This document shows, piece after piece, positions 1-64,000 of a stretch of 64,000 nt of DNA. The DNA is taken from NCBI RefSeq assembly GCF_000308555.1, contig NZ_BAFY01000328.1:1-64000 (forward strand), read 5' to 3'. Below the pieces are notes generated by a model. It had not been told where the DNA came from. It was given only the letters and a program-made list of their open reading frames with translations, and did no database searches. This DNA is from Nocardia cyriacigeorgica NBRC 100375 (GTDB taxonomy: Bacteria; Actinomycetota; Actinomycetes; Mycobacteriales; Mycobacteriaceae). Positions within the stretch are counted from its first letter, which is position 1; each line of letters begins with the position of its first letter. The position numbers and the translations under genes are program-made.

Positions 1-117
1 CATCGGCGGTGCGTGGGCCACGATCCGCCGGGCGACGGCGTAGCGATAGAAGGACCGGCCTCGTCCGGATGCTCCGGGCGGGGCCGACCCGTGCGTGACG
101 TCGAGAGCCCTGGTCAT
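1..117 (-). CDS. N-terminus of an unidentified protein, cut by window edge
   Basis: An open frame on the minus strand starts with ATG at 117 and runs off the left edge without a stop, giving 39 residues that begin MTRALDVTHG and reach an arginine-rich stretch (FYRYAVARRIVAH). The upstream GGCGGCAGCGAATCC gives only a weak ribosome site. The composition looks protein-like, but there is too little sequence to name a family. It would lie in the same direction as the MFS gene at 277-1497, about 160 bases downstream of it. Positions 118-276 hold nothing I recognise. Confidence 0.3.
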   Translation of the reverse strand, partial: MTRALDVTHGSAPPGASGRGRSFYRYAVARRIVAHAPPM

Positions 118-276
118 CGGATTCGCTGCCGCCCTGCGAGCTGGCCGGTGACAACGATCCGAGCCGCCGCCGAACTGGGGCGGGGGATCGCCGCCGCTAG
201 GCCGCGCCGACATCGTCCGCTGCCGATCGAACGCCGACGACAGCAGGTCGATGTCGGCTACCTGGCACCGCGTCGG

Positions 277-1497
277 TCACACACGCTGCGAATTCCATTG
301 ATACGCAGCGATTCCGAGCACGACCGCGAGCGTGGCGAGGACACCCCCGAGCGCCGTCGCCGCAGCGGGCATGCCCCATCCGCTGACGGCGTATCCGGTG
401 GCAACGGTGAGGACCGCGGCCGGAAGGTAGGCACTGATGTTGAGGGCCGCGTTGGCTTCGGCTCGCCGCTGCGTCTCGACGTGCTGGGCGATCAGACGCA
501 GCCCGCCCAGTTGGCCCAGCCCCTGCCCGGTGCCAGCGAGGACGGCGGCGGCTACGAATAGCACCGGGCTTTCGGTGAGGACGGTCAGGATGACGCCCAC
601 CATGGCGAACACGGTGCTCGCGGCGCCGAGCGCGAACAAACGATCGACGGTGAGTCCGGTGAGGGCGAGTTGCGACCCGGTCGCGGCGAGAAACATCAGG
701 CTCGCGGCACCGCCGGCCAGCAGCGGCGAGGCAGTGCCTACCGCAAGGATCAGCAGTGACGGCCCGAGCGACAGGACGAAGGACGTGGCGGTCAGGCCTG
801 GCGCGAAAACTGCTGCGCCGCTGGCGATATGGGTACGGTTGCGGCTCGGGACGTAAGGTAGGCGCGGCCACGGAAAACCGGCGGGGCCGGCATGCGGCTG
901 CCGGGCCGGCCGTGGCAGCGGGAGCCGCACATAGCCGATCAGCGCCGCGATCAGCAGCGTGACGTTCACCGTGAACACCGGCAGCACAGGGGAGTCGGTC
1001 ACCTGATAGACGGCACCGCCCATGAGCGGCCCGAGCCCGGCGCCGAACACCATCGCGACCGACGCGAGCATCGAGGTCGAGCCGCGCCGCCCTTCGCCAC
1101 CGAGGTCGACGATCGCGGCCATCCCCGCCGAGACCACAATGCCGACCGCGACGCCCACCAGCAGCCGCGCCACGATCAGCGCGGCGACCGTGTTCGCGAC
1201 CATGAAGAGCGCCGCCGACACCAGGGCGATGAAGATTCCGGGGACGACCACCCGCTTGCGGCCGTAGGTATCCGCGGCCCGCCCGGCGACGAGCAGTGCG
1301 CCGATCAGGCCCGCGATGTACGCGGCGAACACGAGGGTGAGCGTCGCCGAGGAGAACCGTATCTGCTGCTGCCAGAACACGTAGAGCGGCGTCGGGGAGT
1401 TCGACAGCGCGAACACTGCCGTCACTGCCCAGGCCGCCCGCGCGAGCTGCCATCTCGATCCGACCCGGTCTTCGGCCGCGGCCGCGAGCGCCACCAC
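277..1497 (-). CDS. MFS transporter (probable drug/metabolite exporter)
   Basis: This is a 406-residue inner-membrane protein with about twelve hydrophobic helices. The loop between helices 2 and 3 carries the MFS signature A-like segment GRAADTYGRKRV (about residues 72-83), typical of proton-driven exporters of the major facilitator superfamily. I chose the GTG start at 1497 because AAGGAGG lies 5 bases upstream. The gene is divergent from an ArsR-type regulator at 1577, and the 79-base gap holds a large dyad that covers both gene starts, so the exporter is probably repressed by that regulator and released by its effector. The substrate cannot be told from sequence. The MFS call is firm; drug export is inferred from the regulator pairing. 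Confidence 0.88.
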   Translation of the reverse strand: MVALAAAAEDRVGSRWQLARAAWAVTAVFALSNSPTPLYVFWQQQIRFSSATLTLVFAAYIAGLIGALLVAGRAADTYGRKRVVVPGIFIALVSAALFMVANTVAALIVARLLVGVAVGIVVSAGMAAIVDLGGEGRRGSTSMLASVAMVFGAGLGPLMGGAVYQVTDSPVLPVFTVNVTLLIAALIGYVRLPLPRPARQPHAGPAGFPWPRLPYVPSRNRTHIASGAAVFAPGLTATSFVLSLGPSLLILAVGTASPLLAGGAASLMFLAATGSQLALTGLTVDRLFALGAASTVFAMVGVILTVLTESPVLFVAAAVLAGTGQGLGQLGGLRLIAQHVETQRRAEANAALNISAYLPAAVLTVATGYAVSGWGMPAAATALGGVLATLAVVLGIAAYQWNSQRV

Positions 1498-1506
1498 AGG
1501 AACCTC

Positions 1507-1560
1507 CTTGTACGAAATTTCTCGTACTGGAAGCTAGCAGTACGAGAAAATTCGTACAAG
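1507..1560. promoter_or_regulatory. Tandem palindromic operator between MFS gene and ArsR gene
   Basis: Two 22-base arms (1507-1528 and 1539-1560) form an inverted repeat with one mismatch and a 10-base spacer. Each arm is itself a shorter dyad, TACGA-N6-TCGTA. The pattern therefore looks like two copies of a regulator site, one facing each gene. It lies 8 bases before the exporter's GTG on one side and 17 bases before the regulator's ATG on the other, which fits autorepression and repression of the exporter by the winged-helix protein at 1577-1915. Confidence 0.8.
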
Positions 1561-1576
1561 CCGGTAAAGTGGCGGC

Positions 1577-1915
1577 ATGCACGACGAGTCAGAGGAACTG
1601 CCCCCGCTGCTGCCGGAGCCCGCGATCGCAGAGATCCGCCTCGAACGCGTCATGGGGGCGCTGGCCGAGCCGCTGCGGATGACCATCGTCCGCAAGCTTC
1701 TGCTCGAGTCCGACGCCTTCGATCATCCGTGCGGCTGGTTCGGCTTCGACCGCCCCAAGTCGAGCCTCACCCACCACTTCAAGGCCCTACGTGAGGCCGG
1801 CGTGATCCATCAACGGCAGTACGGACTGGAACGCCGCAGCCGTCTCCGCACCGAGGATCTGAACGAACGGTTCCCCGGGCTGCTCGATCTCATCGCGGCC
1901 ACCGGCGATCAGTGA
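1577..1915 (+). CDS. ArsR-type winged-helix transcriptional regulator
   Basis: A 112-residue protein with the ArsR/SmtB winged-helix layout. The line LAEPLRMTIVRKLL (about 29-42) matches the conserved helix that opens these domains, followed by a recognition helix around KSSLTHHFKALREAGV (about 62-77) and a wing (QYGLERRSRLRTEDL). There is no metal-binding ELCVC-like box, so the ligand is probably organic rather than metal. ATG at 1577 sits just beyond the tandem dyad at 1507-1560. It is divergent from the MFS exporter and is most likely its repressor. A ligand-sensing role is inferred. Confidence 0.85.
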   Translation: MHDESEELPPLLPEPAIAEIRLERVMGALAEPLRMTIVRKLLLESDAFDHPCGWFGFDRPKSSLTHHFKALREAGVIHQRQYGLERRSRLRTEDLNERFPGLLDLIAATGDQ

Positions 1916-1960
1916 CCAGAACGCGGTGTTCCCGGTCATCGCGTCCGATGCGGCGTCACC

Positions 1961-2671
1961 TCACGCGCGTACCTCGGCCATCCCGGCGATGCGCCAGCCG
2001 ACGCTGGTAACCGCTGGTTCCAGGCTCAGCCGGCTCACCGCCGACTCCATTTCCCGGTCGTCGCGCTGATCGCCGACCAAGTCGGCCTGCACCGTTACCT
2101 GCCCGGTGGTGTCGCGATTGGCGCTCGACACCGCGACCAGGCGGAAATCGGTCCGGGTCAACGCCTGGACGAGTAGCGCACGCACATGCGGTTCGTTGGC
2201 GTCGTCGGTGACAGCGGTGAACACGTACCGCGCTGGGCGTTCGGCTCCCGCCTCGGGCCGACGATCGACGGCCCGGCCGGCGGCGCGCAATGCGATGTTC
2301 ACGGCCACCACGGCCAGCGTCCCCGCGGCGGCGGTCAGGTACATGCCGGCCCCGGCGAGTGCGCCGACCGCGGCGGCGCACCACAGCGTCGCGGCGGTAT
2401 TGAGCCCGCGCACATTGAGCCCGTCGCGGATGATGACGCCCGCGCCGAGAAAGCCGATCCCGGAAACGATTTGCGCCGCGACCCGGGTCGGGTCGGCGAC
2501 CTCACCGTGGAAGCCATGGGCGGACAACAGCACGAACAAGGTCGCACCACCGGCGACCAGCGCGTTGGTGCGTAGCCCGGCCATGCGGGCGCGGTATTGG
2601 CGTTCGATCCCGATCAGGGCACCAAGCCCTACTCCGGTCCCGAGACGTAGCAGCATATCGATGGTGGTCAT
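1961..2671 (-). CDS. mgtC: MgtC/SapB family membrane protein
   Basis: A 236-residue protein whose first two thirds carry the MgtC hallmarks: LLRLGTGVGLGALIGIERQ near the N-terminus, GLRTNALVAGGA, then VAAQIVSGIGFLGAGVII and RGLNTAATLW. MgtC proteins are inner-membrane factors needed for growth at low Mg2+ and, in pathogens, inside macrophages; they act on the ATP synthase or membrane potential. The C-terminal 90 residues form the cytoplasmic ACT-like part. I chose ATG 2671 because AGAGG lies 6 bases upstream; the longer in-frame start at 2785 has no ribosome site. The long leader contains an M-box riboswitch, so expression is predicted to rise when Mg2+ is low. Confidence 0.93.
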   Translation of the reverse strand: MTTIDMLLRLGTGVGLGALIGIERQYRARMAGLRTNALVAGGATLFVLLSAHGFHGEVADPTRVAAQIVSGIGFLGAGVIIRDGLNVRGLNTAATLWCAAAVGALAGAGMYLTAAAGTLAVVAVNIALRAAGRAVDRRPEAGAERPARYVFTAVTDDANEPHVRALLVQALTRTDFRLVAVSSANRDTTGQVTVQADLVGDQRDDREMESAVSRLSLEPAVTSVGWRIAGMAEVRA

Positions 2672-2727
2672 CACAGACCTCTTCCGCTCGGCGCCGCACC
2701 TCGCGCCGGCAGGGCGGATCGGCAGGC

Positions 2728-2805
2728 TCAGCCGATCGCGGGACGGCGCAGGTGGCGGCGTGGTGGCTGTATGGTGACGCGGCATAAATGACTACCGTCG
2801 GGCAC
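2728..2805 (-). CDS. Possible leader peptide between M-box and mgtC
   Basis: A GTG at 2805 stands 8 bases after a very strong ribosome site (GGGAGGTGG, about 2812-2820) and opens a 25-codon frame encoding MPDGSHLCRV followed by a basic, proline-containing tail (QPPRRHLRRP). It ends at TGA 2728, 57 bases before mgtC. In enterobacteria mgtA and mgtC are controlled by short proline-rich leader ORFs (mgtL, mgtP, mgtM), so a comparable role is possible here. An alternative ATG at 2810 uses another frame. The strong ribosome site with no other gene to serve is the main support; function is inferred. Confidence 0.4.
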   Translation of the reverse strand: MPDGSHLCRVTIQPPRRHLRRPAIG

Positions 2806-2834
2806 GACATCCACCTCCCTTCCGTTGCGCCGGG

Positions 2835-2871
2835 GGAGTGGACCGGTGTCGATCACCGGTGGGCACCACTC
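2835..2871 (-). promoter_or_regulatory. Hairpin in the M-box expression platform
   Basis: Directly after the aptamer's 3' strand the RNA can fold GGAGTGG against CCACTCC with an inner ACCGGTG/CACCGGT helix and an ATCGA loop. No U-run follows, so a classical intrinsic terminator is not evident. The CCACTCCC strand (2841-2834) could instead pair with the ribosome site GGGAGGTGG at 2820-2812, giving two mutually exclusive folds. This alternative pairing is my inference. Confidence 0.5.
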
Positions 2872-3032
2872 CTCGTCAGACCTTCGGCACTCCACGGCGT
2901 GACCCACCTGCGTGCGGCGGGAGCCGGTCGGGACCACCCCTTAAGCCGGGGAGGCCTGTCCTGACCCGGGGCGTCTCTCGACGTTCGGGGTCGCCGGCCT
3001 GTTTCCGTGAAGGAGCCTCAGCGAACGATGGC
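2871..3032 (-). promoter_or_regulatory. M-box (ykoK) magnesium riboswitch
   Basis: Read on the minus strand, the leader of mgtC contains the conserved blocks of the M-box aptamer in order: TCGTTCGCTGAGGCTCC, then GGA closing that helix, the ACGTCGAGAGACGCC hairpin, the GGGTCAGGACAGG segment, a variable arm, and finally GGAGTGCCGAAGGTC with ACGA closing P1 against the 5' TCGT. These match the shape and conserved residues I know from the Bacillus subtilis mgtE and actinobacterial M-boxes. The aptamer binds several Mg2+ ions and switches off downstream Mg2+ genes when Mg2+ is plentiful. It lies in the 384-base gap between the EF-G-like gene and mgtC and reads toward mgtC. Confidence 0.9.
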
Positions 3033-3046
3033 ACCTGGCGTCGGGT

Positions 3047-3075
3047 AGTAAACACCTCGGGCACTGCGATCGCAA
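3047..3075 (-). promoter_or_regulatory. Candidate sigma-A-type promoter for M-box/mgtC transcript
   Basis: On the minus strand TTGCGA (3075-3070) is followed after exactly 17 bases by TTTACT (3052-3047). A start about 7 bases later, near 3040, would place the 5' end just before the first aptamer helix at 3032. Sequence fit is partial but spacing and position are right. Confidence 0.55.
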
Positions 3076-3189
3076 CCGTTCAGCGACATCCGTCACAACA
3101 GCCGAGCTGCTCGAACCAGGACGGTCCAGCGCCACGGTCGCCGATGCTCGCGAAGCTGGGCTACCAGCACGCGAGGAGCTCGGGAGACG

Positions 3190-5352
3190 TCAGGCCGACA
3201 CCGACTCCTTCCGCACCCGTTCGGCCAGCTGGGCCGGCATCGGATCGTGGCGCAGATAGTCGCGGCTGAAGTGCGCGACACCGTGCGTCAGCGAGCGCAG
3301 GTCCACGGCGTAGCGGGACAGTTCCAGCTCCGGGACCTCTGCTCGGATCAGGGTTCTCCCGGTCTCGGCCGGTTCGGTGCCGAGGATGCGGGCGCGGCGC
3401 ACCGACAGGTCGGTGAGCGCGGCCCCGAGGTAATCGTCGGGCACTTTGACCCGCACCTCCGCGATGGGTTCCAGCAGCTCGATCCGGCCGGCGGCCGCGG
3501 CTTCGCGCAGGGCGAGCGCACCGGCGGTCTGGAACGCGGCATCGGAGGAATCGACCGAATGCGCCTTACCGTCGAGCAGCGTGACCCGGACGTCGACCAG
3601 TGGATATCCGGTTGCCACTCCACGCGCGGCCTGCGCGCGCACGCCCTTCTCCACCGAGCTGATGAACTGCCGCGGCACCGCACCGCCGACCACCTTGTCG
3701 ACGAACTCGATCCCCGACCCCTCCGGCAGTGGCTCCACCTCGATCTCGCACACCGCGTACTGCCCGTGTCCGCCGGACTGCTTCACATGCCTGCCGCGCC
3801 CGGACGCCTTGCCTCCGAACGTCTCCCGCAGCGCGACCTTGTGCTCCTCGGTATCGACCTGCACGCCGAACCGGGTGCGCAGCCGTTCCAGCGCGACGTC
3901 ACGATGCGCCTCGCCCAGACACCACAGCACCAGCTGATGGGTGCGGTCGTTGTTCTCCACCCGGATCGCCGGATCCTCGGCCACCAGCCGCGACAGGCTC
4001 TGCGACAGCTTGTCCTCGTCGGCCTTGCTGTGCGCGCGAATCGCGATGGGCAGTAAGGGTTCCGGCATCTGCCACGGTTCGATCAGCAACGGCGAGCCGG
4101 TTCCGGAGAGGGTATCGCCGGTTTCGGCGTGCCCGAGCTTGGTGACGTAGGCGATATCGCCGGCGACGGCTTCACGCAGCGGCCGCTGCTGCTTACCGAA
4201 CGGCGCGGTGATCCCGCCGACGCGTTCGTCGGCGTCGTGGTCGGTGCCCGAGCCGTGCCCGCAGATGTGCACGGTGTCGTCGGCGTGCAGGGTCCCGGAG
4301 AACACCCGCACCAGCGAGACCCGGCCCACGTACGGATCCGACGACGTCCGGATGACCTCGGCCGCCAGCTCCCCGGACGGATCACAGTGCAGGGGAGTGG
4401 GTTTCGAGCCGTTCGCCAGATGCACCGCCGACACCTCGTGCTCGGCCGGTGTCGGGAACCCGGCGGTCATCAGCTCGAGCATCTCCAGGGTGCCGAGCCC
4501 TTGCAACCCTTCCTCGGCGGCCGGTGCGGCGAACAGCACCGGATGGAAGCTGCCACGCACCACCGCGCGCTCCAGGTCGGCGATCAAGGTGCTCAGCTCG
4601 ATCGTCTCGCCACCCAGATACCGCTCCATCAGCGTTTCGTCTTCGCTTTCGGCGATGATGCCCTCGATCAGCCGGTCCCTGGCGGGCCCGATCATCTCCA
4701 GCTCCGCGTCGGAGGGCTCCTTCCAGGTGCGCCGCCCGGTCGAGTAGTCGGCGATCCGCTGCTCCAGCAGCCCCATCAGCCCGGTCGCCGGTCGATGCCC
4801 ATCCGCGGCGGCGGGCCCGTACACCGGCAGGTGCAGCGGCAGCACGTTCTCCGCCGATTCACCGCCGAGCAGCGCCTGACAGGTCCGCGTCATCTCGTCG
4901 AAGTCGGCGCGCGCGGTATCCAGATGCGTCAGCACGATGGCCCGCGGCATCTCCACACTCGCGCATTCCTCCCACAACGCCCGCGTTGCTCCGGCCACCC
5001 CCTCGACCCCTTCGGCCGCCGACACCACGAACAACGCCGCATCCGCCGCCCGCAACCCGGCCCGCAGCTCGCCAACGAAATCCGCATATCCGGGCGTATC
5101 GATCAGATTGATCTTCACCCCCTCCCACTGCACCGGCACCACCGACAACTGCACCGACCGATGCTGACGTTGCTCGATTTCGTCGTAATCCGACAGCGAC
5201 GTCCCGTCCTCCACCCGCCCCGCCCGGTTCACCGACCCGGTGGCCAGCGCCAACGCTTCCACCAACGTCGTCTTGCCCGACCCGCTTCCCCCGACCAGCA
5301 CCACATTCCGGATGGCCTCCGGCCGCCCCACCCCGTTCGCTCTGTCCACCAT
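3190..5352 (-). CDS. fusA2: Elongation factor G-like GTPase (EF-G2 type)
   Basis: A 720-residue protein with the full EF-G domain order: G domain, domain II, then the III/IV/V half ending in the EF-G C-terminal fold. The P-loop GGSGSGKT is at 21-28, DTPGYADF at 85-92, and the usual NKxD is replaced by THLD at 142-145. This variation and the length match the second, non-canonical EF-G of mycobacteria (FusA2/EF-G2), which retains GTP binding but does not act as the main translocase. ATG 5352 is preceded by GAGG. It is not next to ribosomal genes, which also argues against the canonical fusA. Its physiological role is poorly defined. Confidence 0.85.
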   Translation of the reverse strand: MVDRANGVGRPEAIRNVVLVGGSGSGKTTLVEALALATGSVNRAGRVEDGTSLSDYDEIEQRQHRSVQLSVVPVQWEGVKINLIDTPGYADFVGELRAGLRAADAALFVVSAAEGVEGVAGATRALWEECASVEMPRAIVLTHLDTARADFDEMTRTCQALLGGESAENVLPLHLPVYGPAAADGHRPATGLMGLLEQRIADYSTGRRTWKEPSDAELEMIGPARDRLIEGIIAESEDETLMERYLGGETIELSTLIADLERAVVRGSFHPVLFAAPAAEEGLQGLGTLEMLELMTAGFPTPAEHEVSAVHLANGSKPTPLHCDPSGELAAEVIRTSSDPYVGRVSLVRVFSGTLHADDTVHICGHGSGTDHDADERVGGITAPFGKQQRPLREAVAGDIAYVTKLGHAETGDTLSGTGSPLLIEPWQMPEPLLPIAIRAHSKADEDKLSQSLSRLVAEDPAIRVENNDRTHQLVLWCLGEAHRDVALERLRTRFGVQVDTEEHKVALRETFGGKASGRGRHVKQSGGHGQYAVCEIEVEPLPEGSGIEFVDKVVGGAVPRQFISSVEKGVRAQAARGVATGYPLVDVRVTLLDGKAHSVDSSDAAFQTAGALALREAAAAGRIELLEPIAEVRVKVPDDYLGAALTDLSVRRARILGTEPAETGRTLIRAEVPELELSRYAVDLRSLTHGVAHFSRDYLRHDPMPAQLAERVRKESVSA

Positions 5353-5471
5353 GACTCACCGTCCTCGGGAATCGACACGCGGTTATATCGAGCTTCCCAC
5401 CGCCGAGGTATTCGCGTCCACGGTTCCGGCGAACCGTTCAGGAGTCGAATTCGCCGAGGTCATGGGCGGGT

Positions 5472-7481
5472 CTATCCGCTCGGTCCGAGCGTTGTCGCCC
5501 GGTTGACGAGATCGCGGCCGTGATCGCGTCGATCCGCCGCGCGAGGGGCGATGAAGCCGACCCAGGCGAAGTCGCGCGCCCTGGTGATGGCGACCATCGT
5601 CTGCCGGTCCCAGAGCTCGGACCGTTGCCGATCTGCTCCCGAGGAACCTGGAGTCAAGGGGCGGGGCGGTTCGGTGACGTAGAAGATTCCTCTGAACTCG
5701 AGACCCTTCGCCCGGTGCACGGTGCCCACTTTTACGCCTCCGGTGCGCTCGCCTCGGTAGTCCTCCAGGGGAGTGGCGGGAATGCCGGCCTTCCGCAGTC
5801 CGTCGATGACCGCGGCAGCTAGCTGACGGCTCGTGGTGATGACGGCGAGTTCGGCTAACGGGGCAGAGCATCCGCGGATGGCCGCGACCAGCGTGGCGTC
5901 GAGTTCGTCGACCGAGCCCTGCCAGTCGAAGGTTTCGCCGTCCGGTAAGACGAACCGCGCATCGTTGAGCGCGCATCCGGGGAGTCCTTCGAGCCGACCG
6001 AGGGTGTTCAGTGCGTTGACCGTCGCCGCTCGGCGGAATACCGCTTCTCGATTGCGATAGTTCACCCGAAGCAGCACTGTGCGCCCGCGCACGTCGATAC
6101 CGGCATCGGCTGGTCGGCATCCGCCCTCGTACACCTGTTGCTGGCCGTCGCCGACCAGGAGTAGCGGTGCGTCGTCACCGCCCCCGGCGATGGCATGTGC
6201 CAGACGCAGCCCATTGAGGGTGATGTCCTGAACCTCGTCGACGACGACCACGCCGTAGGGCTTCTCATATGGCTTTTCACTCAGCATGTCGAGCGCGAGG
6301 GAAATCAGGTCGTTGAAGTCGGAGATCCGCTGTTCCCGGAGGATGTCGCAGTAGGGGAGGTAGAGCTCGTTCCAGACGAGTTCGCGTTGGTCTCGATCCA
6401 GATCGGCGCCGCTACGGCCGGTGCGATCGTGTTCCCAATAGTGCGGAAGGTCGGGGATACCGCGCCCTTTGATGACTCGATCGATTTCGGTTCGCCAGTA
6501 GTCGGCGCGGGGATCGATGGCTGCGAGGGCCGTTCCGGCGCGGCGCCAGGCCTGCTCGAAGGCTTGGTCCGTCCGCTTGGGTTCGATCTTGATGTGGCCC
6601 CGGCGACTCTCTATGAGATGTTTCGCCCATGCGTGTAGTCCGACGAACTCGGCGCGATGGCTGACCTCGCGGGCGAGGCGTCGGAAGTGTGTTCGTTGAC
6701 TGGCCGCGAGGGTTGTCACGAAGGTCGTGTACAGCGCCGAACCGCTGTTGTGCCGGAGATGGCGGGCCATTCTGTGTAATGCGACCACCGTCTTGCCGGT
6801 GCCCGCAGGGCCAGTGATCCGCGCCGGGCCGCGAAAGGTCCGATTGATCAGACCGATCAGTTCCGGGTCTCGAAACGTCGTCCAATCGTCGAGTGGGCGG
6901 CCGACAGCCTTCGCCCGCTGTTGAGCCACCAACTCTGCCCGGTCCAGCAATGCCGGCTCCGTGGGGCCGGGCGGCGAGATGTCCATGCGTATCCGGCGAT
7001 AGTTCGTCGCCCGCGACTCGACCTCGTCCGCGATCGCCCTGGCTCGTGCCGGACTGAAATCCGGTGTCAGCCTCGACAAGTTCGCGGCGAAGTCGGCCAG
7101 CCGGGTCGATATGTGCTGGCCGGATGCCGCGACCTCGATGTCGTCGGGCAACAGCAGGATCGTGCGCATGCGGTGAGCGAGGAGGTAATGCCGGTCATTG
7201 TGTAGGCCCGCGACGAACGGCCGTGCCTTGCGGGCTATCTCGTCGGTGCGAAGGAACCGCTGCCCGCGCTCGACGAAGACCAGCAGGTGCACTCCGCGGC
7301 TTCCGATCAGGATCGCGGCTGCCTCGCTCGCTGGATGGTTGGGTAGGTCCCGATGCACGAGGACGTGCCAAGCGTCGTCGTTCAACGGCACGCTCAGAAA
7401 GTTCCGATGCCGCGGGGTGAGGTCCGGGATCTGCCGAAGTATCTGATAGACCCTGGTCCGCCTCGAATCGCTGTTGGTCAT
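5472..7481 (-). CDS. UvrD/PcrA-like SF1 helicase with unusual N-terminal domain
   Basis: A 669-residue protein. Residues about 25-140 form an alpha/beta domain (ILIGSRGVHLLVFV near 57-70) vaguely like NERD/nuclease-related folds, but with no clear catalytic set. The SF1 helicase follows: Walker A GPAGTGKT at 224-231, Walker B VVVDEVQD, motif III LLVGDGQQQVYEGG, motif IV NYRNRE, KVGTVHRAKGLEF and the final ITRARD. The DEVQD and GDGQQQVY boxes place it in the UvrD family. ATG 7481 follows AAGGGGG, so I rejected the 11-codon longer start. A paralogue with the same architecture lies divergently at 8958. A DNA repair or defence role is inferred. Confidence 0.85.
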   Translation of the reverse strand: MTNSDSRRTRVYQILRQIPDLTPRHRNFLSVPLNDDAWHVLVHRDLPNHPASEAAAILIGSRGVHLLVFVERGQRFLRTDEIARKARPFVAGLHNDRHYLLAHRMRTILLLPDDIEVAASGQHISTRLADFAANLSRLTPDFSPARARAIADEVESRATNYRRIRMDISPPGPTEPALLDRAELVAQQRAKAVGRPLDDWTTFRDPELIGLINRTFRGPARITGPAGTGKTVVALHRMARHLRHNSGSALYTTFVTTLAASQRTHFRRLAREVSHRAEFVGLHAWAKHLIESRRGHIKIEPKRTDQAFEQAWRRAGTALAAIDPRADYWRTEIDRVIKGRGIPDLPHYWEHDRTGRSGADLDRDQRELVWNELYLPYCDILREQRISDFNDLISLALDMLSEKPYEKPYGVVVVDEVQDITLNGLRLAHAIAGGGDDAPLLLVGDGQQQVYEGGCRPADAGIDVRGRTVLLRVNYRNREAVFRRAATVNALNTLGRLEGLPGCALNDARFVLPDGETFDWQGSVDELDATLVAAIRGCSAPLAELAVITTSRQLAAAVIDGLRKAGIPATPLEDYRGERTGGVKVGTVHRAKGLEFRGIFYVTEPPRPLTPGSSGADRQRSELWDRQTMVAITRARDFAWVGFIAPRAADRRDHGRDLVNRATTLGPSG

Positions 7482-7857
7482 CGCAGAACCCCCTTGCTGC
7501 TCGACTTCCAGCAATCAACGGTACGGTTAATCTGTTGCAGCCGTGGGTGATTCGACAACGTAGACCAGAACGTAACCATCCCGTGGAGGCCGCCATCCGT
7601 GGCGCCCGCACCGCACCGTCCCTGGCATGATGAGGGCCACGTCCGTCGAAGCCGCCCGCCGCCATCCGCTGCGGCTGTGGTCGCGGTTAGTTAGGTCGCA
7701 CCGGTCTCCCGCACAGCGCACGCCCGCGCCGCATCGGCCGGGATCATTATGATCACTACGCCCGTCAACTCCACGTCCGTCCTCGCCCGCTGCGGCTGAG
7801 GCGCCGCAGGGTTCAATCGCCGTGGCGGCCAGTGTGGCCGGTCCGTGCCCGGTGTGA
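7482..7857 (-). other. Gap with no gene recognised
   Basis: This 376-base stretch between two minus-strand genes shows no convincing frame on either strand. It contains a short palindrome GATCATTATGATC near 7740 whose meaning is unknown. It should hold the promoter of the helicase gene at 5472-7481. Confidence 0.4.
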
Positions 7858-8403
7858 TCAGCTCAGCCGCAGTGCGGTCAGGTGCCAGTCTCGGCTACCG
7901 GAACGTTCGATGCGGGCGGCGAGCGCCAGCCGACGGGAGCCGCGCAGATATCGAGCGCAGATCTCCGCTGTCTGCTCGTCGATCATCTCCACGTGTAGTC
8001 CGGCCAGGACGGCGGAGCCCAACTCTCGGCTCGGTACGAGGTCGGCCCGCACCAACGTGCCGACCGCCGCGACCGTGCGTTCATCGGCAATCCCCGACAG
8101 TTGCGAGACGGGTCGCCGATGGTCGAGAACTTCCAGCGCCACCCGCAGCGATCGTTCGGCGGCCAGCCGAGCCTGTTCCAACGCCTCACCGCCGTGATTC
8201 GACCTCGCCGCCGAGCACGCCGCTCGGCGGATTCCTGCGGGTTCTCGATGAGTGGATGACGCCGTCCGAGGACGTACGCGACTCCGGCACGGCAACGCTT
8301 GCGGGCTCGCCGGTAGCGGTACCCACGAGTCGTCCGGCACGTATGGCCGCGCCGGAGGTTCGTACATGGGAATAGGCAGCAGTTCTATGCGGAACTCATC
8401 CAT
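7858..8403 (-). CDS. Rv3235-family protein
   Basis: A 181-residue protein with a low-complexity, proline-rich first 60 residues and a C-terminal domain of about 110 residues running from RVALEVLDHRRPVSQL to WHLTALRLS. This end (helix, RRPxxQL, then GTYxRG-like, RIERxxxxWxxTAL) matches what I know of the actinobacterial Rv3235 family (DUF6459), usually found in the secA region of mycobacteria. ATG 8403 has GAGGGGG six bases upstream, so I use it instead of the longer frame to 8490. Function is unknown. Here it sits between two helicase paralogues rather than beside secA, which may be a relocation or simply lineage-specific order. Confidence 0.65.
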   Translation of the reverse strand: MDEFRIELLPIPMYEPPARPYVPDDSWVPLPASPQALPCRSRVRPRTASSTHREPAGIRRAACSAARSNHGGEALEQARLAAERSLRVALEVLDHRRPVSQLSGIADERTVAAVGTLVRADLVPSRELGSAVLAGLHVEMIDEQTAEICARYLRGSRRLALAARIERSGSRDWHLTALRLS

Positions 8404-8957
8404 CGGTATCCCCCTCGCAGATGATCGCCGGAGTGCGATCGGCTGAAACCAGCATGGCATTCGAGGAAATCCGTGCGCCAGGCTTAGCACGGGATTCCTC
8501 GCATTCCCGCTGTCGTAACGGCGTTTTCGACGCCGACGGCGTGTCGTGCCGACAGGGGGCCAAGAAATTTCCCGTCGGCCACTGTCGGTCCACCGGGGTA
8601 GCCACCGTGAACGACGCCGGGGGCGTGGTTGGGCCGCGCAGTATCAGGTGCTGAACCCGCCGACGAGCGTGCCGCCAGGCAGGCCCCAGACCTGTCTCCG
8701 CGAACACGCCCGCGGTGCTCACCGCCGCGGCGCCGACCCCAGCGCGGATTGCAGGACCTCGAGCCAGTGGCTCGACGCCGGCCCAGTCGACTGTTCCCGC
8801 CGATCCGGGCATCACACCGTGCGAAGCAAATGCAACGACATCTGCAAGAACATTCACCAATTATGTTGAACGGAAGCAGATTTCACTGTTGAAGCTGCAA
8901 GGTTCCGGTAAACTTCCTCCTCGGATGCAAACATCATCCGAAAGCAGGGGATCACTC
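8404..8957 (+). other. Divergent intergenic region, no gene recognised
   Basis: These 554 bases separate the Rv3235-like gene and the plus-strand helicase. Open frames exist on both strands but have no ribosome site or recognisable composition. The last 130 bases (about 8820-8950) are clearly more AT-rich and probably carry the helicase promoter. I could not fix a -10/-35 pair with good spacing. Confidence 0.4.
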
Positions 8958-10910
8958 ATGACCGACATTGCTCGTGAGCGCAGACGCCGGTGGGTCGAGC
9001 GCCAACTCGCGGATCTGCCACGGCTCACGGCGGCCCAGCGGAGATTTCTCTCGGTACCGTTGTCCGAGCGCGATTGGCACCTATTGGTCGATCGCGCCGG
9101 CGACAACGAGGGACGAGCGTCAGGGTTCGCGATAGGCCGTACAGGTGTATACGCCCTGGTGTTCACCGATGTGGTCCCCTCACGCGCGTACCTGGCTCGA
9201 GTCCGCAAACATGCCGAGGAGGCCTTCGCGGACTTGCTGTTCGGCCGTGAACAGTTCGTCCCGCACATGCTCGACGTCATCTTGTTGATGAGCTCGGCAA
9301 CGAGGGTGGAAGCGCACGATCAGTTCGTCGCGGTCGACGAATCGACCATCCGCGAAACACTCATCACGGGTGAGACCAAACTGTCGAAGCGTCGTGCCCG
9401 CGAGATCGCCTTGTCGGTGTCGGACCGATTGACCTGGTACCAGCGCATTTCCACCGAGTCCGCGCCCACGGCCGACGCGGTGGCGGCCGACGGCCTGTTC
9501 GGCGAAACGTCACTGGCAGAGGATGCGAGGGCGAACGGACTGGCGCGCCCTTTCCGCGAGTGGATGACGTTCCTCGACCCGGAGCAGCTCGCGCTGGTGC
9601 ACGCGAACTTCCACGGCCCCGCCAGATTCAGCGGCCCGGCCGGCACCGGGAAATCGGTCGTCGCGCTGCATCGAATGGCACATTTCGCCAAACACAATCC
9701 CGGCCGGCTGCTGTTCACCAGCTTCGTCAAAACCTTGCCCGCCTATCACGAGCAGAGCTTCGCCCACCTGGCTCCGCACGCGCGCGGCCGCGCGAAGTTC
9801 ATCGGCCTGCACGCGTGGACGATCGACTTCCTGAAACGCCGCGAAGTCCCCTACTACCTCGACTCCACCATTCGTGAAGACGCCTTCGCCCGCGCCTGGA
9901 GCCGGGCTCGCGAGGTGCTCGGCCGGATCGAAGGCACCGACTACCAGTATTGGCAAGACGAACTGGACCGCACGATCAAAGGCCGTGGACTGGAGACACG
10001 CGACGCGTACAAAGCGATCAAACGCACCGGCCGCGACGGCATTCAACTGCACGGCAGCCGCCGGGATTATGTGTGGGAGCACCTGTATCGGCCGTACCAG
10101 GCACGTATGGCCAACCGCGGCGCCGACGATTTCAACGACATCATCCGCAAGGCCATCGATGAACTGCGGGCCCGGCCATTGGACAGCACCGAAGATTACG
10201 CCATGGTCGTCGTCGACGAGGTCCAGGATTTCACGCTGATGCAGCTGCGGCTGGTGCACCAGATCGCCGGCGGCGGCCCGGATGCGAACCTGCTCATGGT
10301 CGGCGACGGGCAGCAGCAGGTATACGCCGGTGGCTGGCGAATCTCCGATGCCGGAATCCCACTGCAGGGCCGCGGTCGCATCCTGCGCCGGAATTACCGC
10401 AATCGAGAAGCGATCCTGCGCTACACCCAGCAGATCGAGGCGGGAAACAGCGTCGACGATCTCGACGGCGGCCAAGGCTTCGTCCTGCGCGACAGCGACT
10501 CCGTGCTGCCAGGCGGCGAGGCCACAGACCGATTCGTCAGCCGCGCGGAAATCGACACCGTGCTGGTCCGTGCCATCAAGGACTCCGGCCTGCCGGCCAC
10601 CGATATCGCCGTCATCGTCAATACCAGGAAGCAGGCCGAGCACTTCCAAGACGTTCTGGAGCAGGCCAACTTCGCGGTGCTCTCGCTCGAGGAATACGAC
10701 GGCACCCAACTCGACTGCATCAAGGTCGGCACCGTCTACCGGGCCAAAGGCATGGATTTCGCCGCCGTCTTCCATATCGCGGACAAACCCCTCGACACCG
10801 GCCACCTCACCGGTGGTGCCCGCGACCGCGCGGAACTGCTCGCCCGTCAGCGATTGGTGGCGGTGAGCCGTCCACGCGACTACCTGTGGGTCGCGTATCT
10901 GACAGACTGA
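8958..10910 (+). CDS. UvrD/PcrA-like SF1 helicase, paralogue of 5472-7481
   Basis: A 650-residue protein with the same plan as the 5472-7481 product: an N-terminal alpha/beta domain with the shared FLSVPL and DWHLLV blocks (about residues 30-54) and AIGRTGVYALVFT (58-70), then an SF1 helicase with GPAGTGKS at about 226-233, VVVDEVQDFT, LMVGDGQQQVYAGG, NYRNREAI, KVGTVYRAKGMDF and a final AVSRPRD. The lysine of the P-loop is kept but the last residue is Ser instead of Thr. ATG 8958 has AGGGG seven bases upstream; the open frame extends to 8715 without a better start. The next gene begins 4 bases after its stop, so the two may be cotranscribed. Confidence 0.85.
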   Translation: MTDIARERRRRWVERQLADLPRLTAAQRRFLSVPLSERDWHLLVDRAGDNEGRASGFAIGRTGVYALVFTDVVPSRAYLARVRKHAEEAFADLLFGREQFVPHMLDVILLMSSATRVEAHDQFVAVDESTIRETLITGETKLSKRRAREIALSVSDRLTWYQRISTESAPTADAVAADGLFGETSLAEDARANGLARPFREWMTFLDPEQLALVHANFHGPARFSGPAGTGKSVVALHRMAHFAKHNPGRLLFTSFVKTLPAYHEQSFAHLAPHARGRAKFIGLHAWTIDFLKRREVPYYLDSTIREDAFARAWSRAREVLGRIEGTDYQYWQDELDRTIKGRGLETRDAYKAIKRTGRDGIQLHGSRRDYVWEHLYRPYQARMANRGADDFNDIIRKAIDELRARPLDSTEDYAMVVVDEVQDFTLMQLRLVHQIAGGGPDANLLMVGDGQQQVYAGGWRISDAGIPLQGRGRILRRNYRNREAILRYTQQIEAGNSVDDLDGGQGFVLRDSDSVLPGGEATDRFVSRAEIDTVLVRAIKDSGLPATDIAVIVNTRKQAEHFQDVLEQANFAVLSLEEYDGTQLDCIKVGTVYRAKGMDFAAVFHIADKPLDTGHLTGGARDRAELLARQRLVAVSRPRDYLWVAYLTD

Positions 10911-10914
10911 CACG

Positions 10915-11610
10915 GTGCACGAAGCGCCCGCCTACCCGCTTGCCCGGCCGACGGAAATCGGCGGTGTCTGGGCGGTCAGGCACGGCCAGAGCACCGTGAA
11001 CGCGGCCTCCGACGACCCGGACGCCGACACCCGCCCACGCGTCCCGGACTGGACCATCGAGCTGTCCCCGCTGGGCCGGCAGCAGGCGGCGACACTCGGC
11101 GAATGGTGGTCCCGGCTCGGCGGCGACCGTCCCCGGCTGGTTCTGTGCTCGCCGTATCTGCGCACGAGGCAGACGTGGGCGGCGATGGAGCAGGCCGCGC
11201 GCGGTTCCGGCGATGATCCGGTCGTCGTGGTCGACGAGCGCCTACGCGACCGCGAAATGGGTGCGCTGGAGCTGTGGTCGCCCGTAGCGATCCGGCGAGA
11301 TGCGCCCGAAGAAGCCGAACGTCGAGCGCGACTGGGGGATTGGTTCTACCGGCCACCCGGCGGCGAGTCGCTCGCCGACGTCACCCTGCGCGTACGCGAT
11401 CTCGTCAACGATCTCGAAGGCTTTGCCGCACGAACCCAGATCCTGATCGTCGCCCACGACGCGACCATCGCCGCGCTGCGCCGCATCTTCGCCGGTCCGG
11501 GTTCGGAATTGCCCGACGAGCTGCCGCCGGTCCCGAATGCCTCTGTTTCCCAGTGGATTCAGGATGGCGGACGGCTGAAGTTGATCCGCTGGGGCGAACG
11601 GGTGATCTAG
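10915..11610 (+). CDS. Histidine phosphatase family protein (phosphoglycerate mutase-like)
   Basis: A 231-residue cytosolic protein. WAVRHGQSTVN (about 19-29) carries the RHG phosphoryl-acceptor histidine of the histidine phosphatase superfamily. Further family marks are LSPLGRQQA, CSPYLRTRQTW, a catalytic glutamate region RDREMGALELW, and LIVAHDATIAALRR with the second histidine (about 180). The family includes phosphoglycerate mutases and many small-molecule phosphatases; nothing here shows a specific substrate. The GTG start lies 4 bases after the helicase stop, with a weak ribosome site, suggesting translational coupling with the helicase. Confidence 0.85.
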   Translation: MHEAPAYPLARPTEIGGVWAVRHGQSTVNAASDDPDADTRPRVPDWTIELSPLGRQQAATLGEWWSRLGGDRPRLVLCSPYLRTRQTWAAMEQAARGSGDDPVVVVDERLRDREMGALELWSPVAIRRDAPEEAERRARLGDWFYRPPGGESLADVTLRVRDLVNDLEGFAARTQILIVAHDATIAALRRIFAGPGSELPDELPPVPNASVSQWIQDGGRLKLIRWGERVI

Positions 11611-11795
11611 GCGTCCGATCGGCGCCTGGACCATCCGGGTCCTGATCTTCGGCTTGGAGACGATGTGAACCGGCCGACGGCGTCGTGCGGTGCGGCCGAG
11701 ACGCATGGCCGTGGCGCGACGACCATGGCACCCATCACCCCGACCGATGTCGCGGTGACCTTCAGGCGTTGTATGTCAGCACCGCTGCCGACCGA

Positions 11796-13466
11796 TCAAC
11801 GCTGTTCGACCCGGACAGCCGGTGGCGCGACCGGACCACGTCCGCTGAGGTAGGCCTCCAATACGTCGAGATCCATGGGTCCCACGGTCAGATCGGTCCC
11901 ACGCGTGAACACGCTGAACCCATCACCACCGGAGGCGAGGAAGTTGTTCGTCGTCACCCGATACACCGCAACCTCGTTCAACGGTTCGCCGCCGATGCGG
12001 ACACTGCCTTTGTCGACCTTGTTTCCGGCCGGCGCCGCATCGTCGTAGGCGTAGGAGATGCCCGCCACCGACAGGACGATCGGCTTGTCCGGCTTGCTCC
12101 ACTGCTGTTCCAGCAGGTCCACGATCTGCCGCCCGGTCAGGCTGACAGTCACCACCTGATTGCCGAACGGCTGCGACTGGTAGATGGCGCCGAATGTGAT
12201 CGGACCCGCCCCGATGTCGGCGCGCACCCCGCCGGGGTTCATGACGGCCGCTACGGCCTGCGCGGGCCCGGCGGTGGCGGTGAGCATGGCGTCGGCGATC
12301 AGGTTGCCCAACGGCGATTCCCCGCTCGGCGCCGCCGATTTGGGCAGCGGCTGCGCGGCAGTACCCACCACCCGCTCGGCCCTCGGCGCGGCCTCGGCGG
12401 CGAAGAAGTCGATCAGCTCGACGGTCGCCGGATCGGGCGCCACATCCCGGGTCACCACCCGGTTGACAGCCTGCACGTCGACGCCACCGTCGCCGAAACG
12501 CAGCGTGACATCGGTGATCAGCCGCCCATACGACGCCGCCTGCGTCACGACCTTCCCGTCGAATTCGCACACGTAAGACTGGTGACTGTGGGCGGTGAAC
12601 AGCACGCGCACCGCAGGATCAGTGCGCCTGGCCAACTCGGGCACGTTCGGCGTGATGTTCGCGCACCCGTTGTAATCGGCGTCGGGCACCTGCTGCTTCC
12701 CGCCGTCGTGCACCAACCCGACGATGACCTCGGCACCCGCGCCGATCATGTCCGGCACATGACGGTTGATCGCCTCCGCCGGATCGCCGAAGCGGTAGCC
12801 GCGAATGCCCTCCGGGAAAACTATCTGCGCGGTTTCGGGCGTCACGACACCCACCACACCGATCTTGTGCCCGCCGACCTCGACCATCGTCCACGGCCGA
12901 AGCCCAGGCGGCAGCCGGCCCTCACTGTTGGTCATGTTCGCCGCCAGATACGGAAACTCCGCCCCGGCGAACGGCGCGCCGGGCGAGCACCCGTCGAGCG
13001 CGCATCCGCCCTGCTGCATCCGAGCCAGTTCGATGACGCCGTCATCGAGTTCGTGGTTCCCGACCGCCGACGCCGCAGGCCACAACGAGTTGAGATACGT
13101 CACCGTCGGCTCCTCGTGGAACAGCGACGACACCAGCGGACTTGCCCCGAAATTGTCACCCGCCAGCAGCACCGCACTGTCCGGGTAGGCGGACCGCAGC
13201 CTCGCGAGGTGGGTAGCCAGGTAGGCGGCCCCGCCCGCGGCATGACCCGCGATCTGCCCATTCGATCCTTCGGGCGGTTGCAGGTGCCCGTGCAGATCGT
13301 TGAACCCGAACAGGTGCACTTCGCCGGGCTCGGGTTCAGGCAGATCGTCCGTCGAGACCAGCGAGGTCGTCTCGGGTGAAGCCGGTGGCTCGGAGGCGCA
13401 ACCGGCAAGAAGGCTCACACTGAGCAGTCCGGCGCAGACGGCGACGATGCGATGACAGACGCTCAT
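11796..13466 (-). CDS. Lipoprotein bifunctional metallophosphatase/5'-nucleotidase
   Basis: A 556-residue exported lipoprotein. The signal peptide ends in the lipobox LLAGC (about 19-23), so the mature protein is anchored outside the membrane. A calcineurin-like phosphoesterase domain follows: FNDLHGHL (about 54-61), AGDNFGAS (about 100-107) and GNHELDD supply the two-metal site. The second half holds the 5'-nucleotidase C-terminal domain (LGNLIADAML, NPGGVRADI, SGGDGFSVF). Such enzymes release phosphate from extracellular nucleotides (UshA type). ATG 13466 has only a weak ribosome site. It is convergent with the phosphatase gene; the 185-base gap between them holds no clear hairpin. Confidence 0.9.
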   Translation of the reverse strand: MSVCHRIVAVCAGLLSVSLLAGCASEPPASPETTSLVSTDDLPEPEPGEVHLFGFNDLHGHLQPPEGSNGQIAGHAAGGAAYLATHLARLRSAYPDSAVLLAGDNFGASPLVSSLFHEEPTVTYLNSLWPAASAVGNHELDDGVIELARMQQGGCALDGCSPGAPFAGAEFPYLAANMTNSEGRLPPGLRPWTMVEVGGHKIGVVGVVTPETAQIVFPEGIRGYRFGDPAEAINRHVPDMIGAGAEVIVGLVHDGGKQQVPDADYNGCANITPNVPELARRTDPAVRVLFTAHSHQSYVCEFDGKVVTQAASYGRLITDVTLRFGDGGVDVQAVNRVVTRDVAPDPATVELIDFFAAEAAPRAERVVGTAAQPLPKSAAPSGESPLGNLIADAMLTATAGPAQAVAAVMNPGGVRADIGAGPITFGAIYQSQPFGNQVVTVSLTGRQIVDLLEQQWSKPDKPIVLSVAGISYAYDDAAPAGNKVDKGSVRIGGEPLNEVAVYRVTTNNFLASGGDGFSVFTRGTDLTVGPMDLDVLEAYLSGRGPVAPPAVRVEQR

Positions 13467-13590
13467 GCGTTCCGACGGTGCCAGATCCGGTGGGCCGGAA
13501 TGCGACGGAGGGGTGAATTCTGGAGCATCCCTCGCCCGACAATGCTGTCGCGGCCAGAACTGTTCGTGTCGATGCTCGAGTCCGGCGCCC

Positions 13591-14240
13591 TCATCGGTTG
13601 GTCAGAGATGCCGTGACACCAGAACCGGGAATCAGCCGGAATCGGCTCGGTGGTCGCATACCGCAGCAGGTACGTGACGCCAGGATGACTTCCGCGTGTG
13701 ATGCTAGTTCCACGGCGATCTGGAATGCCGAATTTCCTGAGCCGATCACGACAACACGCTGTCCTGCAAAGGCTTCCGATGGCCGGTAGTCGGCACTATG
13801 CATGACCTTGCCGGTGTAGGTATTCAGTGCGGGAATGTTCGGACGGTGCGGATTGCCGAACATGCCGGATGCCGCGATCACCACCGAGGCAGTGAATTCC
13901 GCGCCCCCGTAGCCTGTATGCGGTATCCGCCGTCGATGCGCGTCACCGTGTGTACCCGCTGTCCGGTGCGTACCGTCAACTCTTTCGCGCACTGGCGCAC
14001 GTAGTCGGCGACTTCGTCGCGGGTCGGGTAACGGTTCGGGTCGCCCGGGAAGGGCCGTCCGGGCGGGCCATCGAGATGAGCCGGAGTGAACAGCCGAAGG
14101 CTTTCGTAGTAGTGCGGCCACGATCCCGCGGTGTCGTCACCGGCTTCCAGCACCAGCGGGCGCAGCCCACGGTCCTGCAGCGCCAGTGCGGCCGCGATAC
14201 CGGCCTGACCGGCGCCGATGGCGATTGCTGAGGTATCCAT
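13591..14240 (-). pseudogene. Frameshifted, truncated flavin-containing monooxygenase
   Basis: The first frame (ATG 14240) encodes an FAD-binding start, AIAIGAGQAGIAAA, then SWPHYYESLRLFTPAHLDG and YPTRDEVADYV, typical of FMO-like oxidoreductases. It breaks off after GYRIQATG. The neighbouring frame continues with EFTASVVIAASG and the NADPH site VVVIGSGNSAFQIA. Joining them needs one extra G in the five-G run at 13904-13908, so one base was probably lost from a G6 run. Even when joined, the protein is only about 216 residues, stopping at TGA 13591, well short of the usual 350 or more. I treat it as a decayed gene; a sequencing error would explain the frameshift but not the short end. Confidence 0.75.
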
Positions 14241-14365
14241 GACGGCCCGATCGTGACAGCCCCCCGGACCTCGGCGCAATCGAATTACATCCGTGATCGA
14301 CCGCCTCACCGGCACCACCCATCCCATGAGAGAATCATCGACGTTTCACAAGTGAATGGAGCAAG

Positions 14366-14620
14366 ATGAGAATCGCCGCTGTTCTCGGGACGTCCGCTGT
14401 TGCTGTCGGGCTGGTCCTTTCGGTTCCGGTGCAGGCTTCGGCTCAGCCGGGGCCGGGATGCCATGAGTCCTATGACCCTTGCGTGCCGATCACCTCCGAC
14501 GTGGACTGTGCCGGTGGGAGCGGGAACGGACCGGAGTACACCGGGCGGGTGCGGGTGATCGGGCCGGATGAGTACGACCTCGACCGCGACAGGAACGGAA
14601 TCGGCTGCGAGAACAGCTGA
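14366..14620 (+). CDS. Secreted Excalibur calcium-binding domain protein
   Basis: An 84-residue protein with a Sec signal peptide (VLGTSAVAVGLVLSVPV, cleavage after about ASA at residue 27) and a short mature part. The C-terminus DLDRDRNGIGCE (about 71-82) is the Excalibur motif, a DxDxDGxGCE loop resembling an EF-hand, here with N in place of the usual second glycine-adjacent D. Four cysteines in the mature part probably form disulfides outside the cell. ATG 14366 follows GGAGCAAG. Excalibur proteins are exported and often cell-wall associated; no enzymatic role is visible. Confidence 0.85.
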   Translation: MRIAAVLGTSAVAVGLVLSVPVQASAQPGPGCHESYDPCVPITSDVDCAGGSGNGPEYTGRVRVIGPDEYDLDRDRNGIGCENS

Positions 14621-14634
14621 TTCCAGGCTGGCCG

Positions 14635-14657
14635 GGTCCGGGCCGCAGGTCCGGACC
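14635..14657. terminator. Possible bidirectional terminator hairpin
   Basis: GGTCCGG at 14635-14641 pairs with CCGGACC at 14651-14657 around a 9-base loop, in the 52-base gap between two convergent genes. There is no T-run on either side, as is common in actinobacteria, so the call rests on position and pairing only. Confidence 0.35.
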
Positions 14658-14672
14658 TAAGGCCTCGGCCCG

Positions 14673-15038
14673 TTACCCTCCGGGCTGCAACCCGGAAGAG
14701 ATCTCAACTACCACCTGCGAGTCGGTCACCTCACGCACCGTAACCGTGTTCCCCTCGGCGGACCCCGATTCACCCACCGGAACAGACACTTCCTGCCCGC
14801 CCACCGAGAGGGTGACCATATTCCCCTCCACCGAGACCACCTTGACCTTCAGCCCAAGGACGTTCGCCTCAGCGTCGACCCCGCGCTCGAATGTGATAAC
14901 GCAGCCCTCGACCTTGCACTCACTCTTGTACCCGTCACCCTGCATCGTGCAGGCACCCGCACCGAACGCGGTCAGAGTGGCGAACATGGACGCTGCGATC
15001 AGCCGTCGAACAAACACCCGACCAGTGTAGATCCGCAC
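14673..15038 (-). CDS. Small exported (lipo)protein, unknown function
   Basis: A 121-residue protein with a basic start, a hydrophobic stretch (LIAASMFATLTAFGAGA) and a cysteine right after it, reading as a lipoprotein signal with a loose lipobox (AGAC). The mature part is a small beta-rich domain with a CKVEGC pair (about 41-46) and a repeated VKVVSVEGNMVTL / VTVREVTDSQVVVEI pattern. I do not recognise the family. The start could also be the GTG at 15017, which gives a shorter basic segment more usual for lipoproteins. It is convergent with the Excalibur gene and lies 25 bases downstream of the gene at 15064-15546, so the two may share a transcript. Confidence 0.65.
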   Translation of the reverse strand: MRIYTGRVFVRRLIAASMFATLTAFGAGACTMQGDGYKSECKVEGCVITFERGVDAEANVLGLKVKVVSVEGNMVTLSVGGQEVSVPVGESGSAEGNTVTVREVTDSQVVVEISSGLQPGG

Positions 15039-15063
15039 CCACCGCGCCGGTGCTCCAAACCGC

Positions 15064-15546
15064 TCAGTCCTCCGGATCAGCCATCACCACCACCCGGTCC
15101 TCCGCCGGCGTGTACCCGAGCACCGGATGCTCGACGTCCCCCTCGGCGTGCATCACCACTTCCTTCCCCAGCAAGCGCCCGATTGTGCCGAGAAACCCGG
15201 CGAGCGCATCAACCCCACCCTGCCCCTGCAATTCCTGTAGATCGACATCGAACTCGACCTGCGACTCGAACCACGGCCGAAAAATCGCCAGCAACTCCGG
15301 GGTCACCCGAACATGCAGGCTGACGACCTCCTCATCGCCACCCCGCCCCAACACCTCGGCTGCCGTCGGCAACGGCCGCACCTCATCGCCTACCCGGAAC
15401 TCCCACTCCCAGCCACTCGACCGGATCAGGTCGAACACGGCCTGCCAGTCCTCGATGTTGGTGTCGTGGACGTAGATGTCCGGTAGCGCACCCATGACAG
15501 CGGGATCGAAGAAACTCTTGACGTCGTCCCATTTCAAATCCGACAT
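15064..15546 (-). CDS. Conserved-looking cytosolic protein, unknown function
   Basis: A 160-residue acidic protein without signal or membrane segment. It opens with MSDLKWDDVKSFFDP and contains IYVHDTNIEDWQAVFDL, followed by a VGDEVRPLPTAAEV segment and an FxFDVDL-like strand. This two-part layout resembles small cytosolic proteins that accompany toxins as immunity factors, but I cannot name a family. The chosen ATG 15546 removes a 67-residue upstream extension of unlikely composition. It is divergent from the two-gene module at 15722-18117, with 175 bases between the starts, which may be a shared control region. Confidence 0.6.
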   Translation of the reverse strand: MSDLKWDDVKSFFDPAVMGALPDIYVHDTNIEDWQAVFDLIRSSGWEWEFRVGDEVRPLPTAAEVLGRGGDEEVVSLHVRVTPELLAIFRPWFESQVEFDVDLQELQGQGGVDALAGFLGTIGRLLGKEVVMHAEGDVEHPVLGYTPAEDRVVVMADPED

Positions 15547-15721
15547 GTGTTCATCATGGTCGAGCAGGTGCGCGTCCCGGCGATCGGAGTGTCGGTCACG
15601 GCGCTCGCGAGCTTGCCTGTCGGCCGCTCTCTCCACGCCAATCGACGGAGCACGTTGCGGCACGATCGTTTCCAGCAAGTCGGCCCCTAACGAACCGAGC
15701 CCGGAAACCGACAGTGCCACT

Positions 15722-16849
15722 GTGACGACGATCAACGACGACGACATCGCGGCCGAACTGCACCTCGATGAGGGTGAAACCTACCTGCTCGCAGCCCTGC
15801 AAATCATGATGCTCGACCGCGACATCGCAGCGGAGAAGCGCGTACCCGAAGCCAAGATCGCGGCCCGCGACGCGGCTGCGTCGTCAGCGGTCGAGCTCCT
15901 CGGGCAGCTCACCGATGCGGCGCCGCAGTGGATCCGTGCCTATGCGGAGGCAAGTTCGACCACTGTTGATGCAGTGCTCAACGCACCCGCTGAGCTCTGC
16001 GGACACGTCACCGACCGCAAGCGCGCCGTCCTGTTGATGATCGAATTGCTGCTCTTCTCGCCGTGGGCAGACGGCAAGCTCAAGTGGGTCGAGAAGGAGC
16101 GTCGCCAGTCGCTGCGGGTCGCCTCGGCGATGTTCCCGGGCCTGCGTGAGGACGACCTGCCGGTCATGGAGCGCGAAGCCGCAGCGATCATGCGTCGTCT
16201 GCGACGGGCCTCCATCAAATGGGGTCGTGTCGCGGTCGTCTCGGTCGCCGGGCTCGGTGCCGGACTGCTCACCGCGGGATGGGCTGCGCCCGCAATCGGG
16301 GCGGCCGTCGGCGGTGCCATGGGATTGTCCGGTGCCGCCGCGACCTCCGCCGGCCTGGCGGCGCTCGGCGGCGGATCGCTCGCGGCCGGCGGTTTCGGTG
16401 TCGCCGGTGGCACCGCGCTGCTGACCGGATTGGGCGGAGTAGCGGGCGCGAGCGTCGGCGCGGCCGGCGCTCGTCTGTCGCAGCGGACGGCAGGACAGGT
16501 CATCACCGACGCCATCAAACTGGACCTGGTCACCCGGATGATCTTCGAGGAAGACGACGAGAAGGCCCGCCGCGTGGCCGAGAGCCTGCAGCAGCGCATC
16601 GTCGAGCTCGCGACCCTGACCAACCGGCTCGCCGAGGAAATCCGCGAATTGTCCAAGGACAAAGCCAGACTCACCGCCGAGAACCGCGAACTGCGCAAAC
16701 GCCTGCGCCAGCAGTACGAGGAAGCTCAACTGGCCGAAACTGCCCTCGACATCGTGGTCGGCCGGCTCTCCGACGAATCCAGCGATCTCCCCGCCGACGC
16801 GGACGAAGACGATGACCCCGACGCCGTCCCGGCCAAGGCCGACGCTTGA
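15722..16849 (+). CDS. Membrane-associated protein with Gly/Ala-rich hydrophobic core and coiled coil
   Basis: A 375-residue protein in four parts. Residues 1-160 are helical and include a TerB-like acidic-basic helix pair (LLMIELLLFSPWADGKL). Residues about 168-250 are a long Gly/Ala/Val-rich hydrophobic stretch that could form a helical hairpin or glycine zipper in a membrane. Residues about 278-345 form a strong coiled coil rich in E, R, K and L. The tail is very acidic (DEDDDPD). GTG 15722 is the best start, with only GGAAA upstream; further in-frame extension is unlikely. It overlaps the next gene (TGATG), so the two products are probably made together. I do not recognise the family. Confidence 0.7.
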   Translation: MTTINDDDIAAELHLDEGETYLLAALQIMMLDRDIAAEKRVPEAKIAARDAAASSAVELLGQLTDAAPQWIRAYAEASSTTVDAVLNAPAELCGHVTDRKRAVLLMIELLLFSPWADGKLKWVEKERRQSLRVASAMFPGLREDDLPVMEREAAAIMRRLRRASIKWGRVAVVSVAGLGAGLLTAGWAAPAIGAAVGGAMGLSGAAATSAGLAALGGGSLAAGGFGVAGGTALLTGLGGVAGASVGAAGARLSQRTAGQVITDAIKLDLVTRMIFEEDDEKARRVAESLQQRIVELATLTNRLAEEIRELSKDKARLTAENRELRKRLRQQYEEAQLAETALDIVVGRLSDESSDLPADADEDDDPDAVPAKADA

Positions 16850-18117
16850 TGGACGAGCACCTCGAACGCAACTTCGACACCCAGAACCGTCGCCTCGACG
16901 ACATCGAATCGACCCTCCGCGCACTGCTCGACGGCCGCGACGTCGACCCGCTCCCGGTCCCGGAAACCGCCTGCCCACAAAGCTACGAACAACTGACCCA
17001 CGAAAACGACCGCCTCCGAGCCGACCGCGGCTGGGTCGAGATCGACCTCGACGCCGCGCTGACCGCCGAACAACGAGCCGCGTTCGAACGCTGGCGAAGC
17101 AGCACCCGAAGCGAATGGAGCACAGCCGATCTCGCTGCGGTCGGCGTTGCCGGACTGATCGGAATGACCGCCACGTGGTTCGACACCCGAGTCGACGCCG
17201 GCGTTCTCGGGCAACTCCAGAAGCTCGGTCGAACGAAACTGCTCCGGACATGGGACAAGGCCGGCAAACGGCTACCCATCGATTACATGGGTCCGGGCTT
17301 CGGCGGCAAGGCTCATCGAGTTCGCTCCGCCGGCCACGACCTGTTCCGGATCTTCGAATCCACCCGGCAGATCATGGACGCCGAATTCCGCGGCACCCGC
17401 TGGGCCGACGGCAAAAAGTCGACCGTCCGAGTCTCCGGTCGCTTCCGAGGTGACCTCGACAACGTCGCCGACGCCCTGATCGTCCTGCTCAAACACCTGG
17501 CTGCCGACATGGTCACCCCCATGGGCCTCCCCATGCCCGGCTCATCCCTGCTCTACGAGCTGAACGACCGCGAGCTGAGAAAGCTCATCCACCAGGCATA
17601 CCAGGGCACCTCCACCGGGAACGGCCTCAACCTGCGCTCCGGAATCCTGTCCGCCGGATTACCCGCGATCTGCACCGAGGTGATCATCCGGCTGCACACA
17701 CACGCGGCCGCCTACGAGCTCACCGGCTCGACAGCTCTGGACCCAGCCCAGAAGTCCCTCCGAGCCGAGCTCCTGCTCGCCGCTCACTCGATGGTGGGCG
17801 CCGCGTCGATAGGCAAGTCCGTCGCCCGAGCTCTCAGCTTGGACGGCGACAAGAAGTATGCGGCGGTGCGTCATGTGAACGTGCCGGTCCTGCTGAGGAC
17901 GGCTGGACTGGCGGCGGTCGTGGTGCGCGACGCCAGGTCAAGGGGCGCAAGCGGCGCGGCTTCGTGGAATGAGTTGATGTCGAGGACGACGGCGCAGTCG
18001 TCGCTCGTGACAGCGGTGGAGTTGGCGCGGGTGATGGAGGACGGGGAGGGTTCGAATTCGCAGCCGCTCGATATAAAGCCCTGGTTGGCCCGCTTGGGCG
18101 ACGTTAGCGACGGGTAA
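16849..18117 (+). CDS. Unknown protein coupled to the 15722 membrane protein
   Basis: A 422-residue protein whose ATG overlaps the stop of the preceding gene (TGATG), a strong sign of translational coupling. It starts with a short coiled-coil-like helix (LDDIESTLRALLDG), has a weak hydrophobic segment LAAVGVAGLIGMTATWF (about 100-116), and a central block GPGFGGKAHRVRSAGHDLFRIFESTRQIMDAEF (written in parts: GPGFGGKAHR, HDLFRIFEST) that looks conserved. The C-terminal half is helical. No catalytic motif is visible. With the upstream gene it forms a two-component module of unknown function; conflict or envelope roles are both possible. Confidence 0.7.
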   Translation: MDEHLERNFDTQNRRLDDIESTLRALLDGRDVDPLPVPETACPQSYEQLTHENDRLRADRGWVEIDLDAALTAEQRAAFERWRSSTRSEWSTADLAAVGVAGLIGMTATWFDTRVDAGVLGQLQKLGRTKLLRTWDKAGKRLPIDYMGPGFGGKAHRVRSAGHDLFRIFESTRQIMDAEFRGTRWADGKKSTVRVSGRFRGDLDNVADALIVLLKHLAADMVTPMGLPMPGSSLLYELNDRELRKLIHQAYQGTSTGNGLNLRSGILSAGLPAICTEVIIRLHTHAAAYELTGSTALDPAQKSLRAELLLAAHSMVGAASIGKSVARALSLDGDKKYAAVRHVNVPVLLRTAGLAAVVVRDARSRGASGAASWNELMSRTTAQSSLVTAVELARVMEDGEGSNSQPLDIKPWLARLGDVSDG

Positions 18118-18241
18118 GTGTACCCAGGCACAGGCCCTACGTGGGCGGCCCGCGACTGCCCACGCATGGGTTTCGAGCGCCGATAGATACCGTAACCAGC
18201 AGAGATGGCACGCTTTTCGGCTAGTCGGCAGGATGGAGCGC

Positions 18242-18985
18242 ATGCCCGCAGCTTCCGAGAGTTCGGTCAAGGCCCCCGAAGTGCCCGTGGAAAATGACTA
18301 CGACAGCTTCGCCGAGGGCTACACAGCCGAAACCGAAAACAACCTCATCAACGGCTATTACGCGAGACCTGCGATCATCACGCTCGCCGGAGATGTGGCC
18401 GGTAGACAGATCCTCGACGCAGGTTGCGGCTCCGGCCCGATATTCGCAGCGCTGCGTGACCGAGGCGCCATCGTGACCGGCTTCGACTCCAGCGCCAAAA
18501 TGGTGGAGTTGGCCCGGCGGCGCCTCGGTGCGGACGCCGCACTACACGTCGCCGATATCACCGGCCCGCTTCCGTTTCCCGACGGCGCCTTCGACGACGT
18601 CATCGCGTCACTGGTGCTGCACTACCTGGAGGATTGGGCCGCGCCGCTGGCCGAATTGCGGCGCGTACTCAAGCCCGGCGGTCGACTGATCGTGGCCGTC
18701 AACCATCCCTTCGTCTTCAAGCTGGGCTATCCCGACGCCGACTACTTCGCCACCGTCAAGCACTCCGAGGAGTACACCTTCGACGGTCAGAAAGCCGTGC
18801 TCACCTACTGGCATCGGCCACTGCACGCGATGACGGACGCATTCACCGCAGCCGGCTTCCGCACAACAGTGGTCAGCGAACCACCACCGGCGCCGGAGGC
18901 TCGGGACGTCTTCCCCGACACTGTGCCGAAGTCCTCATCCGGTAGGTTCCTGAGCTTCCTGTTTTTCGTTCTGGAAGCCACCTAG
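18242..18985 (+). CDS. Class I SAM-dependent methyltransferase
   Basis: A 247-residue cytosolic enzyme. Motif I ILDAGCGSGPI (about 58-68), the acidic end of strand 2 (GFDSSAKMVELAR), motif II FPDGAFDDVIASLVLHYL and motif III LRRVLKPGGRLIV identify a UbiE/Methyltransf_11-type fold. The substrate is not evident; the C-terminal half (YWHRPLHAMTDAFTAAGF) resembles small-molecule methyltransferases. AGGATGGAG lies right before ATG 18242; the ATG at 18233 is an alternative three codons upstream. The stop overlaps by 4 bases the end of a small convergent frame on the minus strand. Confidence 0.85.
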   Translation: MPAASESSVKAPEVPVENDYDSFAEGYTAETENNLINGYYARPAIITLAGDVAGRQILDAGCGSGPIFAALRDRGAIVTGFDSSAKMVELARRRLGADAALHVADITGPLPFPDGAFDDVIASLVLHYLEDWAAPLAELRRVLKPGGRLIVAVNHPFVFKLGYPDADYFATVKHSEEYTFDGQKAVLTYWHRPLHAMTDAFTAAGFRTTVVSEPPPAPEARDVFPDTVPKSSSGRFLSFLFFVLEAT

Positions 18986-19161
18986 CGAGCCCTGCGTCGT
19001 ACCCGGTGCGCGCCCTTCGGAAAATCTCGCGAATCAGCCCGAACGGTGGCGAACCGGCTTGTATCCTCGGCGATCGCGTCCTCACACAGGAACGGTCTGC
19101 GATCGGCGAACCACGCGATGGCCTCCTGCTGGCGGACGAGCATTTGCTCTGCGGTGCACAC
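18982..19161 (-). CDS. Small hypothetical protein
   Basis: A 59-residue frame starting with GTG 19161, nine bases after a clear AAGGAGA ribosome site. The product starts MCTAEQMLVRQQEAIAWFA, is rich in charged residues and ends in a basic tail (HRVRRRAR). No family is recognised. It converges on the methyltransferase gene, overlapping it by 4 bases, and is divergent from the NIPSNAP gene at 19235. The ribosome site is the main evidence that it is real; it might also be a remnant of a longer gene. Confidence 0.4.
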   Translation of the reverse strand: MCTAEQMLVRQQEAIAWFADRRPFLCEDAIAEDTSRFATVRADSRDFPKGAHRVRRRAR

Positions 19162-19234
19162 AGACTCACTCTCCTTATTGAAAAGTTTTCCACGCCATCG
19201 AGCTGCCCCGACGCCACTGATGAAGGAAGCGGAT

Positions 19235-19534
19235 ATGCCACGAACAACCCAGTTGCGCACATACACGATCCGCGAAGGTCTCCTGGACGATTGGGCGGTC
19301 AAGTGGCGAGACCTGGTGGTTCCGTTGCGCCTGGAACTCGGCTTCGAGATCGGTGGTGCCTGGGTCGATCACGAACGTAGCCAGTTCATCTGGCTGATCA
19401 CCTATGAGGGTGATGACACGTTCGAGGAAGCCAATAAGCGGTACTGGGCATCGCCGAGACGAGAAGCGCTCGGACTTGATCCCGCGGACTACCTGATTGC
19501 GCGGGATGTCCGGGCGGTAGAAGCTGTTCAGTGA
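19235..19534 (+). CDS. NIPSNAP family protein
   Basis: A 99-residue protein beginning with TTQLRTYTIREGLLDDW and containing LRLELGFEIGGAWVDHE, FIWLITYEGDDTFEEA and a final SPRREALGLDPADYL. This is the ferredoxin-like NIPSNAP dimeric alpha-beta barrel pattern, common in actinobacteria as stand-alone proteins of about 100 residues. Their biochemical role is mostly unknown; related dimeric barrels bind small hydrophobic or heme-like ligands. ATG 19235 follows GAAGGAAGCGG. It stands alone on this strand, downstream of the methyltransferase gene. Confidence 0.8.
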   Translation: MPRTTQLRTYTIREGLLDDWAVKWRDLVVPLRLELGFEIGGAWVDHERSQFIWLITYEGDDTFEEANKRYWASPRREALGLDPADYLIARDVRAVEAVQ

Positions 19535-19623
19535 GCAGGACCAGTCCCGAGGATCGCTGACGCCGATGCTCAGCGTTTGCCCTCAGGCGTTCTGATCGTC
19601 AATGTCGTCTACGCATCGGACGC

Positions 19624-19818
19624 CTATTCGCTCAGGTAGCGCTCGACCTCGCCGAGAGAAGCCGATTCGAACAGCCGCTCAGCGTCGTCGAGGTCCACGA
19701 GAGTCCAGCGGTTGGGTTGTTTCGGCTCGGCAATCAGCTGGTACCCGGCGCGGCGGGCACGTGCCATCAGGAAGCACAGGCGGGCGGTGTCCGGGGCGAC
19801 CCGGTGATCGTCGGTCAC
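19624..19818 (-). CDS. Tiny hypothetical protein, last gene of a four-gene operon
   Basis: A 64-residue protein starting at GTG 19818, which overlaps the stop of the preceding gene as GTGA. It has a helix with ARLCFLMARARRAGYQL, then WTLVDLDDAERLFES and ends EVERYLSE. The pattern of a basic helix followed by a short beta hairpin and a final amphipathic helix suggests a folded domain, but no family is recognised. A longer in-frame start to 19902 exists but would overlap the whole preceding gene. Overlap with its neighbour supports translation. Confidence 0.55.
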   Translation of the reverse strand: MTDDHRVAPDTARLCFLMARARRAGYQLIAEPKQPNRWTLVDLDDAERLFESASLGEVERYLSE

Positions 19819-19970
19819 TGCGGCCTCCCGTTTGTGGTCTGCCACTTCCGCAAGGCCTCGGCAATGCGCGTCAATTCGGTGAGGTTCGGTGGTGGTTGGC
19901 AACCCAGACGGACTCTCGGTGCGGGTATCCGGGTTCGGCCGGGCTCACGTCGCGGCAGTTCGTCGAGCAT
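19815..19970 (-). CDS. Tiny hypothetical protein with perfect ribosome site
   Basis: A 51-residue frame starting at ATG 19970, four bases after GGAGGT. It encodes a short basic, proline-rich start (MLDELPRREPGRTRIP) and a helix LTELTRIAEALRKW. It ends at TGA 19815, overlapping the next start by four bases. The frame is too short for most gene callers, but both its ribosome site and its coupling to the next gene are clear. Function unknown; it belongs to the small operon divergent from the XRE regulator at 20951. Confidence 0.6.
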   Translation of the reverse strand: MLDELPRREPGRTRIPAPRVRLGCQPPPNLTELTRIAEALRKWQTTNGRPQ

Positions 19971-19989
19971 GTGTACCTCCGGGTACTGG

Positions 19990-20190
19990 TTAGAAACCCA
20001 TATGCGGGCGGTCGGCCGGCACCATGCGGTGCGCGGCTACCAGGCGGGCTTTGGCTTGTTGCTTGATCGGGCAGACCGCGATCGGGCATTCGATGTGCTG
20101 CTGCATGACCGCGTGGGCGAGTTCGATGGTCATCGTCGGCACGCGGCGGTGTTCGGTGATGGAGAGCCCGAACGTGCCCGGTGACGTCAT
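19990..20190 (-). CDS. Tiny hypothetical protein with CPIxxCPIK motif
   Basis: A 66-residue protein whose ATG at 20190 overlaps the stop of the 20187-20693 gene (ATGA). It contains IECPIAVCPIKQQAK (about 33-47), where two cysteines five apart could bind a metal together with the nearby histidines. No known family. Its position in a run of overlapping genes and the coupling to the upstream frame make it credible. Confidence 0.55.
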   Translation of the reverse strand: MTSPGTFGLSITEHRRVPTMTIELAHAVMQQHIECPIAVCPIKQQAKARLVAAHRMVPADRPHMGF

Positions 20191-20693
20191 CGGACGGGCA
20201 CGTAGGTCGGGATGCTGCGCCAGCCGGTGCGGGCGGTACAGGCGCGGATCGAGTCGATGACTGCCAGCCCGGATGGGCGGATGGTGCAGGGCGGGAGGTG
20301 GATCCAGCGGCGGAAGAGCTCGCCGCGGTCGCTGGGGGAGGGGAGCGCGATGGTGGCACCGGTTCGGACGATGGATACGTTGAGGCGGAACATCTCGGCG
20401 AACAGGGCAGTCTCGTCGGGAATGTCGGGCTCGACGAGGAAACTCCAACGGCCCGACCGGACATGAGAGATGATCGGCCCGCCGCCGATGCCGGCGTCGT
20501 GGTTGCGGCAGCGGTCCAGGTCGGATTTGACGGCGAGCCCGAGGGCCGCTGGCATCATCAGCGCCCAAACCTGCTCTGCTCGTAGAACAATGCGGCCGAG
20601 TTCGGGTGGGTGAATCCATGCCGGCAGGCCGCAGACGTCGCGGTAGTACTGGCAGCGAGTGCGTGGCGTGTCGCCGAATGGAACATGCTCCAT
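20187..20693 (-). CDS. Hypothetical protein, first gene of small operon
   Basis: A 168-residue cytosolic protein starting at ATG 20693 (GAAGG upstream), so the longer frame to 20825 is not used. It has CQYYRDVCGLPAWIH near the N-terminus, a GLAVKSDLDRC segment, then GPIISHVRSGRWSFLVEPD and RRWIHLPPCTIRPSGLAVI. The central part recalls small actinobacterial proteins encoded next to XRE/DUF397 regulators, some related to DNA primase/polymerase N-terminal regions, but I cannot confirm that. It heads a run of four genes with 4-base overlaps or short gaps and is divergent from the regulator at 20951 with a 257-base gap. Confidence 0.6.
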   Translation of the reverse strand: MEHVPFGDTPRTRCQYYRDVCGLPAWIHPPELGRIVLRAEQVWALMMPAALGLAVKSDLDRCRNHDAGIGGGPIISHVRSGRWSFLVEPDIPDETALFAEMFRLNVSIVRTGATIALPSPSDRGELFRRWIHLPPCTIRPSGLAVIDSIRACTARTGWRSIPTYVPVR

Positions 20694-20950
20694 GGCAAGG
20701 ACCTTCGGAGTTCGAGGGGTTGATGGGAGCGCCCGGCCCGGTGCGATGACGGACACACCAGAGCGGGAGTTACGGAACGGTTTCGGGGCGTCTCCCTGCC
20801 GGGCGCAGATCCAGTTGACCACCATCGAGAGCCGTCGGGAACATTCCTGAGGGATTTTTCGCGATCCGGCGGCGAAAGTTCCCGAGCACCGTCACAATTG
20901 GTTCCAGTACGAACCCGAATCGTCCGCGCAACCCCTTACGGAGCACCACG

Positions 20951-21844
20951 ATGACCGCGAGTTCGACCACGACCAACTCCACGCTTCCCCGTCGCATTCT
21001 CGCGGGACTACTCCGTGAGAAGCGGATAGCCGCCGGGATCTCCGTGGAGGCCGCCCGGCAAGCGATCGGCGTCTCGAAGCAGACGTTCTGGAGGATGGAG
21101 ACCGGGCAGCCGACGAAGATCAATCCGCTGTTCATCAGCCATCTGGCGCAGATGTACCGGGTGGACGCCAGGGATACCGAGGTACTGCTGGGCCTGACTG
21201 AGGAGACGCACGCGAAGGGCTGGTGGCACGCCTTCGGGGAGGCGATCCCGAAACACTTCGACCTGTATGTCGGCCTCGAAGACGCCGCCAAGAGCTTCAG
21301 CTCGTACCACACGATGCTGCTGCCGGGCCTGCTGCAGACCATGGACTACCGACGTGAGGTGATCTGGGCAGAGTTCCCCGGCATGACAACCGAGGAGGTG
21401 GATCTTCGACTGGAGCTGCACAAGAGGCGGCTCGAGCGGCTGCACAGCCGAGAGAACCCACTGGAGCTGAACGTGTTGCTGGACGAATCGGTGCTTCGCC
21501 GCCGGATCGGGTCGCCGCAGATCATGGCGGACCAGCTGAACCATCTGCTGGCGACCGACCAATTGCCCCACGTATCGATCCGCGTCGTGCCGCTTGACGG
21601 CCGGCGGCACAAGGGCGTCGTCACCGGCCACTTCGTCATCCTGGAGTTCCCGAACCACCCGACGGCGAACCTCACCGACCCACCGGTCATCTACGTCCAG
21701 GGCTTTACCGGCGCGCTATACCTGGACAAGCGTGCAGAGTTCGAGCAGTACCGCGATGCGTATGCTGACATTCAGCGTGTCGCGTTGGATGAGGCCGAGA
21801 GCCGTCGGTGCATCCAGGCAATAGCAGAGGAGTGGGTTCGGTGA
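20951..21844 (+). CDS. XRE-family regulator with DUF5753 domain
   Basis: A 297-residue DNA-binding protein. The helix-turn-helix covers about residues 18-75, with SVEAARQAIGVSKQTFWRME as its core, followed by DUF5753 (about 110-285), recognisable by HTMLLPGLLQTMDYRREVI, LDESVLRRRIG and HVSIRVVPL. This is the standard regulator of actinobacterial XRE-DUF397 pairs, including those linked to development and antibiotic control in Streptomyces. ATG 20951 follows GGAG. Its stop overlaps the DUF397 gene start (GTGA). It probably regulates itself and the divergent small operon at 19624-20693. Confidence 0.9.
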   Translation: MTASSTTTNSTLPRRILAGLLREKRIAAGISVEAARQAIGVSKQTFWRMETGQPTKINPLFISHLAQMYRVDARDTEVLLGLTEETHAKGWWHAFGEAIPKHFDLYVGLEDAAKSFSSYHTMLLPGLLQTMDYRREVIWAEFPGMTTEEVDLRLELHKRRLERLHSRENPLELNVLLDESVLRRRIGSPQIMADQLNHLLATDQLPHVSIRVVPLDGRRHKGVVTGHFVILEFPNHPTANLTDPPVIYVQGFTGALYLDKRAEFEQYRDAYADIQRVALDEAESRRCIQAIAEEWVR

Positions 21845-22044
21845 GCGTTGATCTATCGGGAGCGCGTTGGTTCAAGAGCAGCCACAGCTCGGGGAGCCAG
21901 GAGTGCGTCGAGGTCGCTCATGTGGACGCGGGTGTCGGGGTGCGTGACTCGAAGAACCCCACCGGCCCCGCCCTCGTCTTCACCCCGGTGGCCTGGGGTG
22001 GTTTCACCGCCGCTGTCCGGCGCGGCGAACTCGGGCCGGCCTGA
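21841..22044 (+). CDS. DUF397 domain protein
   Basis: A 67-residue protein of the DUF397 family: WFKSSHSSGSQECVEVAH near the start, GVRDSKNPTGPALVF in the middle and WGGFTAAVRRGEL at the end. The GTG at 21841 overlaps the regulator's stop, so the two are translationally coupled. DUF397 proteins partner the preceding XRE regulator and are thought to modulate its activity; some pairs behave like toxin-antitoxin modules. The short length and full motif set show it is intact. Confidence 0.9.
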   Translation: MSVDLSGARWFKSSHSSGSQECVEVAHVDAGVGVRDSKNPTGPALVFTPVAWGGFTAAVRRGELGPA

Positions 22045-22105
22045 CTCCTGGTCGGGGGCCGGCCAGGCTCGGGATCGCATTCGAAGAAGAGCGGCGCGGT
22101 CACAA

Positions 22106-22600
22106 GTGAGGGCGACGACAATCTTGGTCCGCGGTGCCGTTGCGGCATGCGTCCTGTTCGCACCGATCGCCTGCACAATGCCGGGAACGGATCCACAGTC
22201 GGAGGGAACCGCGACAAACCGATACGGCGACACTCGGACCGACACTGCTCCGTTGGTGAAGTACTTCCCCGCCATCGGCAATCCCGAGTCGGCACAGTGG
22301 GTCACGTGGAGTAACGCGCCGGAGCGCGCACCCGGCCCCACGATCTATTGGATCGAAGCGGTCATCAGGCTGACCCCGGCCGATGCGGACCGGCTTCGGT
22401 ACACCTACGATCCGCCGCCGGCCCCGACGAGCCCCAGGCTCACATCGCAGATTCAGCAGGCAGTCCCACCGGGCCGCTACCTGTCCGGCCTCGAGCTCGA
22501 CCGGGCGCTGCGGAGTGGACCGGAGTGGCGCGGGAACGCCACCGGATACCTGCAGGAGGGCGCACCGATCCTGGTGCTGATGGGATCGGCTGGAGGTTGA
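22106..22600 (+). CDS. Exported lipoprotein-like protein, unknown function
   Basis: A 164-residue protein starting with GTG 22106. It has a short basic start, a hydrophobic segment (VRGAVAACVLFAPIA) and a cysteine at about 23, resembling a lipoprotein signal with a non-standard lipobox (PIAC). The mature part includes YFPAIGNPESAQWVTWS, YWIEAVIRLTPADADRL and YLSGLELDRALRSGPEW, a layout I do not recognise. It follows the DUF397 gene by 61 bases and may be cotranscribed with it. It is convergent with the RelE-UvrD gene (26-base gap). Confidence 0.65.
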   Translation: MRATTILVRGAVAACVLFAPIACTMPGTDPQSEGTATNRYGDTRTDTAPLVKYFPAIGNPESAQWVTWSNAPERAPGPTIYWIEAVIRLTPADADRLRYTYDPPPAPTSPRLTSQIQQAVPPGRYLSGLELDRALRSGPEWRGNATGYLQEGAPILVLMGSAGG

Positions 22601-22626
22601 TTTCCGGCAGCCGGAGACAACACAGC

Positions 22627-24858
22627 TCACGGTGTGTCGGTCCGCTGGATCACCACCAGCTCGTCGCGGGCGCGGCTCGCGGAGACGTAGAGGAGCGACC
22701 TTTCGCGCAACAGCGCATTCGGGTTCTCGCTCTGCTCGATGGTGGCTTTCCCGATGGTTGCGGTGAACTGTGGCCCAACTCCGGTGAGGATGACTCGCGA
22801 GAACTCCATTCCCTTCGCGCGGTGCATGGTGAGCACCGGGACATATCCGGCACCGATGGAGTGTTCTTCGTATTCGGCAGCATCGATGCCGTGTCGGCAC
22901 AGATACCGTGTCACGAACTTGCGGCGCTGACGACTACGAGTCAGTACCGCCAGCGTATTCGGTGCATGACCTGCTGCCAGCCATTCCCGGAGCCGGGCCG
23001 CGATGGCCGCGAGCTCCTCGGAGGCAGGCAGCGTCAGGATGACCGGCGGCGGTCCGAGGCGCGCCGACCGGTATCCGGTGGTCGAGTCCAGCTCGCCTTC
23101 GAGGTCGAGATAAGGCCCGTCTGCCAGGAGGTTCACCGCGAAACGCAAGGTCTGCTCGGTGGTCCGGTAGTTCAAGGTCAACCTGCGCGATCGTCCTACG
23201 ATGTTGATACCCAGATCGCTCAGGCACAGTGGCTCGGTGAAGATCCGTTGGTGTGGATCCTCCGCCACGAAGAGGTCGTCCGGGCCCTCGTCTGCCATAG
23301 CACGGAGGAATGCCCAATGTGTGGCGTCGAGATCTTGCCCTTCATCCACCAGAACGTGATCAGCGATCCTTTCCGCAGTTGTCTCCGCACGCAGTCGCAG
23401 GCACTCCGCTGCGACCGCTAGGACTTCTGGATAACTGGCGAAGCGCCGACGCCTGCAGATCTCGCGGAATTCCTCGACGGTCTGCCATATCCGGACCCGT
23501 TGCGCACGAGTCAAACGAACCTTCCGGCCGCGACGCGGTATTCGCAGATAGTCGGCCTTTGTACGCACTCGCCGAGCGAGAAACACATTGATGTATTCGC
23601 TGTCGAGGAACTCGGCGGACCCGACTCGCTGATCTGGATCTTTGTCGAGCCCGGTGGCTTTCGAAGCCCTGGACCACGCATCGTGGATCGTGCGGTCGCG
23701 AGCGCGGGTGCGCAATGCCGCCGAGGTACGCCTCCCGAGCACATCTGATACCAAGGTATCCAGGTCGTCAGCGTGGTTCACGATATCGTGGGCGAGCTTG
23801 TCGATGCTGCGCACATAGATTCCGGCACCGCCGACAGAGCAGGCAAGCGCGACATCCGGATCGAGTGTTCGCAGGTTCTGATCGAGCACTTGCGCAAGCC
23901 CTGTGTTGAACGTTGTCAGAAGGATTCGCGCGTTCGGGTTGCGCTTCCAGAGCCGGTATGCGCGGTGAATCAGCACGACGGTCTTACCCGTGCCCGCACC
24001 ACCGTACAGTCTGAAAACGCCGTTGTAGTGCCGTTCGGCGTAGCGACGCTGCACAGGGTGCAGAAAGGTTCGCCACGCTGTGAAATCGCCCTCTTCGATG
24101 ACCCGGCGCAATTCCTGGGTGTCGTCGCCGATGTAGGCGAAGTGCATCTTCGAGGTCGGATGGTCGAGCGCGGCCACGATTCGGCGCTCTTCGTCCAGTG
24201 CGTGGTTTACGCCTGTGGTACCGAGGTGGTATCGTCGGCGGATTTCGTCGATCGATCCGCCTGCAGCCAGCTCCAGCAGAACCTCCCGCTGCCAGCTGCC
24301 CGCTTCGATTCCGGCGGAGTGTGCGATATCGGTGAGGGTGGCGTGGTCGGTGGCGGCGATCGCCCGCTCGGCGATCGCCCGATCGAGGCCGAGGTTGTCG
24401 ACGAGATCGCCGGCGGTGTGTCCGTAGCCGGCGAGGATCGAGGGGAGTGGCTGTGCCCCGGGAGCCACGTCGCGGCCGGTGTACTCGAGGCGGGCGGCGG
24501 TGCTCGCGCGGGCGCCGCTGTCATCGATCACACACTCGAGCACACCGGACACGGAGTTGACGCGAAGCATCGAGTTCTGGGCGGCCGCTCGTGCATCCTC
24601 GTGCTTCCACGCGCCGGTGAAGATATAGGTGGTGTTGCCTTCGGCCGGGTCGATACGGAACACGATGGCGCTGTGGTGGCTGTCGATCCGGCCGAGTCGG
24701 ACTCGGTGGTCGCGGGCGTTGTCGACCTGCTCGAGGGCCTGGGAAGCAGCCGAGCCGTTAGCGGTGCGAATGTGGTCCAGAAAGTCGTAGATCTTGGATT
24801 TCGCGGCAGTGCTGAGCTGCCGGGCGCCCGTGATGCGGGCAAGGACTATGTCGGCCAT
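22627..24858 (-). CDS. RelE-like/UvrD helicase fusion (Gabija GajB-like position)
   Basis: A 743-residue fusion. Residues about 15-105 resemble a RelE/HigB-type toxin fold: AAKSKIYDFLDHIR, then DHRVRLGRIDSHHSAIVFRI and YIFTGAWKHEDA. A helical linker (about 140-270) precedes the SF1 helicase: Walker A YGGAGTGKTV at 285-294, VLVDEGQDLDATHW, RLTLNYRTTEQ, LTMHRAKGMEF and YVSASRARDEL. ATG 24858 follows GGGAGGTG. It lies 136 bases downstream of an OLD-type ATPase gene in the same direction, the gene order of Gabija (gajA-gajB), although GajB is shorter and has no RelE part. A full paralogue is at 42775-45021. Helicase assignment is firm, defence role inferred. Confidence 0.85.
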   Translation of the reverse strand: MADIVLARITGARQLSTAAKSKIYDFLDHIRTANGSAASQALEQVDNARDHRVRLGRIDSHHSAIVFRIDPAEGNTTYIFTGAWKHEDARAAAQNSMLRVNSVSGVLECVIDDSGARASTAARLEYTGRDVAPGAQPLPSILAGYGHTAGDLVDNLGLDRAIAERAIAATDHATLTDIAHSAGIEAGSWQREVLLELAAGGSIDEIRRRYHLGTTGVNHALDEERRIVAALDHPTSKMHFAYIGDDTQELRRVIEEGDFTAWRTFLHPVQRRYAERHYNGVFRLYGGAGTGKTVVLIHRAYRLWKRNPNARILLTTFNTGLAQVLDQNLRTLDPDVALACSVGGAGIYVRSIDKLAHDIVNHADDLDTLVSDVLGRRTSAALRTRARDRTIHDAWSRASKATGLDKDPDQRVGSAEFLDSEYINVFLARRVRTKADYLRIPRRGRKVRLTRAQRVRIWQTVEEFREICRRRRFASYPEVLAVAAECLRLRAETTAERIADHVLVDEGQDLDATHWAFLRAMADEGPDDLFVAEDPHQRIFTEPLCLSDLGINIVGRSRRLTLNYRTTEQTLRFAVNLLADGPYLDLEGELDSTTGYRSARLGPPPVILTLPASEELAAIAARLREWLAAGHAPNTLAVLTRSRQRRKFVTRYLCRHGIDAAEYEEHSIGAGYVPVLTMHRAKGMEFSRVILTGVGPQFTATIGKATIEQSENPNALLRERSLLYVSASRARDELVVIQRTDTP

Positions 24859-24994
24859 GTCACCACACCTCCCACCGTTACTGCCGCACCCGACACATTG
24901 TCAACTGCCGGGTTGCCGTCCGCGTATCGGGCAACCGGTCCACCGTCGGGCACTGATACGCGGTCTGCGATCGCCCTCGGTCCGCGACCGCCGG

Positions 24995-26521
24995 TTATGT
25001 TCCTGCACCCCGGACGGGCAGCAGATCGCCGAGCGCCGTGACGATCTGAGTCACTTCCTCCGGATAGGCCTGCGCCCAGGTTGCCAGGAAGGCGGTGGAG
25101 ACGGTGTGGCTGGAGGTGAAGTCGAGATCTTCGCCGATTTGCTGCCAGATCACGTGCCGGTCGCGGTTGGTCAGTCCACGCCGCTGGATCACCGATTTCA
25201 CTTCCTCCTGTCGGTGAACGGGGAGATGAAGCGCGACAGTGAGTTTGGCCGCCAATTCGTCAATACGTTGCAAAACACGATGGAAAACATGCTCTTCCGG
25301 CGCCACCACGCCGGGAAGTGTATAAATGCGCTTGGCGGGGGTGACTCGGGCCGCTTGATCGCCGTCGAGCAGACAGATCGCGGGGAAGTTGGTCGTCGGA
25401 TTCGCATTGTGATGCTCGGTCATCTTCTCGGCCGGTGAAGCACCACCCATCGCGTGGATCTTGACGGCGTCCATTTCGACACCACCATGGGTGCGGAGCG
25501 CGGTCGCGACCATCGATTCGGCGAAAGAGTCTTCGACGAAGATCGCCAATTGTGCGTCGATCTGCCCGGTGATGGTACGCAGCGCTCGCACATCCGGTTT
25601 GCCTTGGATCACTTCGCCACTCAGTGCCGACCAGATCGCGATCGGAGGTAGAGGTGCCAGCGCGTCGTTGGAGTGCGTCGTGAAGATGACTTGGCACGAC
25701 TTTCGTGCTGCGACGTCGATCAGGTACTCGACGATTCGCTGGGTCGCGACGGGGTGGAGGCCGTTCTCGATCTCCTCGATGAAGACGATCGCATTGTCGT
25801 GCGCAGCCTCGATCTCCGCGATCATCCGGATGATGCTCGCTTCACCCGCTCCGAAGTGAAACTCCGAATACGCCTCACCGCGGTGTGTCAGCCCGGTGAA
25901 CATGCTGACCCGGTCCTCGGCATCGAGATAGAGCTGCTGGTACCCGGAGATCGGTTTGCCGAGAATCTTCTCGGCATGCGCAGTGACTTCCACGGGCAAC
26001 TGCTCTTCTTTGACCGCGAGGAACGATCCGGCTGTTGCTTTTCGAAGGTTCTGGCGTTCGGTAGCGGGCAGGGTCCGGTCCACACCGAACAGTCGGACAT
26101 CGCGTTCGACAGCATTGCGGTTCCACTTGAGCCGTTTGAAGCTGGCGGTGCGCGAGACTGGAGACCGAGTGTTGAGACTGCGATCGATCAACTCGTACTC
26201 GATCGACCAATTCTGCATGCTCGAGTCGTATTTGCCGCTCTTGGCGAAGAACCGTCCCGGTGGCACGCTCCGATAGACCAGGGCAGCCGCACCGAGCACG
26301 GTTGTCTTCCCGCCTCCGTTGGGACCGACCAGTGCTGTCACGGGGAAGTCGAAGGTCACTTCGCAATCGACGAATCCTCGCACCCGCCGCAGCGTTATCC
26401 GCTCGAGGTACTTGCGGTAGCTTCGTTTGGTCACCTTGGCCGCCAGACCGTCGATCTGGCTGCGGCGGATCTCGCTCTTGAACTCGGACAACCTGTCCTC
26501 CCACCCCTTGAATGCGTCCAC
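24995..26521 (-). CDS. OLD-family ATPase with TOPRIM domain (GajA-like)
   Basis: A 508-residue protein. The ABC-type ATPase half carries VGPNGGGKTTV (about 65-75), a signature-like FHFGAGEAS (221-229), Walker B FIEEIENGLHP (247-257) and TTHSNDAL (281-288). The second half has TOPRIM acidic residues in FVEDSFAES (about 328-336) and CLLDGDQA (383-390). This matches OLD nucleases and GajA of Gabija, which nicks DNA when nucleotides are depleted. The start is GTG 26521 with a poor ribosome site; no better internal start is seen. The downstream UvrD gene gives Gabija-like synteny. PARIS-type systems also use such ATPases but lack a helicase. Confidence 0.82.
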   Translation of the reverse strand: MDAFKGWEDRLSEFKSEIRRSQIDGLAAKVTKRSYRKYLERITLRRVRGFVDCEVTFDFPVTALVGPNGGGKTTVLGAAALVYRSVPPGRFFAKSGKYDSSMQNWSIEYELIDRSLNTRSPVSRTASFKRLKWNRNAVERDVRLFGVDRTLPATERQNLRKATAGSFLAVKEEQLPVEVTAHAEKILGKPISGYQQLYLDAEDRVSMFTGLTHRGEAYSEFHFGAGEASIIRMIAEIEAAHDNAIVFIEEIENGLHPVATQRIVEYLIDVAARKSCQVIFTTHSNDALAPLPPIAIWSALSGEVIQGKPDVRALRTITGQIDAQLAIFVEDSFAESMVATALRTHGGVEMDAVKIHAMGGASPAEKMTEHHNANPTTNFPAICLLDGDQAARVTPAKRIYTLPGVVAPEEHVFHRVLQRIDELAAKLTVALHLPVHRQEEVKSVIQRRGLTNRDRHVIWQQIGEDLDFTSSHTVSTAFLATWAQAYPEEVTQIVTALGDLLPVRGAGT

Positions 26522-26659
26522 GGGATGTCGGTCGCCCGCGAACAGGTCCTGTCTCGTACCGCCGCGTGGAAGTCTACTGGGCAGGCTGCTGTGTAGCGGA
26601 ACCGAACGCGGCCACGATAGCTTCGGAGACGGTGCTTATCGGCTGGCGAGGAGGCGTGG

Positions 26660-29600
26660 GTGCGGGGCGTGGGTGACGGGCCGATAGGGGCGTGGGATCC
26701 GGGCTTGGTGAATCGGGCGGCGAACCTATTCGAGTACCTGACCCGAGTTCAAGATATCGGCACTGCCCGAACCCATGATGTCGCCGGCCTCGGTCCGGTG
26801 ATCTGGTTGTCGGAACTCCCGATTCACCAGGCCATTCGTTATCAGCCGGAGTCCGCTGGCGCACCGTTCCTGGTTGTCGAGAAGGTCCGCCTGGAACAAG
26901 CGCCTCAGCTGGTTGACCAGGCCATCCGGGGGTGGTTGCAGCCAGGCAGGCTCGATGATCCGGAGAACGAGCCGTACCTGCGGGAAATACGAGTGGACGG
27001 GGAGCGCGAGCTCAGTATCGTCGATCACCCGGACGTGGTGGAACGGTTCGAGAGCTGGATCCGAACGTGGCGGCTGTGGGCGGCGCAGACCCGCCGTGAA
27101 TTGCTGGCATCGAGGCTCTACCACAGCCTCTACGACATGTACACGGCCCTGAGTGGGTCGTCGGAGACCCATGAGGCGGTGCTCGGCCTGGGTTGCCTCA
27201 GCTGGAAGCCGAGGAATCACAGCGCAGTGCGACGGCACGTCCTCACCGCGCCGGTCAAGGTCGACTTCGACACCGATTCGGGCACGATCACCGTATCCGC
27301 CGAGGTCGGTGCCTCCGGTCTGGCTGTCGAGCTGTTGGATTTCCTGGAGAATACTCAACTCGCCGCGCCGGGCCTGCTGCGTGCGGCCCAGGATTCCGCT
27401 CGTGATGACGGCATCGACCCGTTCGATCGGCCGGGAATTGCCAGCCTGGTGCGCCGGGTCATCCACTGTATCGATCCGGCGGCGACCTACCAGGACGATA
27501 TGGCGGTCGTGGCACCGGCGTCGCAGCCGTTGGCTGCCTACGCACCCGCATTGATCCTGCGCCAGCGCGGCAGGCGCGGGCTCGTACGGGTGCTGCAAAC
27601 CATTGGCGCGCAGATTCGTCAACGCCGCGAAGTACCCGAGGGCATCCGGAATCTGGTCGATCCCGATTACATTCCGGAGCGGACGCCCACTGTCGACGAT
27701 GGCGCGATCGTCCGGGACGGCACCGACTCGTTCCTGCCGATACAGCTCAACCCCAAGCAGTTGAGCATCCTCGAGCATGTCGATACGAGCGCGCATACGA
27801 TCGTGCAGGGCCCGCCGGGTACCGGGAAAACCCACACCGCGGCCGCGTTGATCACTCATCTGCTGGCACAGGGTAAACGGGTCCTGGTCACCGCGCAGAC
27901 CGACCGGGCGCTGGAGGAGGTGCGCGGCAAGCTTCGTGAAGAGATCAAACCGCTGTGTGTGGCGGTGGTCGGCACCTCCCGCGATGCGTTCACCGATCTC
28001 GAGACAGCGGTGGAGAAGATCTCTACCGCAGCGAGCGATCACGAGCAGGACCGGGCGCGGACCGCGAGAACGATCGAGGCGGCTGGTCAGCGGATCGCCA
28101 CGTTGCGCCAGGAGCGCGCGCAGATCAGGCAGCATTTGCTCCGGTCGCGAGAACGTGAGGTCGCCCATCACGAGTGTGCCGGCTACACCGGGACATTGAC
28201 CGAGATCGTGTTGCGGCACCGCGACGATGCGCCGCGGTATGACTGGCTGGCAGAGCTCGCGGCACCGGGTGCGGACGAACAGCTGCCGGTCGCGCCCGCC
28301 GACATCGAGCAATGGCGCCGGCTCCTGGCCGACGATGCATTGCGGGACCCGGAAGTCGCCGCCCCGCCGTTGCTCACCGTAGGCGAGATCGTGCCACCGG
28401 CAGATGTCGAGCAATGGTTCGCCCGGCATCGAGCCGCGACGCAGCGCTGCCGGGAATACGACCAGGTGGGCCGCACGGAGCTGGTGCGGCGAATCGTCGA
28501 ACTCACCCCTGCTACCAGGAGCGAACTCCGAGCGCTGGTGGCCCGGCTGGATCACACGGGATCGGACCTGTCCCAGGCTCGTGACCCCTGGTATCGCGCC
28601 GCCGTCACCGATATCCGCGCCGGCAGTGCAGGCGAGTGGCACACGCGGGCCGAACACCTCGGGCAGCTGCTGGTCCCGGCGGAACAAAGCGTCGCAAAGC
28701 TCGGCATGACCGACGTCGTTGTGTCCGGGGAGGATCTGGGACCGCTGGTTTCGCTGGCGGAGGCGCTGCTGGCGCGCATCCGGTCGCACGGCGAGATCAA
28801 GACGAACGCCGACGGCTCGCCGAAGATGGGGCTCACAGCGCCGCGGGTGGTCAAGGACGCCGCGCCGTTGTTCGAACGCGTGCGCGTCGATGGGCGCATC
28901 CCCACCTCGGCCGAACAACTCGACATGTTCTGGCAGTACGCCGAAGCATCTCGATTGCTCGCTCGGCTGGACGCAGTGTGGTTCGAACGGCTGACCCCAC
29001 CGACGGGCGGTCCGTTACGCGGGAGGCTGGCGTGGCACCGGGACCGGCTGGCGCAGCTCGGTCAGGTCTTGCGATTCGGCGCTGAGCTCATGCAGGCCGG
29101 ACGCAAGCTCAACCAGTTCGGGCTGCACGAGCCGGACTGGTCCGAACCGCGGACCGTGCGCACATTGGTGGACGCCTTCGATGCGGTCGCCGCCATGGAT
29201 GAGCAGCGGGCGAGCGAGGAACCGATACGCCGCCTACAGCAGCAGCTGGGGGCGGCGTACCACGATCCGCGCAGCACCTCGACCGTTCGCGAGCTCTATT
29301 CCGCGATCGAGCACTCCGATCTGAGCAGATATCGCGCTGCCTACATCCGGCTGACCGAACTCGATGACCTGCGGCAACGGTACCGAGCGCGCCTCGAGCT
29401 CGATGCTCGGATGGGTGCGCTGCCGCGACTTCGGGATGCTATCGAGGCCGATCCACGCGACGAACGCTGGGCCGGCCGGATCGCCGATCTGCCGCAGGCC
29501 TGGAATTGGGCGCGGGTCGCTGCCTGGCTCACTGATCACGCCGACACGGAGATCAACGACCTCTTCCATCGCCTGGACCGCGTCGAGTCCGCCCTGCGGG

Positions 29601-32014
29601 ACGAAGCCACGGAGCTCGCTGTCGCGCGGTCCTGGGAGCGCGCGGTCGGACGACTGACCTTGACCGCACGATCAGATCTGCGCCAGTACGTGCAGCTGGT
29701 CCGCAAACTGGGTAAAGGCAAGGGCCAGCACGCGGTCCGGCGGAAGGCCGCTATCCAGCAGACGCTGGCGCGGTGCCGACCGGCCGTACCGGCCTGGATC
29801 ATGCCGATCTACCGGGTGGTCGAACAGCTCGATATCGAGCAGGACATGTTCGATGTCGTCGTGGTCGACGAGGCGTCGCAGGCCGGGCTGGAAGCTGTCT
29901 TCCTGCAGTATCTTGCGCCGCGGATCGTCGTCATCGGCGACGATCGGCAGGTATCGCCGGCCGCCGTCGGTGTCGATGAGAACCAGCTGCGTGCCCTGGC
30001 GGCCCAATATCTGCCGAACGATCGGTACCGTGCGTCGTTCGAGATACCCCAACGCAGCCTGTTCGACGAGGCGGTGATGCGGTTTTCCGGCCGTCTCCCA
30101 CTGGTGGAGCATCGCCGATGCGTCCCCGAGATCATCGAATTCTGCAACAAGATCGCATACGAACCACAGGGTATCCGGCTGGTACCGGTGCGCCTGTACG
30201 GCGCCGACCGATTGCCCCCCATTCGGACCGTCTACGTGGCGGGCGCGGACAGCACCAAGAACAACGTGAATGTGCTCGAAGCCGAGCGCATTGTCGAGCA
30301 AGTAGTCGAATGCGTCGCAGACCCGCAATACGCGGGCAAGTCCATCGGCGTGATATCGCTGCTCGGCCAGGCGCAGGCGAAACTGATCTGGGACCGGCTG
30401 ATGCAGGCACTGCAACCCGAGGAGATCGCGCGCCGGCAACTGCGCTGCGGCGACGCCGCCGATTTCCAGGGCGCCGAACGCGATGTCATTTTCCTGTCGA
30501 TGGTGAAGGCGCCTGGCCCGGATACCCGCCTCGTCGCGCAGACGCGGGAGCAGATCGTGCAGCGGTACAACGTCGCGGTGTCCAGGGCGCGAGATCAACT
30601 TTGGCTGTTCCACTCGGTGACGCTGGATCAGTTGACCAATCCCGACGATATGCGGTACCAGCTGTTGAAGTACTGCATCGAGACTCAGCAGTCCGATCGG
30701 GTTGTGGCGTCGGGCCGGCCGCAGCCCGCGCCGGCGGACCGGGTGGTCGCGCCGTTCGAGTCGCTGTTCGAGCAGCAGGTGTACAACTGCCTGGTCGAGC
30801 GGGGTTACCAAGTGAGCGCACACTACGACGCGGCTGGATACGACGTCGATCTGGTTGTTATCGGTGATCATGTCAAGCTCGCGATCGAATGCGAGGGCGA
30901 CTGGTGGAAAGGCGCGGAACAATTCCATCGGGACCTCGCGCGACAGCGTGACTTGGAACGGTGCGGATGGCCCTTCTTCCGGATCCGTCAATCGAGGTTC
31001 GTCGTCGACCCCGAAACTTGTCTGGCATCGCTGTGGCAGCTGCTCGACGAGCTGAACATCGCGCCGGTGCCCGAGGAGCCGGAGCCGGCGGCGGAACCCG
31101 TCCAAGACCGGAGCGTGGCGGCGGCCGCGGGGCGATTCGCCGAGCCTGGCGATGAGCCGATACGCGCAGATACTGGATCGTCGGAGGACAGTCCCGCATC
31201 GCCGGCCGACGGGACTGGCGGCGAAGGCAGCAACCGTGCCGCAGTCGAAGCGGAAATGGTCGCGTCGCCAGTCACGGACTTCTCGCATCTGCCGGAGTCA
31301 CCGCCGCGACCAGCAAGCGCCACATCCGTCAGCGATGCTGCGATGCCGTCCATGGGGGGCGTCATCCACACAGTAGGCGGCACCAGCGATGTCATCGTTG
31401 AACCTGAGGTGCCGGTGCAGGACGGGAACGTCGCCGATGGTCCGGTGACAGTGATACTCGAGCAAGAACCGACACCGTCGATCACCGATTACCAGGCTTT
31501 CACCGGATTGCTCGCCTCCACGACATCGGTTGCGGACGACTACTCCCGGTTGATCGCCGACCTGACCAGCGTGGTAAGGGTCGAAGGACCTGTCACCGGT
31601 GGCCGAATTGTCGCGATCTACCTGCGCGAGAACCGCGACGGCGACGTCGCCGCCCAGGAGAAGGCGGTTCTCGACGGGTTGCGGCGGGCAGTCGAAACCG
31701 GCGAGCTCCGCCACGACGACCCGCTCGGCTTCGATGATCCGCTCCGGTTCGCCTACCGGCTTCCCGAGCAACCGGCGACCCGCTGGCGAACTCTGGGCGC
31801 GCGGTCGATCGAGGAGATACCGGCCAGGGAACTGGCCGAGATGGTGGCGCATTGTGCACAACACATCGGCTGGAAAGACCGCGCGGCGCTGATGAAAAAC
31901 GTCACGGCGGATATTGGTCATCCGCAACTGACTGATCGGGCTATCGCGGCACTGGCGCTCGTGTGGCCGTTGGCGCGAAACCTATCCGCGGAACTCGCCT
32001 CCGCACGGTCATAG
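26660..32014 (+). CDS. Giant SF1 helicase-Vsr-like nuclease protein (Hhe-like)
   Basis: A 1784-residue protein. The N-terminal 350 residues are a DUF4011-like or unassigned region. The Upf1/DNA2-type helicase has GPPGTGKT at 384-391, DEAS at about 1070, QGAERDVIF at about 1268 and VAVSRARDQL at about 1305, with a long helical insertion between. A PD-(D/E)xK/Vsr-like nuclease follows (about 1365-1465): GYDVDLVV and AIECEGDWWKG. After a proline/acid-rich linker the end (about 1630-1780) reads like DUF3320: VRVEGPVTGGRIVAIYL and RSIEEIPARELAEMV. This order recalls the single-gene Hhe defence protein. GTG 26660 follows GAGGAGG. It converges with the next gene, overlapping by 6 bases. Confidence 0.82.
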   Translation: MRGVGDGPIGAWDPGLVNRAANLFEYLTRVQDIGTARTHDVAGLGPVIWLSELPIHQAIRYQPESAGAPFLVVEKVRLEQAPQLVDQAIRGWLQPGRLDDPENEPYLREIRVDGERELSIVDHPDVVERFESWIRTWRLWAAQTRRELLASRLYHSLYDMYTALSGSSETHEAVLGLGCLSWKPRNHSAVRRHVLTAPVKVDFDTDSGTITVSAEVGASGLAVELLDFLENTQLAAPGLLRAAQDSARDDGIDPFDRPGIASLVRRVIHCIDPAATYQDDMAVVAPASQPLAAYAPALILRQRGRRGLVRVLQTIGAQIRQRREVPEGIRNLVDPDYIPERTPTVDDGAIVRDGTDSFLPIQLNPKQLSILEHVDTSAHTIVQGPPGTGKTHTAAALITHLLAQGKRVLVTAQTDRALEEVRGKLREEIKPLCVAVVGTSRDAFTDLETAVEKISTAASDHEQDRARTARTIEAAGQRIATLRQERAQIRQHLLRSREREVAHHECAGYTGTLTEIVLRHRDDAPRYDWLAELAAPGADEQLPVAPADIEQWRRLLADDALRDPEVAAPPLLTVGEIVPPADVEQWFARHRAATQRCREYDQVGRTELVRRIVELTPATRSELRALVARLDHTGSDLSQARDPWYRAAVTDIRAGSAGEWHTRAEHLGQLLVPAEQSVAKLGMTDVVVSGEDLGPLVSLAEALLARIRSHGEIKTNADGSPKMGLTAPRVVKDAAPLFERVRVDGRIPTSAEQLDMFWQYAEASRLLARLDAVWFERLTPPTGGPLRGRLAWHRDRLAQLGQVLRFGAELMQAGRKLNQFGLHEPDWSEPRTVRTLVDAFDAVAAMDEQRASEEPIRRLQQQLGAAYHDPRSTSTVRELYSAIEHSDLSRYRAAYIRLTELDDLRQRYRARLELDARMGALPRLRDAIEADPRDERWAGRIADLPQAWNWARVAAWLTDHADTEINDLFHRLDRVESALRDEATELAVARSWERAVGRLTLTARSDLRQYVQLVRKLGKGKGQHAVRRKAAIQQTLARCRPAVPAWIMPIYRVVEQLDIEQDMFDVVVVDEASQAGLEAVFLQYLAPRIVVIGDDRQVSPAAVGVDENQLRALAAQYLPNDRYRASFEIPQRSLFDEAVMRFSGRLPLVEHRRCVPEIIEFCNKIAYEPQGIRLVPVRLYGADRLPPIRTVYVAGADSTKNNVNVLEAERIVEQVVECVADPQYAGKSIGVISLLGQAQAKLIWDRLMQALQPEEIARRQLRCGDAADFQGAERDVIFLSMVKAPGPDTRLVAQTREQIVQRYNVAVSRARDQLWLFHSVTLDQLTNPDDMRYQLLKYCIETQQSDRVVASGRPQPAPADRVVAPFESLFEQQVYNCLVERGYQVSAHYDAAGYDVDLVVIGDHVKLAIECEGDWWKGAEQFHRDLARQRDLERCGWPFFRIRQSRFVVDPETCLASLWQLLDELNIAPVPEEPEPAAEPVQDRSVAAAAGRFAEPGDEPIRADTGSSEDSPASPADGTGGEGSNRAAVEAEMVASPVTDFSHLPESPPRPASATSVSDAAMPSMGGVIHTVGGTSDVIVEPEVPVQDGNVADGPVTVILEQEPTPSITDYQAFTGLLASTTSVADDYSRLIADLTSVVRVEGPVTGGRIVAIYLRENRDGDVAAQEKAVLDGLRRAVETGELRHDDPLGFDDPLRFAYRLPEQPATRWRTLGARSIEEIPARELAEMVAHCAQHIGWKDRAALMKNVTADIGHPQLTDRAIAALALVWPLARNLSAELASARS

Positions 32015-34198
32015 CAGCGCGGCGGGTGTTGTTCCACGTAGGAATGCCGCGATCTGGATCAACCGGTGCGGCGCGACCCTGAGCGAGCCCAATCGCACGA
32101 TCAGGTTGTGGAATTCGTTGATCGGATCGTCGGCATGTACGGCCCACTCAGCCACCGCTGCGGCGGCTTCTCGACGCTGCGCTTGTGTGCCGCCGACATC
32201 GGCGGACAACAGAATCACTTCGCCTGACCCGTCCTCGATTGGGCTGAAGTCTAGGTGACCACGGTCGGCGGCGGTGCTGACGGCCGCGAGCATGTCGTCG
32301 GGATCGGTGAGACCGATGAGATCACCGATCTCGTCGGCAGTGGCTATGCCTCCCTGAGTGCGGAGCACGCCGACCAGATCGTCGAACAGGCCGCTATCGC
32401 CGGCATCCGGCGCGGACGCGGCGCCGATGGGCGGTGCCGTTGAGGCAGAATCTGTCGTCGGCACCGACAGCGGGGGCGAAACCTGCTGCACACCAACAGA
32501 ATCCGCGATCATCGCCGGTGCTGCCACCGGTAGCGGCTCCAGGGGCACAGGCGCGGCCGACGGTGCCGGTGGAACCGTCGATGAGGAGTTGGGCACAGCC
32601 GCCGTGCTCGGTGTCGGCGTGGCCGCAGCAGGCTCATCCGGCCAAAGCATACGGCGCAAGACATCGATCGCTCGCGTCTCATCGGTCTTCGCCGCACGCT
32701 CGGCAATGTGCCAGAGCTGGCGCAGATGCGCCCCTGCGGACCCTTGGCCGGGGTCCTCCGGCGTACCTCGGACAACCGCAACCAAGAACACGATCGGGTG
32801 GTCGGCGTCCGGTCTGATCAGCCGGCCCATGCGCTGAACCATCTGCCTGGTCGAGCGAGCCGAACTCAAGAACACGCCCAGTCGTGCAGCGGGCACGGTG
32901 AGCGATTCGTCCAGCGCCCGTGATTCGACCAGCGCGCGCACCGTGCCCTCGCGCAGACCGACGGCGACAGCGTCGCGGCCGGGTCTTGCCGCACCGGCAC
33001 CGCTGGTGACAGCACGGACCCCGCTCTCCTCGAGTATCCGGGCAATCTGGCCGGCTGATGCGGCACGATCGGTGAACAGGATCGCCTGGCAATTCGCCGG
33101 TAGTACTCCGGGGATCGCACGGACCAGGTCCAGCTTGGCCTGACATTCAGCCAGCAGCGCCGTATGCGCGGCCATGGCGTTGAAATACTTCTTGGCATAT
33201 TGCGCCGCGGCGTAGCGACCGGCGGCCAGGGACCGGACGAAGGGCTCGAAACCATTGTCGTGCGGGTCGGGTGCGCCGTAACTGCCGACCAGCATGTCGG
33301 TGACATGCTCGATCTCCGCCTCGAGTTTGTGCAGCCTGCCGGCCTCGTTGTCGGTCAACTGCACCTCGACCTGAACCAGGCGGATCTTCGGTAGGAACCC
33401 GTCGGCCACCGCACGCGAATAATCGCAGCCAGGGATGATCGTGCCGAAGTAGGGGATCAGCACCGAGTCGACAAGATCGTCGGTGCGCTCGAGTGCCGAG
33501 GTCAGGCCCAGCCGCCACAGATGGTGCTCGGCGAGTGCCTTGGCGTACGTCCCGGGACCGTAACTGTGAACGTCATCGACGATAACGGTGGTCGGGGTAT
33601 CGCCGGCCTGGCCGAACCGTGCCGCGGCTACCGAGGCCGCGGTCCCTACCAGGACATCTGCTGCCGCCGCCTTGCCGAGGCCCGCTATCGCGACCCGGTG
33701 CCCGGGCAGGGCCGCCTGTAAGGCCCGTGACCAGCGATGTTGCTCCTCGGTCCCGGATACGACGACGACTGCGCGGTGCCCGGCGTCGACGGCGCGTGCT
33801 GCCGCGGCGATACCGACCAGAGTCTTGCCCGATCCGGTCACCGACTCGATGATCGCGCGATGGCCGGCGGCGATCCATTCGTCGAGGGCCGCACGTTGCC
33901 AATCACGAAGCGGTGGCCCGGCATATGCGGGCGTTGCGATCGAAGCGGGCCGTGCGGCCGGGACAGCGGGGCCGGGTTGCGCAACCGGGCCGAGGGCCGC
34001 GCCCTTGCGCAGCGCCCAGCGCGGGGGTGTGTGGCTGTCGTCTTTGTCGAACAGATCATCGCGGTGGCGGTGCAGGATGCTGTTCACGTCGCTGCGGGTC
34101 ACGGTCTTACCGTCGATCGCTGCCGCGAGCTGGGATGCGGTGAGCCACGGCTGTGCCGAGAGCAGTTCGACGATTCGACGCAACAGTCGATCCTGCAT
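32009..34198 (-). CDS. SF2 helicase with winged-helix ends and DDVH box
   Basis: A 729-residue protein. An N-terminal winged-helix (about 1-65, LTASQLAAAI) precedes an XPB/DEAD-like helicase: LRDWQRAALDEW (97-108), TGSGKT at 121-126, VIVDDVHSYG with DDVH at 208-211 where DEAH/DEAD is usual, LGLTSALER (230-238) and, near residue 500, a motif VI QRMGRLIRPD. A long Pro/Ala/Ser/Thr linker then leads to a C-terminal domain of about 130 residues that also looks like a winged helix. ATG 34198 has AGGAGGT six bases upstream. It is divergent from the 34376 operon (177 bases) and convergent with the Hhe-like gene. Its job in the island is unknown. Confidence 0.78.
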   Translation of the reverse strand: MQDRLLRRIVELLSAQPWLTASQLAAAIDGKTVTRSDVNSILHRHRDDLFDKDDSHTPPRWALRKGAALGPVAQPGPAVPAARPASIATPAYAGPPLRDWQRAALDEWIAAGHRAIIESVTGSGKTLVGIAAAARAVDAGHRAVVVVSGTEEQHRWSRALQAALPGHRVAIAGLGKAAAADVLVGTAASVAAARFGQAGDTPTTVIVDDVHSYGPGTYAKALAEHHLWRLGLTSALERTDDLVDSVLIPYFGTIIPGCDYSRAVADGFLPKIRLVQVEVQLTDNEAGRLHKLEAEIEHVTDMLVGSYGAPDPHDNGFEPFVRSLAAGRYAAAQYAKKYFNAMAAHTALLAECQAKLDLVRAIPGVLPANCQAILFTDRAASAGQIARILEESGVRAVTSGAGAARPGRDAVAVGLREGTVRALVESRALDESLTVPAARLGVFLSSARSTRQMVQRMGRLIRPDADHPIVFLVAVVRGTPEDPGQGSAGAHLRQLWHIAERAAKTDETRAIDVLRRMLWPDEPAAATPTPSTAAVPNSSSTVPPAPSAAPVPLEPLPVAAPAMIADSVGVQQVSPPLSVPTTDSASTAPPIGAASAPDAGDSGLFDDLVGVLRTQGGIATADEIGDLIGLTDPDDMLAAVSTAADRGHLDFSPIEDGSGEVILLSADVGGTQAQRREAAAAVAEWAVHADDPINEFHNLIVRLGSLRVAPHRLIQIAAFLRGTTPAALL

Positions 34199-34375
34199 TC
34201 CGGCACCTCCTGATCCCCAGCCTGTTCTGCTCTGGAGCCTAGCGCCCTGGTATGACGGTGGGGGCGGCAGATCGGCCGCCGAGATTCGCTGTCTCGGTGC
34301 CGGTCTGGTGCGATGATGAGCTGTCGTGTCGAGTGGGCACCGTGGCATCGGTGCATTGGTGTGAGGGGGCGGTGG

Positions 34376-37300
34376 GTGCCCGAGTCGTTCGTGTGGCAAC
34401 AGGCTGAAGACGAGGAATTCCGTCTCGCTACCGCATTGCGCCGGGTATCTCTGTTCATCGAGCTCGATCTACCCGCGGAAGATATCGAGCGGGCGAGGGA
34501 GCTGTTCGGCCGGCTGATCCATCGATACCGGCATCAATTCGGAGTCGAGCGACTCATCGATCGGTTCCCGGCGTTGACATTGGTCACTCTCATCGGACAT
34601 GCGGCGCTCGCCTACGAGCAGAACAAATACTGGGACACGTTCTGGGCCGAACTCGATCTCCAGCACGATGCCGAGTTCGAAAATCTGTTACGGGCCAAAC
34701 TCAAGCCCCTGCTCGGCAAGTTCGGTCTCCGGGAGTTCCCGGAGCTGAAACAGCAGTACGTCCAGGTGATGGCGGTGCATGCCGGGGTGCCGGTGCATTG
34801 TCTGGGCGATTTGGTGGATGTGATCGAAGATCATATTGCGCACGGGCGCGATCCCAGCGGCGCCGCGGTGTTCGAGTGGCTGACCGAGCCGGGAATGGAA
34901 TATCGGCTCGGTCCGCTCGATGTTCCGGTGCGCAATTTTCTTCGGCACGTCGGCGAGGTCGCGGTGGACATCATCGACCGCATCATCGATTTCGCGGCCT
35001 ATATGCTCGACCATCCCGAGGCGGCCAACGACCTCGATCTGGACACGTCGACGACCGGATTGCCGAATCTGCTGCTCGATGAACTGATCGATCGGCTGAA
35101 GGTGCGTCCGTTCGGATCCGCCACGGTCGAACCGGCTGCGGTGGCTCGGCAGCGGCGGCCGGTGATTTCGTACTCACGCATCGACGATGCGATCGTGCTC
35201 GGGATCCCATATCCGGCGTATTGTCCGGAAACTCCGTGGCTGGTGTCCTTCGATGGTGATGCGCAGAAGGTGTATGCCGAACGTCAGTGGGGATATGGCG
35301 ACGAGGACGACCAGCCTGCCACGGTGGTACATGTGCTTCGCCGGGTTCGTCAGATCGTGCTGGATCATCCCGAATCAGGTGCTCACCATCGGATCTCGCT
35401 GATCGACAAGGACAACCCGCTGCTGCTGTTCGACAGCGCCGGTCGCCACATCTCCGCGCATTCGCTCCTGCCACGCGATGAGGTGATCGTCGTCTATCCG
35501 CGCGCGGCGGAGCTGCTGGATGTGCGCAGGGGCCGTCCGGTACCGGTGCTGGAGGAATGCACGCCATCCGGATGGGAAGAGTGGCGGGCGCAGGTCTGCG
35601 ACCTACGCGATGTCGACGCAGTGCGGTTGAAGCCCGAGCGGGGCAAGCCTGGACCGGCACGGCAGACCCGGCCGACCGGCGCGGCGGAACTGGAGCTCCC
35701 CGAGCCCGTCGACGGAGTGATGACGCGCAGTGGCCTGCCGGTGTACGGCGAACGGCCGACCGTCGCGCTCCCCCGCAGCGGCGCCGGACCTACGGTGTGG
35801 CGGGCCCGGGTACGCAGGTCCGAAACCGGTGACTGGCTGGCCGATGATGAATGGGAGTCATCGGACGAGCCGACCGAACTCGACCCTTTCGAGGGCCTCG
35901 ATACCGGGTTGCTCGGACTGTTCGACGTGGTTGTCAGTGGCCCGCTCGGTGCGGACCTGCGGCACACCTTGTTCCTGGCCGAGGGTCTGACGGTGGACCA
36001 TGGGGTCGAATTCCGGCTGCCGGACGGTGACGGTCTCACACCGAGCCGAACCGAGCTCGCCGCGCTGACTCCCCTGACGGTGGACCGGGACGTGCTCGAG
36101 TTCGATAGAACGACCCGGGAAGCCGAGGTCCGGGTGCGATCCGGTGCCAGGCAGGAGCGGCTGGTGGTGCGCCCGCCGCATATCGCTGTGCGGGTCGATA
36201 AGGTCGGTGCACCGGCGCGTTGGCAGACCGCGGCGACGGTGCTGACACCGGAGGACCTGGCCGAGCACGCGGTCGTCGCGGTACGGGTGCCGGGTGAGGT
36301 CGAGGTGGACATCGTGCTGGCCGACCACGCCCGCGAGATCGTCCAGATCGAGCAACCGCAGGTCAGCAGGGGAAACCTCTTTCACGTGCCCACCCGGGCA
36401 TTCGTCGATACCGCCCGGCGGTTGCAGCACACCGCGCTGCTGGCTCGGATCGATACGGCCGATGCGACAACGCATCGCGTCGTCGTTGCGGTGATCCGGC
36501 CACCGCTGCTGTGCACGGGTGCCGCGGTCGACGGCGGCCGCCTCGTATGTTGTGGGGTGCGCGGCGCCGACGATCTCGCCGCCTACATCTGGGCCGATAC
36601 CGCGCCCTGGCGGCCACCGGAGCTCGTCCCGATTACTCCTGATGGGTACGGCGACCTGCCCGCGGATCTGATCGACGCCGGTCCTTTGACAGTTCAGGTC
36701 TTCATCGACGATCCCTGGTCAGTGACGCCGACGCCGGCACACCCGGACTCCACCGCTGTTCATGTCGACCAGCCCGGATGGATGACCGATCCAGATCCGG
36801 CGCGCGAACAGCTGTCGCGATTCCTGGCGGGGCGAGGTGATCCGCCGGCCGGGTCATCGGCACTTACCGATGTCTGGACGGTGCTGGCCGGCCCGGTGAA
36901 CGACGATCATGCGGGGCGGGCAATCCAGGCAGGCCTGGTCAGGGTGTTGCGTGCGGATCCGCGGTCCTCACTGGAGGCGCTGGAACGAAGCACCCTCGCC
37001 CAGGAATCCTTTCCGGCATTGCTGATCCGAACCGGCCTGGTGGAACAGGATTTCGGCTCACCGATCCGGCTCGGCACGGCACATTCCAATCCGTGGCTGG
37101 GGTGTCTCATGGATATTGCCGATCTGCCTTGGGTGAAGATGCGGTCTCCCGATGCGATCGGGGAGCTGGTCGGCAGCCTGCGGAATCTGGGCGGCCAGAC
37201 TTTGCTGAACCTGCTGATGGGTAACCGAAGAGGCCTGCGCACAGGCGTGTTCGAGGCAGGGAGCGTGGTGCTGCATCCGCTCGAACCAGAGCGGATCGAC

Positions 37301-37756
37301 GAGATGAAACGAGAGCTCGAGATCGTGCCGGAGGCGCTGCTGGACGACAGCACTCGGCAGGCGGCCATGTTCGAGGCATTCGCGCAACGCATGGTCTGGC
37401 AGAACGACCCCTGCTGCATGATGCTCGCCAGCGGCACGGCCGGACTGTTCACTCCGTTATGGCGCGCTTCGCCGCGAGTGCATGACATCGTCAGGGCCAG
37501 AAACGAAGTACTCGACGGTGCCGACTGCACCACGCACCGCTGGTTGCTGATGTCGCTGCAATCGCTGCTGCTCGCAACCCTGGCCCGGCTCACCGCCCGC
37601 GGCCTGCTTCCCGCTTCGGTTGTGACCGATTCGACGCGTGAGGCATGGGCGCGGCTGGCCGAACTCTGTCCAGCGATGGTCGGCGCGGATGTGCTCATCG
37701 CCGATGCGCTCGCAAGCTTTGAACTGAACGACAACCTGATCGGAGTCCAGCCGTGA
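34376..37756 (+). CDS. Large unknown protein paired with DUF1998 helicase (DruH-like position)
   Basis: A 1126-residue cytosolic protein with no recognisable catalytic motif. The first 250 residues are helical (WQQAEDEEFRLATALRR, LIHRYRHQFGVERLIDRF), the middle is beta-rich with many charged strands, and the C-terminal 250 are helical again (LAQESFPALLIRTGLVEQDF). GTG 34376 follows GAGGGGG by seven bases; the upstream ATG at 34313 has no ribosome site. Its stop overlaps the start of the DEAH/DUF1998 helicase gene (GTGA). A long protein of unknown fold followed by a giant DUF1998 helicase is the layout of type III Druantia (druH-druE); that identity is inferred from order and size only. Confidence 0.65.
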   Translation: MPESFVWQQAEDEEFRLATALRRVSLFIELDLPAEDIERARELFGRLIHRYRHQFGVERLIDRFPALTLVTLIGHAALAYEQNKYWDTFWAELDLQHDAEFENLLRAKLKPLLGKFGLREFPELKQQYVQVMAVHAGVPVHCLGDLVDVIEDHIAHGRDPSGAAVFEWLTEPGMEYRLGPLDVPVRNFLRHVGEVAVDIIDRIIDFAAYMLDHPEAANDLDLDTSTTGLPNLLLDELIDRLKVRPFGSATVEPAAVARQRRPVISYSRIDDAIVLGIPYPAYCPETPWLVSFDGDAQKVYAERQWGYGDEDDQPATVVHVLRRVRQIVLDHPESGAHHRISLIDKDNPLLLFDSAGRHISAHSLLPRDEVIVVYPRAAELLDVRRGRPVPVLEECTPSGWEEWRAQVCDLRDVDAVRLKPERGKPGPARQTRPTGAAELELPEPVDGVMTRSGLPVYGERPTVALPRSGAGPTVWRARVRRSETGDWLADDEWESSDEPTELDPFEGLDTGLLGLFDVVVSGPLGADLRHTLFLAEGLTVDHGVEFRLPDGDGLTPSRTELAALTPLTVDRDVLEFDRTTREAEVRVRSGARQERLVVRPPHIAVRVDKVGAPARWQTAATVLTPEDLAEHAVVAVRVPGEVEVDIVLADHAREIVQIEQPQVSRGNLFHVPTRAFVDTARRLQHTALLARIDTADATTHRVVVAVIRPPLLCTGAAVDGGRLVCCGVRGADDLAAYIWADTAPWRPPELVPITPDGYGDLPADLIDAGPLTVQVFIDDPWSVTPTPAHPDSTAVHVDQPGWMTDPDPAREQLSRFLAGRGDPPAGSSALTDVWTVLAGPVNDDHAGRAIQAGLVRVLRADPRSSLEALERSTLAQESFPALLIRTGLVEQDFGSPIRLGTAHSNPWLGCLMDIADLPWVKMRSPDAIGELVGSLRNLGGQTLLNLLMGNRRGLRTGVFEAGSVVLHPLEPERIDEMKRELEIVPEALLDDSTRQAAMFEAFAQRMVWQNDPCCMMLASGTAGLFTPLWRASPRVHDIVRARNEVLDGADCTTHRWLLMSLQSLLLATLARLTARGLLPASVVTDSTREAWARLAELCPAMVGADVLIADALASFELNDNLIGVQP

Positions 37757-40700
37757 CCGACCGCCTCGATCCCTTGGCTGCCGCCGCCGATATCGAAGCA
37801 GCCTACAGGCGGTATCTGAAGACGCTGATCGGGCCGCGCGACCCGGCTCTGGCGTCGGCCTTCGACCAGGCGGTCGACGATACGTCTCTGCTGACGAAGG
37901 GGCCGCTGCTCGAGCTCACCCCGCCATACGAGCCGGGAGCCTCGCTGCGCCAGCTCATGACCGAGGGCGTGCTGCATCCGGGCTTCGTTGAGTTCGAGGC
38001 CACGCTGTCGCTGGATCGGCCGTTGTATCGCCATCAGGAGGTGGCGATACGCAAAGCGGTAGCCGGGCGCAACCTGGTCGTCAGCACCGGCACCGGTTCC
38101 GGCAAAACCGAGAGCTTCCTGCTGCCGATCCTCAACGAGCTCATCACCCAGCGTGCCGCAGGCACGCTCGGCCCCGGCGTGCGGGCACTGCTGCTGTACC
38201 CGATGAACGCGTTGGCCAATGACCAGCTCCAGCGACTACGCGATCTGCTGTCGGCGAGCCCGGACATCACCTTCGGCCGATACACCGGCGAAACCAAAGA
38301 ACGCCGGGCCGACGCGGAATCAGCCTTTCACACCACGTACCCGGGTGCCGAACGGCTGCCGAACGAACTGCTCAGCCGGGAGGAGATGCGCGAATCACCA
38401 CCGCATATCTTGCTCACCAACTACGCGATGCTCGAGTATCTGCTCCTGCGTCCGCACGATATGGAACTCTTCGACGGCGAGTATGCGGGCAACTGGCGAT
38501 TCATCGCGCTCGATGAGGCGCATGTCTATGACGGCGCGCAAGGCTGCGAGGTGGCTTTGCTGCTGCGCCGAGTGCGCGATCGCGTCGCTCGCGATCGTGC
38601 GGTGCAATGTATCGCCACGTCGGCTTCGCTGTCGGGCACTTCCGATCAGGATCAGGGCCGGGAGGCGACCGCGTTCGCTCGCAAGCTCTTCGATGCCGAT
38701 TTCGAATTCGTCGACGACGATCCCGGTCGCCAGGACTTGGTGACAGCCACCCGCTTACGTCGCCGCGACGCACCGACCTGGACCATCGATGACGACAAGC
38801 TACTCGAACTCGCCGACCCCGAGGCCGACCTCGGCTGGATCACCACCGCATCCGGTTGTGCCGACCTTGCCGAAGCATTGCACCGGGAGCGCCGGATCGC
38901 CGATGTCAAGGCCGCGGCACTGGCGGGCCCGGTGGACGTGGCTACGCTGGCCGGCAAGTTGTGGCCCGGCGATCAGTTGGCCAAGCCGAAGTTGGAAGCG
39001 TTGGTAGCCCTCGGGTCCAAGGTCTTCGGCAGCGACGACAATCCCGTACTGTCGGCGCGCTATCACCTGTTCGTCCGCGCCACCGAAGGTGCGTTCGTCA
39101 GCTTCACCGACGAGGGACCGCGAGTATTGCTCAGCAGGCATGAGGTCGACCCGGAGACCGGGCGTGCGGTCTTCGAGTTCGGTGCCTGTGGACGGTGTGG
39201 CGCCGTGCACCTGGCCGGTGAGCTCTTCCCGGTCGAAGGCCGTCATTACTTCCGGCCGGCCAAACAGGATTCAAGTGTCAAATGGCTGGTGCTGACGGAT
39301 GGTGCCACCGACGACACCATAGACGAGGACGAAACGACCCTTGCGGCGGATCGGGGCACTGATGTCGGCACCGGCCGGCGCATCCTGTGCACCGGGTGCG
39401 GTGCGCTCGGTCGGGGTGCGTCGGGCTGCGCACCGCGGTGTCCGGGTGGACCGGCATTGAACGTTCGTGAGCACCGTGCCGCACAGCGGGTGATGAGCAC
39501 CTGCACTGAATGCGGCGCTCGCTCCGCGCAGGTGATCCGCAGGTTGCGCACCGACACCAACGCCGCGCCTGCGGTTATCACCACCGCGTTGTATCAGCAT
39601 TTGCCGGCTGCCGATGACGCATCCGCCGATTTCGTCGGCGGCGGCCGGAAGCTGCTGATGTTCTCGGACTCACGCCAGTCGGCGGCGTTCGCCGCGCCGT
39701 ATCTGGCCGCAACCTACGGCCGCATGCTGGTCCGCCGGTATCTGCTCCGGGCACTCGAGGATCCCCGAAATGCCGGTGAGCCACTGTCTGCCGAGGATCT
39801 GGCCGATGGCGCGCGTGCAATCGCCCAGGCCGCAGGGCATTTCGACGAGCAGGCAACCCGCGTCGCGAAGATGCGCGAAGTGAATCCGTGGGTGATGGCC
39901 GAACTCATGTCGATGGATCAGCGTCAGTCACTGGAGGGGCTCGGCCTGATGGCGGTGACGCTGGTGCACTGCCGCAAGGCGCAGGTACCGCGCGGGTTCA
40001 CCGCGCTGGGATTGACCGGCGATCAGTTCTGGGGTCTGCTCGAAGAATTGATGAAGACGATCCGGTTGCAGGGTGCCATGACCGTGCTGGACGGCGTCGA
40101 TATCCGAGACACGATCTTCGAGCCCCGCAACATCACCGTTCGGATCCGCTCGATGAATTCCGACCGTGCGCGCAGGATTATCAGCTGGCGTCCCGGAAAC
40201 CGGCCAGGAACGACCAACAATCGAATCCTGCTGGTGCGCAAGGTGCTCGCGGCGCTGGGCAGCGCGGTCGAAGCCGAGACGGTGCTCGACAAGTGCTGGG
40301 AATTCCTATTGCGACCGTGTCCCTGCCATACGTTCTTCGCCGCGGAGAACGATCGTGCCGGTGGGGGCACCGTCTATCGGCTCGACCAGGCCTGCCTGCG
40401 CATTCTGCCCGGATCGGAGCGCACGTGGTACCGCTGTTCGGCCTGCCGTCGGTTGACCACACACAACATCCTGCAATTGTGTCCGCACGGTGCCTGTGAC
40501 GGCACGGTGGAGGAATACGCCATTCCCGATCTGGATCGCGACACCAACCACTACCGAACGAGCTACCGCACTTTGGAGCTGGTGCCGCTGTCGGCACACG
40601 AGCACACGGCGCAGTGGGTCGCCGATCAAGCAGCGGAGGTGCAGCGCCAGTTCGTCGACGGCCAGATCAACGTGCTGTCGTGCTCGACGACGTTCGAGCT

Positions 40701-42705
40701 CGGCGTCGACGTGGGTGAACTGCAATCGGTCATGCTGCGGAACATGCCGCCCAAGACGGCGAATTATGTCCAGCGGGCGGGGCGGGCCGGTCGGCGCGCA
40801 GCCGCGGCAGCGTTGGTGGTCACCTATGCCAAACGCAGTTCCCATGATCTGTCGAAGTTCCAGAAGCCGGAGTCGATGATCGCGGGCCGGATGCGCATCC
40901 CGCGGATCCCGATCGATAATTCCCGTATCGGGCGCCGGCATGCGCATTCGGTGGCCCTGGCGGCTTATCTGCGTGAACGTTTCGACACCGACGGCAGCAC
41001 CTGGCGAGATGCGGGATCGTTTTTCGCTGCGACCGACGGTGAGGGCGATTCCCCGGCAGCCGCGGTGCGCGCGTTCCTCACCCCGGTGCCACCGGCGGTT
41101 CGCGCCTCGCTGCGTGCGGTGTTGCCCGCCCGTACAGCGCATGAGCTGGGCATCGACGCTGACGAATGGGTGGAGGCGCTGTGTGCGTCGCTCGCCGACG
41201 CCGAACGCGATATCCGCGCTGATATCGCGACCTTTCAGCGGTTGCTCGACGAGGCGGCCGAGGCGCAGCAGTACTCGGTCTGCTCGAAGCTGAAGAATAC
41301 GATCAACACCATTCGCGGCCGCGAGCTGCTGGGCTATCTCGCCAACAAGAACATCCTGCCCAAGTATGGGTTCCCGGTCGATTCCGTCGAGCTGCGTACC
41401 GCGCACTGCGAAGGTGACCTCGGAGCCCGCCTCGAGCTGTCCAGAGACCTCAGCCAGGCCATCTACGACTATGCCCCGGGCAATCAAGTGGTGGCCGGCG
41501 GCAAGCTGTGGACCTCGCGAGGACTGCACAAGGTGCCCAAACGTGAGCTCGAGCAATTGCAGTACCGGGTCTGCCGGGAATGCAATCACTTCGAATGCGG
41601 GCACGTCCTCGAGGCGGGGACGGTGTGCCCGAATTGCCAGCAGGATTTCGGTTCCATCCGTACGGCGGTGCTGCCCGAATTCGGCTTCGTCGCCGACCGC
41701 GTGCCGCAGGACGTGCGCTCGGAACCACCGCAGCGATCGTGGTTCGGCGCCAGTTATGTGGAATCCATCGGTGAGAGTTCCGATGTCTTCCCGTGGTCAT
41801 CGGCCGGCGGGGTGGAGGTGTACGCGCGGGCAGGCACCCGGGCCCGGCTGGCCGTCATCGGCGAGGGCACGGGCGGAGGGTTTTTGCTCTGCGACTGGTG
41901 CGGGTGGGCGGACCCGTTTGTCAAGGAACGAACGAGGGGGAAGCCGCACCACCGCCCGGCGACCGGGAAGGCTTGTGACGGCCCACTTCAGGTCGTCTCG
42001 CTGGTGCATCGCTACGAAACCGACGTCGCCGAGTTCACCTTCTCCGATTTCTTCCGCTACGACAAGGACTCGGAATCGAAGTGGCTATCGATGCTCTACG
42101 CCCTGCTCGAAGGCGCCTCCGAGGCGTTGGAGATCAGCCGGGACGATATCGATGGCACATTGTCGTGGAGTGCGGACGGGCGGCGCAGCATCGTGCTGTT
42201 CGATACGGTCCCCGCGGGCGCCGGTGCCGCCAAGCAGATCGCACAGGAGCTCGAACGCGTCCTGCCGGTTGCCGCCGACCGGGTGAATCGATGCGAATGC
42301 GGAATCGAAACCTCCTGCTACGGCTGCTTACGGACGTTCCGCAACGAACGCTTCCATCACCGGCTCACGAGAACCGGTGCCCTGGAGGTCTTCGAACAGC
42401 TCGAGCTGGTCGACACCGCCGCCCCGGTCACCGAACAGTGGGGCGATAACGCGGTCTTCGTATCGGATGCGGTACGGCGCCTGCTCGCCGAGCTGTCCAA
42501 ACGACCCGTGCCCGAACCCGAGGTCGGCACCGAAGCTGGAAAGTACTACTGGCCGGTGGAGATCGCCTGGCCGGGCGCCAAGGTAGTGGTGGTGGAGGGC
42601 CTCGACGCCGAGCGCGACGCCGCACTCGGGGCGGATGGCTACCACGTGGTGCCCGTAGAGCGGGCCGACGCCGACCAGCTCGGCGCGTTGTTGGCCGGGC
42701 ACTGA
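37753..42705 (+). CDS. DEAH-box helicase with DUF1998 and zinc clusters (DruE-like)
   Basis: A 1650-residue SF2 helicase. Residues 90-330 hold the first RecA domain: LYRHQEVAIRKA, GTGSGKTESF at 113-122, LTNYAMLEYLLLRP, LDEAHVYDG with DEAH at 254-257, and TSASLSG. The second RecA domain ends in NYVQRAGRAGRR (about 1004-1015). Several Cys pairs form zinc knuckles: CGRCGAVH, CTGCGALG, CTECGA, CSACRR, CRECNHFECGH and CPNC. The C-terminus has the DUF1998 cysteine set CECGIETSCYGC (about 1514). GTG 37753 overlaps the upstream stop. DUF1998 helicases occur in Druantia (DruE), DISARM (DrmB) and Dpd; the length and partner favour a Druantia III-like pair. Helicase call is firm. Confidence 0.85.
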   Translation: MTDRLDPLAAAADIEAAYRRYLKTLIGPRDPALASAFDQAVDDTSLLTKGPLLELTPPYEPGASLRQLMTEGVLHPGFVEFEATLSLDRPLYRHQEVAIRKAVAGRNLVVSTGTGSGKTESFLLPILNELITQRAAGTLGPGVRALLLYPMNALANDQLQRLRDLLSASPDITFGRYTGETKERRADAESAFHTTYPGAERLPNELLSREEMRESPPHILLTNYAMLEYLLLRPHDMELFDGEYAGNWRFIALDEAHVYDGAQGCEVALLLRRVRDRVARDRAVQCIATSASLSGTSDQDQGREATAFARKLFDADFEFVDDDPGRQDLVTATRLRRRDAPTWTIDDDKLLELADPEADLGWITTASGCADLAEALHRERRIADVKAAALAGPVDVATLAGKLWPGDQLAKPKLEALVALGSKVFGSDDNPVLSARYHLFVRATEGAFVSFTDEGPRVLLSRHEVDPETGRAVFEFGACGRCGAVHLAGELFPVEGRHYFRPAKQDSSVKWLVLTDGATDDTIDEDETTLAADRGTDVGTGRRILCTGCGALGRGASGCAPRCPGGPALNVREHRAAQRVMSTCTECGARSAQVIRRLRTDTNAAPAVITTALYQHLPAADDASADFVGGGRKLLMFSDSRQSAAFAAPYLAATYGRMLVRRYLLRALEDPRNAGEPLSAEDLADGARAIAQAAGHFDEQATRVAKMREVNPWVMAELMSMDQRQSLEGLGLMAVTLVHCRKAQVPRGFTALGLTGDQFWGLLEELMKTIRLQGAMTVLDGVDIRDTIFEPRNITVRIRSMNSDRARRIISWRPGNRPGTTNNRILLVRKVLAALGSAVEAETVLDKCWEFLLRPCPCHTFFAAENDRAGGGTVYRLDQACLRILPGSERTWYRCSACRRLTTHNILQLCPHGACDGTVEEYAIPDLDRDTNHYRTSYRTLELVPLSAHEHTAQWVADQAAEVQRQFVDGQINVLSCSTTFELGVDVGELQSVMLRNMPPKTANYVQRAGRAGRRAAAAALVVTYAKRSSHDLSKFQKPESMIAGRMRIPRIPIDNSRIGRRHAHSVALAAYLRERFDTDGSTWRDAGSFFAATDGEGDSPAAAVRAFLTPVPPAVRASLRAVLPARTAHELGIDADEWVEALCASLADAERDIRADIATFQRLLDEAAEAQQYSVCSKLKNTINTIRGRELLGYLANKNILPKYGFPVDSVELRTAHCEGDLGARLELSRDLSQAIYDYAPGNQVVAGGKLWTSRGLHKVPKRELEQLQYRVCRECNHFECGHVLEAGTVCPNCQQDFGSIRTAVLPEFGFVADRVPQDVRSEPPQRSWFGASYVESIGESSDVFPWSSAGGVEVYARAGTRARLAVIGEGTGGGFLLCDWCGWADPFVKERTRGKPHHRPATGKACDGPLQVVSLVHRYETDVAEFTFSDFFRYDKDSESKWLSMLYALLEGASEALEISRDDIDGTLSWSADGRRSIVLFDTVPAGAGAAKQIAQELERVLPVAADRVNRCECGIETSCYGCLRTFRNERFHHRLTRTGALEVFEQLELVDTAAPVTEQWGDNAVFVSDAVRRLLAELSKRPVPEPEVGTEAGKYYWPVEIAWPGAKVVVVEGLDAERDAALGADGYHVVPVERADADQLGALLAGH

Positions 42706-42708
42706 GCC

Positions 42709-42755
42709 GTACCGGCGCCCGCACGGGTTCCGGACCGATGTGCGGGCGCCGGTAC
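42709..42755. terminator. Strong bidirectional hairpin terminator
   Basis: Arms 42709-42724 and 42740-42755 are perfect 16-base complements (GTACCGGCGCCCGCAC and its reverse complement) around a 15-base loop. The hairpin begins 4 bases after the stop of the 37753 gene and ends 20 bases before the stop of the convergent RelE-UvrD gene, so it can serve both. There is no T-run. Confidence 0.8.
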
Positions 42756-42774
42756 AACCGGATAGGTAAGCGGT

Positions 42775-45021
42775 TCAGCGCAAGAGCGTGGAGCGCTGAC
42801 CCGACCAGGTGACGACGAGCTGATCACGGGCTCGACTGGCCGCGACATACAGCAGGGACCGTTCCCGCTGATGTGCCTCGGCCTGCTCCTCCTCGGGAAC
42901 GTTGCGCAATACCGTTTGCAACGGCACATGCTCATGATCGACACCGGCCAGGATCACGCACCGGAATTCCATCCCTTTGGCGCGATGCATGGTGAGTACC
43001 TGAACATGATCGGGCGTTGCCGGGTCGTCATCGAGCACCTGTGCGGCAATTCCGCGCTGATTGAGCGTCCGGACGACAGTGTCGCGTTCCTTGTGACCAC
43101 GAGTCAGGACCGCGATACTGCCGGGGCTCATCTCATCCTTGTCGAGCCACCGGGCCACCTGATCGACCACGGCATCCAATTCCTGTGCACTGGAATCGCA
43201 TTCCACCAGCCTCGGGTGGGGACCGAGCCGAGCGGAGGTGTAACCGGCGGTGGATTCCGCCCCTTCCTCCAAATCGTGGTAGTCGGCGCCTTCGAGAATG
43301 CTCACCGCGAAATGCAGGTTCTGCGCGGTGGTCCGGTAGTTGAGGGTGAGCCGGCTCGACCGCCCGCCACGGATATTGATGCCCAGCCGGTGCAACACCA
43401 CCGGCTGGCCGTAGATGCGCTGATGGGAATCCTCGGCGATGAACAGGTCGTTCGGACCATCCGCCACCAGCGACCGCAGCAGCTGCCAATGGGTGGCGTG
43501 CAGATCCTGGGCCTCGTCGACGATCACATGATCGGCGAGATACCCTGCGCCGGTGTCGATTCCGCACCGCAGATGGGCGGCGGCGACCGCCATCGCTTCC
43601 GGGAACGTCATCGCACCCTTGGCGCGGTTCTGCTTGCGATACTGCTCGATCACCTGCCAGATGGCCGAACGCTGCGGCCGCGACAGCCGCACGCCCCGCC
43701 CCGCCCGCGGGACCTTGAGGTACTGCTCGAGCGTGGTAATCCGGTTGCCGAGCACGACACCGAGATATTCGCCCGCCAGAAACGACGGGTGAGTCAACCG
43801 CGGGTCGAGCGACGGGCTCGCCTCTCGGACCGCTGCCGCCCAGGCATTGTCGTCGTTGTAAACCCGTCTAGGACGCCGGGTGGTATCGCCCGCGCCGAAG
43901 ACCGACTCCAGAGCCGGACCCAGATCGCCGCCCTGCCGCAGGACCGCGGCGGCCAGCTTGTCCAGGCCGGCGACATAGACGCCCCGGTCGCCCGGCTTGT
44001 CCGCGATGGTGATCGACGGATCGAGCAACCGCAGATTCGCGAGCAGATCCTGTGCCAGCGTCTTGTTGAAGGTGGTGAGTACGATCCGCGCGCCGGGGTT
44101 CAGCCGGGCGAGGTGGCGGGCACGATGCAGGGCGACCACGGTCTTCCCGGTCCCCGCGCCTCCGGAGAGGCGGAACGCGCCACGCTGATCTTTCTCGACG
44201 AACTTGCGCTGGTTCGGATGCAGGAACGTACGCCACGCGGCGAAGTCGCCGCCTTCGATGACGCGGCGTAGCTCGTCGTTGTCGTCGACGAGGGTGAACT
44301 GCATCTTGGTAGCCGGGTGGTCCAGGGCGGCGAGGACCTGCTCGTCGTCGTCGAGGTTCTGGTCGACCGGCTGCTCGGTGAAGCCGAGGGTATCGCGGAT
44401 CTCGTCGATGCTGCGTCCGACCGAAAGCTCGAGCAGGGCGTTCTGCTGCCAGATCACATCGGTCGACTGTGCGACATCCAGGACGCCGTTCTGATCGGGG
44501 GCGGCCAGCGCCCGCTCGGCCAGGTCCGGGTCGAGACCGAGCCGTCCGGTCAGTTCCGCCGCTGTGAAACCGACATGGGCCAGATAGCCGACCGGGGAGT
44601 GGACAGCCAGCTCGGCCAGCGCGCCGGTGGGGTCGGGCACCCTGGACCGCTTCTTGCGATCGTCGCGGCCGTCCAACTCACCGACGATTCCTTCGAGTAC
44701 GCCGTTGACCGGGTTGACCCGCAGTGTCGACTGCTGCGCCAGCTTGTTGGCGACGTCGTGCTTCCAGGTGCCGAGGTAGATATAGGTGGTGTCACCGAGT
44801 TTGCCGTCGATCCGGAACATGATGGCGCGAAAGTTCAGATCGACGCGGCCGGTGCGCACCCGCGTATCGACGGCGCCTTTGATCGGTTCGATATGCAGAC
44901 CGGGTGCTGTGTGGTCGGCCCGCACCTTTTCGAAGAAGTCGTAGACCTTGTTCTTGATCGAGCCATCGAGCTTCGGCATCGACTTGGTGTTGGCCGCCAA
45001 TACGACCGTCGCATTTGTCAT
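42775..45021 (-). CDS. RelE-like/UvrD helicase fusion, paralogue of 22627-24858
   Basis: A 748-residue protein colinear with the 22627 product. The RelE-like part (about 20-105) reads SIKNKVYDFFEKVRADHTAP, TRVRTGRVDLNFRAIMFRI and YIYLGTWKHDVA, with the basic and aromatic residues expected of RelE-type domains. The helicase has SGGAGTGKTV at 286-295, VIVDEAQDLHATHW, RLTLNYRTTAQ, LTMHRAKGMEF and YVAASRARDQL. ATG 45021 follows AAGGGGCG, so I dropped a 29-codon extension. It is the last gene of the helicase block, convergent with the DUF1998 helicase. There is no OLD gene next to it, unlike its paralogue. The two proteins form one family; its role is inferred from context. Confidence 0.85.
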   Translation of the reverse strand: MTNATVVLAANTKSMPKLDGSIKNKVYDFFEKVRADHTAPGLHIEPIKGAVDTRVRTGRVDLNFRAIMFRIDGKLGDTTYIYLGTWKHDVANKLAQQSTLRVNPVNGVLEGIVGELDGRDDRKKRSRVPDPTGALAELAVHSPVGYLAHVGFTAAELTGRLGLDPDLAERALAAPDQNGVLDVAQSTDVIWQQNALLELSVGRSIDEIRDTLGFTEQPVDQNLDDDEQVLAALDHPATKMQFTLVDDNDELRRVIEGGDFAAWRTFLHPNQRKFVEKDQRGAFRLSGGAGTGKTVVALHRARHLARLNPGARIVLTTFNKTLAQDLLANLRLLDPSITIADKPGDRGVYVAGLDKLAAAVLRQGGDLGPALESVFGAGDTTRRPRRVYNDDNAWAAAVREASPSLDPRLTHPSFLAGEYLGVVLGNRITTLEQYLKVPRAGRGVRLSRPQRSAIWQVIEQYRKQNRAKGAMTFPEAMAVAAAHLRCGIDTGAGYLADHVIVDEAQDLHATHWQLLRSLVADGPNDLFIAEDSHQRIYGQPVVLHRLGINIRGGRSSRLTLNYRTTAQNLHFAVSILEGADYHDLEEGAESTAGYTSARLGPHPRLVECDSSAQELDAVVDQVARWLDKDEMSPGSIAVLTRGHKERDTVVRTLNQRGIAAQVLDDDPATPDHVQVLTMHRAKGMEFRCVILAGVDHEHVPLQTVLRNVPEEEQAEAHQRERSLLYVAASRARDQLVVTWSGQRSTLLR

Positions 45022-45238
45022 CGCTACGCCCCTTCGCTCCTGAGATCCCGCGCCACCCCGAGCCGCCGCGGAGAAGTACCCGGTGCGCCCGCGTGCCCGA
45101 CCGTCCATCGTAATGAACCGCCGTACGAGGTGGATTCGTTACCGGCCACTGCGCTCGGCCGGCTGAGCGCCTGCAGGCCGGCCCCGGCGGACAACATGGT
45201 CGACCGGGGCCCGACGAAGAAAAACCGTCTGTTCGCCT

Positions 45239-45880
45239 TCACCGCAGCGCGACCTTCGCCCCGCCCGAGAACATCGAATCGTGAAGTTCCAGTGCGGCGG
45301 GCACGGTGCCGACCGGGACGTCGAAGACGATCGTGACGTCGACGGAGTTGCCCGGGTTGATCGGGGTGGAGAGGTGGTCGTTGACGTTGATTTCGGCCAT
45401 GGTGTCGTTTTCGTATCGGCGGCCCTGGTCGTCGAACAGTTTCTGGTTGCTGCTGAAGTAGGTCTGCGGGCGGTCGCCGATGTTGGTGACGGTGACGTGC
45501 ACGAGGATGTATTCGCCCTGCGCGGTCTTCTGCATGTAGGGGTTGTCGCCGATGGTGGATATCGGGGGATCCACCGCGGTGACGGTGAATTCGAACTTGC
45601 CGTCGCGGACTGAGGCGCCGGCGGGAGCGGTGTCGGAATCCTTTTCGGCAGGTTTTCCGGGTTCGCCGGGCTTTCCGGGTTCCGGGTTCGCGGCGGAGGT
45701 GAAGGTGGCGTCGCTGTCGGATGCATCGTTGGCGGCGACGCCGAGGACTCCGAAGCACCCGCCGCACAGCAGGATGACGGCGCCGATCAGGATCCACGGC
45801 CAGACGGGCATCTTGCGTTTTGGCGGCTGCGGGGGCTGGAACGGTTGCGGGTAGGGCTGGGGGCCGGACGGGTAGGTCAC
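45239..45880 (-). CDS. Membrane-anchored DUF4352-type protein
   Basis: A 213-residue protein. A proline-rich cytoplasmic start (about 1-22) is followed by one membrane helix (VWPWILIGAVILLCGGC, about 26-42) and an extracellular domain with VRDGKFEFTVTAVDPP, EYILVHVTVTNIGDRPQTY and DVTIVFDVPVGTVP. This is the DUF4352 immunoglobulin-like pattern, common in secreted and surface proteins of Gram-positives (related to MPT63). Start GTG 45880 follows GAGGAG; a longer frame to 46168 overlaps the next gene and is rejected. It probably sits in the envelope; ligand unknown. Confidence 0.8.
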   Translation of the reverse strand: MTYPSGPQPYPQPFQPPQPPKRKMPVWPWILIGAVILLCGGCFGVLGVAANDASDSDATFTSAANPEPGKPGEPGKPAEKDSDTAPAGASVRDGKFEFTVTAVDPPISTIGDNPYMQKTAQGEYILVHVTVTNIGDRPQTYFSSNQKLFDDQGRRYENDTMAEINVNDHLSTPINPGNSVDVTIVFDVPVGTVPAALELHDSMFSGGAKVALR

Positions 45881-45938
45881 GGTGACTCCTCGGATTGGGG
45901 CGCCCGGTGGTGTGCCGGGCGCGGTGACGGGATTCGGG

Positions 45939-46361
45939 TCAGTAGCGGTGCCACGGGCAGTACGCGTCGATGGCGGCGTGCAGGAAGGTGTACGGGTAAT
46001 CGACGGCGTCGCTGGAGCTTTCGGCCAGATAGATGCGGTTGCTCGCGGAGTTGCCGTAGGCGTCGAGGTAGCCGCACTGGCTGTGCGCCAGGCGGATGGC
46101 GGCGTCCTGGACGGTGTAGCTGTCGTCGTCGTAGTAGCTGTCGCGCAGGAACTGGCGGTCGGCGGCACTGCGCTGCGGTCCGGCGCTGCCGGTGCCCGCG
46201 CTACCGCTGGCGGATCCGGAGTCGACGGGTGCGGCGGAGGCGGTGTGCGCGCCGCCCGCGACGAGGGCGACGCTGATGGTCAGCAGGGCGAAGGAGTGCG
46301 CGATCTTGCGAATGGTGAACCTCGAATCTGTGGGTTGAATGGTGAGCCCGGTCGGCGGCAA
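45939..46361 (-). CDS. Secreted DUF732-family protein
   Basis: An up to 140-residue protein with a signal peptide (AHSFALLTISVALVAGG, cleavage after ASA) and a mature domain with FLRDSYYDDD, AAIRLAHSQCGYLDAYG and a final LHAAIDAYCPW. Paired cysteines and this layout match DUF732, small secreted proteins abundant in mycobacteria and Nocardia. The only in-frame conventional start is TTG 46361, giving an odd 17-residue lead. An ATT codon at 46313, six bases after GAGG, would give the natural start RKIAHSF and may be the true, rare initiation codon. Confidence 0.7.
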   Translation of the reverse strand: MPPTGLTIQPTDSRFTIRKIAHSFALLTISVALVAGGAHTASAAPVDSGSASGSAGTGSAGPQRSAADRQFLRDSYYDDDSYTVQDAAIRLAHSQCGYLDAYGNSASNRIYLAESSSDAVDYPYTFLHAAIDAYCPWHRY

Positions 46362-46404
46362 TCACGGCCGACCGGGCGGGATGAGCAGGCCGAGTGTCAG
46401 CGGG

Positions 46405-46704
46405 TCAGGAGAGTCCGTCGAAGCTGCCGGTGGCCATCAGGGTCAGCAGATGCAGCGGGATCTCGGCGTGCGGGACTACCGACAGCCGGTAGCGGCCGCC
46501 GTTGAGCCGGTCGCACAGCACGACCGCGCCGGGCACGCTGCCCATGGCCGCCTTATCGGCATTGCAGGCCTATTCGGCGTCGTAGCCGGAGTAGTGGCGG
46601 ACGTGGGTTTCGGCCGCAGCGGTGCCGGCGCCGAGGCCGCCGACGAGGGTTGCCGCGGCGGCGGCGGTCAGGACGGTCGCGGTGAGTCGGGTTCGAGTGA
46701 ACAT
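46405..46704 (-). pseudogene. Small secreted protein gene interrupted by an amber codon
   Basis: ATG 46704, six bases after GGGAGA, opens a signal peptide (RLTATVLTAAAAATLVGG, cleavage after AAA) and HVRHYSGYDAE, then a TAG at 46570-46572. The same frame continues with ACNADKAAMGSVPGAVVLC and ends at TGA 46405, giving 98 residues in total. The continued part has the same codon style and contains two cysteines, as expected for a small secreted domain. This looks like a gene inactivated by one nonsense mutation (GAG, CAG or TGG to TAG). No family is recognised. It shares a strand with the neighbouring secreted protein genes. Confidence 0.6.
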
Positions 46705-46716
46705 GGTTCTCCCTGA

Positions 46717-47055
46717 TCAGGGCAGCGGCGCCGGGCCGGTGCCGGGGGTGGGGTCGTTGCGCGGTGGCTGGCTGGTGAGGTGCCAGCCACCGCAGCGCGA
46801 GCAGTGATAGGTGCGCTGTTCGCGCCGCCGGGGATCGGTGTGGTCGATCCCCGCCAGCACCAGCTCCGCGGTCTCCGGGTCGAAGTAGCGGATCTTCCCG
46901 GTCGCCTCGCAGCGGGACCGGCGTGGCAGCGGCGGCAGTTCCCGCAGGTCGTTGCCGTGCCGCAGGCGCAGTGGCCGGTGGCCGCGGGCGGCGAGCCGGC
47001 GCCTGGCGCCCCGGTGCGGTGCCCGGTCGGCGAGCTGATTGCGGTGCTGACGCAT
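46717..47055 (-). CDS. Small basic zinc-ribbon protein
   Basis: A 112-residue very basic protein starting at ATG 47055 behind a perfect AGGAGG. The first 50 residues are rich in Arg and His. The end carries YHCSRCGGWHLTSQP (about 84-98), a CxxC knuckle followed by GGWH, a motif I know from small actinobacterial proteins often carried by phages and integrative elements; an earlier cysteine (RSRCEATG) may be the third ligand. Nucleic-acid binding is likely but inferred. It is divergent from the restriction-modification operon at 47227, with 171 bases between the starts. Confidence 0.65.
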   Translation of the reverse strand: MRQHRNQLADRAPHRGARRRLAARGHRPLRLRHGNDLRELPPLPRRSRCEATGKIRYFDPETAELVLAGIDHTDPRRREQRTYHCSRCGGWHLTSQPPRNDPTPGTGPAPLP

Positions 47056-47155
47056 GGCAAACCTCCTGTGACACAACGTGATCGGGATGGATGATGCGGC
47101 GACCGGGCCGCCGTCGCTGAGTGCGATGTAACAGTAGGACGACGCTGAAAACATT

Positions 47156-47180
47156 GTCAATCGAAACTTCGAAGATTGAC
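47156..47180. promoter_or_regulatory. Inverted repeat upstream of restriction-modification operon
   Basis: GTCAATC at 47156-47162 and GATTGAC at 47174-47180 form a dyad with an 11-base centre that includes TTCGAA. It lies in the most AT-rich part of the gap, 46 bases before the first ATG of the operon. TTGTCA at 47154-47159 could serve as a -35 box overlapping it. It may be the operator of the methylase operon. Confidence 0.5.
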
Positions 47181-47226
47181 TTTAACGACGTGGCGGGCGA
47201 AGCTATCCGGACACGAGAGGAGGCGT

Positions 47227-49230
47227 ATGCCAGACACCGCCCCACTGGTCACCGCCGCGGAGATTTCCCGGCTGGCCGGTGTCACCCGAGCGACCGTGAG
47301 CAACTGGCGCCGGCGCCACCCCGACTTCCCGCCTCCCGCGGGCGGCAGCGAGTCGCGGCCGGTGTTCGACCTCGGCGATGTCCGCAGCTGGTTGCGTGAG
47401 CACGGGGTGGAATCGGCGGATTCGCCACTGAGGGAATTGCGCACCCTGCTCCGTGCTCAGGTGGCGCCGCAGGACATTCCCAGGCTGCTGGACGAGCTCG
47501 CCGCCGCGGGCGAGCGCAAGTCCGCGCGTGGCGAATCGGAGATCCTGCGGACGATGCGGGCCGCGGTGGCGGATGCGGGCATCGCGCAAACGGTGGAGGC
47601 GCTGGCCGAACGTGGTCTGGAGGAAGGTCCGACGACGGGCGTCTACCGCACCCCGGATGCGGTCGCGGATCTGATGGCGGAGCTGGCGCGTCCCGGGGCG
47701 GATGGCGCCATCGGTCGAGTACTGGATCCGGCGTGCGGTAGCGGGAGCCTGCTGGCCGCGGCCGCCCGGGTCGGCGCTCAGGCGTGTTTCGGCCAGGACG
47801 TTCTCGCGGTGCAGGCACAGCGGGCCGCCATGCTGTTATCGGTCGATGTCCCGGACACCGAGGTCACCGTCCGCGCGGGCGACAGCCTTCTCGCCGATGC
47901 GTTCCCCGGCGTGGACGTGGATGCGGTCCTGAGCAATCCGCCGTACCAGCAGCGTGATTGGGGTACCGACGAACTGTCCCTCGACCCCCGATGGAAATAC
48001 GGGGTGCCCGCACGGGGCGAGTCGGAGCTGGCGTGGGTGCAGCATGCGCTGGCGCATCTGAGGCCAGGGGGAACCGGTGTGCTGCTGCTACCGCCGGCGG
48101 TCGCCTCGCGTGGCTCCGGCCGCCGGATCCGCGGTGAGTTGTTGCGGCAGGGTGCGCTGCGCGCGGTCATCGGACTACCGGCGGGTGCCGCCCCGCCGCG
48201 GCACCTGGGCCTGCATCTATGGGTGCTGCGCGGACCCGACGGCAGCGGTGCCGCCGACGTGCTGTTCATCGACGCGACCACCCGCGATTCGGCGGTCGAT
48301 CACGCGGGGGAGTGGAAGGAGCTGTCGGAGGCCATCACCGAATCCTGGCGCGCATTCGACCGCGGTGATATCGAATCCGCCGCCACCGCCGATGTAGCGG
48401 CTGTGGTGCGGGTGATGGACGTGCTCGACGAGGACGTGGACCTGACGCCCGGACGATATGTCCGGGCGGCGGTCGATGCTGCCCGGACGGTGGACGCTGT
48501 CGAGACCACGGTGGTCGAGTTGGCGGGCGATATCGCGGCTCTGCGCGGTGCGTTCGACGAGCTCCCGGAGCTGACCGGCGTCGAAGAGAGGGCGTGGCGC
48601 ACCGCGACGGTCGCCGATCTCGACAAGGGCGGCGCGCTGCGAGTGCTCGCACACCGTTCGCGTGAGGAGGCCGGGCCGGTGGCCGAATCCGATCTGGGCA
48701 GGCCGGTGCTGACTGGCCGCGACCTCGTTACCGGCGCGCCGCCGTCCGGGGTCGTCGATGCGGAGTGGTCGGGCTCGGTGGTCGTGGTCGAAGCCGGTGA
48801 TGTGGTGATCCCGCAGTTGCGCGGCACCCGCGACGGTCAGCTCGGCGCGCGGGTCGCGGGCTCCGGCGATGCGGGTGCGGTGCTCGGGCCGAATGTCTTC
48901 CTGCTGCGCCCGGACCCGACCCGCGTCGATCCCTGGTTCCTCGCCGGATTCGCCGCTGGACCCGACAATGCCGCCGCCATGGTCGGCGCGACCACGATCC
49001 GGGTCATTCCCGGCCGCCTGCGCATCCCACTGCTGCCAATGGACCAGCAACAGCGCTATGGCGCGGCCTTCCGGCAGTTGCACCGATTACGCACAACCGC
49101 CCGCCGCGCCGACGCCACCGCGGGCAGACTGACCGAATTGATCACCGCCGGCCTCACCGTCGGCGCGCTCGAACCGCAGCAACACTCCGCCGATACCGCG
49201 GAAACCACCTCTCGGAAAGGTAGGAAGTGA
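47227..49230 (+). CDS. HTH-adenine DNA methylase-specificity fusion
   Basis: A 667-residue protein. An N-terminal MerR-like helix-turn-helix (about 5-60: AAEISRLAGVTRATVSNWRR) is followed by a type I-style N6-adenine methylase with motif I DPACGSGSLL (167-176) and catalytic NPPY (237-240). The last 250 residues resemble half a type I specificity subunit (IPQLRGTRDGQLGARV, PGRLRIPLLPMDQQQRYG). ATG 47227 follows GAGGAGG, and its stop overlaps hsdM (GTGA). It is not a duplicate of hsdM: the HTH and fused TRD make it a separate protein. It could regulate the operon, add a second methylation, or both. Confidence 0.8.
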   Translation: MPDTAPLVTAAEISRLAGVTRATVSNWRRRHPDFPPPAGGSESRPVFDLGDVRSWLREHGVESADSPLRELRTLLRAQVAPQDIPRLLDELAAAGERKSARGESEILRTMRAAVADAGIAQTVEALAERGLEEGPTTGVYRTPDAVADLMAELARPGADGAIGRVLDPACGSGSLLAAAARVGAQACFGQDVLAVQAQRAAMLLSVDVPDTEVTVRAGDSLLADAFPGVDVDAVLSNPPYQQRDWGTDELSLDPRWKYGVPARGESELAWVQHALAHLRPGGTGVLLLPPAVASRGSGRRIRGELLRQGALRAVIGLPAGAAPPRHLGLHLWVLRGPDGSGAADVLFIDATTRDSAVDHAGEWKELSEAITESWRAFDRGDIESAATADVAAVVRVMDVLDEDVDLTPGRYVRAAVDAARTVDAVETTVVELAGDIAALRGAFDELPELTGVEERAWRTATVADLDKGGALRVLAHRSREEAGPVAESDLGRPVLTGRDLVTGAPPSGVVDAEWSGSVVVVEAGDVVIPQLRGTRDGQLGARVAGSGDAGAVLGPNVFLLRPDPTRVDPWFLAGFAAGPDNAAAMVGATTIRVIPGRLRIPLLPMDQQQRYGAAFRQLHRLRTTARRADATAGRLTELITAGLTVGALEPQQHSADTAETTSRKGRK

Positions 49231-51218
49231 ACACCAATAAGCACACCGAGCTGGCCAACCACGCATGGTCGGTCGCCGATCTGCTGCGTGGGGATTACAA
49301 GCAGTCCGACTACGGCAAGGTGATCCTGCCGTTCACCGTGCTGCGAAGGCTGGAGTGTGTGCTGGAGCCGACGCGGGAGAAGGTGCGCGCGGTGATAGAG
49401 GCACGTAAGGACAGCGACCTGGATCTGGATCCGTTCCTGAAGAAGGCCTCCGGTGTGCGCTTCTACAACGTCACGCCGCTGACACTGAAGTCCATCTTGT
49501 CCGATCCGGGACAGGTGGCGAAGAACATGACCAACTATGTCGGCGGGTTCTCCGATAACGCCCGCGAGGTGCTGGAGAAGTACGAATTCGCCCAGCAGAT
49601 CAAGCGGCTCGACGGCGCGGGCCTGCTGTATCAGGTGATCGGCAAGTTCGCCGATCTGGATCTGCATCCCGAACGCGTCTCCAACCACAACATGGGCTAC
49701 GTGTTCGAGGAACTGATCCGGCGTTTTGCGGAACAGTCCAATGAGACCGCAGGTGAGCACTTCACCCCGCGTGAGGTCATCGAGCTCATGGTGAACCTGC
49801 TGATCGCACCCGATACCGATCTGGTCGGCACGCCCGGCGTCACCCGCAAGGTACTCGACCCCGCCTGTGGCACCGGCGGCATGCTCAGCGCGGCCGAGGA
49901 GCACATCAAGGCCCTGAATCCGCATGCGCGCGTCGAGGTCTACGGTCAGGAGTTGAACCCTGAGTCGTGGGCCATCTGCCGTTCGGACCTGATGATCAAG
50001 GATCAGGACCCGGACAATATCGTCTTCGGCAACTCCTTCAGCGACGACGGCCACAAGCATCTTCGCGCCGACTACCTGCTGGCCAACCCGCCGTTCGGGG
50101 TGGAGTGGAAGAAGGTCAAGGAAGCCGTCGAATGGGAGCACAAAAACCTCGGCGACGCCGGCCGTTTCGGCGCCGGGTTGCCCCGCATCAATGACGGCTC
50201 CCTGCTGTTCCTGCAGCACATGATCTCGAAGATGAAGCCCGTCGGCCCCGACGGTGGTGGCAGCCGCATCGCCATCGTCTTCAATGGCTCCCCACTGTTC
50301 ACCGGCGCCGCCGAATCCGGCGAATCCAATATCCGCCGCTGGATCATCGAAAACGACTGGCTCGAAGCCATCGTTGCCCTGCCGGACCAGCTGTTCTACA
50401 ACACCGGTATCTCCACCTACTTCTGGATCCTCAGCAACCGCAAGTCCCCTGAGCACGAGGGCAAAGTGGTGCTGCTCGACGCGCGCGACTATTGGCAGAA
50501 GATGCGCAAATCCCTTGGCGACAAGCGCAAGTACGTCGGCAAGGAGCAGATCGACGAGGTCACCCGCCTCTACCGCGACGCCATCGACATCGCTGCCGAC
50601 CCCGACCATCCCCTGCATGGCAAGGTAAAGGTATTCGCCAACAACGATTTCGGATACCAGCGCATCACCGTGGAACGCCCGTTGCGGTTGCGCTTCGAAC
50701 TCACCGAAGAAGCACTCGACCAGCTCGCCGCCTCGGCGCCGGTTCGCAAGCAATACACCGACACCACCGTCTTCGCGAATCTGCTGCGCCCGCTCGTCGG
50801 CTCCACCTGGAAAACCAAGACCGACGCCATCACTGCGCTAAAGGACGCCGTGGCCGGCGCCGGCGAACCCTGGCCCACCGGCGCGCCCTTCGCCAAGGCC
50901 CTTCGCGACGCCCTCGGCGTGCGCGATCCTGAGGGTGAGGTGCAGCTCGTCAAGGGTTCGCCCGAGCCCGATGCCGAACTGCGGGACTACGAGAACGTGC
51001 CGCTCGACGAGGACGTCAACGAATACCTCGCCCGCGAGGTGCTTCCGCACGTGCCCGATGCCTGGATCGATTACAGCAGGACGAAGATCGGGTACGAGAT
51101 TCCGTTCACCCGGCATTTCTACGTATACACACCGCCGCGGCCGCTGGAGGAAATCGATGCGGAGTTGAAGGCGTTGGAGGCGGAGATTCAGGAGCTTTTG
51201 GGGGAGGTTACGCGGTGA
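49227..51218 (+). CDS. hsdM: Type I restriction-modification methylase subunit HsdM
   Basis: A 663-residue HsdM. It opens with the N-terminal helical domain (NHAWSVADLLRGDYKQSDYG), continues through GEHFTPREVIELMVNLL, SAM motif DPACGTGG (211-218) and catalytic NPPFG (287-291), and ends in a long C-terminal region that contacts HsdS and HsdR. With HsdS it methylates adenine in a bipartite target. The GTG start overlaps the upstream stop and its own stop overlaps hsdS, so the operon is tightly coupled. Length and motifs are complete; no sign of damage. Confidence 0.95.
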   Translation: MNTNKHTELANHAWSVADLLRGDYKQSDYGKVILPFTVLRRLECVLEPTREKVRAVIEARKDSDLDLDPFLKKASGVRFYNVTPLTLKSILSDPGQVAKNMTNYVGGFSDNAREVLEKYEFAQQIKRLDGAGLLYQVIGKFADLDLHPERVSNHNMGYVFEELIRRFAEQSNETAGEHFTPREVIELMVNLLIAPDTDLVGTPGVTRKVLDPACGTGGMLSAAEEHIKALNPHARVEVYGQELNPESWAICRSDLMIKDQDPDNIVFGNSFSDDGHKHLRADYLLANPPFGVEWKKVKEAVEWEHKNLGDAGRFGAGLPRINDGSLLFLQHMISKMKPVGPDGGGSRIAIVFNGSPLFTGAAESGESNIRRWIIENDWLEAIVALPDQLFYNTGISTYFWILSNRKSPEHEGKVVLLDARDYWQKMRKSLGDKRKYVGKEQIDEVTRLYRDAIDIAADPDHPLHGKVKVFANNDFGYQRITVERPLRLRFELTEEALDQLAASAPVRKQYTDTTVFANLLRPLVGSTWKTKTDAITALKDAVAGAGEPWPTGAPFAKALRDALGVRDPEGEVQLVKGSPEPDAELRDYENVPLDEDVNEYLAREVLPHVPDAWIDYSRTKIGYEIPFTRHFYVYTPPRPLEEIDAELKALEAEIQELLGEVTR

Positions 51219-52483
51219 CAATCCCTACGCGCATAAAGTTCCACTACACGCCCGTTGACGAGCGAGCTGGTGACCGCGAGCTACCATTGCTGTCTGTTTC
51301 GTCGAGATTGGGAGTGGTGCGGCGTGACTCGATTGTGGATGGTCCGTCGCGGGCTGAAGATCTGAGGAATTACAAAGTATGTGCGAGAGGGGACATCGTC
51401 CTCAATCGTATGAGTGCGTATCACGGTGCTGTTGGCCAAAGCGTTGAGTCAGGACTAGTGAGCCCAGATTACCTGGTTATCAGAACTGGAAAATCTCTGG
51501 ACAGTCGGTTTGCCCACCACCTATTCCGTTCTCACTGGTTTGTAGGTGAGATGACGTCTCGGCTGCGTGGCATCGGTAGCTCGGATAACGGTGGCGTGAG
51601 GACTCCGAGGATCAACGCAGAGGATCTTGGGGATATCCTTGTCAAGCTTCCAGAACTGGACGAGCAGCGCCGCATCGCCGACTTCCTCGACGCCGAAACC
51701 TCCCGCATCGGCACAATTGAATCCGCTCGGAAACGGCAGATGGCGTTGCTCGAGGAGTCCGAGCTCGCGACAATTGGCGCGATGCTCGGTGGAAGAACCG
51801 AGGCGAGTCGAAGGAGAAAAACGGGTTGGAAATGGCTACCTGAGATACCAGAGGGCTGGGCGATCGGTCCCGTTTACGCCTATTACGACACTGAGCTGGG
51901 GAAGATGCTCAACGCGGAGCGCGCAGCCGGCCGCAATCAGCGGCCATATTTGCGTAATGCCAACGTTGGATGGTACAGAATTAGCCTGAACGATGTCGCC
52001 ACCATGGATTTCTCGCCAGAAGAAGTGTTGCGTTATTCACTTCGATCTGGCGATCTTCTTGTGTGCGAGGGCGGCGCCGGCGTTGCTGAGGCGGCAGTGT
52101 GGGACGGATCGATAGAAGAATGCTACTTTCAGAAGTCGTTGCATCGTGTGAGATCGCGAACAAATTTGCCGGTTGAATGGCTTATGTACTGGCTGCGCTA
52201 CGCAAAATCTTGCGGTGTTTTCGAAGCGACAGGCAACGTGGCGACTATACCTCACTTGACTGGAGAGCAGCTTCGTCGATTTCGTATCCCTGTGCCTGAA
52301 AATAGTAACGATGCTATTCGCATCACACGCGATTCGATCGCGAGGTCCGCTAGTCTGCGGGAACTATTGGCTGGAATGCTGGACATCCTATCCGAGCGTC
52401 GCCAGGCCCTCATCACCGCCGCCGTAACCGGCCAATTCGACGTATCAACCGCCAGCGGTCGAAACACAACCCAGGGGGTATAA
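51215..52483 (+). CDS. hsdS: Type I restriction-modification specificity subunit HsdS
   Basis: A 422-residue HsdS. Two target recognition domains are separated by conserved helices: TRD1 (about 1-145), the conserved LDEQRRIADFLDAETSRI (about 147-164), TRD2 (about 210-365) and a second helical segment (ARSASLRELLAGMLDIL). TRD sequences decide the DNA site and cannot be read to a target by eye. The TRD-coding parts are visibly richer in A and T than the flanking genes, as expected when specificity domains are swapped by recombination. GTG 51215 overlaps the hsdM stop, with GGGGGAGG upstream. Confidence 0.92.
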   Translation: MTIPTRIKFHYTPVDERAGDRELPLLSVSSRLGVVRRDSIVDGPSRAEDLRNYKVCARGDIVLNRMSAYHGAVGQSVESGLVSPDYLVIRTGKSLDSRFAHHLFRSHWFVGEMTSRLRGIGSSDNGGVRTPRINAEDLGDILVKLPELDEQRRIADFLDAETSRIGTIESARKRQMALLEESELATIGAMLGGRTEASRRRKTGWKWLPEIPEGWAIGPVYAYYDTELGKMLNAERAAGRNQRPYLRNANVGWYRISLNDVATMDFSPEEVLRYSLRSGDLLVCEGGAGVAEAAVWDGSIEECYFQKSLHRVRSRTNLPVEWLMYWLRYAKSCGVFEATGNVATIPHLTGEQLRRFRIPVPENSNDAIRITRDSIARSASLRELLAGMLDILSERRQALITAAVTGQFDVSTASGRNTTQGV

Positions 52484-52488
52484 CCGCA

Positions 52489-55400
52489 ATGAGCCCGGTC
52501 CATGACGAACTCACCTTCGGCGACTCCATCGTCGCCGCCATGCTCGACAACGGTTGGCTCGCAGGCAATCCGCACGAGTACAAGCCCGAGCTCGGCTTGG
52601 ATCTGGGCGAATTGCTCGCCTTCATCGGTGCGACCCAGCAGCAGGAGTGGGATGAGCTGGTCTCCTTCTACGGCGGCGATCAGCGTGCCGCCGAGCTGGG
52701 GTTCGCCAGGGCGGTGGATCAGCAGATCGGGCTCAAGGGGTTGATCAAGACCCTGCGGTCGGGGGTGAAGGATCGGGGGGTGCGGATCCGGCTGGCGTAT
52801 TTCAAGCCGAATCTTGTGACCTCGCCGGATGATCTGCGGGACTACCGCGCCAATCGGCTGACGGTGGTACGCGAGTTGCCGTACGCGACGAAGCAAGCCG
52901 ACGCCAAGAACCGGCTCGATCTGGCCTTGCTGCTCAATGGGATTCCGGTGGCGACGGCCGAGCTGAAGAATCCGCTGACCGGGCAGACGGTGGAGCACGC
53001 GAAGGAACAGTATCGCAGTGAACGCGATCCCAGTGAGCTGATCTTCACCCGGCGGGTGATCGCGAATTTCGCGGTCGACCCGCATCTGGTTTTCGTGGCG
53101 ACCCAGTTGAAGGGGAAGAAGACGCGGTTCCTGCCGTTCAATACCGGTTCGGAGGGGCCGGGCAAGGCTGGCGGCGCGGGGAACCCGGCGCCCACCATCG
53201 AGGGCAAGCATGCGACCGCGTATCTGTGGGAGCAGATCTGGCATCCGGACAACTGGCTGGATCTGCTGGAACGGTTCGTGCACACCCACGAATCGAAGGG
53301 GCCGGGCGGGCGAGGTAGCCGCACGATCATCTTCCCCCGCTACCACCAGTGGGATGTGGTCAAGAAACTCACCGCGCATGCGTCCACGCACGGGGCGGGG
53401 CACAACTATCTGGTGATGGCGTCGGCCGGATCGGGCAAGTCGAATACCATCGGCTGGCTCGCCCATCGGCTCACTGATCTGCATACCGCGGCAGACCCGG
53501 CGCTCCTCGATCCCGCTGCCGGGTTGAGGCCTGGGACACCTGTGTTCGACAAGGTCATCATCATCACCGACCGCCGCAACCTGGACAGTCAGCTGAGCGA
53601 GACGGTCGGTAGTTTCGAGCGGGTGCACGGGTTGGTCGTCAAGATCGACGACAAGCAGGGCGCGAAATCCGAACAGCTGGCCAAGGCGCTCACACAAGAA
53701 TCCGGCAAGATCATCACCGTCACCCTCCACACGTTCCCGGCGCTGCTGGATTTCCTGCGCCGCAATCCCACCGAACTGCGCGGCGGCAAGTTCGCGATCA
53801 TCGTGGACGAGGCACATTCCTCACAGTCCGGTGACGCCGCGACCGCTGTGCGGGCCGCACTGCGCGATCTCGGCCTCGATGCCGACGACGAAGAGGACGG
53901 CGCGACGGAGCTGAAGCTGGAACAGCCTCTGGATCGCAAGGCCGCCGAACGGGCTCAGGCAGCGAACCTGTCGTATTTCGCCTTCACCGCGACGCCCAAA
54001 GCCAAGACGCTCGAATCGTTCGGAACTCTCGACGGCGACCGTTTCCGCCCCTTCCACACCTATTCGATGCGCCAGGCCATCGAGGAAGGGTTCATCCTCG
54101 ATCCGCTGCGCAACTACGTCACCTACAAAACGTTCTATCGCCTGGTCAACGAGAACCCCTCCGACCGTGAGGTACCCGAATCCAAGGCCAAGACGATGCT
54201 GGCCCGGTTCGCGCTCACCCATCCCTCCACGGTCGTGCAGCAGGCGCAGGTGATCGTGGAGCATTTCGTCGAGCACACCCGCGATCTCCTTGGTGGGCGC
54301 GCCAAAGCCATGGTGGTCACCGATTCCCGCAAGAGCGCGGTCGCGATGGCGCGGGCCATCAAGCGGCATCTGGCCGATATCGGGTACGACAAGAAGTACC
54401 CGGATATCGGTGTGCTGGTCGCCTTCTCGGGACCTCTCGATTACGAGGGCGAGGAGACGACCGAATCCAAGGAGAACGGCGGCCTGCCCGAATCCCAGCT
54501 GCCGAAGGCATTCGCTTACACCCGCGCCGACGATCTCGCGACGCGGTCCGGTGGTGCCGGTCAACGCGAGTACCGGATTCTGGTGGTCGCCGAGAAGTAT
54601 CAGACCGGATTCGATCAGCCGTTGCTCACGACCATGTACGTGAACAAGAAGCTGCACGGTATCGCTGCCGTACAGACCTTGTCGCGGCTCAACCGCACCC
54701 ATGAACTGAAGACGCAGTCCGATCTCGCCGTCCTCGACTTCGCCAATGACGGCGAGGACATCCAGGAATCGTTCCGGCCCTATTACGAACTGGCCGAGAC
54801 GATGCCGACCGACCCGAACCTGCTGTATATCGCGCAGACCAAGGTCATGGCCGCACCGATCCTCATCGAATCGGAGATGCGCGCATTCGCCGATGCCTAC
54901 CTGACCGCTGAACAACAGGCCGCCGGATCGCAGGCGAAATGGCAAAAGTTGCATGCCGAGCTGTACCGGCATCTGCATCCGGCGGTCGACCGCTTCGCTG
55001 GATTGCTGCACAGCGACGAAGAAGCGGATGCGGACATCGCCGAACAGTTCCGCATTGAGCTGCGTGACTACGTGCGCAAGTATGGATTCCTCGCCCAGAT
55101 CGTTCCGTACCGGGATGCCGAGCTCGAACTGCTGCACCTGTACGGCAAGCATCTGCTGAATGTGCTGCCGCGGCGTGGCGACGGCGGTGTGGACGTCGGG
55201 CAGGTGGACCTGAGCCACGTCCGCGTCCAGCACATCGGGGACCTCGATCTCGGCCTGTCCTCGGAGGGCCCGGCCACGCTGCCCGGATTCGGTGAATCGG
55301 CTGCCGCGCCGAAGGAACCGGAGAAGTCACTGCTGTCCGAGCTGATCGAACAGCTCAACGAACGCTTCGGCACCGAATTCGACGAGGGCGACTTGGCCAA

Positions 55401-55656
55401 GCCGTATCAGGAGGCGCTTGCAGATCCCGAAGTCCAGCTCGCCGCCGTTGCCAATCAGAGCGAAGACGAATTCCAGGGCAAGTTCGTCGAGGTGTTCCAA
55501 GACAAGATGATGGAACACTTCGACACTGTCGCCGACCTGGGGAACAAGTACTTCAGCCGCTCCGAACCGGCGTTCAAGGAAACGCTGAACAGGCATGCGA
55601 GCCGGGCAGCCTGGCGGATGATCCGGCGACAGCACGGACTGGACGGCGTAGCGTGA
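52489..55656 (+). CDS. hsdR: Type I restriction endonuclease subunit HsdR
   Basis: A 1055-residue motor nuclease. The N-terminal PD-(D/E)xK nuclease has NRLDLALLLNGIPVATAELK (about 140-160), with D and ExK. The SF2 translocase has AGSGKS at 313-318, DEAH at 440-443, FTATPKAKTLESFG and a motif VI region AVQTLSRLNRTH. The C-terminal helical part contacts the methylase core. Without methylation at its target, HsdR translocates DNA toward the complex and cleaves at a distance. ATG 52489 lies 5 bases after the hsdS stop, with GGGGGT upstream. The gene looks intact. Confidence 0.95.
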   Translation: MSPVHDELTFGDSIVAAMLDNGWLAGNPHEYKPELGLDLGELLAFIGATQQQEWDELVSFYGGDQRAAELGFARAVDQQIGLKGLIKTLRSGVKDRGVRIRLAYFKPNLVTSPDDLRDYRANRLTVVRELPYATKQADAKNRLDLALLLNGIPVATAELKNPLTGQTVEHAKEQYRSERDPSELIFTRRVIANFAVDPHLVFVATQLKGKKTRFLPFNTGSEGPGKAGGAGNPAPTIEGKHATAYLWEQIWHPDNWLDLLERFVHTHESKGPGGRGSRTIIFPRYHQWDVVKKLTAHASTHGAGHNYLVMASAGSGKSNTIGWLAHRLTDLHTAADPALLDPAAGLRPGTPVFDKVIIITDRRNLDSQLSETVGSFERVHGLVVKIDDKQGAKSEQLAKALTQESGKIITVTLHTFPALLDFLRRNPTELRGGKFAIIVDEAHSSQSGDAATAVRAALRDLGLDADDEEDGATELKLEQPLDRKAAERAQAANLSYFAFTATPKAKTLESFGTLDGDRFRPFHTYSMRQAIEEGFILDPLRNYVTYKTFYRLVNENPSDREVPESKAKTMLARFALTHPSTVVQQAQVIVEHFVEHTRDLLGGRAKAMVVTDSRKSAVAMARAIKRHLADIGYDKKYPDIGVLVAFSGPLDYEGEETTESKENGGLPESQLPKAFAYTRADDLATRSGGAGQREYRILVVAEKYQTGFDQPLLTTMYVNKKLHGIAAVQTLSRLNRTHELKTQSDLAVLDFANDGEDIQESFRPYYELAETMPTDPNLLYIAQTKVMAAPILIESEMRAFADAYLTAEQQAAGSQAKWQKLHAELYRHLHPAVDRFAGLLHSDEEADADIAEQFRIELRDYVRKYGFLAQIVPYRDAELELLHLYGKHLLNVLPRRGDGGVDVGQVDLSHVRVQHIGDLDLGLSSEGPATLPGFGESAAAPKEPEKSLLSELIEQLNERFGTEFDEGDLAKPYQEALADPEVQLAAVANQSEDEFQGKFVEVFQDKMMEHFDTVADLGNKYFSRSEPAFKETLNRHASRAAWRMIRRQHGLDGVA

Positions 55657-55753
55657 CCGGGTGCCGTGGTCCGGAGGGGTTGCCTTCCGGGTCGCAACTG
55701 GCGCAGGCGCGGCGAAGTCTGCCGATAGTCGGGTAGGGGAACAGGGGACGATC

Positions 55754-57304
55754 ATGCGGGTGCGGCGCATCGATAACCGGTACGAGCTCACCGAGCAGAT
55801 CTCATCCGGCGGCATGGGCTCGGTATGGCGTGGCTACGACATCGTGCTCGACCGGGAAGTCGCGGTGAAAACCATCCGCGTGGACCAGGTGGTCACCGCG
55901 GAGCAAGCCGAGGAATTCACCGAGCGCTTCCGCCGTGAAGCCAGGGTCACCGCCCGTATCCGGCACCACGGTGTGCCGCAGGTGTTCGACGCCGTGCTGG
56001 ATGCGTCGTTCGAGACGGTGTACCTGGTGATGGAGCTCATCGACGGTGTTCCGTTGCAGAACTACATCGACCCGGACCACCCGCTACCGCTGACCTGGGT
56101 GGCGTCGGTGGCGGCCCAGATCGCTACCGTGCTCTCGTACGCCCATGCGCTGCCGGTCGTCCACCGCGATCTCAAACCCGGGAACGTACTGATCACTCGC
56201 GACGGTGCGGTGAAGGTCATCGACTTCGGTATCGCCGCCATCCTCGACAGTTCGGCGCCGAAGCTGACGGTCACCGGCCAGCAGATCGGCACCCTGCGCT
56301 ACATGGCTCCCGAACGGGTCCACGGCCGCCGAGTCACACCGCTCAGCGACCTCTACGCCCTCGGCTGCCTGATTCACGAAATGATCAGCGGACGACCGCT
56401 ATTCGAGGCGGACTCGGAGTTCTCGATCATGCTGGCGCATACCGAGCAGGCGCCGGTGCCGCTTCGGCAACTCGGTCTTGACGTACCGGCAGAGTTCGAA
56501 CGGCTCGTGCTCGATCTGGTGCAGAAGGACCCGCAGCGCCGCCCCGCCGACGCCTTCACCGTCTACGAGCGCCTCCTGCCGTTCCTGCCCGGACCAGGTA
56601 CCCCTGTGGCGCCCACCGAGCTCTACCTGCCCGGATTCCCCGATCCGACACGCATATTCCGGCGCCCGAACGCCCCGCTGGAAACTGGCCAGATCGAACC
56701 CACCCGGCTGCGCCCACAGCCTTCGGCGCCCACCGCTCCGATGTCGGCGCAGCACCTGCAGACCGCGATATCCGATGCAGAGAGCCGTTACTGGTCGCTA
56801 CTCGAGGGCGGGCGATACGCCCAGGCTGCGGACGCGCTGAACGCTGTGATCGATAGCGCCGCATCGGCCTTGGGTAAGGAAAACGTCCAGGTGCTCACCC
56901 TGCGCAAGCAGGTAGCGGCGGCTTGGGCACTGGCCGGCGAAGACCGCCGCGCCTGCCGTGAATTCGACCTGCTCGCCGCGGCTTACCAGCGCGCCGAAGG
57001 CCGATTCAGCCGCTCTGCTCTGGAATGCCGCGCCGGCGCCGCCCGCGGGCGGATGGCGCTGGGTGAGATCGAGGCCGGTCTCGGCGAACTCGAAGAGGTG
57101 CTCGCCGAGGTGACCGCCGCCGACGGCAGCGGCTGTGAACTCGCGCTGGACCTGCGCTTCGAGATCGGCGACCTGAAACGCGAGATCGGTGATCATGAGG
57201 CCGCCCGAGCGATGCTGCAAGCGCTGCTGGAGGATCTGACGATGATCAAAGGACCACGAGATCCCTTCACCGTGGAGGTGGGGGAGCTGCTGGCCGCACT
57301 CTGA
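55754..57304 (+). CDS. Soluble serine/threonine protein kinase
   Basis: A 516-residue kinase of the bacterial Hanks type. The glycine loop SSGGMGSVW (17-25), catalytic Lys in VAVKTI (K39), HRDLKPGN (137-144), DFG (157-159 region, VIDFGIA) and GTLRYMAPER are all present, so it should be active. Beyond about residue 280 a proline-rich linker leads to a helical, TPR-like C-terminal region (SRYWSLLEGGRYAQAADAL, AAWALAGEDRRACREF). No membrane helix is seen, unlike PknB-type kinases. ATG 55754 follows AGGGGACG and lies 98 bases after hsdR on the same strand, so it may belong to the restriction operon. Target unknown. Confidence 0.9.
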   Translation: MRVRRIDNRYELTEQISSGGMGSVWRGYDIVLDREVAVKTIRVDQVVTAEQAEEFTERFRREARVTARIRHHGVPQVFDAVLDASFETVYLVMELIDGVPLQNYIDPDHPLPLTWVASVAAQIATVLSYAHALPVVHRDLKPGNVLITRDGAVKVIDFGIAAILDSSAPKLTVTGQQIGTLRYMAPERVHGRRVTPLSDLYALGCLIHEMISGRPLFEADSEFSIMLAHTEQAPVPLRQLGLDVPAEFERLVLDLVQKDPQRRPADAFTVYERLLPFLPGPGTPVAPTELYLPGFPDPTRIFRRPNAPLETGQIEPTRLRPQPSAPTAPMSAQHLQTAISDAESRYWSLLEGGRYAQAADALNAVIDSAASALGKENVQVLTLRKQVAAAWALAGEDRRACREFDLLAAAYQRAEGRFSRSALECRAGAARGRMALGEIEAGLGELEEVLAEVTAADGSGCELALDLRFEIGDLKREIGDHEAARAMLQALLEDLTMIKGPRDPFTVEVGELLAAL

Positions 57305-57350
57305 GTGTCCGGCGGTTTCGGGTGGTTGGCAGCCCTGGCGCGTGCCGCGA

Positions 57351-59495
57351 TCAGTCGGACTCTTCGAGCTCCTCGAGCGCGCGCCAGGCCAGATCGGCCA
57401 AGGTGTCGCCGGTCGAGGTCACCCAACGCCGGGTGCCCTGGTTGGCGACCGGTCGATTCGCCCATCCTGCCCACTCCCACATCAGGCTGACCAGGCCAGA
57501 TGGCGAATACTGTTTGCCGTCGACGGCCCACAGGATCGGCTTCAACCGATGCAGAGCCCACGTCGCTCGCCCGCGTTGAGGATCCTCGGCAAGCCAATCC
57601 CGCATCGCCTCGGCCTCGGACGGATGGCCGGCGACCAGCGTCAGAGGTTCGCCCTCGGGCAGGACATTCCGGTCGATCAACACCGAGACCGCGGTCGGGC
57701 GCCGCAGGCGTTTGGTCGTGCGGGTTCGCTTGTACTTGCTTCCCGCCGATGGCGCCGACTGATCCGGGCTTGGCGCGAGGACGCGCGCGACCACGTCGCG
57801 ACTGCGCTCGACATCGGCGCAGACAGCGCGTATTTGCGAGCGTTCGCCGTACAGGTCGTCGATCGCCGTCACCACGGCGGGCAGCAGGCGGCCGACGATT
57901 TCCGGGACTTGCTGTCGAGCCCCTGCCAGCCAGGTGAGGTTCTGGTCCGGTTCGCTGATCGCCTCGGTGTCGAGACTGCGGAAGACGAGGTGCGCGAGCA
58001 AGTAGACGCCATGCTCGGCGAGTGCGATGGCACGACCCTCATAACGAGAGCGCAAGGCGTGCAGGCTGGTGCGTACCTCCCGCAGCACATTGACCGCGTT
58101 CCACAGCAGGTAGGCGCTCGGACGTGGGCGGAACAGGGCGTCATGGATGCCCTGCGGGCCGCGTTCCCACAGGACATCGAGGTCGGTCGCGATGCGCGCC
58201 GCGTACTGGCTGTCCGGATGGGCACAGGCCAATGCGCACGCCGCCTCCACGACCGAACAGCCGGTCTCCGGCGGTGGGTCGAGCTCCCCGCGCCGCACAC
58301 CGTATTCCAGTCCGAGTTCGGCGCGAAGCTCGGCCATGATTTCGGCCTGCACCGACTCCAGTGCGATGAAATCACGCTGCTCGACCCGGTTTTGGCGATT
58401 CGTGGCCTGGGTGGTCTTCTTGGCGAATTCCTGCTCTTCGCCGGTCACGATGATGCGCACACCGACTTGTGCCGCGGCGGCATCAGGTTCGCAGGCGACC
58501 GCCTCCGCGATGGACCGGACGGTTTGGGCTCCGTTGACGACGCTGGCGTTGTGCAGGGTGAGGGCAAGCGGACGGCCGTACGGATTCCGCATCGACTGAG
58601 GGGCCTTCTGCACCGAATCGCAGAGGATCGTGATGCCGTTGTTGAAATACCAGAAGGCGGACGGCTCGGTGGTGAGGGTTTCGATCAAACCGTTGTTGAT
58701 CGACGTGCGACCGAGCGGATTACGAATGTTCAGATTGTACAGGTGCGAACCGGCATCCACCCATTGGGCAACCTGCTCGGCGTCGACAACTCCCTGATAG
58801 GACTCGTATGGCGTCGCGATACTGAACCACGGAAAGAGATCGACCGACAAGACAACCGGATCGGCCGAATGATCATCGCGCACCGATTGCCAGATCTCGG
58901 GGGCCAGAATGATCCGGTGGTTCAGGACCGCGCCATACCGGTTGAATTCCTTCTCCCCGTGTTCGATGGCATCCAGGAATCCCGGGGTGACCTCGTCGGC
59001 TCGCATCAGCGCGATCACCTGGGTCACCGAGACCGCGTCGGAGGTCATTACTTTCCCAGCGTATTCGGCGAGGTGCCGGCCACGGGGATTGAACGGCGTG
59101 TAGTCCTCATCGTCGATGAGACGCAGCCCGTGTAGCAATTCCTGCACGGCAGACCGTTCGCTCGGGGCACGTCCGGTCTTGCTCCACTTTGCCTGAACGA
59201 GATAGATGTGCGGGTCGGGGCCTTCGACGACAGCAAGTGCGTCGATCCCCTGGTCGGCCACACCGTCGATCACCGTTTGCGCGGCCTGCTCAGGGCCGAA
59301 CCCCGTGACGACGCGGACAGCCTGCGCAGCCAATGCCCGGGAAAGCTCTCGGGGTGAACGTTCTTCTTCCGGCTTGTCATCGAGATCGCTGAGGTCGAGC
59401 AGCCCGGGATCGATGTAGGTGTTGCGAAGGAATCGGGCTACTTGACGCACCTGTCTGGGGACGTCGGTGTGCTCGCCACGCGGGGTGCTGCTCAC
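57351..59495 (-). CDS. AIPR-family abortive infection protein
   Basis: A 714-residue protein. An N-terminal region with DQGIDALAVVEG and YLVQAKWSK (about 85-110) resembles a PD-(D/E)xK nuclease core with D and QxK. The middle shows the AIPR signature: LYNLNIRNPLGRTSINNGL, FWYFNNGITILCD (about 277-289) and LHNASVVNGAQTV. AIPR proteins are linked to abortive infection phage resistance. The C-terminal half is less conserved. GTG 59495 lies six bases after AAGG; the ATG two codons upstream overlaps that ribosome site. It converges with the kinase gene 46 bases away. Phage defence is the family role; a direct nuclease activity is inferred. Confidence 0.85.
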   Translation of the reverse strand: MSSTPRGEHTDVPRQVRQVARFLRNTYIDPGLLDLSDLDDKPEEERSPRELSRALAAQAVRVVTGFGPEQAAQTVIDGVADQGIDALAVVEGPDPHIYLVQAKWSKTGRAPSERSAVQELLHGLRLIDDEDYTPFNPRGRHLAEYAGKVMTSDAVSVTQVIALMRADEVTPGFLDAIEHGEKEFNRYGAVLNHRIILAPEIWQSVRDDHSADPVVLSVDLFPWFSIATPYESYQGVVDAEQVAQWVDAGSHLYNLNIRNPLGRTSINNGLIETLTTEPSAFWYFNNGITILCDSVQKAPQSMRNPYGRPLALTLHNASVVNGAQTVRSIAEAVACEPDAAAAQVGVRIIVTGEEQEFAKKTTQATNRQNRVEQRDFIALESVQAEIMAELRAELGLEYGVRRGELDPPPETGCSVVEAACALACAHPDSQYAARIATDLDVLWERGPQGIHDALFRPRPSAYLLWNAVNVLREVRTSLHALRSRYEGRAIALAEHGVYLLAHLVFRSLDTEAISEPDQNLTWLAGARQQVPEIVGRLLPAVVTAIDDLYGERSQIRAVCADVERSRDVVARVLAPSPDQSAPSAGSKYKRTRTTKRLRRPTAVSVLIDRNVLPEGEPLTLVAGHPSEAEAMRDWLAEDPQRGRATWALHRLKPILWAVDGKQYSPSGLVSLMWEWAGWANRPVANQGTRRWVTSTGDTLADLAWRALEELEESD

Positions 59496-59700
59496 GCACA
59501 TCCTTTCTGGGACGGGTTACAACGGCCGATACTCCGGATTTTGCCCTCTGCCGGGTGACGCCAGAGTACCTGAACAGCAACGTTTTTGGGCGACGAACGG
59601 TTCAGGAATTGGCCGGCATAGCGGGGTCAGAAGACCGGATAGGGTGTTTCTGCGAGACCGGTTCGCCGCTCGGTCGTGCCGAACGATGCGTGAGCATCGG

Positions 59701-60927
59701 TCAACAATTCTGGCCACTGATTCTGACCAGCACGGTGTCGTAGCTGTCGCCATTTGGGGTTGCGATGGTCGACTTCAGACTTATCTGCGAGCATGGTGGG
59801 CCGTACACGAAGGCAGTGAAGTACAGTGCGGCGTTGGTCTTCGGGCTGTAATCGCCGATTTGGACACCACCGTTCGCTATACCGTCCTTCAACTGTACCC
59901 CGCTGCGATGGTTGGCATTGATCAATACCGCACTGTGTGGTACGAACTGGACCGATTCGGTGAACAGCGCCTTCAGTGTGACCTTCCGCTGCACCGTTGT
60001 ACCGTGGTTGAAGTAGGTCAACCGAACCCGGACCTGGCTTCCATGTGGTGCTTCGATGATCGTACGGAAGTCATTTCCTGTTGTTCCGGGTTGTACGGCA
60101 GACTCGAATGTGAAACCAGGTGCGACAGATTTCAGTGTGAAGACAACTGTGCCGAAACCGTCGCCGCCGGGCGGAATCGTACCCGGCTGCTCGGCTACAC
60201 CCACCAATGTGCCCGCGCCGAACAGTTCCGACGGTTCGACCGGACGTGTCCGGTCGCGATTGCCCGTGACCCGCGCTGAGCCTTCCTTGTACAACAGCGT
60301 GATGTCGCCGTTTGTGTTGTTGACCAGGTCGACGGTGTCCCACACCTCGGCCGGAACAGTCTGCGCGGCGGTGACAAACGCGGTGGCTTTGTGAACCTTC
60401 GCGTCCTTGTGTTTGATCGTCCTCGGATGTTGCACCCGGGTGCGGACGAAGTCGATAGCTTTGTCTGCGGTGTTGTTCGCATAGAAAATCGAGAGCTCGT
60501 ATTCGCGGCCCGGCTGGAGTTCGACGCTATCGCCCCAATGGTGATTGCCACCGGCTTCCCGGATCTGGAAGAAGTTGCGCTCGTCCCCGTGCATGGGGTT
60601 ATCGGTGACGGAGTTGAGGGTTTGCGGTGCTTTACTGTATTCGGGTCGCTCGCCATTGCTATAGGTAATCCGGTCAGGTCCCCATCCCTCGGTCGACGCC
60701 GACCCATGCGCTACGGCCAGTGAATCCACGCTGCCCGAGGGCCTGGTGATACCCCAAATAATTCCGCCGGCAATGATGGCCGCGACCAACGCCATAATTG
60801 CAATATTCTTGGGTTGGACGTATCCGTACAGCAGATTGATCGTCGTAGCGTCGATCTCGCCTCGATTGTCGCCGAAGATGTTTATCTGCTTGGAGTTGCC
60901 TCTCGCAACAGCCTTGAACCTGAACAC
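59701..60927 (-). CDS. Single-pass membrane protein, unknown function
   Basis: A 408-residue protein with a short cytoplasmic start containing NIFGDNRGEID (about 16-26), one membrane helix (IAIMALVAAIIAGGIIWGI, about 42-60) and a large extracellular beta-rich domain of about 340 residues. That domain contains LQPGREYELSIFYANNTAD and VRVRLTYFNHGTTVQRKVTL, resembling Ig-like or CARDB-type beta sandwiches. Two cysteines near the C-terminus may pair. The GTG start lies 8 bases after the stop of the 60936 gene, with no clear ribosome site, which suggests coupling. The family is not recognised. Confidence 0.7.
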   Translation of the reverse strand: MFRFKAVARGNSKQINIFGDNRGEIDATTINLLYGYVQPKNIAIMALVAAIIAGGIIWGITRPSGSVDSLAVAHGSASTEGWGPDRITYSNGERPEYSKAPQTLNSVTDNPMHGDERNFFQIREAGGNHHWGDSVELQPGREYELSIFYANNTADKAIDFVRTRVQHPRTIKHKDAKVHKATAFVTAAQTVPAEVWDTVDLVNNTNGDITLLYKEGSARVTGNRDRTRPVEPSELFGAGTLVGVAEQPGTIPPGGDGFGTVVFTLKSVAPGFTFESAVQPGTTGNDFRTIIEAPHGSQVRVRLTYFNHGTTVQRKVTLKALFTESVQFVPHSAVLINANHRSGVQLKDGIANGGVQIGDYSPKTNAALYFTAFVYGPPCSQISLKSTIATPNGDSYDTVLVRISGQNC

Positions 60928-60935
60928 GGCGTTCG

Positions 60936-61319
60936 TCAGAACGAGATGGAGCCGCGATTGTCCCGCATATTGAGGACCTTCGCGTTGTCATAGGCGTTCG
61001 AGATGAAGTCGGCCACCTTCCGGTCCTCGCGAGCGAGCGCAACGAGCTCGTCGACCTCCGAACGGAATTCGTCATCGTCGACGCTTGCGGCCTCGATCCG
61101 TGCGGCGACGATTTCCCTGTCGGCGTCGGTCGGCTCGCTGGCCAGTCGTGCGATGGCTGCGCTGGTCGGTTCGTCATCCCGGAACTTGGCGGCTATTCGC
61201 TGACGCAGCCGGTCGATCGCGGACCAGGAGCCGGCGGCGGCGCTCTGCGCCAGTCCCTCGCCGTACTTGGTGGCAAGCAGAATCGCTGCCGCGGTGCCGA
61301 GTGAAACGGGATCTACCAC
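60936..61319 (-). CDS. Small cytosolic protein coupled to membrane protein
   Basis: A 127-residue helical protein starting with GTG 61319 behind GAGGTGG. It begins with VDPVSLGTAAAILLATKYGEGL, continues with an acidic, Arg-rich helical middle (LRQRIAAKFRDDEPTSAAI) and ends with VLNMRDNRGSISF. The N-terminal pattern is common at the start of small effector-associated adaptor domains in actinobacterial conflict genes, but I cannot assign one with certainty. The closing DNRG motif recurs in the next protein (NIFGDNRGEI), suggesting the two interact. They are 8 bases apart. Confidence 0.65.
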   Translation of the reverse strand: MVDPVSLGTAAAILLATKYGEGLAQSAAAGSWSAIDRLRQRIAAKFRDDEPTSAAIARLASEPTDADREIVAARIEAASVDDDEFRSEVDELVALAREDRKVADFISNAYDNAKVLNMRDNRGSISF

Positions 61320-61588
61320 GTGCCCACCTCGATTCGATTGTGTGGTAGCTCATGGTATTCCGCCCGGCAGGTCTTGTACTGAGAACTTGCTGTGTTCGTC
61401 GCCGGAAACGTCGGGGATCCCCTTGCCGGACGCGGGCTGCAGCATGGTCAGGTCGATACAAGTATGAGTGCACAGGTAATCGGCCAGGTTGCGATAGCCC
61501 CAGGTGTCGGAGGCTTGCGGCACAATGCTGATCGAGACGACGATCGAGATCCCCAGCTGTCGGCTGTGGGCTTCAGGAAGGGCCGAGC

Positions 61589-62827
61589 ATGGATGAAGAG
61601 CGGGCTCCGATGACAACCGACGGTGGCTCCGGGGGGCAAACGGCGGATCTCGTGGTCATCGAGGACGAATTCGGTACGGCACTGGTCGGGGCCGAGGAAG
61701 CGATTGCCGAGTTCACCCGGCAGGAGGGTTTCTCGCTGCCGGTGGTGGCTGCTGAGTCCGGCGTGACGGTGACGACGCTCGCGCCGCGGTTGTTCGGCGC
61801 TCGTGCGGTTGGTTCGGCATACCTGGTCGGGACCAGCGTGGTCGAGTCGGCCCGTCGTGCACGGGGCACTACGGTGACCTATCACCGGATGGTGCGTGAT
61901 AGCAACGGCACGATCCGCTCGAATGCGAGGATCCCAGCACCCGGTGCTGCCGCCATCGCACCGCAAATGGCGGCTCTGATGGCGGTGGAAGCAGCGATCT
62001 CCGCGCAGTTCGACCAGATTCACGAGCACCTCGACGTGATAGAGGACAAGGTAGACGAGGTATTGCGGCTGGCAGCAGCCGAACGGCTCGGCGACATATA
62101 CGGCCATCATCGGGTACTGGCTCGGAAGGCTCGGGCGATGGCCGACGGCGATGCGCTGACGGCGACCGACTGGTCCTCCCTGGCCGGCCTCGGTCCGGAT
62201 CTGGAAGTCGGAGTGGAGCGGTTGCGGATGCATGCGATCAAGCAGGCCGAGACCCTCGACAGTCGCCTCGGGCCCGGCAAGCGTGCCGAGCAGCTCGAGG
62301 CGATGGTCCGTAAGAATCGGCTCGGTGAAACGCTGCAACTGCTGGTCGTCGCACAGAAATCGTTGTTCCTGTGGCAGCGGCTGCGGCTCGAGCAGGTGCG
62401 AGTCACCGAGCCGGAACACTTCGAGCAGACCATCGCCAGCGCCCGGAATATTCTGCGTGAGCAGTATCGTGCCGACGTCGACCTGGTAGTCGGCCTGCGC
62501 GAGCTGCTGACCACCCACGCGGTGCTGAAGACTTCCGAGGCACATCACAAGCTCGTCTCCCGGTCGTTGACCAAGCACCGCCAGGAACTGGAGTCGATGC
62601 TCGACCAGTTCGTTCAGGCCCGCAACCTGCAGCTGGCCACCTGGGAGGGTCGTGACCACGCGACGATTGCCGAGGCAATGATCGCGGCGAAAGCAAAAGC
62701 GGCGGCGCTGGCGACTTCGGGCCGTCGCCAGCTTGCCCGCGGCGGTGCCGGCATCGTGGCGTGGATCGATCCCGACGCAAAGAAACCAGCCGTTGTCGAC
62801 GCCGCTGAAGATCGCAGTGAGTCCTGA
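61589..62827 (+). CDS. Unknown alpha-helical/coiled-coil protein
   Basis: A 412-residue soluble protein starting at ATG 61589 behind AGGAAGGG. The first 130 residues include a short beta-rich part (ADLVVIEDEFGTALVGAEEA) and VAAESGVTVTTLAPRLFGA. From about 135 onward it is nearly all helix with coiled-coil potential (AISAQFDQIHEHLDVIEDKV, LGETLQLLVVAQKSLFLWQR, ELESMLDQFVQARNLQLAT). No membrane segment or catalytic motif is visible, and I do not recognise the family. It stands between the membrane pair and mcrC, facing them, and could be a sensor or scaffold, but that is speculation. Confidence 0.65.
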   Translation: MDEERAPMTTDGGSGGQTADLVVIEDEFGTALVGAEEAIAEFTRQEGFSLPVVAAESGVTVTTLAPRLFGARAVGSAYLVGTSVVESARRARGTTVTYHRMVRDSNGTIRSNARIPAPGAAAIAPQMAALMAVEAAISAQFDQIHEHLDVIEDKVDEVLRLAAAERLGDIYGHHRVLARKARAMADGDALTATDWSSLAGLGPDLEVGVERLRMHAIKQAETLDSRLGPGKRAEQLEAMVRKNRLGETLQLLVVAQKSLFLWQRLRLEQVRVTEPEHFEQTIASARNILREQYRADVDLVVGLRELLTTHAVLKTSEAHHKLVSRSLTKHRQELESMLDQFVQARNLQLATWEGRDHATIAEAMIAAKAKAAALATSGRRQLARGGAGIVAWIDPDAKKPAVVDAAEDRSES

Positions 62828-62929
62828 GACGAGGTGGGGGAGCGAAGAGTTCCCGGGCGTCGCGATATCCCCGGTCGTATCGGCTTGGGCCTTCACGGCC
62901 GCGAACGAGCGCCAGGATGAGCCACCTGG

Positions 62930-64000
62930 TCACGTGAACAATGCCGCGCGGATTCCATCGGCAGCTCGGGCAGGGGAGGCGGCGGTGTCGACGCCGTGTA
63001 TGTGCACGGAGCCCAAATGGCGTCGGTTGCCGGTGATGCGGACTGTGCGCTGAGATGTCGCGGTCGGATGGGGATGCACGATGGCTGCCACCGGTGCGGC
63101 TGGTGGGGCGTAACCGGCTGTGTAAGTGAGTAGTTGGTGGATGTCGGCGGTGCTCACGGTGTGGTCGGCGTAGGTCTTGTACTTTGCATCGATCGGGTAC
63201 AGCTCGGGTGTTTGGATGCCGTTGGTGCGCTGCAGCAGGACATCTGGGCGGAATGGTGGGCGGGGGGAGAGGTCGCCGTGGACGGTGATCGCTGAGGTGC
63301 CGGTGGAGGGGACGATGTCCACGCCGGTGGGGGCGGCGTCGTTGACCAGGCGGCGGACTATCGCTTCCCACAGGACGGGCATGTCCAAGAGCAGGGTTTC
63401 GGCGTTCGATCCGGTGTTCACCAGGAGGTCGGTGACGCCGCCGCCGCGCAGGATCAGGCCGGACCAGAGGTGGGCGGTGCGGTAGCGGCGGTTCAGGCGG
63501 GTGTAGGTGGTGCGGTCGAGGGTTCGCAGGACACGAGTCGCGGCGGTGGTGGTCGGGAATTCGATTGCGGTCTGGGCTAATTGGCGGGCCAGGTGGGGGT
63601 CGGAGACCACGGTGCGGGCTGCTCGCAGGGCCAGTCCGCAGAGTTGGTTTTCCCAGATGTCGATGGCGCGGTCGAAGGTGCGGCTGTGGAGTTGGTCGAG
63701 CATGCCGTAGCGCTTGGTGGCTTGGGCGACGATGTCGAGGCGGCCACGCAGGACCGGTTCGATGACGTCGTGGCGGACGTAGTCGCGGCGTAGGCCGTCG
63801 CGGAGCAAGATTTGGCATTCGGCGAGCAGAGCTGCTGCGACGAGGTCGGGGAGGCCGTGGCGGTCGAGCTGCCAGCGGCGGAGGGTGGTGTCGTGGGGTA
63901 CCGGGGTGGCGGTGGCGTAGCAGAACCAGCGCAGCAGGGAATCTCCGGTGAAGGCCACCTTCGGGGTGATGATGAGGCGGATGCGGTCGAGGGCGAGCAC
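62930..64000 (-). CDS. mcrC: McrC-type 5-methylcytosine restriction subunit (5' end outside window)
   Basis: The visible 356 codons are the C-terminal part of a McrC-like protein; the frame is open to the right edge and continues beyond it. The segment ELLRD-like KQILLRDGLRRDYV region, VLRGRLDIVAQATKRYG, IWENQLCGLALRAAR and RRYRTAHLWSGLIL match McrC, and FRPDVLLQ with YPIDAKYKTYAD supplies the D and DxK of the nuclease site. McrC works with the GTPase McrB to cut DNA with modified cytosines; no mcrB is visible, so it should lie just to the right. The second half of the gene has unusual base runs but an intact frame. Confidence 0.85.
   Translation of the reverse strand: MLALDRIRLIITPKVAFTGDSLLRWFCYATATPVPHDTTLRRWQLDRHGLPDLVAAALLAECQILLRDGLRRDYVRHDVIEPVLRGRLDIVAQATKRYGMLDQLHSRTFDRAIDIWENQLCGLALRAARTVVSDPHLARQLAQTAIEFPTTTAATRVLRTLDRTTYTRLNRRYRTAHLWSGLILRGGGVTDLLVNTGSNAETLLLDMPVLWEAIVRRLVNDAAPTGVDIVPSTGTSAITVHGDLSPRPPFRPDVLLQRTNGIQTPELYPIDAKYKTYADHTVSTADIHQLLTYTAGYAPPAAPVAAIVHPHPTATSQRTVRITGNRRHLGSVHIHGVDTAASPARAADGIRAALFT

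Follow-up and report, generated by a model that had tools for sequence, protein, structure and literature searches.

An HEC-04 OLD gene followed by an ArmD-family RelE-UvrD helicase gene in Nocardia: a candidate two-gene anti-phage unit that resembles Gabija

Several described defence systems resemble parts of the locus considered here. According to the context rule given in a review, Class 2 OLD proteins (Gabija) are encoded by an OLD gene followed by a gene for a UvrD-type helicase on one strand; in Gabija, GajA and GajB assemble as a 4:4 complex. The HEC-04 family is reported to defend alone, from a single gene, and an HEC-04 homologue, IbfA, is described as lowering phage yield as a single gene (PMC12111858). 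Finally, ArmD of ARMADA II, published in 2025, is a fusion of a RelE-like domain to a UvrD helicase; it has been called GajB-like in print, its additional domain is described as a predicted RNase toxin domain, the armD deletion and the K266A substitution abolish defence, and ARMADA is reported to be non-abortive (Bell et al. 2025, PMC12458937).

The window analysed here is a stretch of 64,000 nucleotides from Nocardia cyriacigeorgica NBRC 100375, and it carries the following gene pair:

24995-26521, minus strand: OLD-type ABC ATPase and TOPRIM protein, HEC-04 family (IbfA-like), from the open reading frame, PADLOC and Pfam AAA_21
22627-24858, minus strand: HEL1, ArmD-family RelE-UvrD helicase, from the open reading frame, Pfam UvrD, family and contexts, and AlphaFold

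The initial annotation had described an OLD ATPase/TOPRIM gene followed by a UvrD gene on one strand, and both frames are indeed in place: the OLD frame encodes 508 amino acids from a GTG start and, 136 bases past its stop codon, HEL1 (743 amino acids, ATG start) lies downstream on the same strand. A search of 24700-25150 gave no sigma-70-like promoter, and the one terminator-like match in that interval is weak and on the other strand. Judged by its sequence, the OLD protein is a member of the HEC-04 family, an ATPase plus TOPRIM: it matches the PADLOC HEC-04 profile (PDLC04149) over its full length (728 bits, residues 14-502) and Pfam AAA_21 with an E value of 2.2e-20. Its Walker A motif (residues 66-73) is invariant in the 11 aligned HEC-04 proteins, the window's included, as are E330, D386 and D388, which we take to be the TOPRIM-type acids, and the TOPRIM motif is intact. 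The pair had been called Gabija-like; this holds for the gene order, since the window pair has the arrangement of the Class 2 rule, but membership of Gabija is rejected on profile scores. Among the best 25 of 139 families, the highest-scoring GajA model covers parts of the ATPase with 44.6 bits, where HEC-04 reaches 728 bits over the full length; GajB models reach at most 52 bits on the helicase core of HEL1 (among the best 25 of 41 families), and a NERD+UvrD model scores 90 bits on HEL1. The division between stand-alone and helicase-linked (Gabija) OLD proteins is blurred by this pair, because a family known for solo defence has here a helicase partner of different origin.

We propose, with about even confidence, that the HEC-04 OLD protein and its ArmD-family helicase form a Gabija-like, non-Gabija two-gene anti-phage unit, in which the OLD protein would be the effector, the helicase the DNA-engaging part and the RelE domain no toxin. 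The co-occurrence of the two genes in other genomes, which had been suggested as a check, is observed: a RelE-UvrD helicase gene lies directly downstream, on the same strand, at six of the nine Nocardia HEC-04 loci (window included). These paired loci fall in two divergent lineages; one other genome keeps the window arrangement, four more have it with a divergent helicase, and the genes of the second paired lineage are separated by 16-17 bases. Two of the nine Nocardia loci (G476 and G478) have no such helicase adjoining, and neither have four plasmid HEC-04 loci outside Nocardia; the helicase is therefore not obligatory. HEC-04 was found in one of 394 genomes of the class (the window's own), in two of 396 of the phylum (the window's own and a weak relative) and in seven of 401 of the family, six of them Nocardia. 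ArmD-type genes occur in 46 of 150 Nocardia genomes and often share a region with the pair.

RelE-UvrD genes occur in other settings too; a few loci carry them after HEC-01, DrmAB or McrBC genes, and in the window itself one lies beside Druantia III-like genes:

42775-45021, minus strand: HEL2, a second ArmD-family RelE-UvrD gene, its start chosen by alignment (the longest open frame begins at 45108)
37753-42705, plus strand: DruE-like SF2 helicase with MZB domain (Druantia III-like; PADLOC DruE1, 594 bits, and Pfam)
34313-37756, plus strand: gene for 1147 amino acids that overlaps DruE; only its position and size are DruH-like, and no profile matches it

HEL2 is convergent with the DruE-like gene, is 47% identical to HEL1 and has an intact RelE-like site (E, R, R, H), and homologues of the 1147-amino-acid gene precede DruE at two other loci (L031 and L073). 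HEC-01, an ATPase plus DUF4276, lies directly upstream of a RelE-UvrD gene at two loci, both in Promicromonospora (L051 and L056). These contexts bear on whether the window pair is a matter of chance, HEC-04 acting alone and HEL1 being an extra ArmD copy that works by itself or with another system such as the Druantia III-like genes. The pairs do sit in defence islands, where adjacency can be incidental; the 136-base gap, the abundance of ArmD-type genes around the pair, the plasmid relatives that do without the helicase and the single-gene action described for the HEC-04 homologue would all fit. However, same-strand adjacency at six of nine loci in two divergent lineages, the short gaps in one of them and the presence of another ATPase plus DUF4276 pair before RelE-UvrD genes argue against coincidence, which we regard as rather unlikely.

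The helicase itself can be divided into three parts:

24529-24858, minus strand: RelE-fold N-terminal domain of HEL1, residues 1-110 (AlphaFold, fold matches, conservation)
24064-24528, minus strand: helical middle region, residues 111-265 (secondary structure, dN/dS)
22630-24063, minus strand: SF1 UvrD-type motor, residues 266-743 (Pfam, VIA, motif check)

HEL1 is a UvrD helicase with an N-terminal RelE-like domain (Pfam, predicted fold) and, by these features, belongs to the ArmD family of ARMADA II. Pfam matches UvrD N at 272-540 and UvrD_C at 667-737; Walker A (GAGTGKT), DEGQD and motif VI are all present, and the helicase motifs are intact. The full-length AlphaFold model (pLDDT 86.8) aligns to UvrD (2is6) with a VIA Z of 35.7, and UvrD, PcrA, Rep and AddAB relatives come first; the 50 VIA matches listed contain no GajB entry and are uninformative on GajB. 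Of 93 non-redundant RelE-UvrD proteins, 70 have an ArmC-like match encoded on their own strand no more than 1 kb upstream. An ARMADA II locus is ruled out in the window because ArmC (a YprA-like helicase) is absent directly upstream of HEL1, where HEC-04 stands instead, and no full-length ArmC-like gene exists elsewhere in the genome, which contains the DruE-like gene and weak partial matches only. HEL1 might be left over from an ARMADA II locus and be decaying since the loss of ArmC; the lack of a full-length ArmC in the genome, the changed RelE-like site (see below) and the long branch of HEL1 are what such decay might leave. Against this stand the intact helicase motifs, the recurrence of the arrangement in a second genome and of its divergent version in four more, and an open frame 89% conserved against G440 with dN/dS of 0.13-0.28; we consider a remnant very improbable. 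In this one genome pair, dN/dS is 0.126 in the RelE-fold domain, equal to the helicase part, and 0.276 in the middle region, the fastest-changing part of HEL1; the RelE-fold domain is under purifying selection.

A RelE-like N-terminal domain had also been claimed, and the fold of residues 1-110 bears this out. The AlphaFold model (pLDDT 77) retrieved RelE-superfamily toxins with Foldseek (best E 2.8e-3, probability 1.00; no match at E<=0.001) and was aligned by VIA to Thermus thermophilus RelE with a Z of 10.5 (rmsd 2.3 over 85 residues); these residues are predicted to fold like RelE/YoeB. In a Pfam search of 64 N-terminal domains at E<=1, 15 families were matched, with no RelE, ParE or YoeB family among them, and the resemblance is therefore invisible to those sequence profiles. 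Searching solved structures by sequence with a profile of the domain brought up no meaningful match (best E 0.075), and hhalign comparisons with two individual E. coli sequences, YoeB and RelE, fell short of significance (in both cases a probability near 0.2 out of 100). The YoeB alignment was used for residue register alone, together with the VIA fold match to YoeB (2a6r), in which the last aligned pair is HEL1 86 with YoeB 83; the RelE alignment, whose register differs, was set aside. With the register so inferred, the RelE-like site of the family consists of E43, R57, R63 and H86 (HEL1 numbering), matched to YoeB Glu46, Arg59, Arg65 and His83. The motifs quoted in the initial annotation are HEL1 residues 52-68 and 82-89 (GAWKHEDA), and the first of them (..SHHSAIVFR) has Ser in place of a near-invariant Arg: residue 63 (codon 24670-24672) is Arg in the family and Ser in HEL1 (R63S). 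By this inferred register, the HEL1 site reads E, R, S, H, with three of four residues kept and the match of YoeB Arg65, described as needed for activity, lost. HEL1 retains E43, R52, R54, R57 and H86, and at the position beside H86, which is Tyr84 in YoeB, HEL1 has E, the second paired lineage A or N and the family mostly D.

The RelE-like site is altered in all six HEC-04-paired copies (four of four non-redundant), against eight of 70 ArmC-adjacent rows; the second paired lineage has lost the matches of Arg59 and His83. Near-invariant columns that differ in paired copies number 3-5 of 12 in the N-terminal domain versus 3-12 of 89 in the helicase. Site loss is not peculiar to HEC-04 pairing, being found in some tandem and Druantia-side Nocardia copies too, and exactly one copy keeps the full site in 10 of 12 multi-copy Nocardia genomes. 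The idea that loss is a general consequence of OLD-type pairing was dropped because both HEC-01-linked proteins keep all four residues. The residues lost from the paired copies weaken the earlier suggestion that the OLD-helicase pair senses DNA and thereby releases or switches on the RelE domain, so that mRNA is cleaved and the infected cell is stopped. Such a toxin would draw on the predicted fold, on the site residues that HEL1 retains, on the intact HEC-01-linked copies and on the RNase prediction of Bell et al. (PMC12458937); R63S, the two residues lost in the second lineage, the lack of Tyr beside H86 and the non-abortive character of ARMADA make it distinctly unlikely. The ArmD domain is a predicted RNase in print, yet ARMADA is reported as non-abortive; natural copies that have the fold but miss catalytic residues allow the role of the domain to be addressed directly.

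The trees are compatible with one origin of the pairing or with two. In the ArmD tree, the paired helicases of both lineages group together (support 99; 98 on 34 rows), each lineage on a long branch; without the window lineage, the second moves outside the Nocardia-Mycobacterium-Rhodococcus rows. An alternative tree in which the window lineage is grouped but the second is not fits equally well (p 0.517), and without the RelE-fold columns the joining falls under support 80, flagged as long branches meeting. In the OLD tree, a single clade of paired OLDs is rejected, modestly (p 0.029).

In the two-gene unit that we favour, HEC-04 OLD would be the effector, its ABC ATPase gating the TOPRIM nuclease, and HEL1 would engage or unwind phage DNA (replication or recombination intermediates) and license or feed that nuclease. 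The RelE-fold domain of HEL1 would no longer be an mRNA-cleaving toxin and may persist as a scaffold or provide a binding surface for the OLD protein, the ribosome or nucleic acid. We infer a defence role for the pair, a physical interaction, DNA as the trigger, the loss of RNase activity and this division of labour; the pair would resemble Gabija in working and not in descent. More broadly, it is tempting, if tentative, to see RelE-fold UvrD helicases as a transferable motor module set on unrelated defence cores (ArmC, HEC-04 OLD in two Nocardia lineages, HEC-01 ATPase plus DUF4276, DrmA-DrmB, McrBC plus methylase). In Nocardia genomes with several copies, one usually keeps the RelE-like site and others, among them each of the six HEC-04-paired copies analysed, have lost part of it, which would give RNase-competent and RNase-dead versions for different partners.

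Compared with known systems, the pair shares with Gabija the order of an OLD gene and then a UvrD-type helicase gene on one strand, but among the profile matches listed GajA and GajB are not the closest for either protein, and HEL1 carries a RelE-fold domain and a middle region in addition. Like HEC-04/IbfA, the OLD is a full-length ATPase-TOPRIM protein; that defence is known from a single gene, whereas here a RelE-UvrD helicase gene comes downstream. HEC-01 is alike in that its ATPase and DUF4276 genes stand directly upstream of a RelE-UvrD gene, as OLD does of HEL1, but its two parts are separate genes and the RelE-like site is intact in both loci. The N-terminal domain has the predicted fold of RelE/YoeB/HigB/ParE and the family-wide E, R, R, H, and differs in HEL1 by its fusion to a helicase, no match to Tyr84, none to sequence profiles and the lost Arg65 match. 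Finally, relatives stand downstream of an ArmC-like gene, as in ARMADA II, both in Actinomycetota and on a plasmid of E. coli, whereas HEL1, without ArmC and with an altered RelE-like site, follows an HEC-04 OLD gene.

The initial annotation placed two open reading frames on the minus strand of the window, and both are borne out:

24995-26521, minus strand: OLD gene, 508 aa, ABC-type ATPase plus TOPRIM part
22627-24858, minus strand: HEL1, 743 aa, UvrD-type helicase gene downstream of OLD

The same annotation considered the pair Gabija-like, an identity that the profiles do not support for OLD: the HEC-04 profile of PADLOC spans residues 14-502 at 728 bits, whereas GajA, the Gabija protein, reaches 44.6 bits over parts of the ATPase (best model among the 25 of 139 families listed). 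Walker A of OLD corresponds to residues 66-73, and the alignment of 11 HEC-04 proteins, the window's included, has E330, D386 and D388 among its invariant positions. In HEL1, the motor domain (about 266-743) is preceded by a helical middle region and an N-terminal domain without any Pfam match. A gene for a 1784-aa SF1 helicase that carries an MTES_1575 nuclease domain (26660-32014, plus strand) points away from OLD, its start codon separated from that of OLD by 138 bases; it is also kept beside the pair in N. cyriacigeorgica EML 446 (locus L013).

The N-terminal domain was modelled with AlphaFold from 64 family members (pLDDT 77). YoeB occupied the top Foldseek rows (E 2.8e-3, probability 1.00), no match reaching E<=0.001. 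In VIA-align, T. thermophilus RelE came first, with Z 10.5 and an rmsd of 2.3 across 85 residues, ahead of RelE, YoeB, YafQ, HigB and ParE chains. The model matches RelE-superfamily toxins and, therefore, the earlier proposal of a RelE-like domain is correct as far as the fold goes.

HEL1 belongs to a broader family, ArmD: 149 matches gave 138 distinct proteins, 117 of them full-length (680 aa or longer and having a start codon) and 93 below 86% mutual identity. Among these 93, 70 have a same-strand ArmC-like match in the 1 kb upstream (where read, the gene encodes a YprA/DruE-type DEAD/MZB helicase of roughly 2100 aa), and four are second copies behind such a gene. This armC-armD order is that of ARMADA type II (Bell et al., PMC12458937); the RelE-UvrD fusion is therefore already known from their description of ArmD. 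In that system, loss of any of four genes ended defence, ArmD K266A abolished it, D454N caused only a partial loss, and cells remained viable upon infection; the mutant-listing section of the paper names no RelE-like domain mutant (PMC12458937). The window holds a second ArmD-type gene and several other genes:

42775-45021, minus strand: HEL2, ArmD-type RelE-UvrD with intact RelE-like site, convergent with the DruE-like gene
34313-42705, plus strand: Druantia III-like pair, a 1147-aa gene overlapping the DruE-like gene
47176-55656, plus strand: N6 adenine methylase, then HsdM-, HsdS- and HsdR-like genes
5472-7514, minus strand, and 8715-10910, plus strand: two more UvrD-type helicase genes

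The convergent layout of HEL2 is also seen at seven Nocardia loci (L014, L027, L028, L033, L080, L136 and L148). Neither Pfam nor PADLOC matches the 1147-aa protein, although its homologues also sit ahead of DruE elsewhere. The Hsd names come from the reading of ORFs, the first gene alone being profile-scanned (N6_Mtase); a protein kinase gene follows at 55661. The two additional UvrD-type genes share about 41% identity and only 27-28% with the motor part of HEL1.

Does the OLD-helicase pair recur? An OLD gene was present in the examined flanks of one of 78 RelE-UvrD loci, L013. Across 150 Nocardia genomes, the window's included, HEC-04 occurs in nine and ArmD-type helicases in 46, and in six of the nine (window included) OLD is immediately followed by a same-strand helicase of this type, the co-occurrence that the initial annotation had called for. 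One paired lineage is made up of the window and G440, from which L013 comes; the other comprises G466, G488, G489 and G437, with intergenic gaps of 16-17 bases, its OLD being about 63% and its helicase 42-44% identical to the window's. In G436, OLD is convergent with a distant RelE-UvrD gene, the last of an operon:

L141, 3-8989: Eco57I-type methylase, AAA_5 (McrB-like), McrBC-family and RelE-UvrD genes, tail to tail with HEC-04 OLD

OLD has no RelE-UvrD neighbour in G476 and G478. Nine plasmid records matched HEC-04; in the four closest (44-67% identity; Streptomyces, Cellulomonas, Gordonia and Paraburkholderia), there was no helicase among the annotated genes within 6 kb and no ORF matching HEL1 or HEL2 beside HEC-04. 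Within the genomes and plasmids searched, the pair is thus peculiar to Nocardia, where it may have arisen once or twice.

Other partners precede the same helicase family:

L051, 5855-10196, and L056, 5856-10184 (Promicromonospora): operon of ATPase (HEC-01A), DUF4276 (HEC-01B) and RelE-UvrD genes
L165, 1920-15510, and L167, 3440-17130 (Nocardia): TmtA-like helicase, UvrD helicase, DrmA, DrmB and RelE-UvrD genes (profiles for L165 only)

The Promicromonospora operons represent a further ATPase-led pair; L051, the one scanned, scored 306 bits for HEC-01A and 88 bits for HEC-01B. In Nocardia G399, RelE-UvrD follows an operon that scores 796 bits for DrmA and 228 bits for DrmB; the ORFs are arranged likewise in G536, and a similar helicase is present in G513.

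In YoeB, Glu46 acts as base and His83 as acid, and Arg59 and Arg65 are said to be required or to stabilise the transition state (PMC3814384). Because the sequence comparison itself is non-significant, we infer only, from that alignment and the end of one structural alignment, that ArmD E43, R57, R63 and H86 occupy these positions (Glu46, Arg59, Arg65 and His83, respectively). They are conserved in 109, 109, 106 and 102 of the 117 full-length proteins. HEL1 and its G440 counterpart carry R63S; the second paired lineage carries R57Y plus H86T or H86A, with E43D too in one member. Departures were counted at 12 N-terminal columns (at least 95% conserved in 84 background proteins, a set free of paired copies, of the first copies in tandems and of L079, which is misaligned) and at 89 helicase columns: 3 and 3 for the window copy, 4-5 and 11-12 for the second lineage, and none for HEL2, itself among the 84. 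Site loss is not confined to OLD pairing, because tandem first copies behind ArmC (4/12 N-terminal columns) are changed too, as are three Nocardia copies outside pairs (the second copy of L014, 4/12; L028, 2/12; L080, 5/12). Eight of the 70 ArmC-adjacent rows depart from the intact site, namely four tandem first copies, three rows whose only change is E43K, and L079. A 43-row tree that leaves out the RelE-fold columns needs at least five changes to explain the 14 rows altered at R57, R63 or H86.

Thirteen Nocardia genomes have more than one family match, two fragments in the case of G409. In the 12 others, an intact E/R/R/H site is found in exactly one copy (10/12) or in two (2/12), and none lacks an intact copy; some are closely related, so there are fewer than 12 independent cases. 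Of seven single-copy genomes sampled from 33, six are intact and one altered. Rough dN/dS values from one genome pair (window vs G440) are 0.126, 0.276 and 0.126 for the RelE-fold domain, middle region and motor of HEL1, and 0.018 for the RelE-fold domain of HEL2; the halves of OLD give 0.044 and 0.133. Together with the site changes, they indicate that the RelE-fold domain of HEL1 is retained, though without a standard active site of the YoeB kind.

Most likely, the TOPRIM domain of HEC-04 would cut nucleic acid under control of the ATPase, HEL1 would supply DNA engagement, and the retained RelE-fold domain would serve as a scaffold or binding surface; function, interaction and trigger are all deduced here. 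The HEC-04 homologue IbfA lowers phage yield as a single gene (PMC12111858), so the role of the helicase would be to enhance defence or to confer specificity. A search of titles and abstract openings, covering little of the subscription literature, found no description of the HEC-04 and RelE-UvrD pair; ArmD, HEC-04 and Gabija are each already known. By the context rule given in a review of OLD proteins (PMC10568477), this OLD would qualify as a Gabija-type Class 2 OLD; by profile, and despite this context, it is not GajA.
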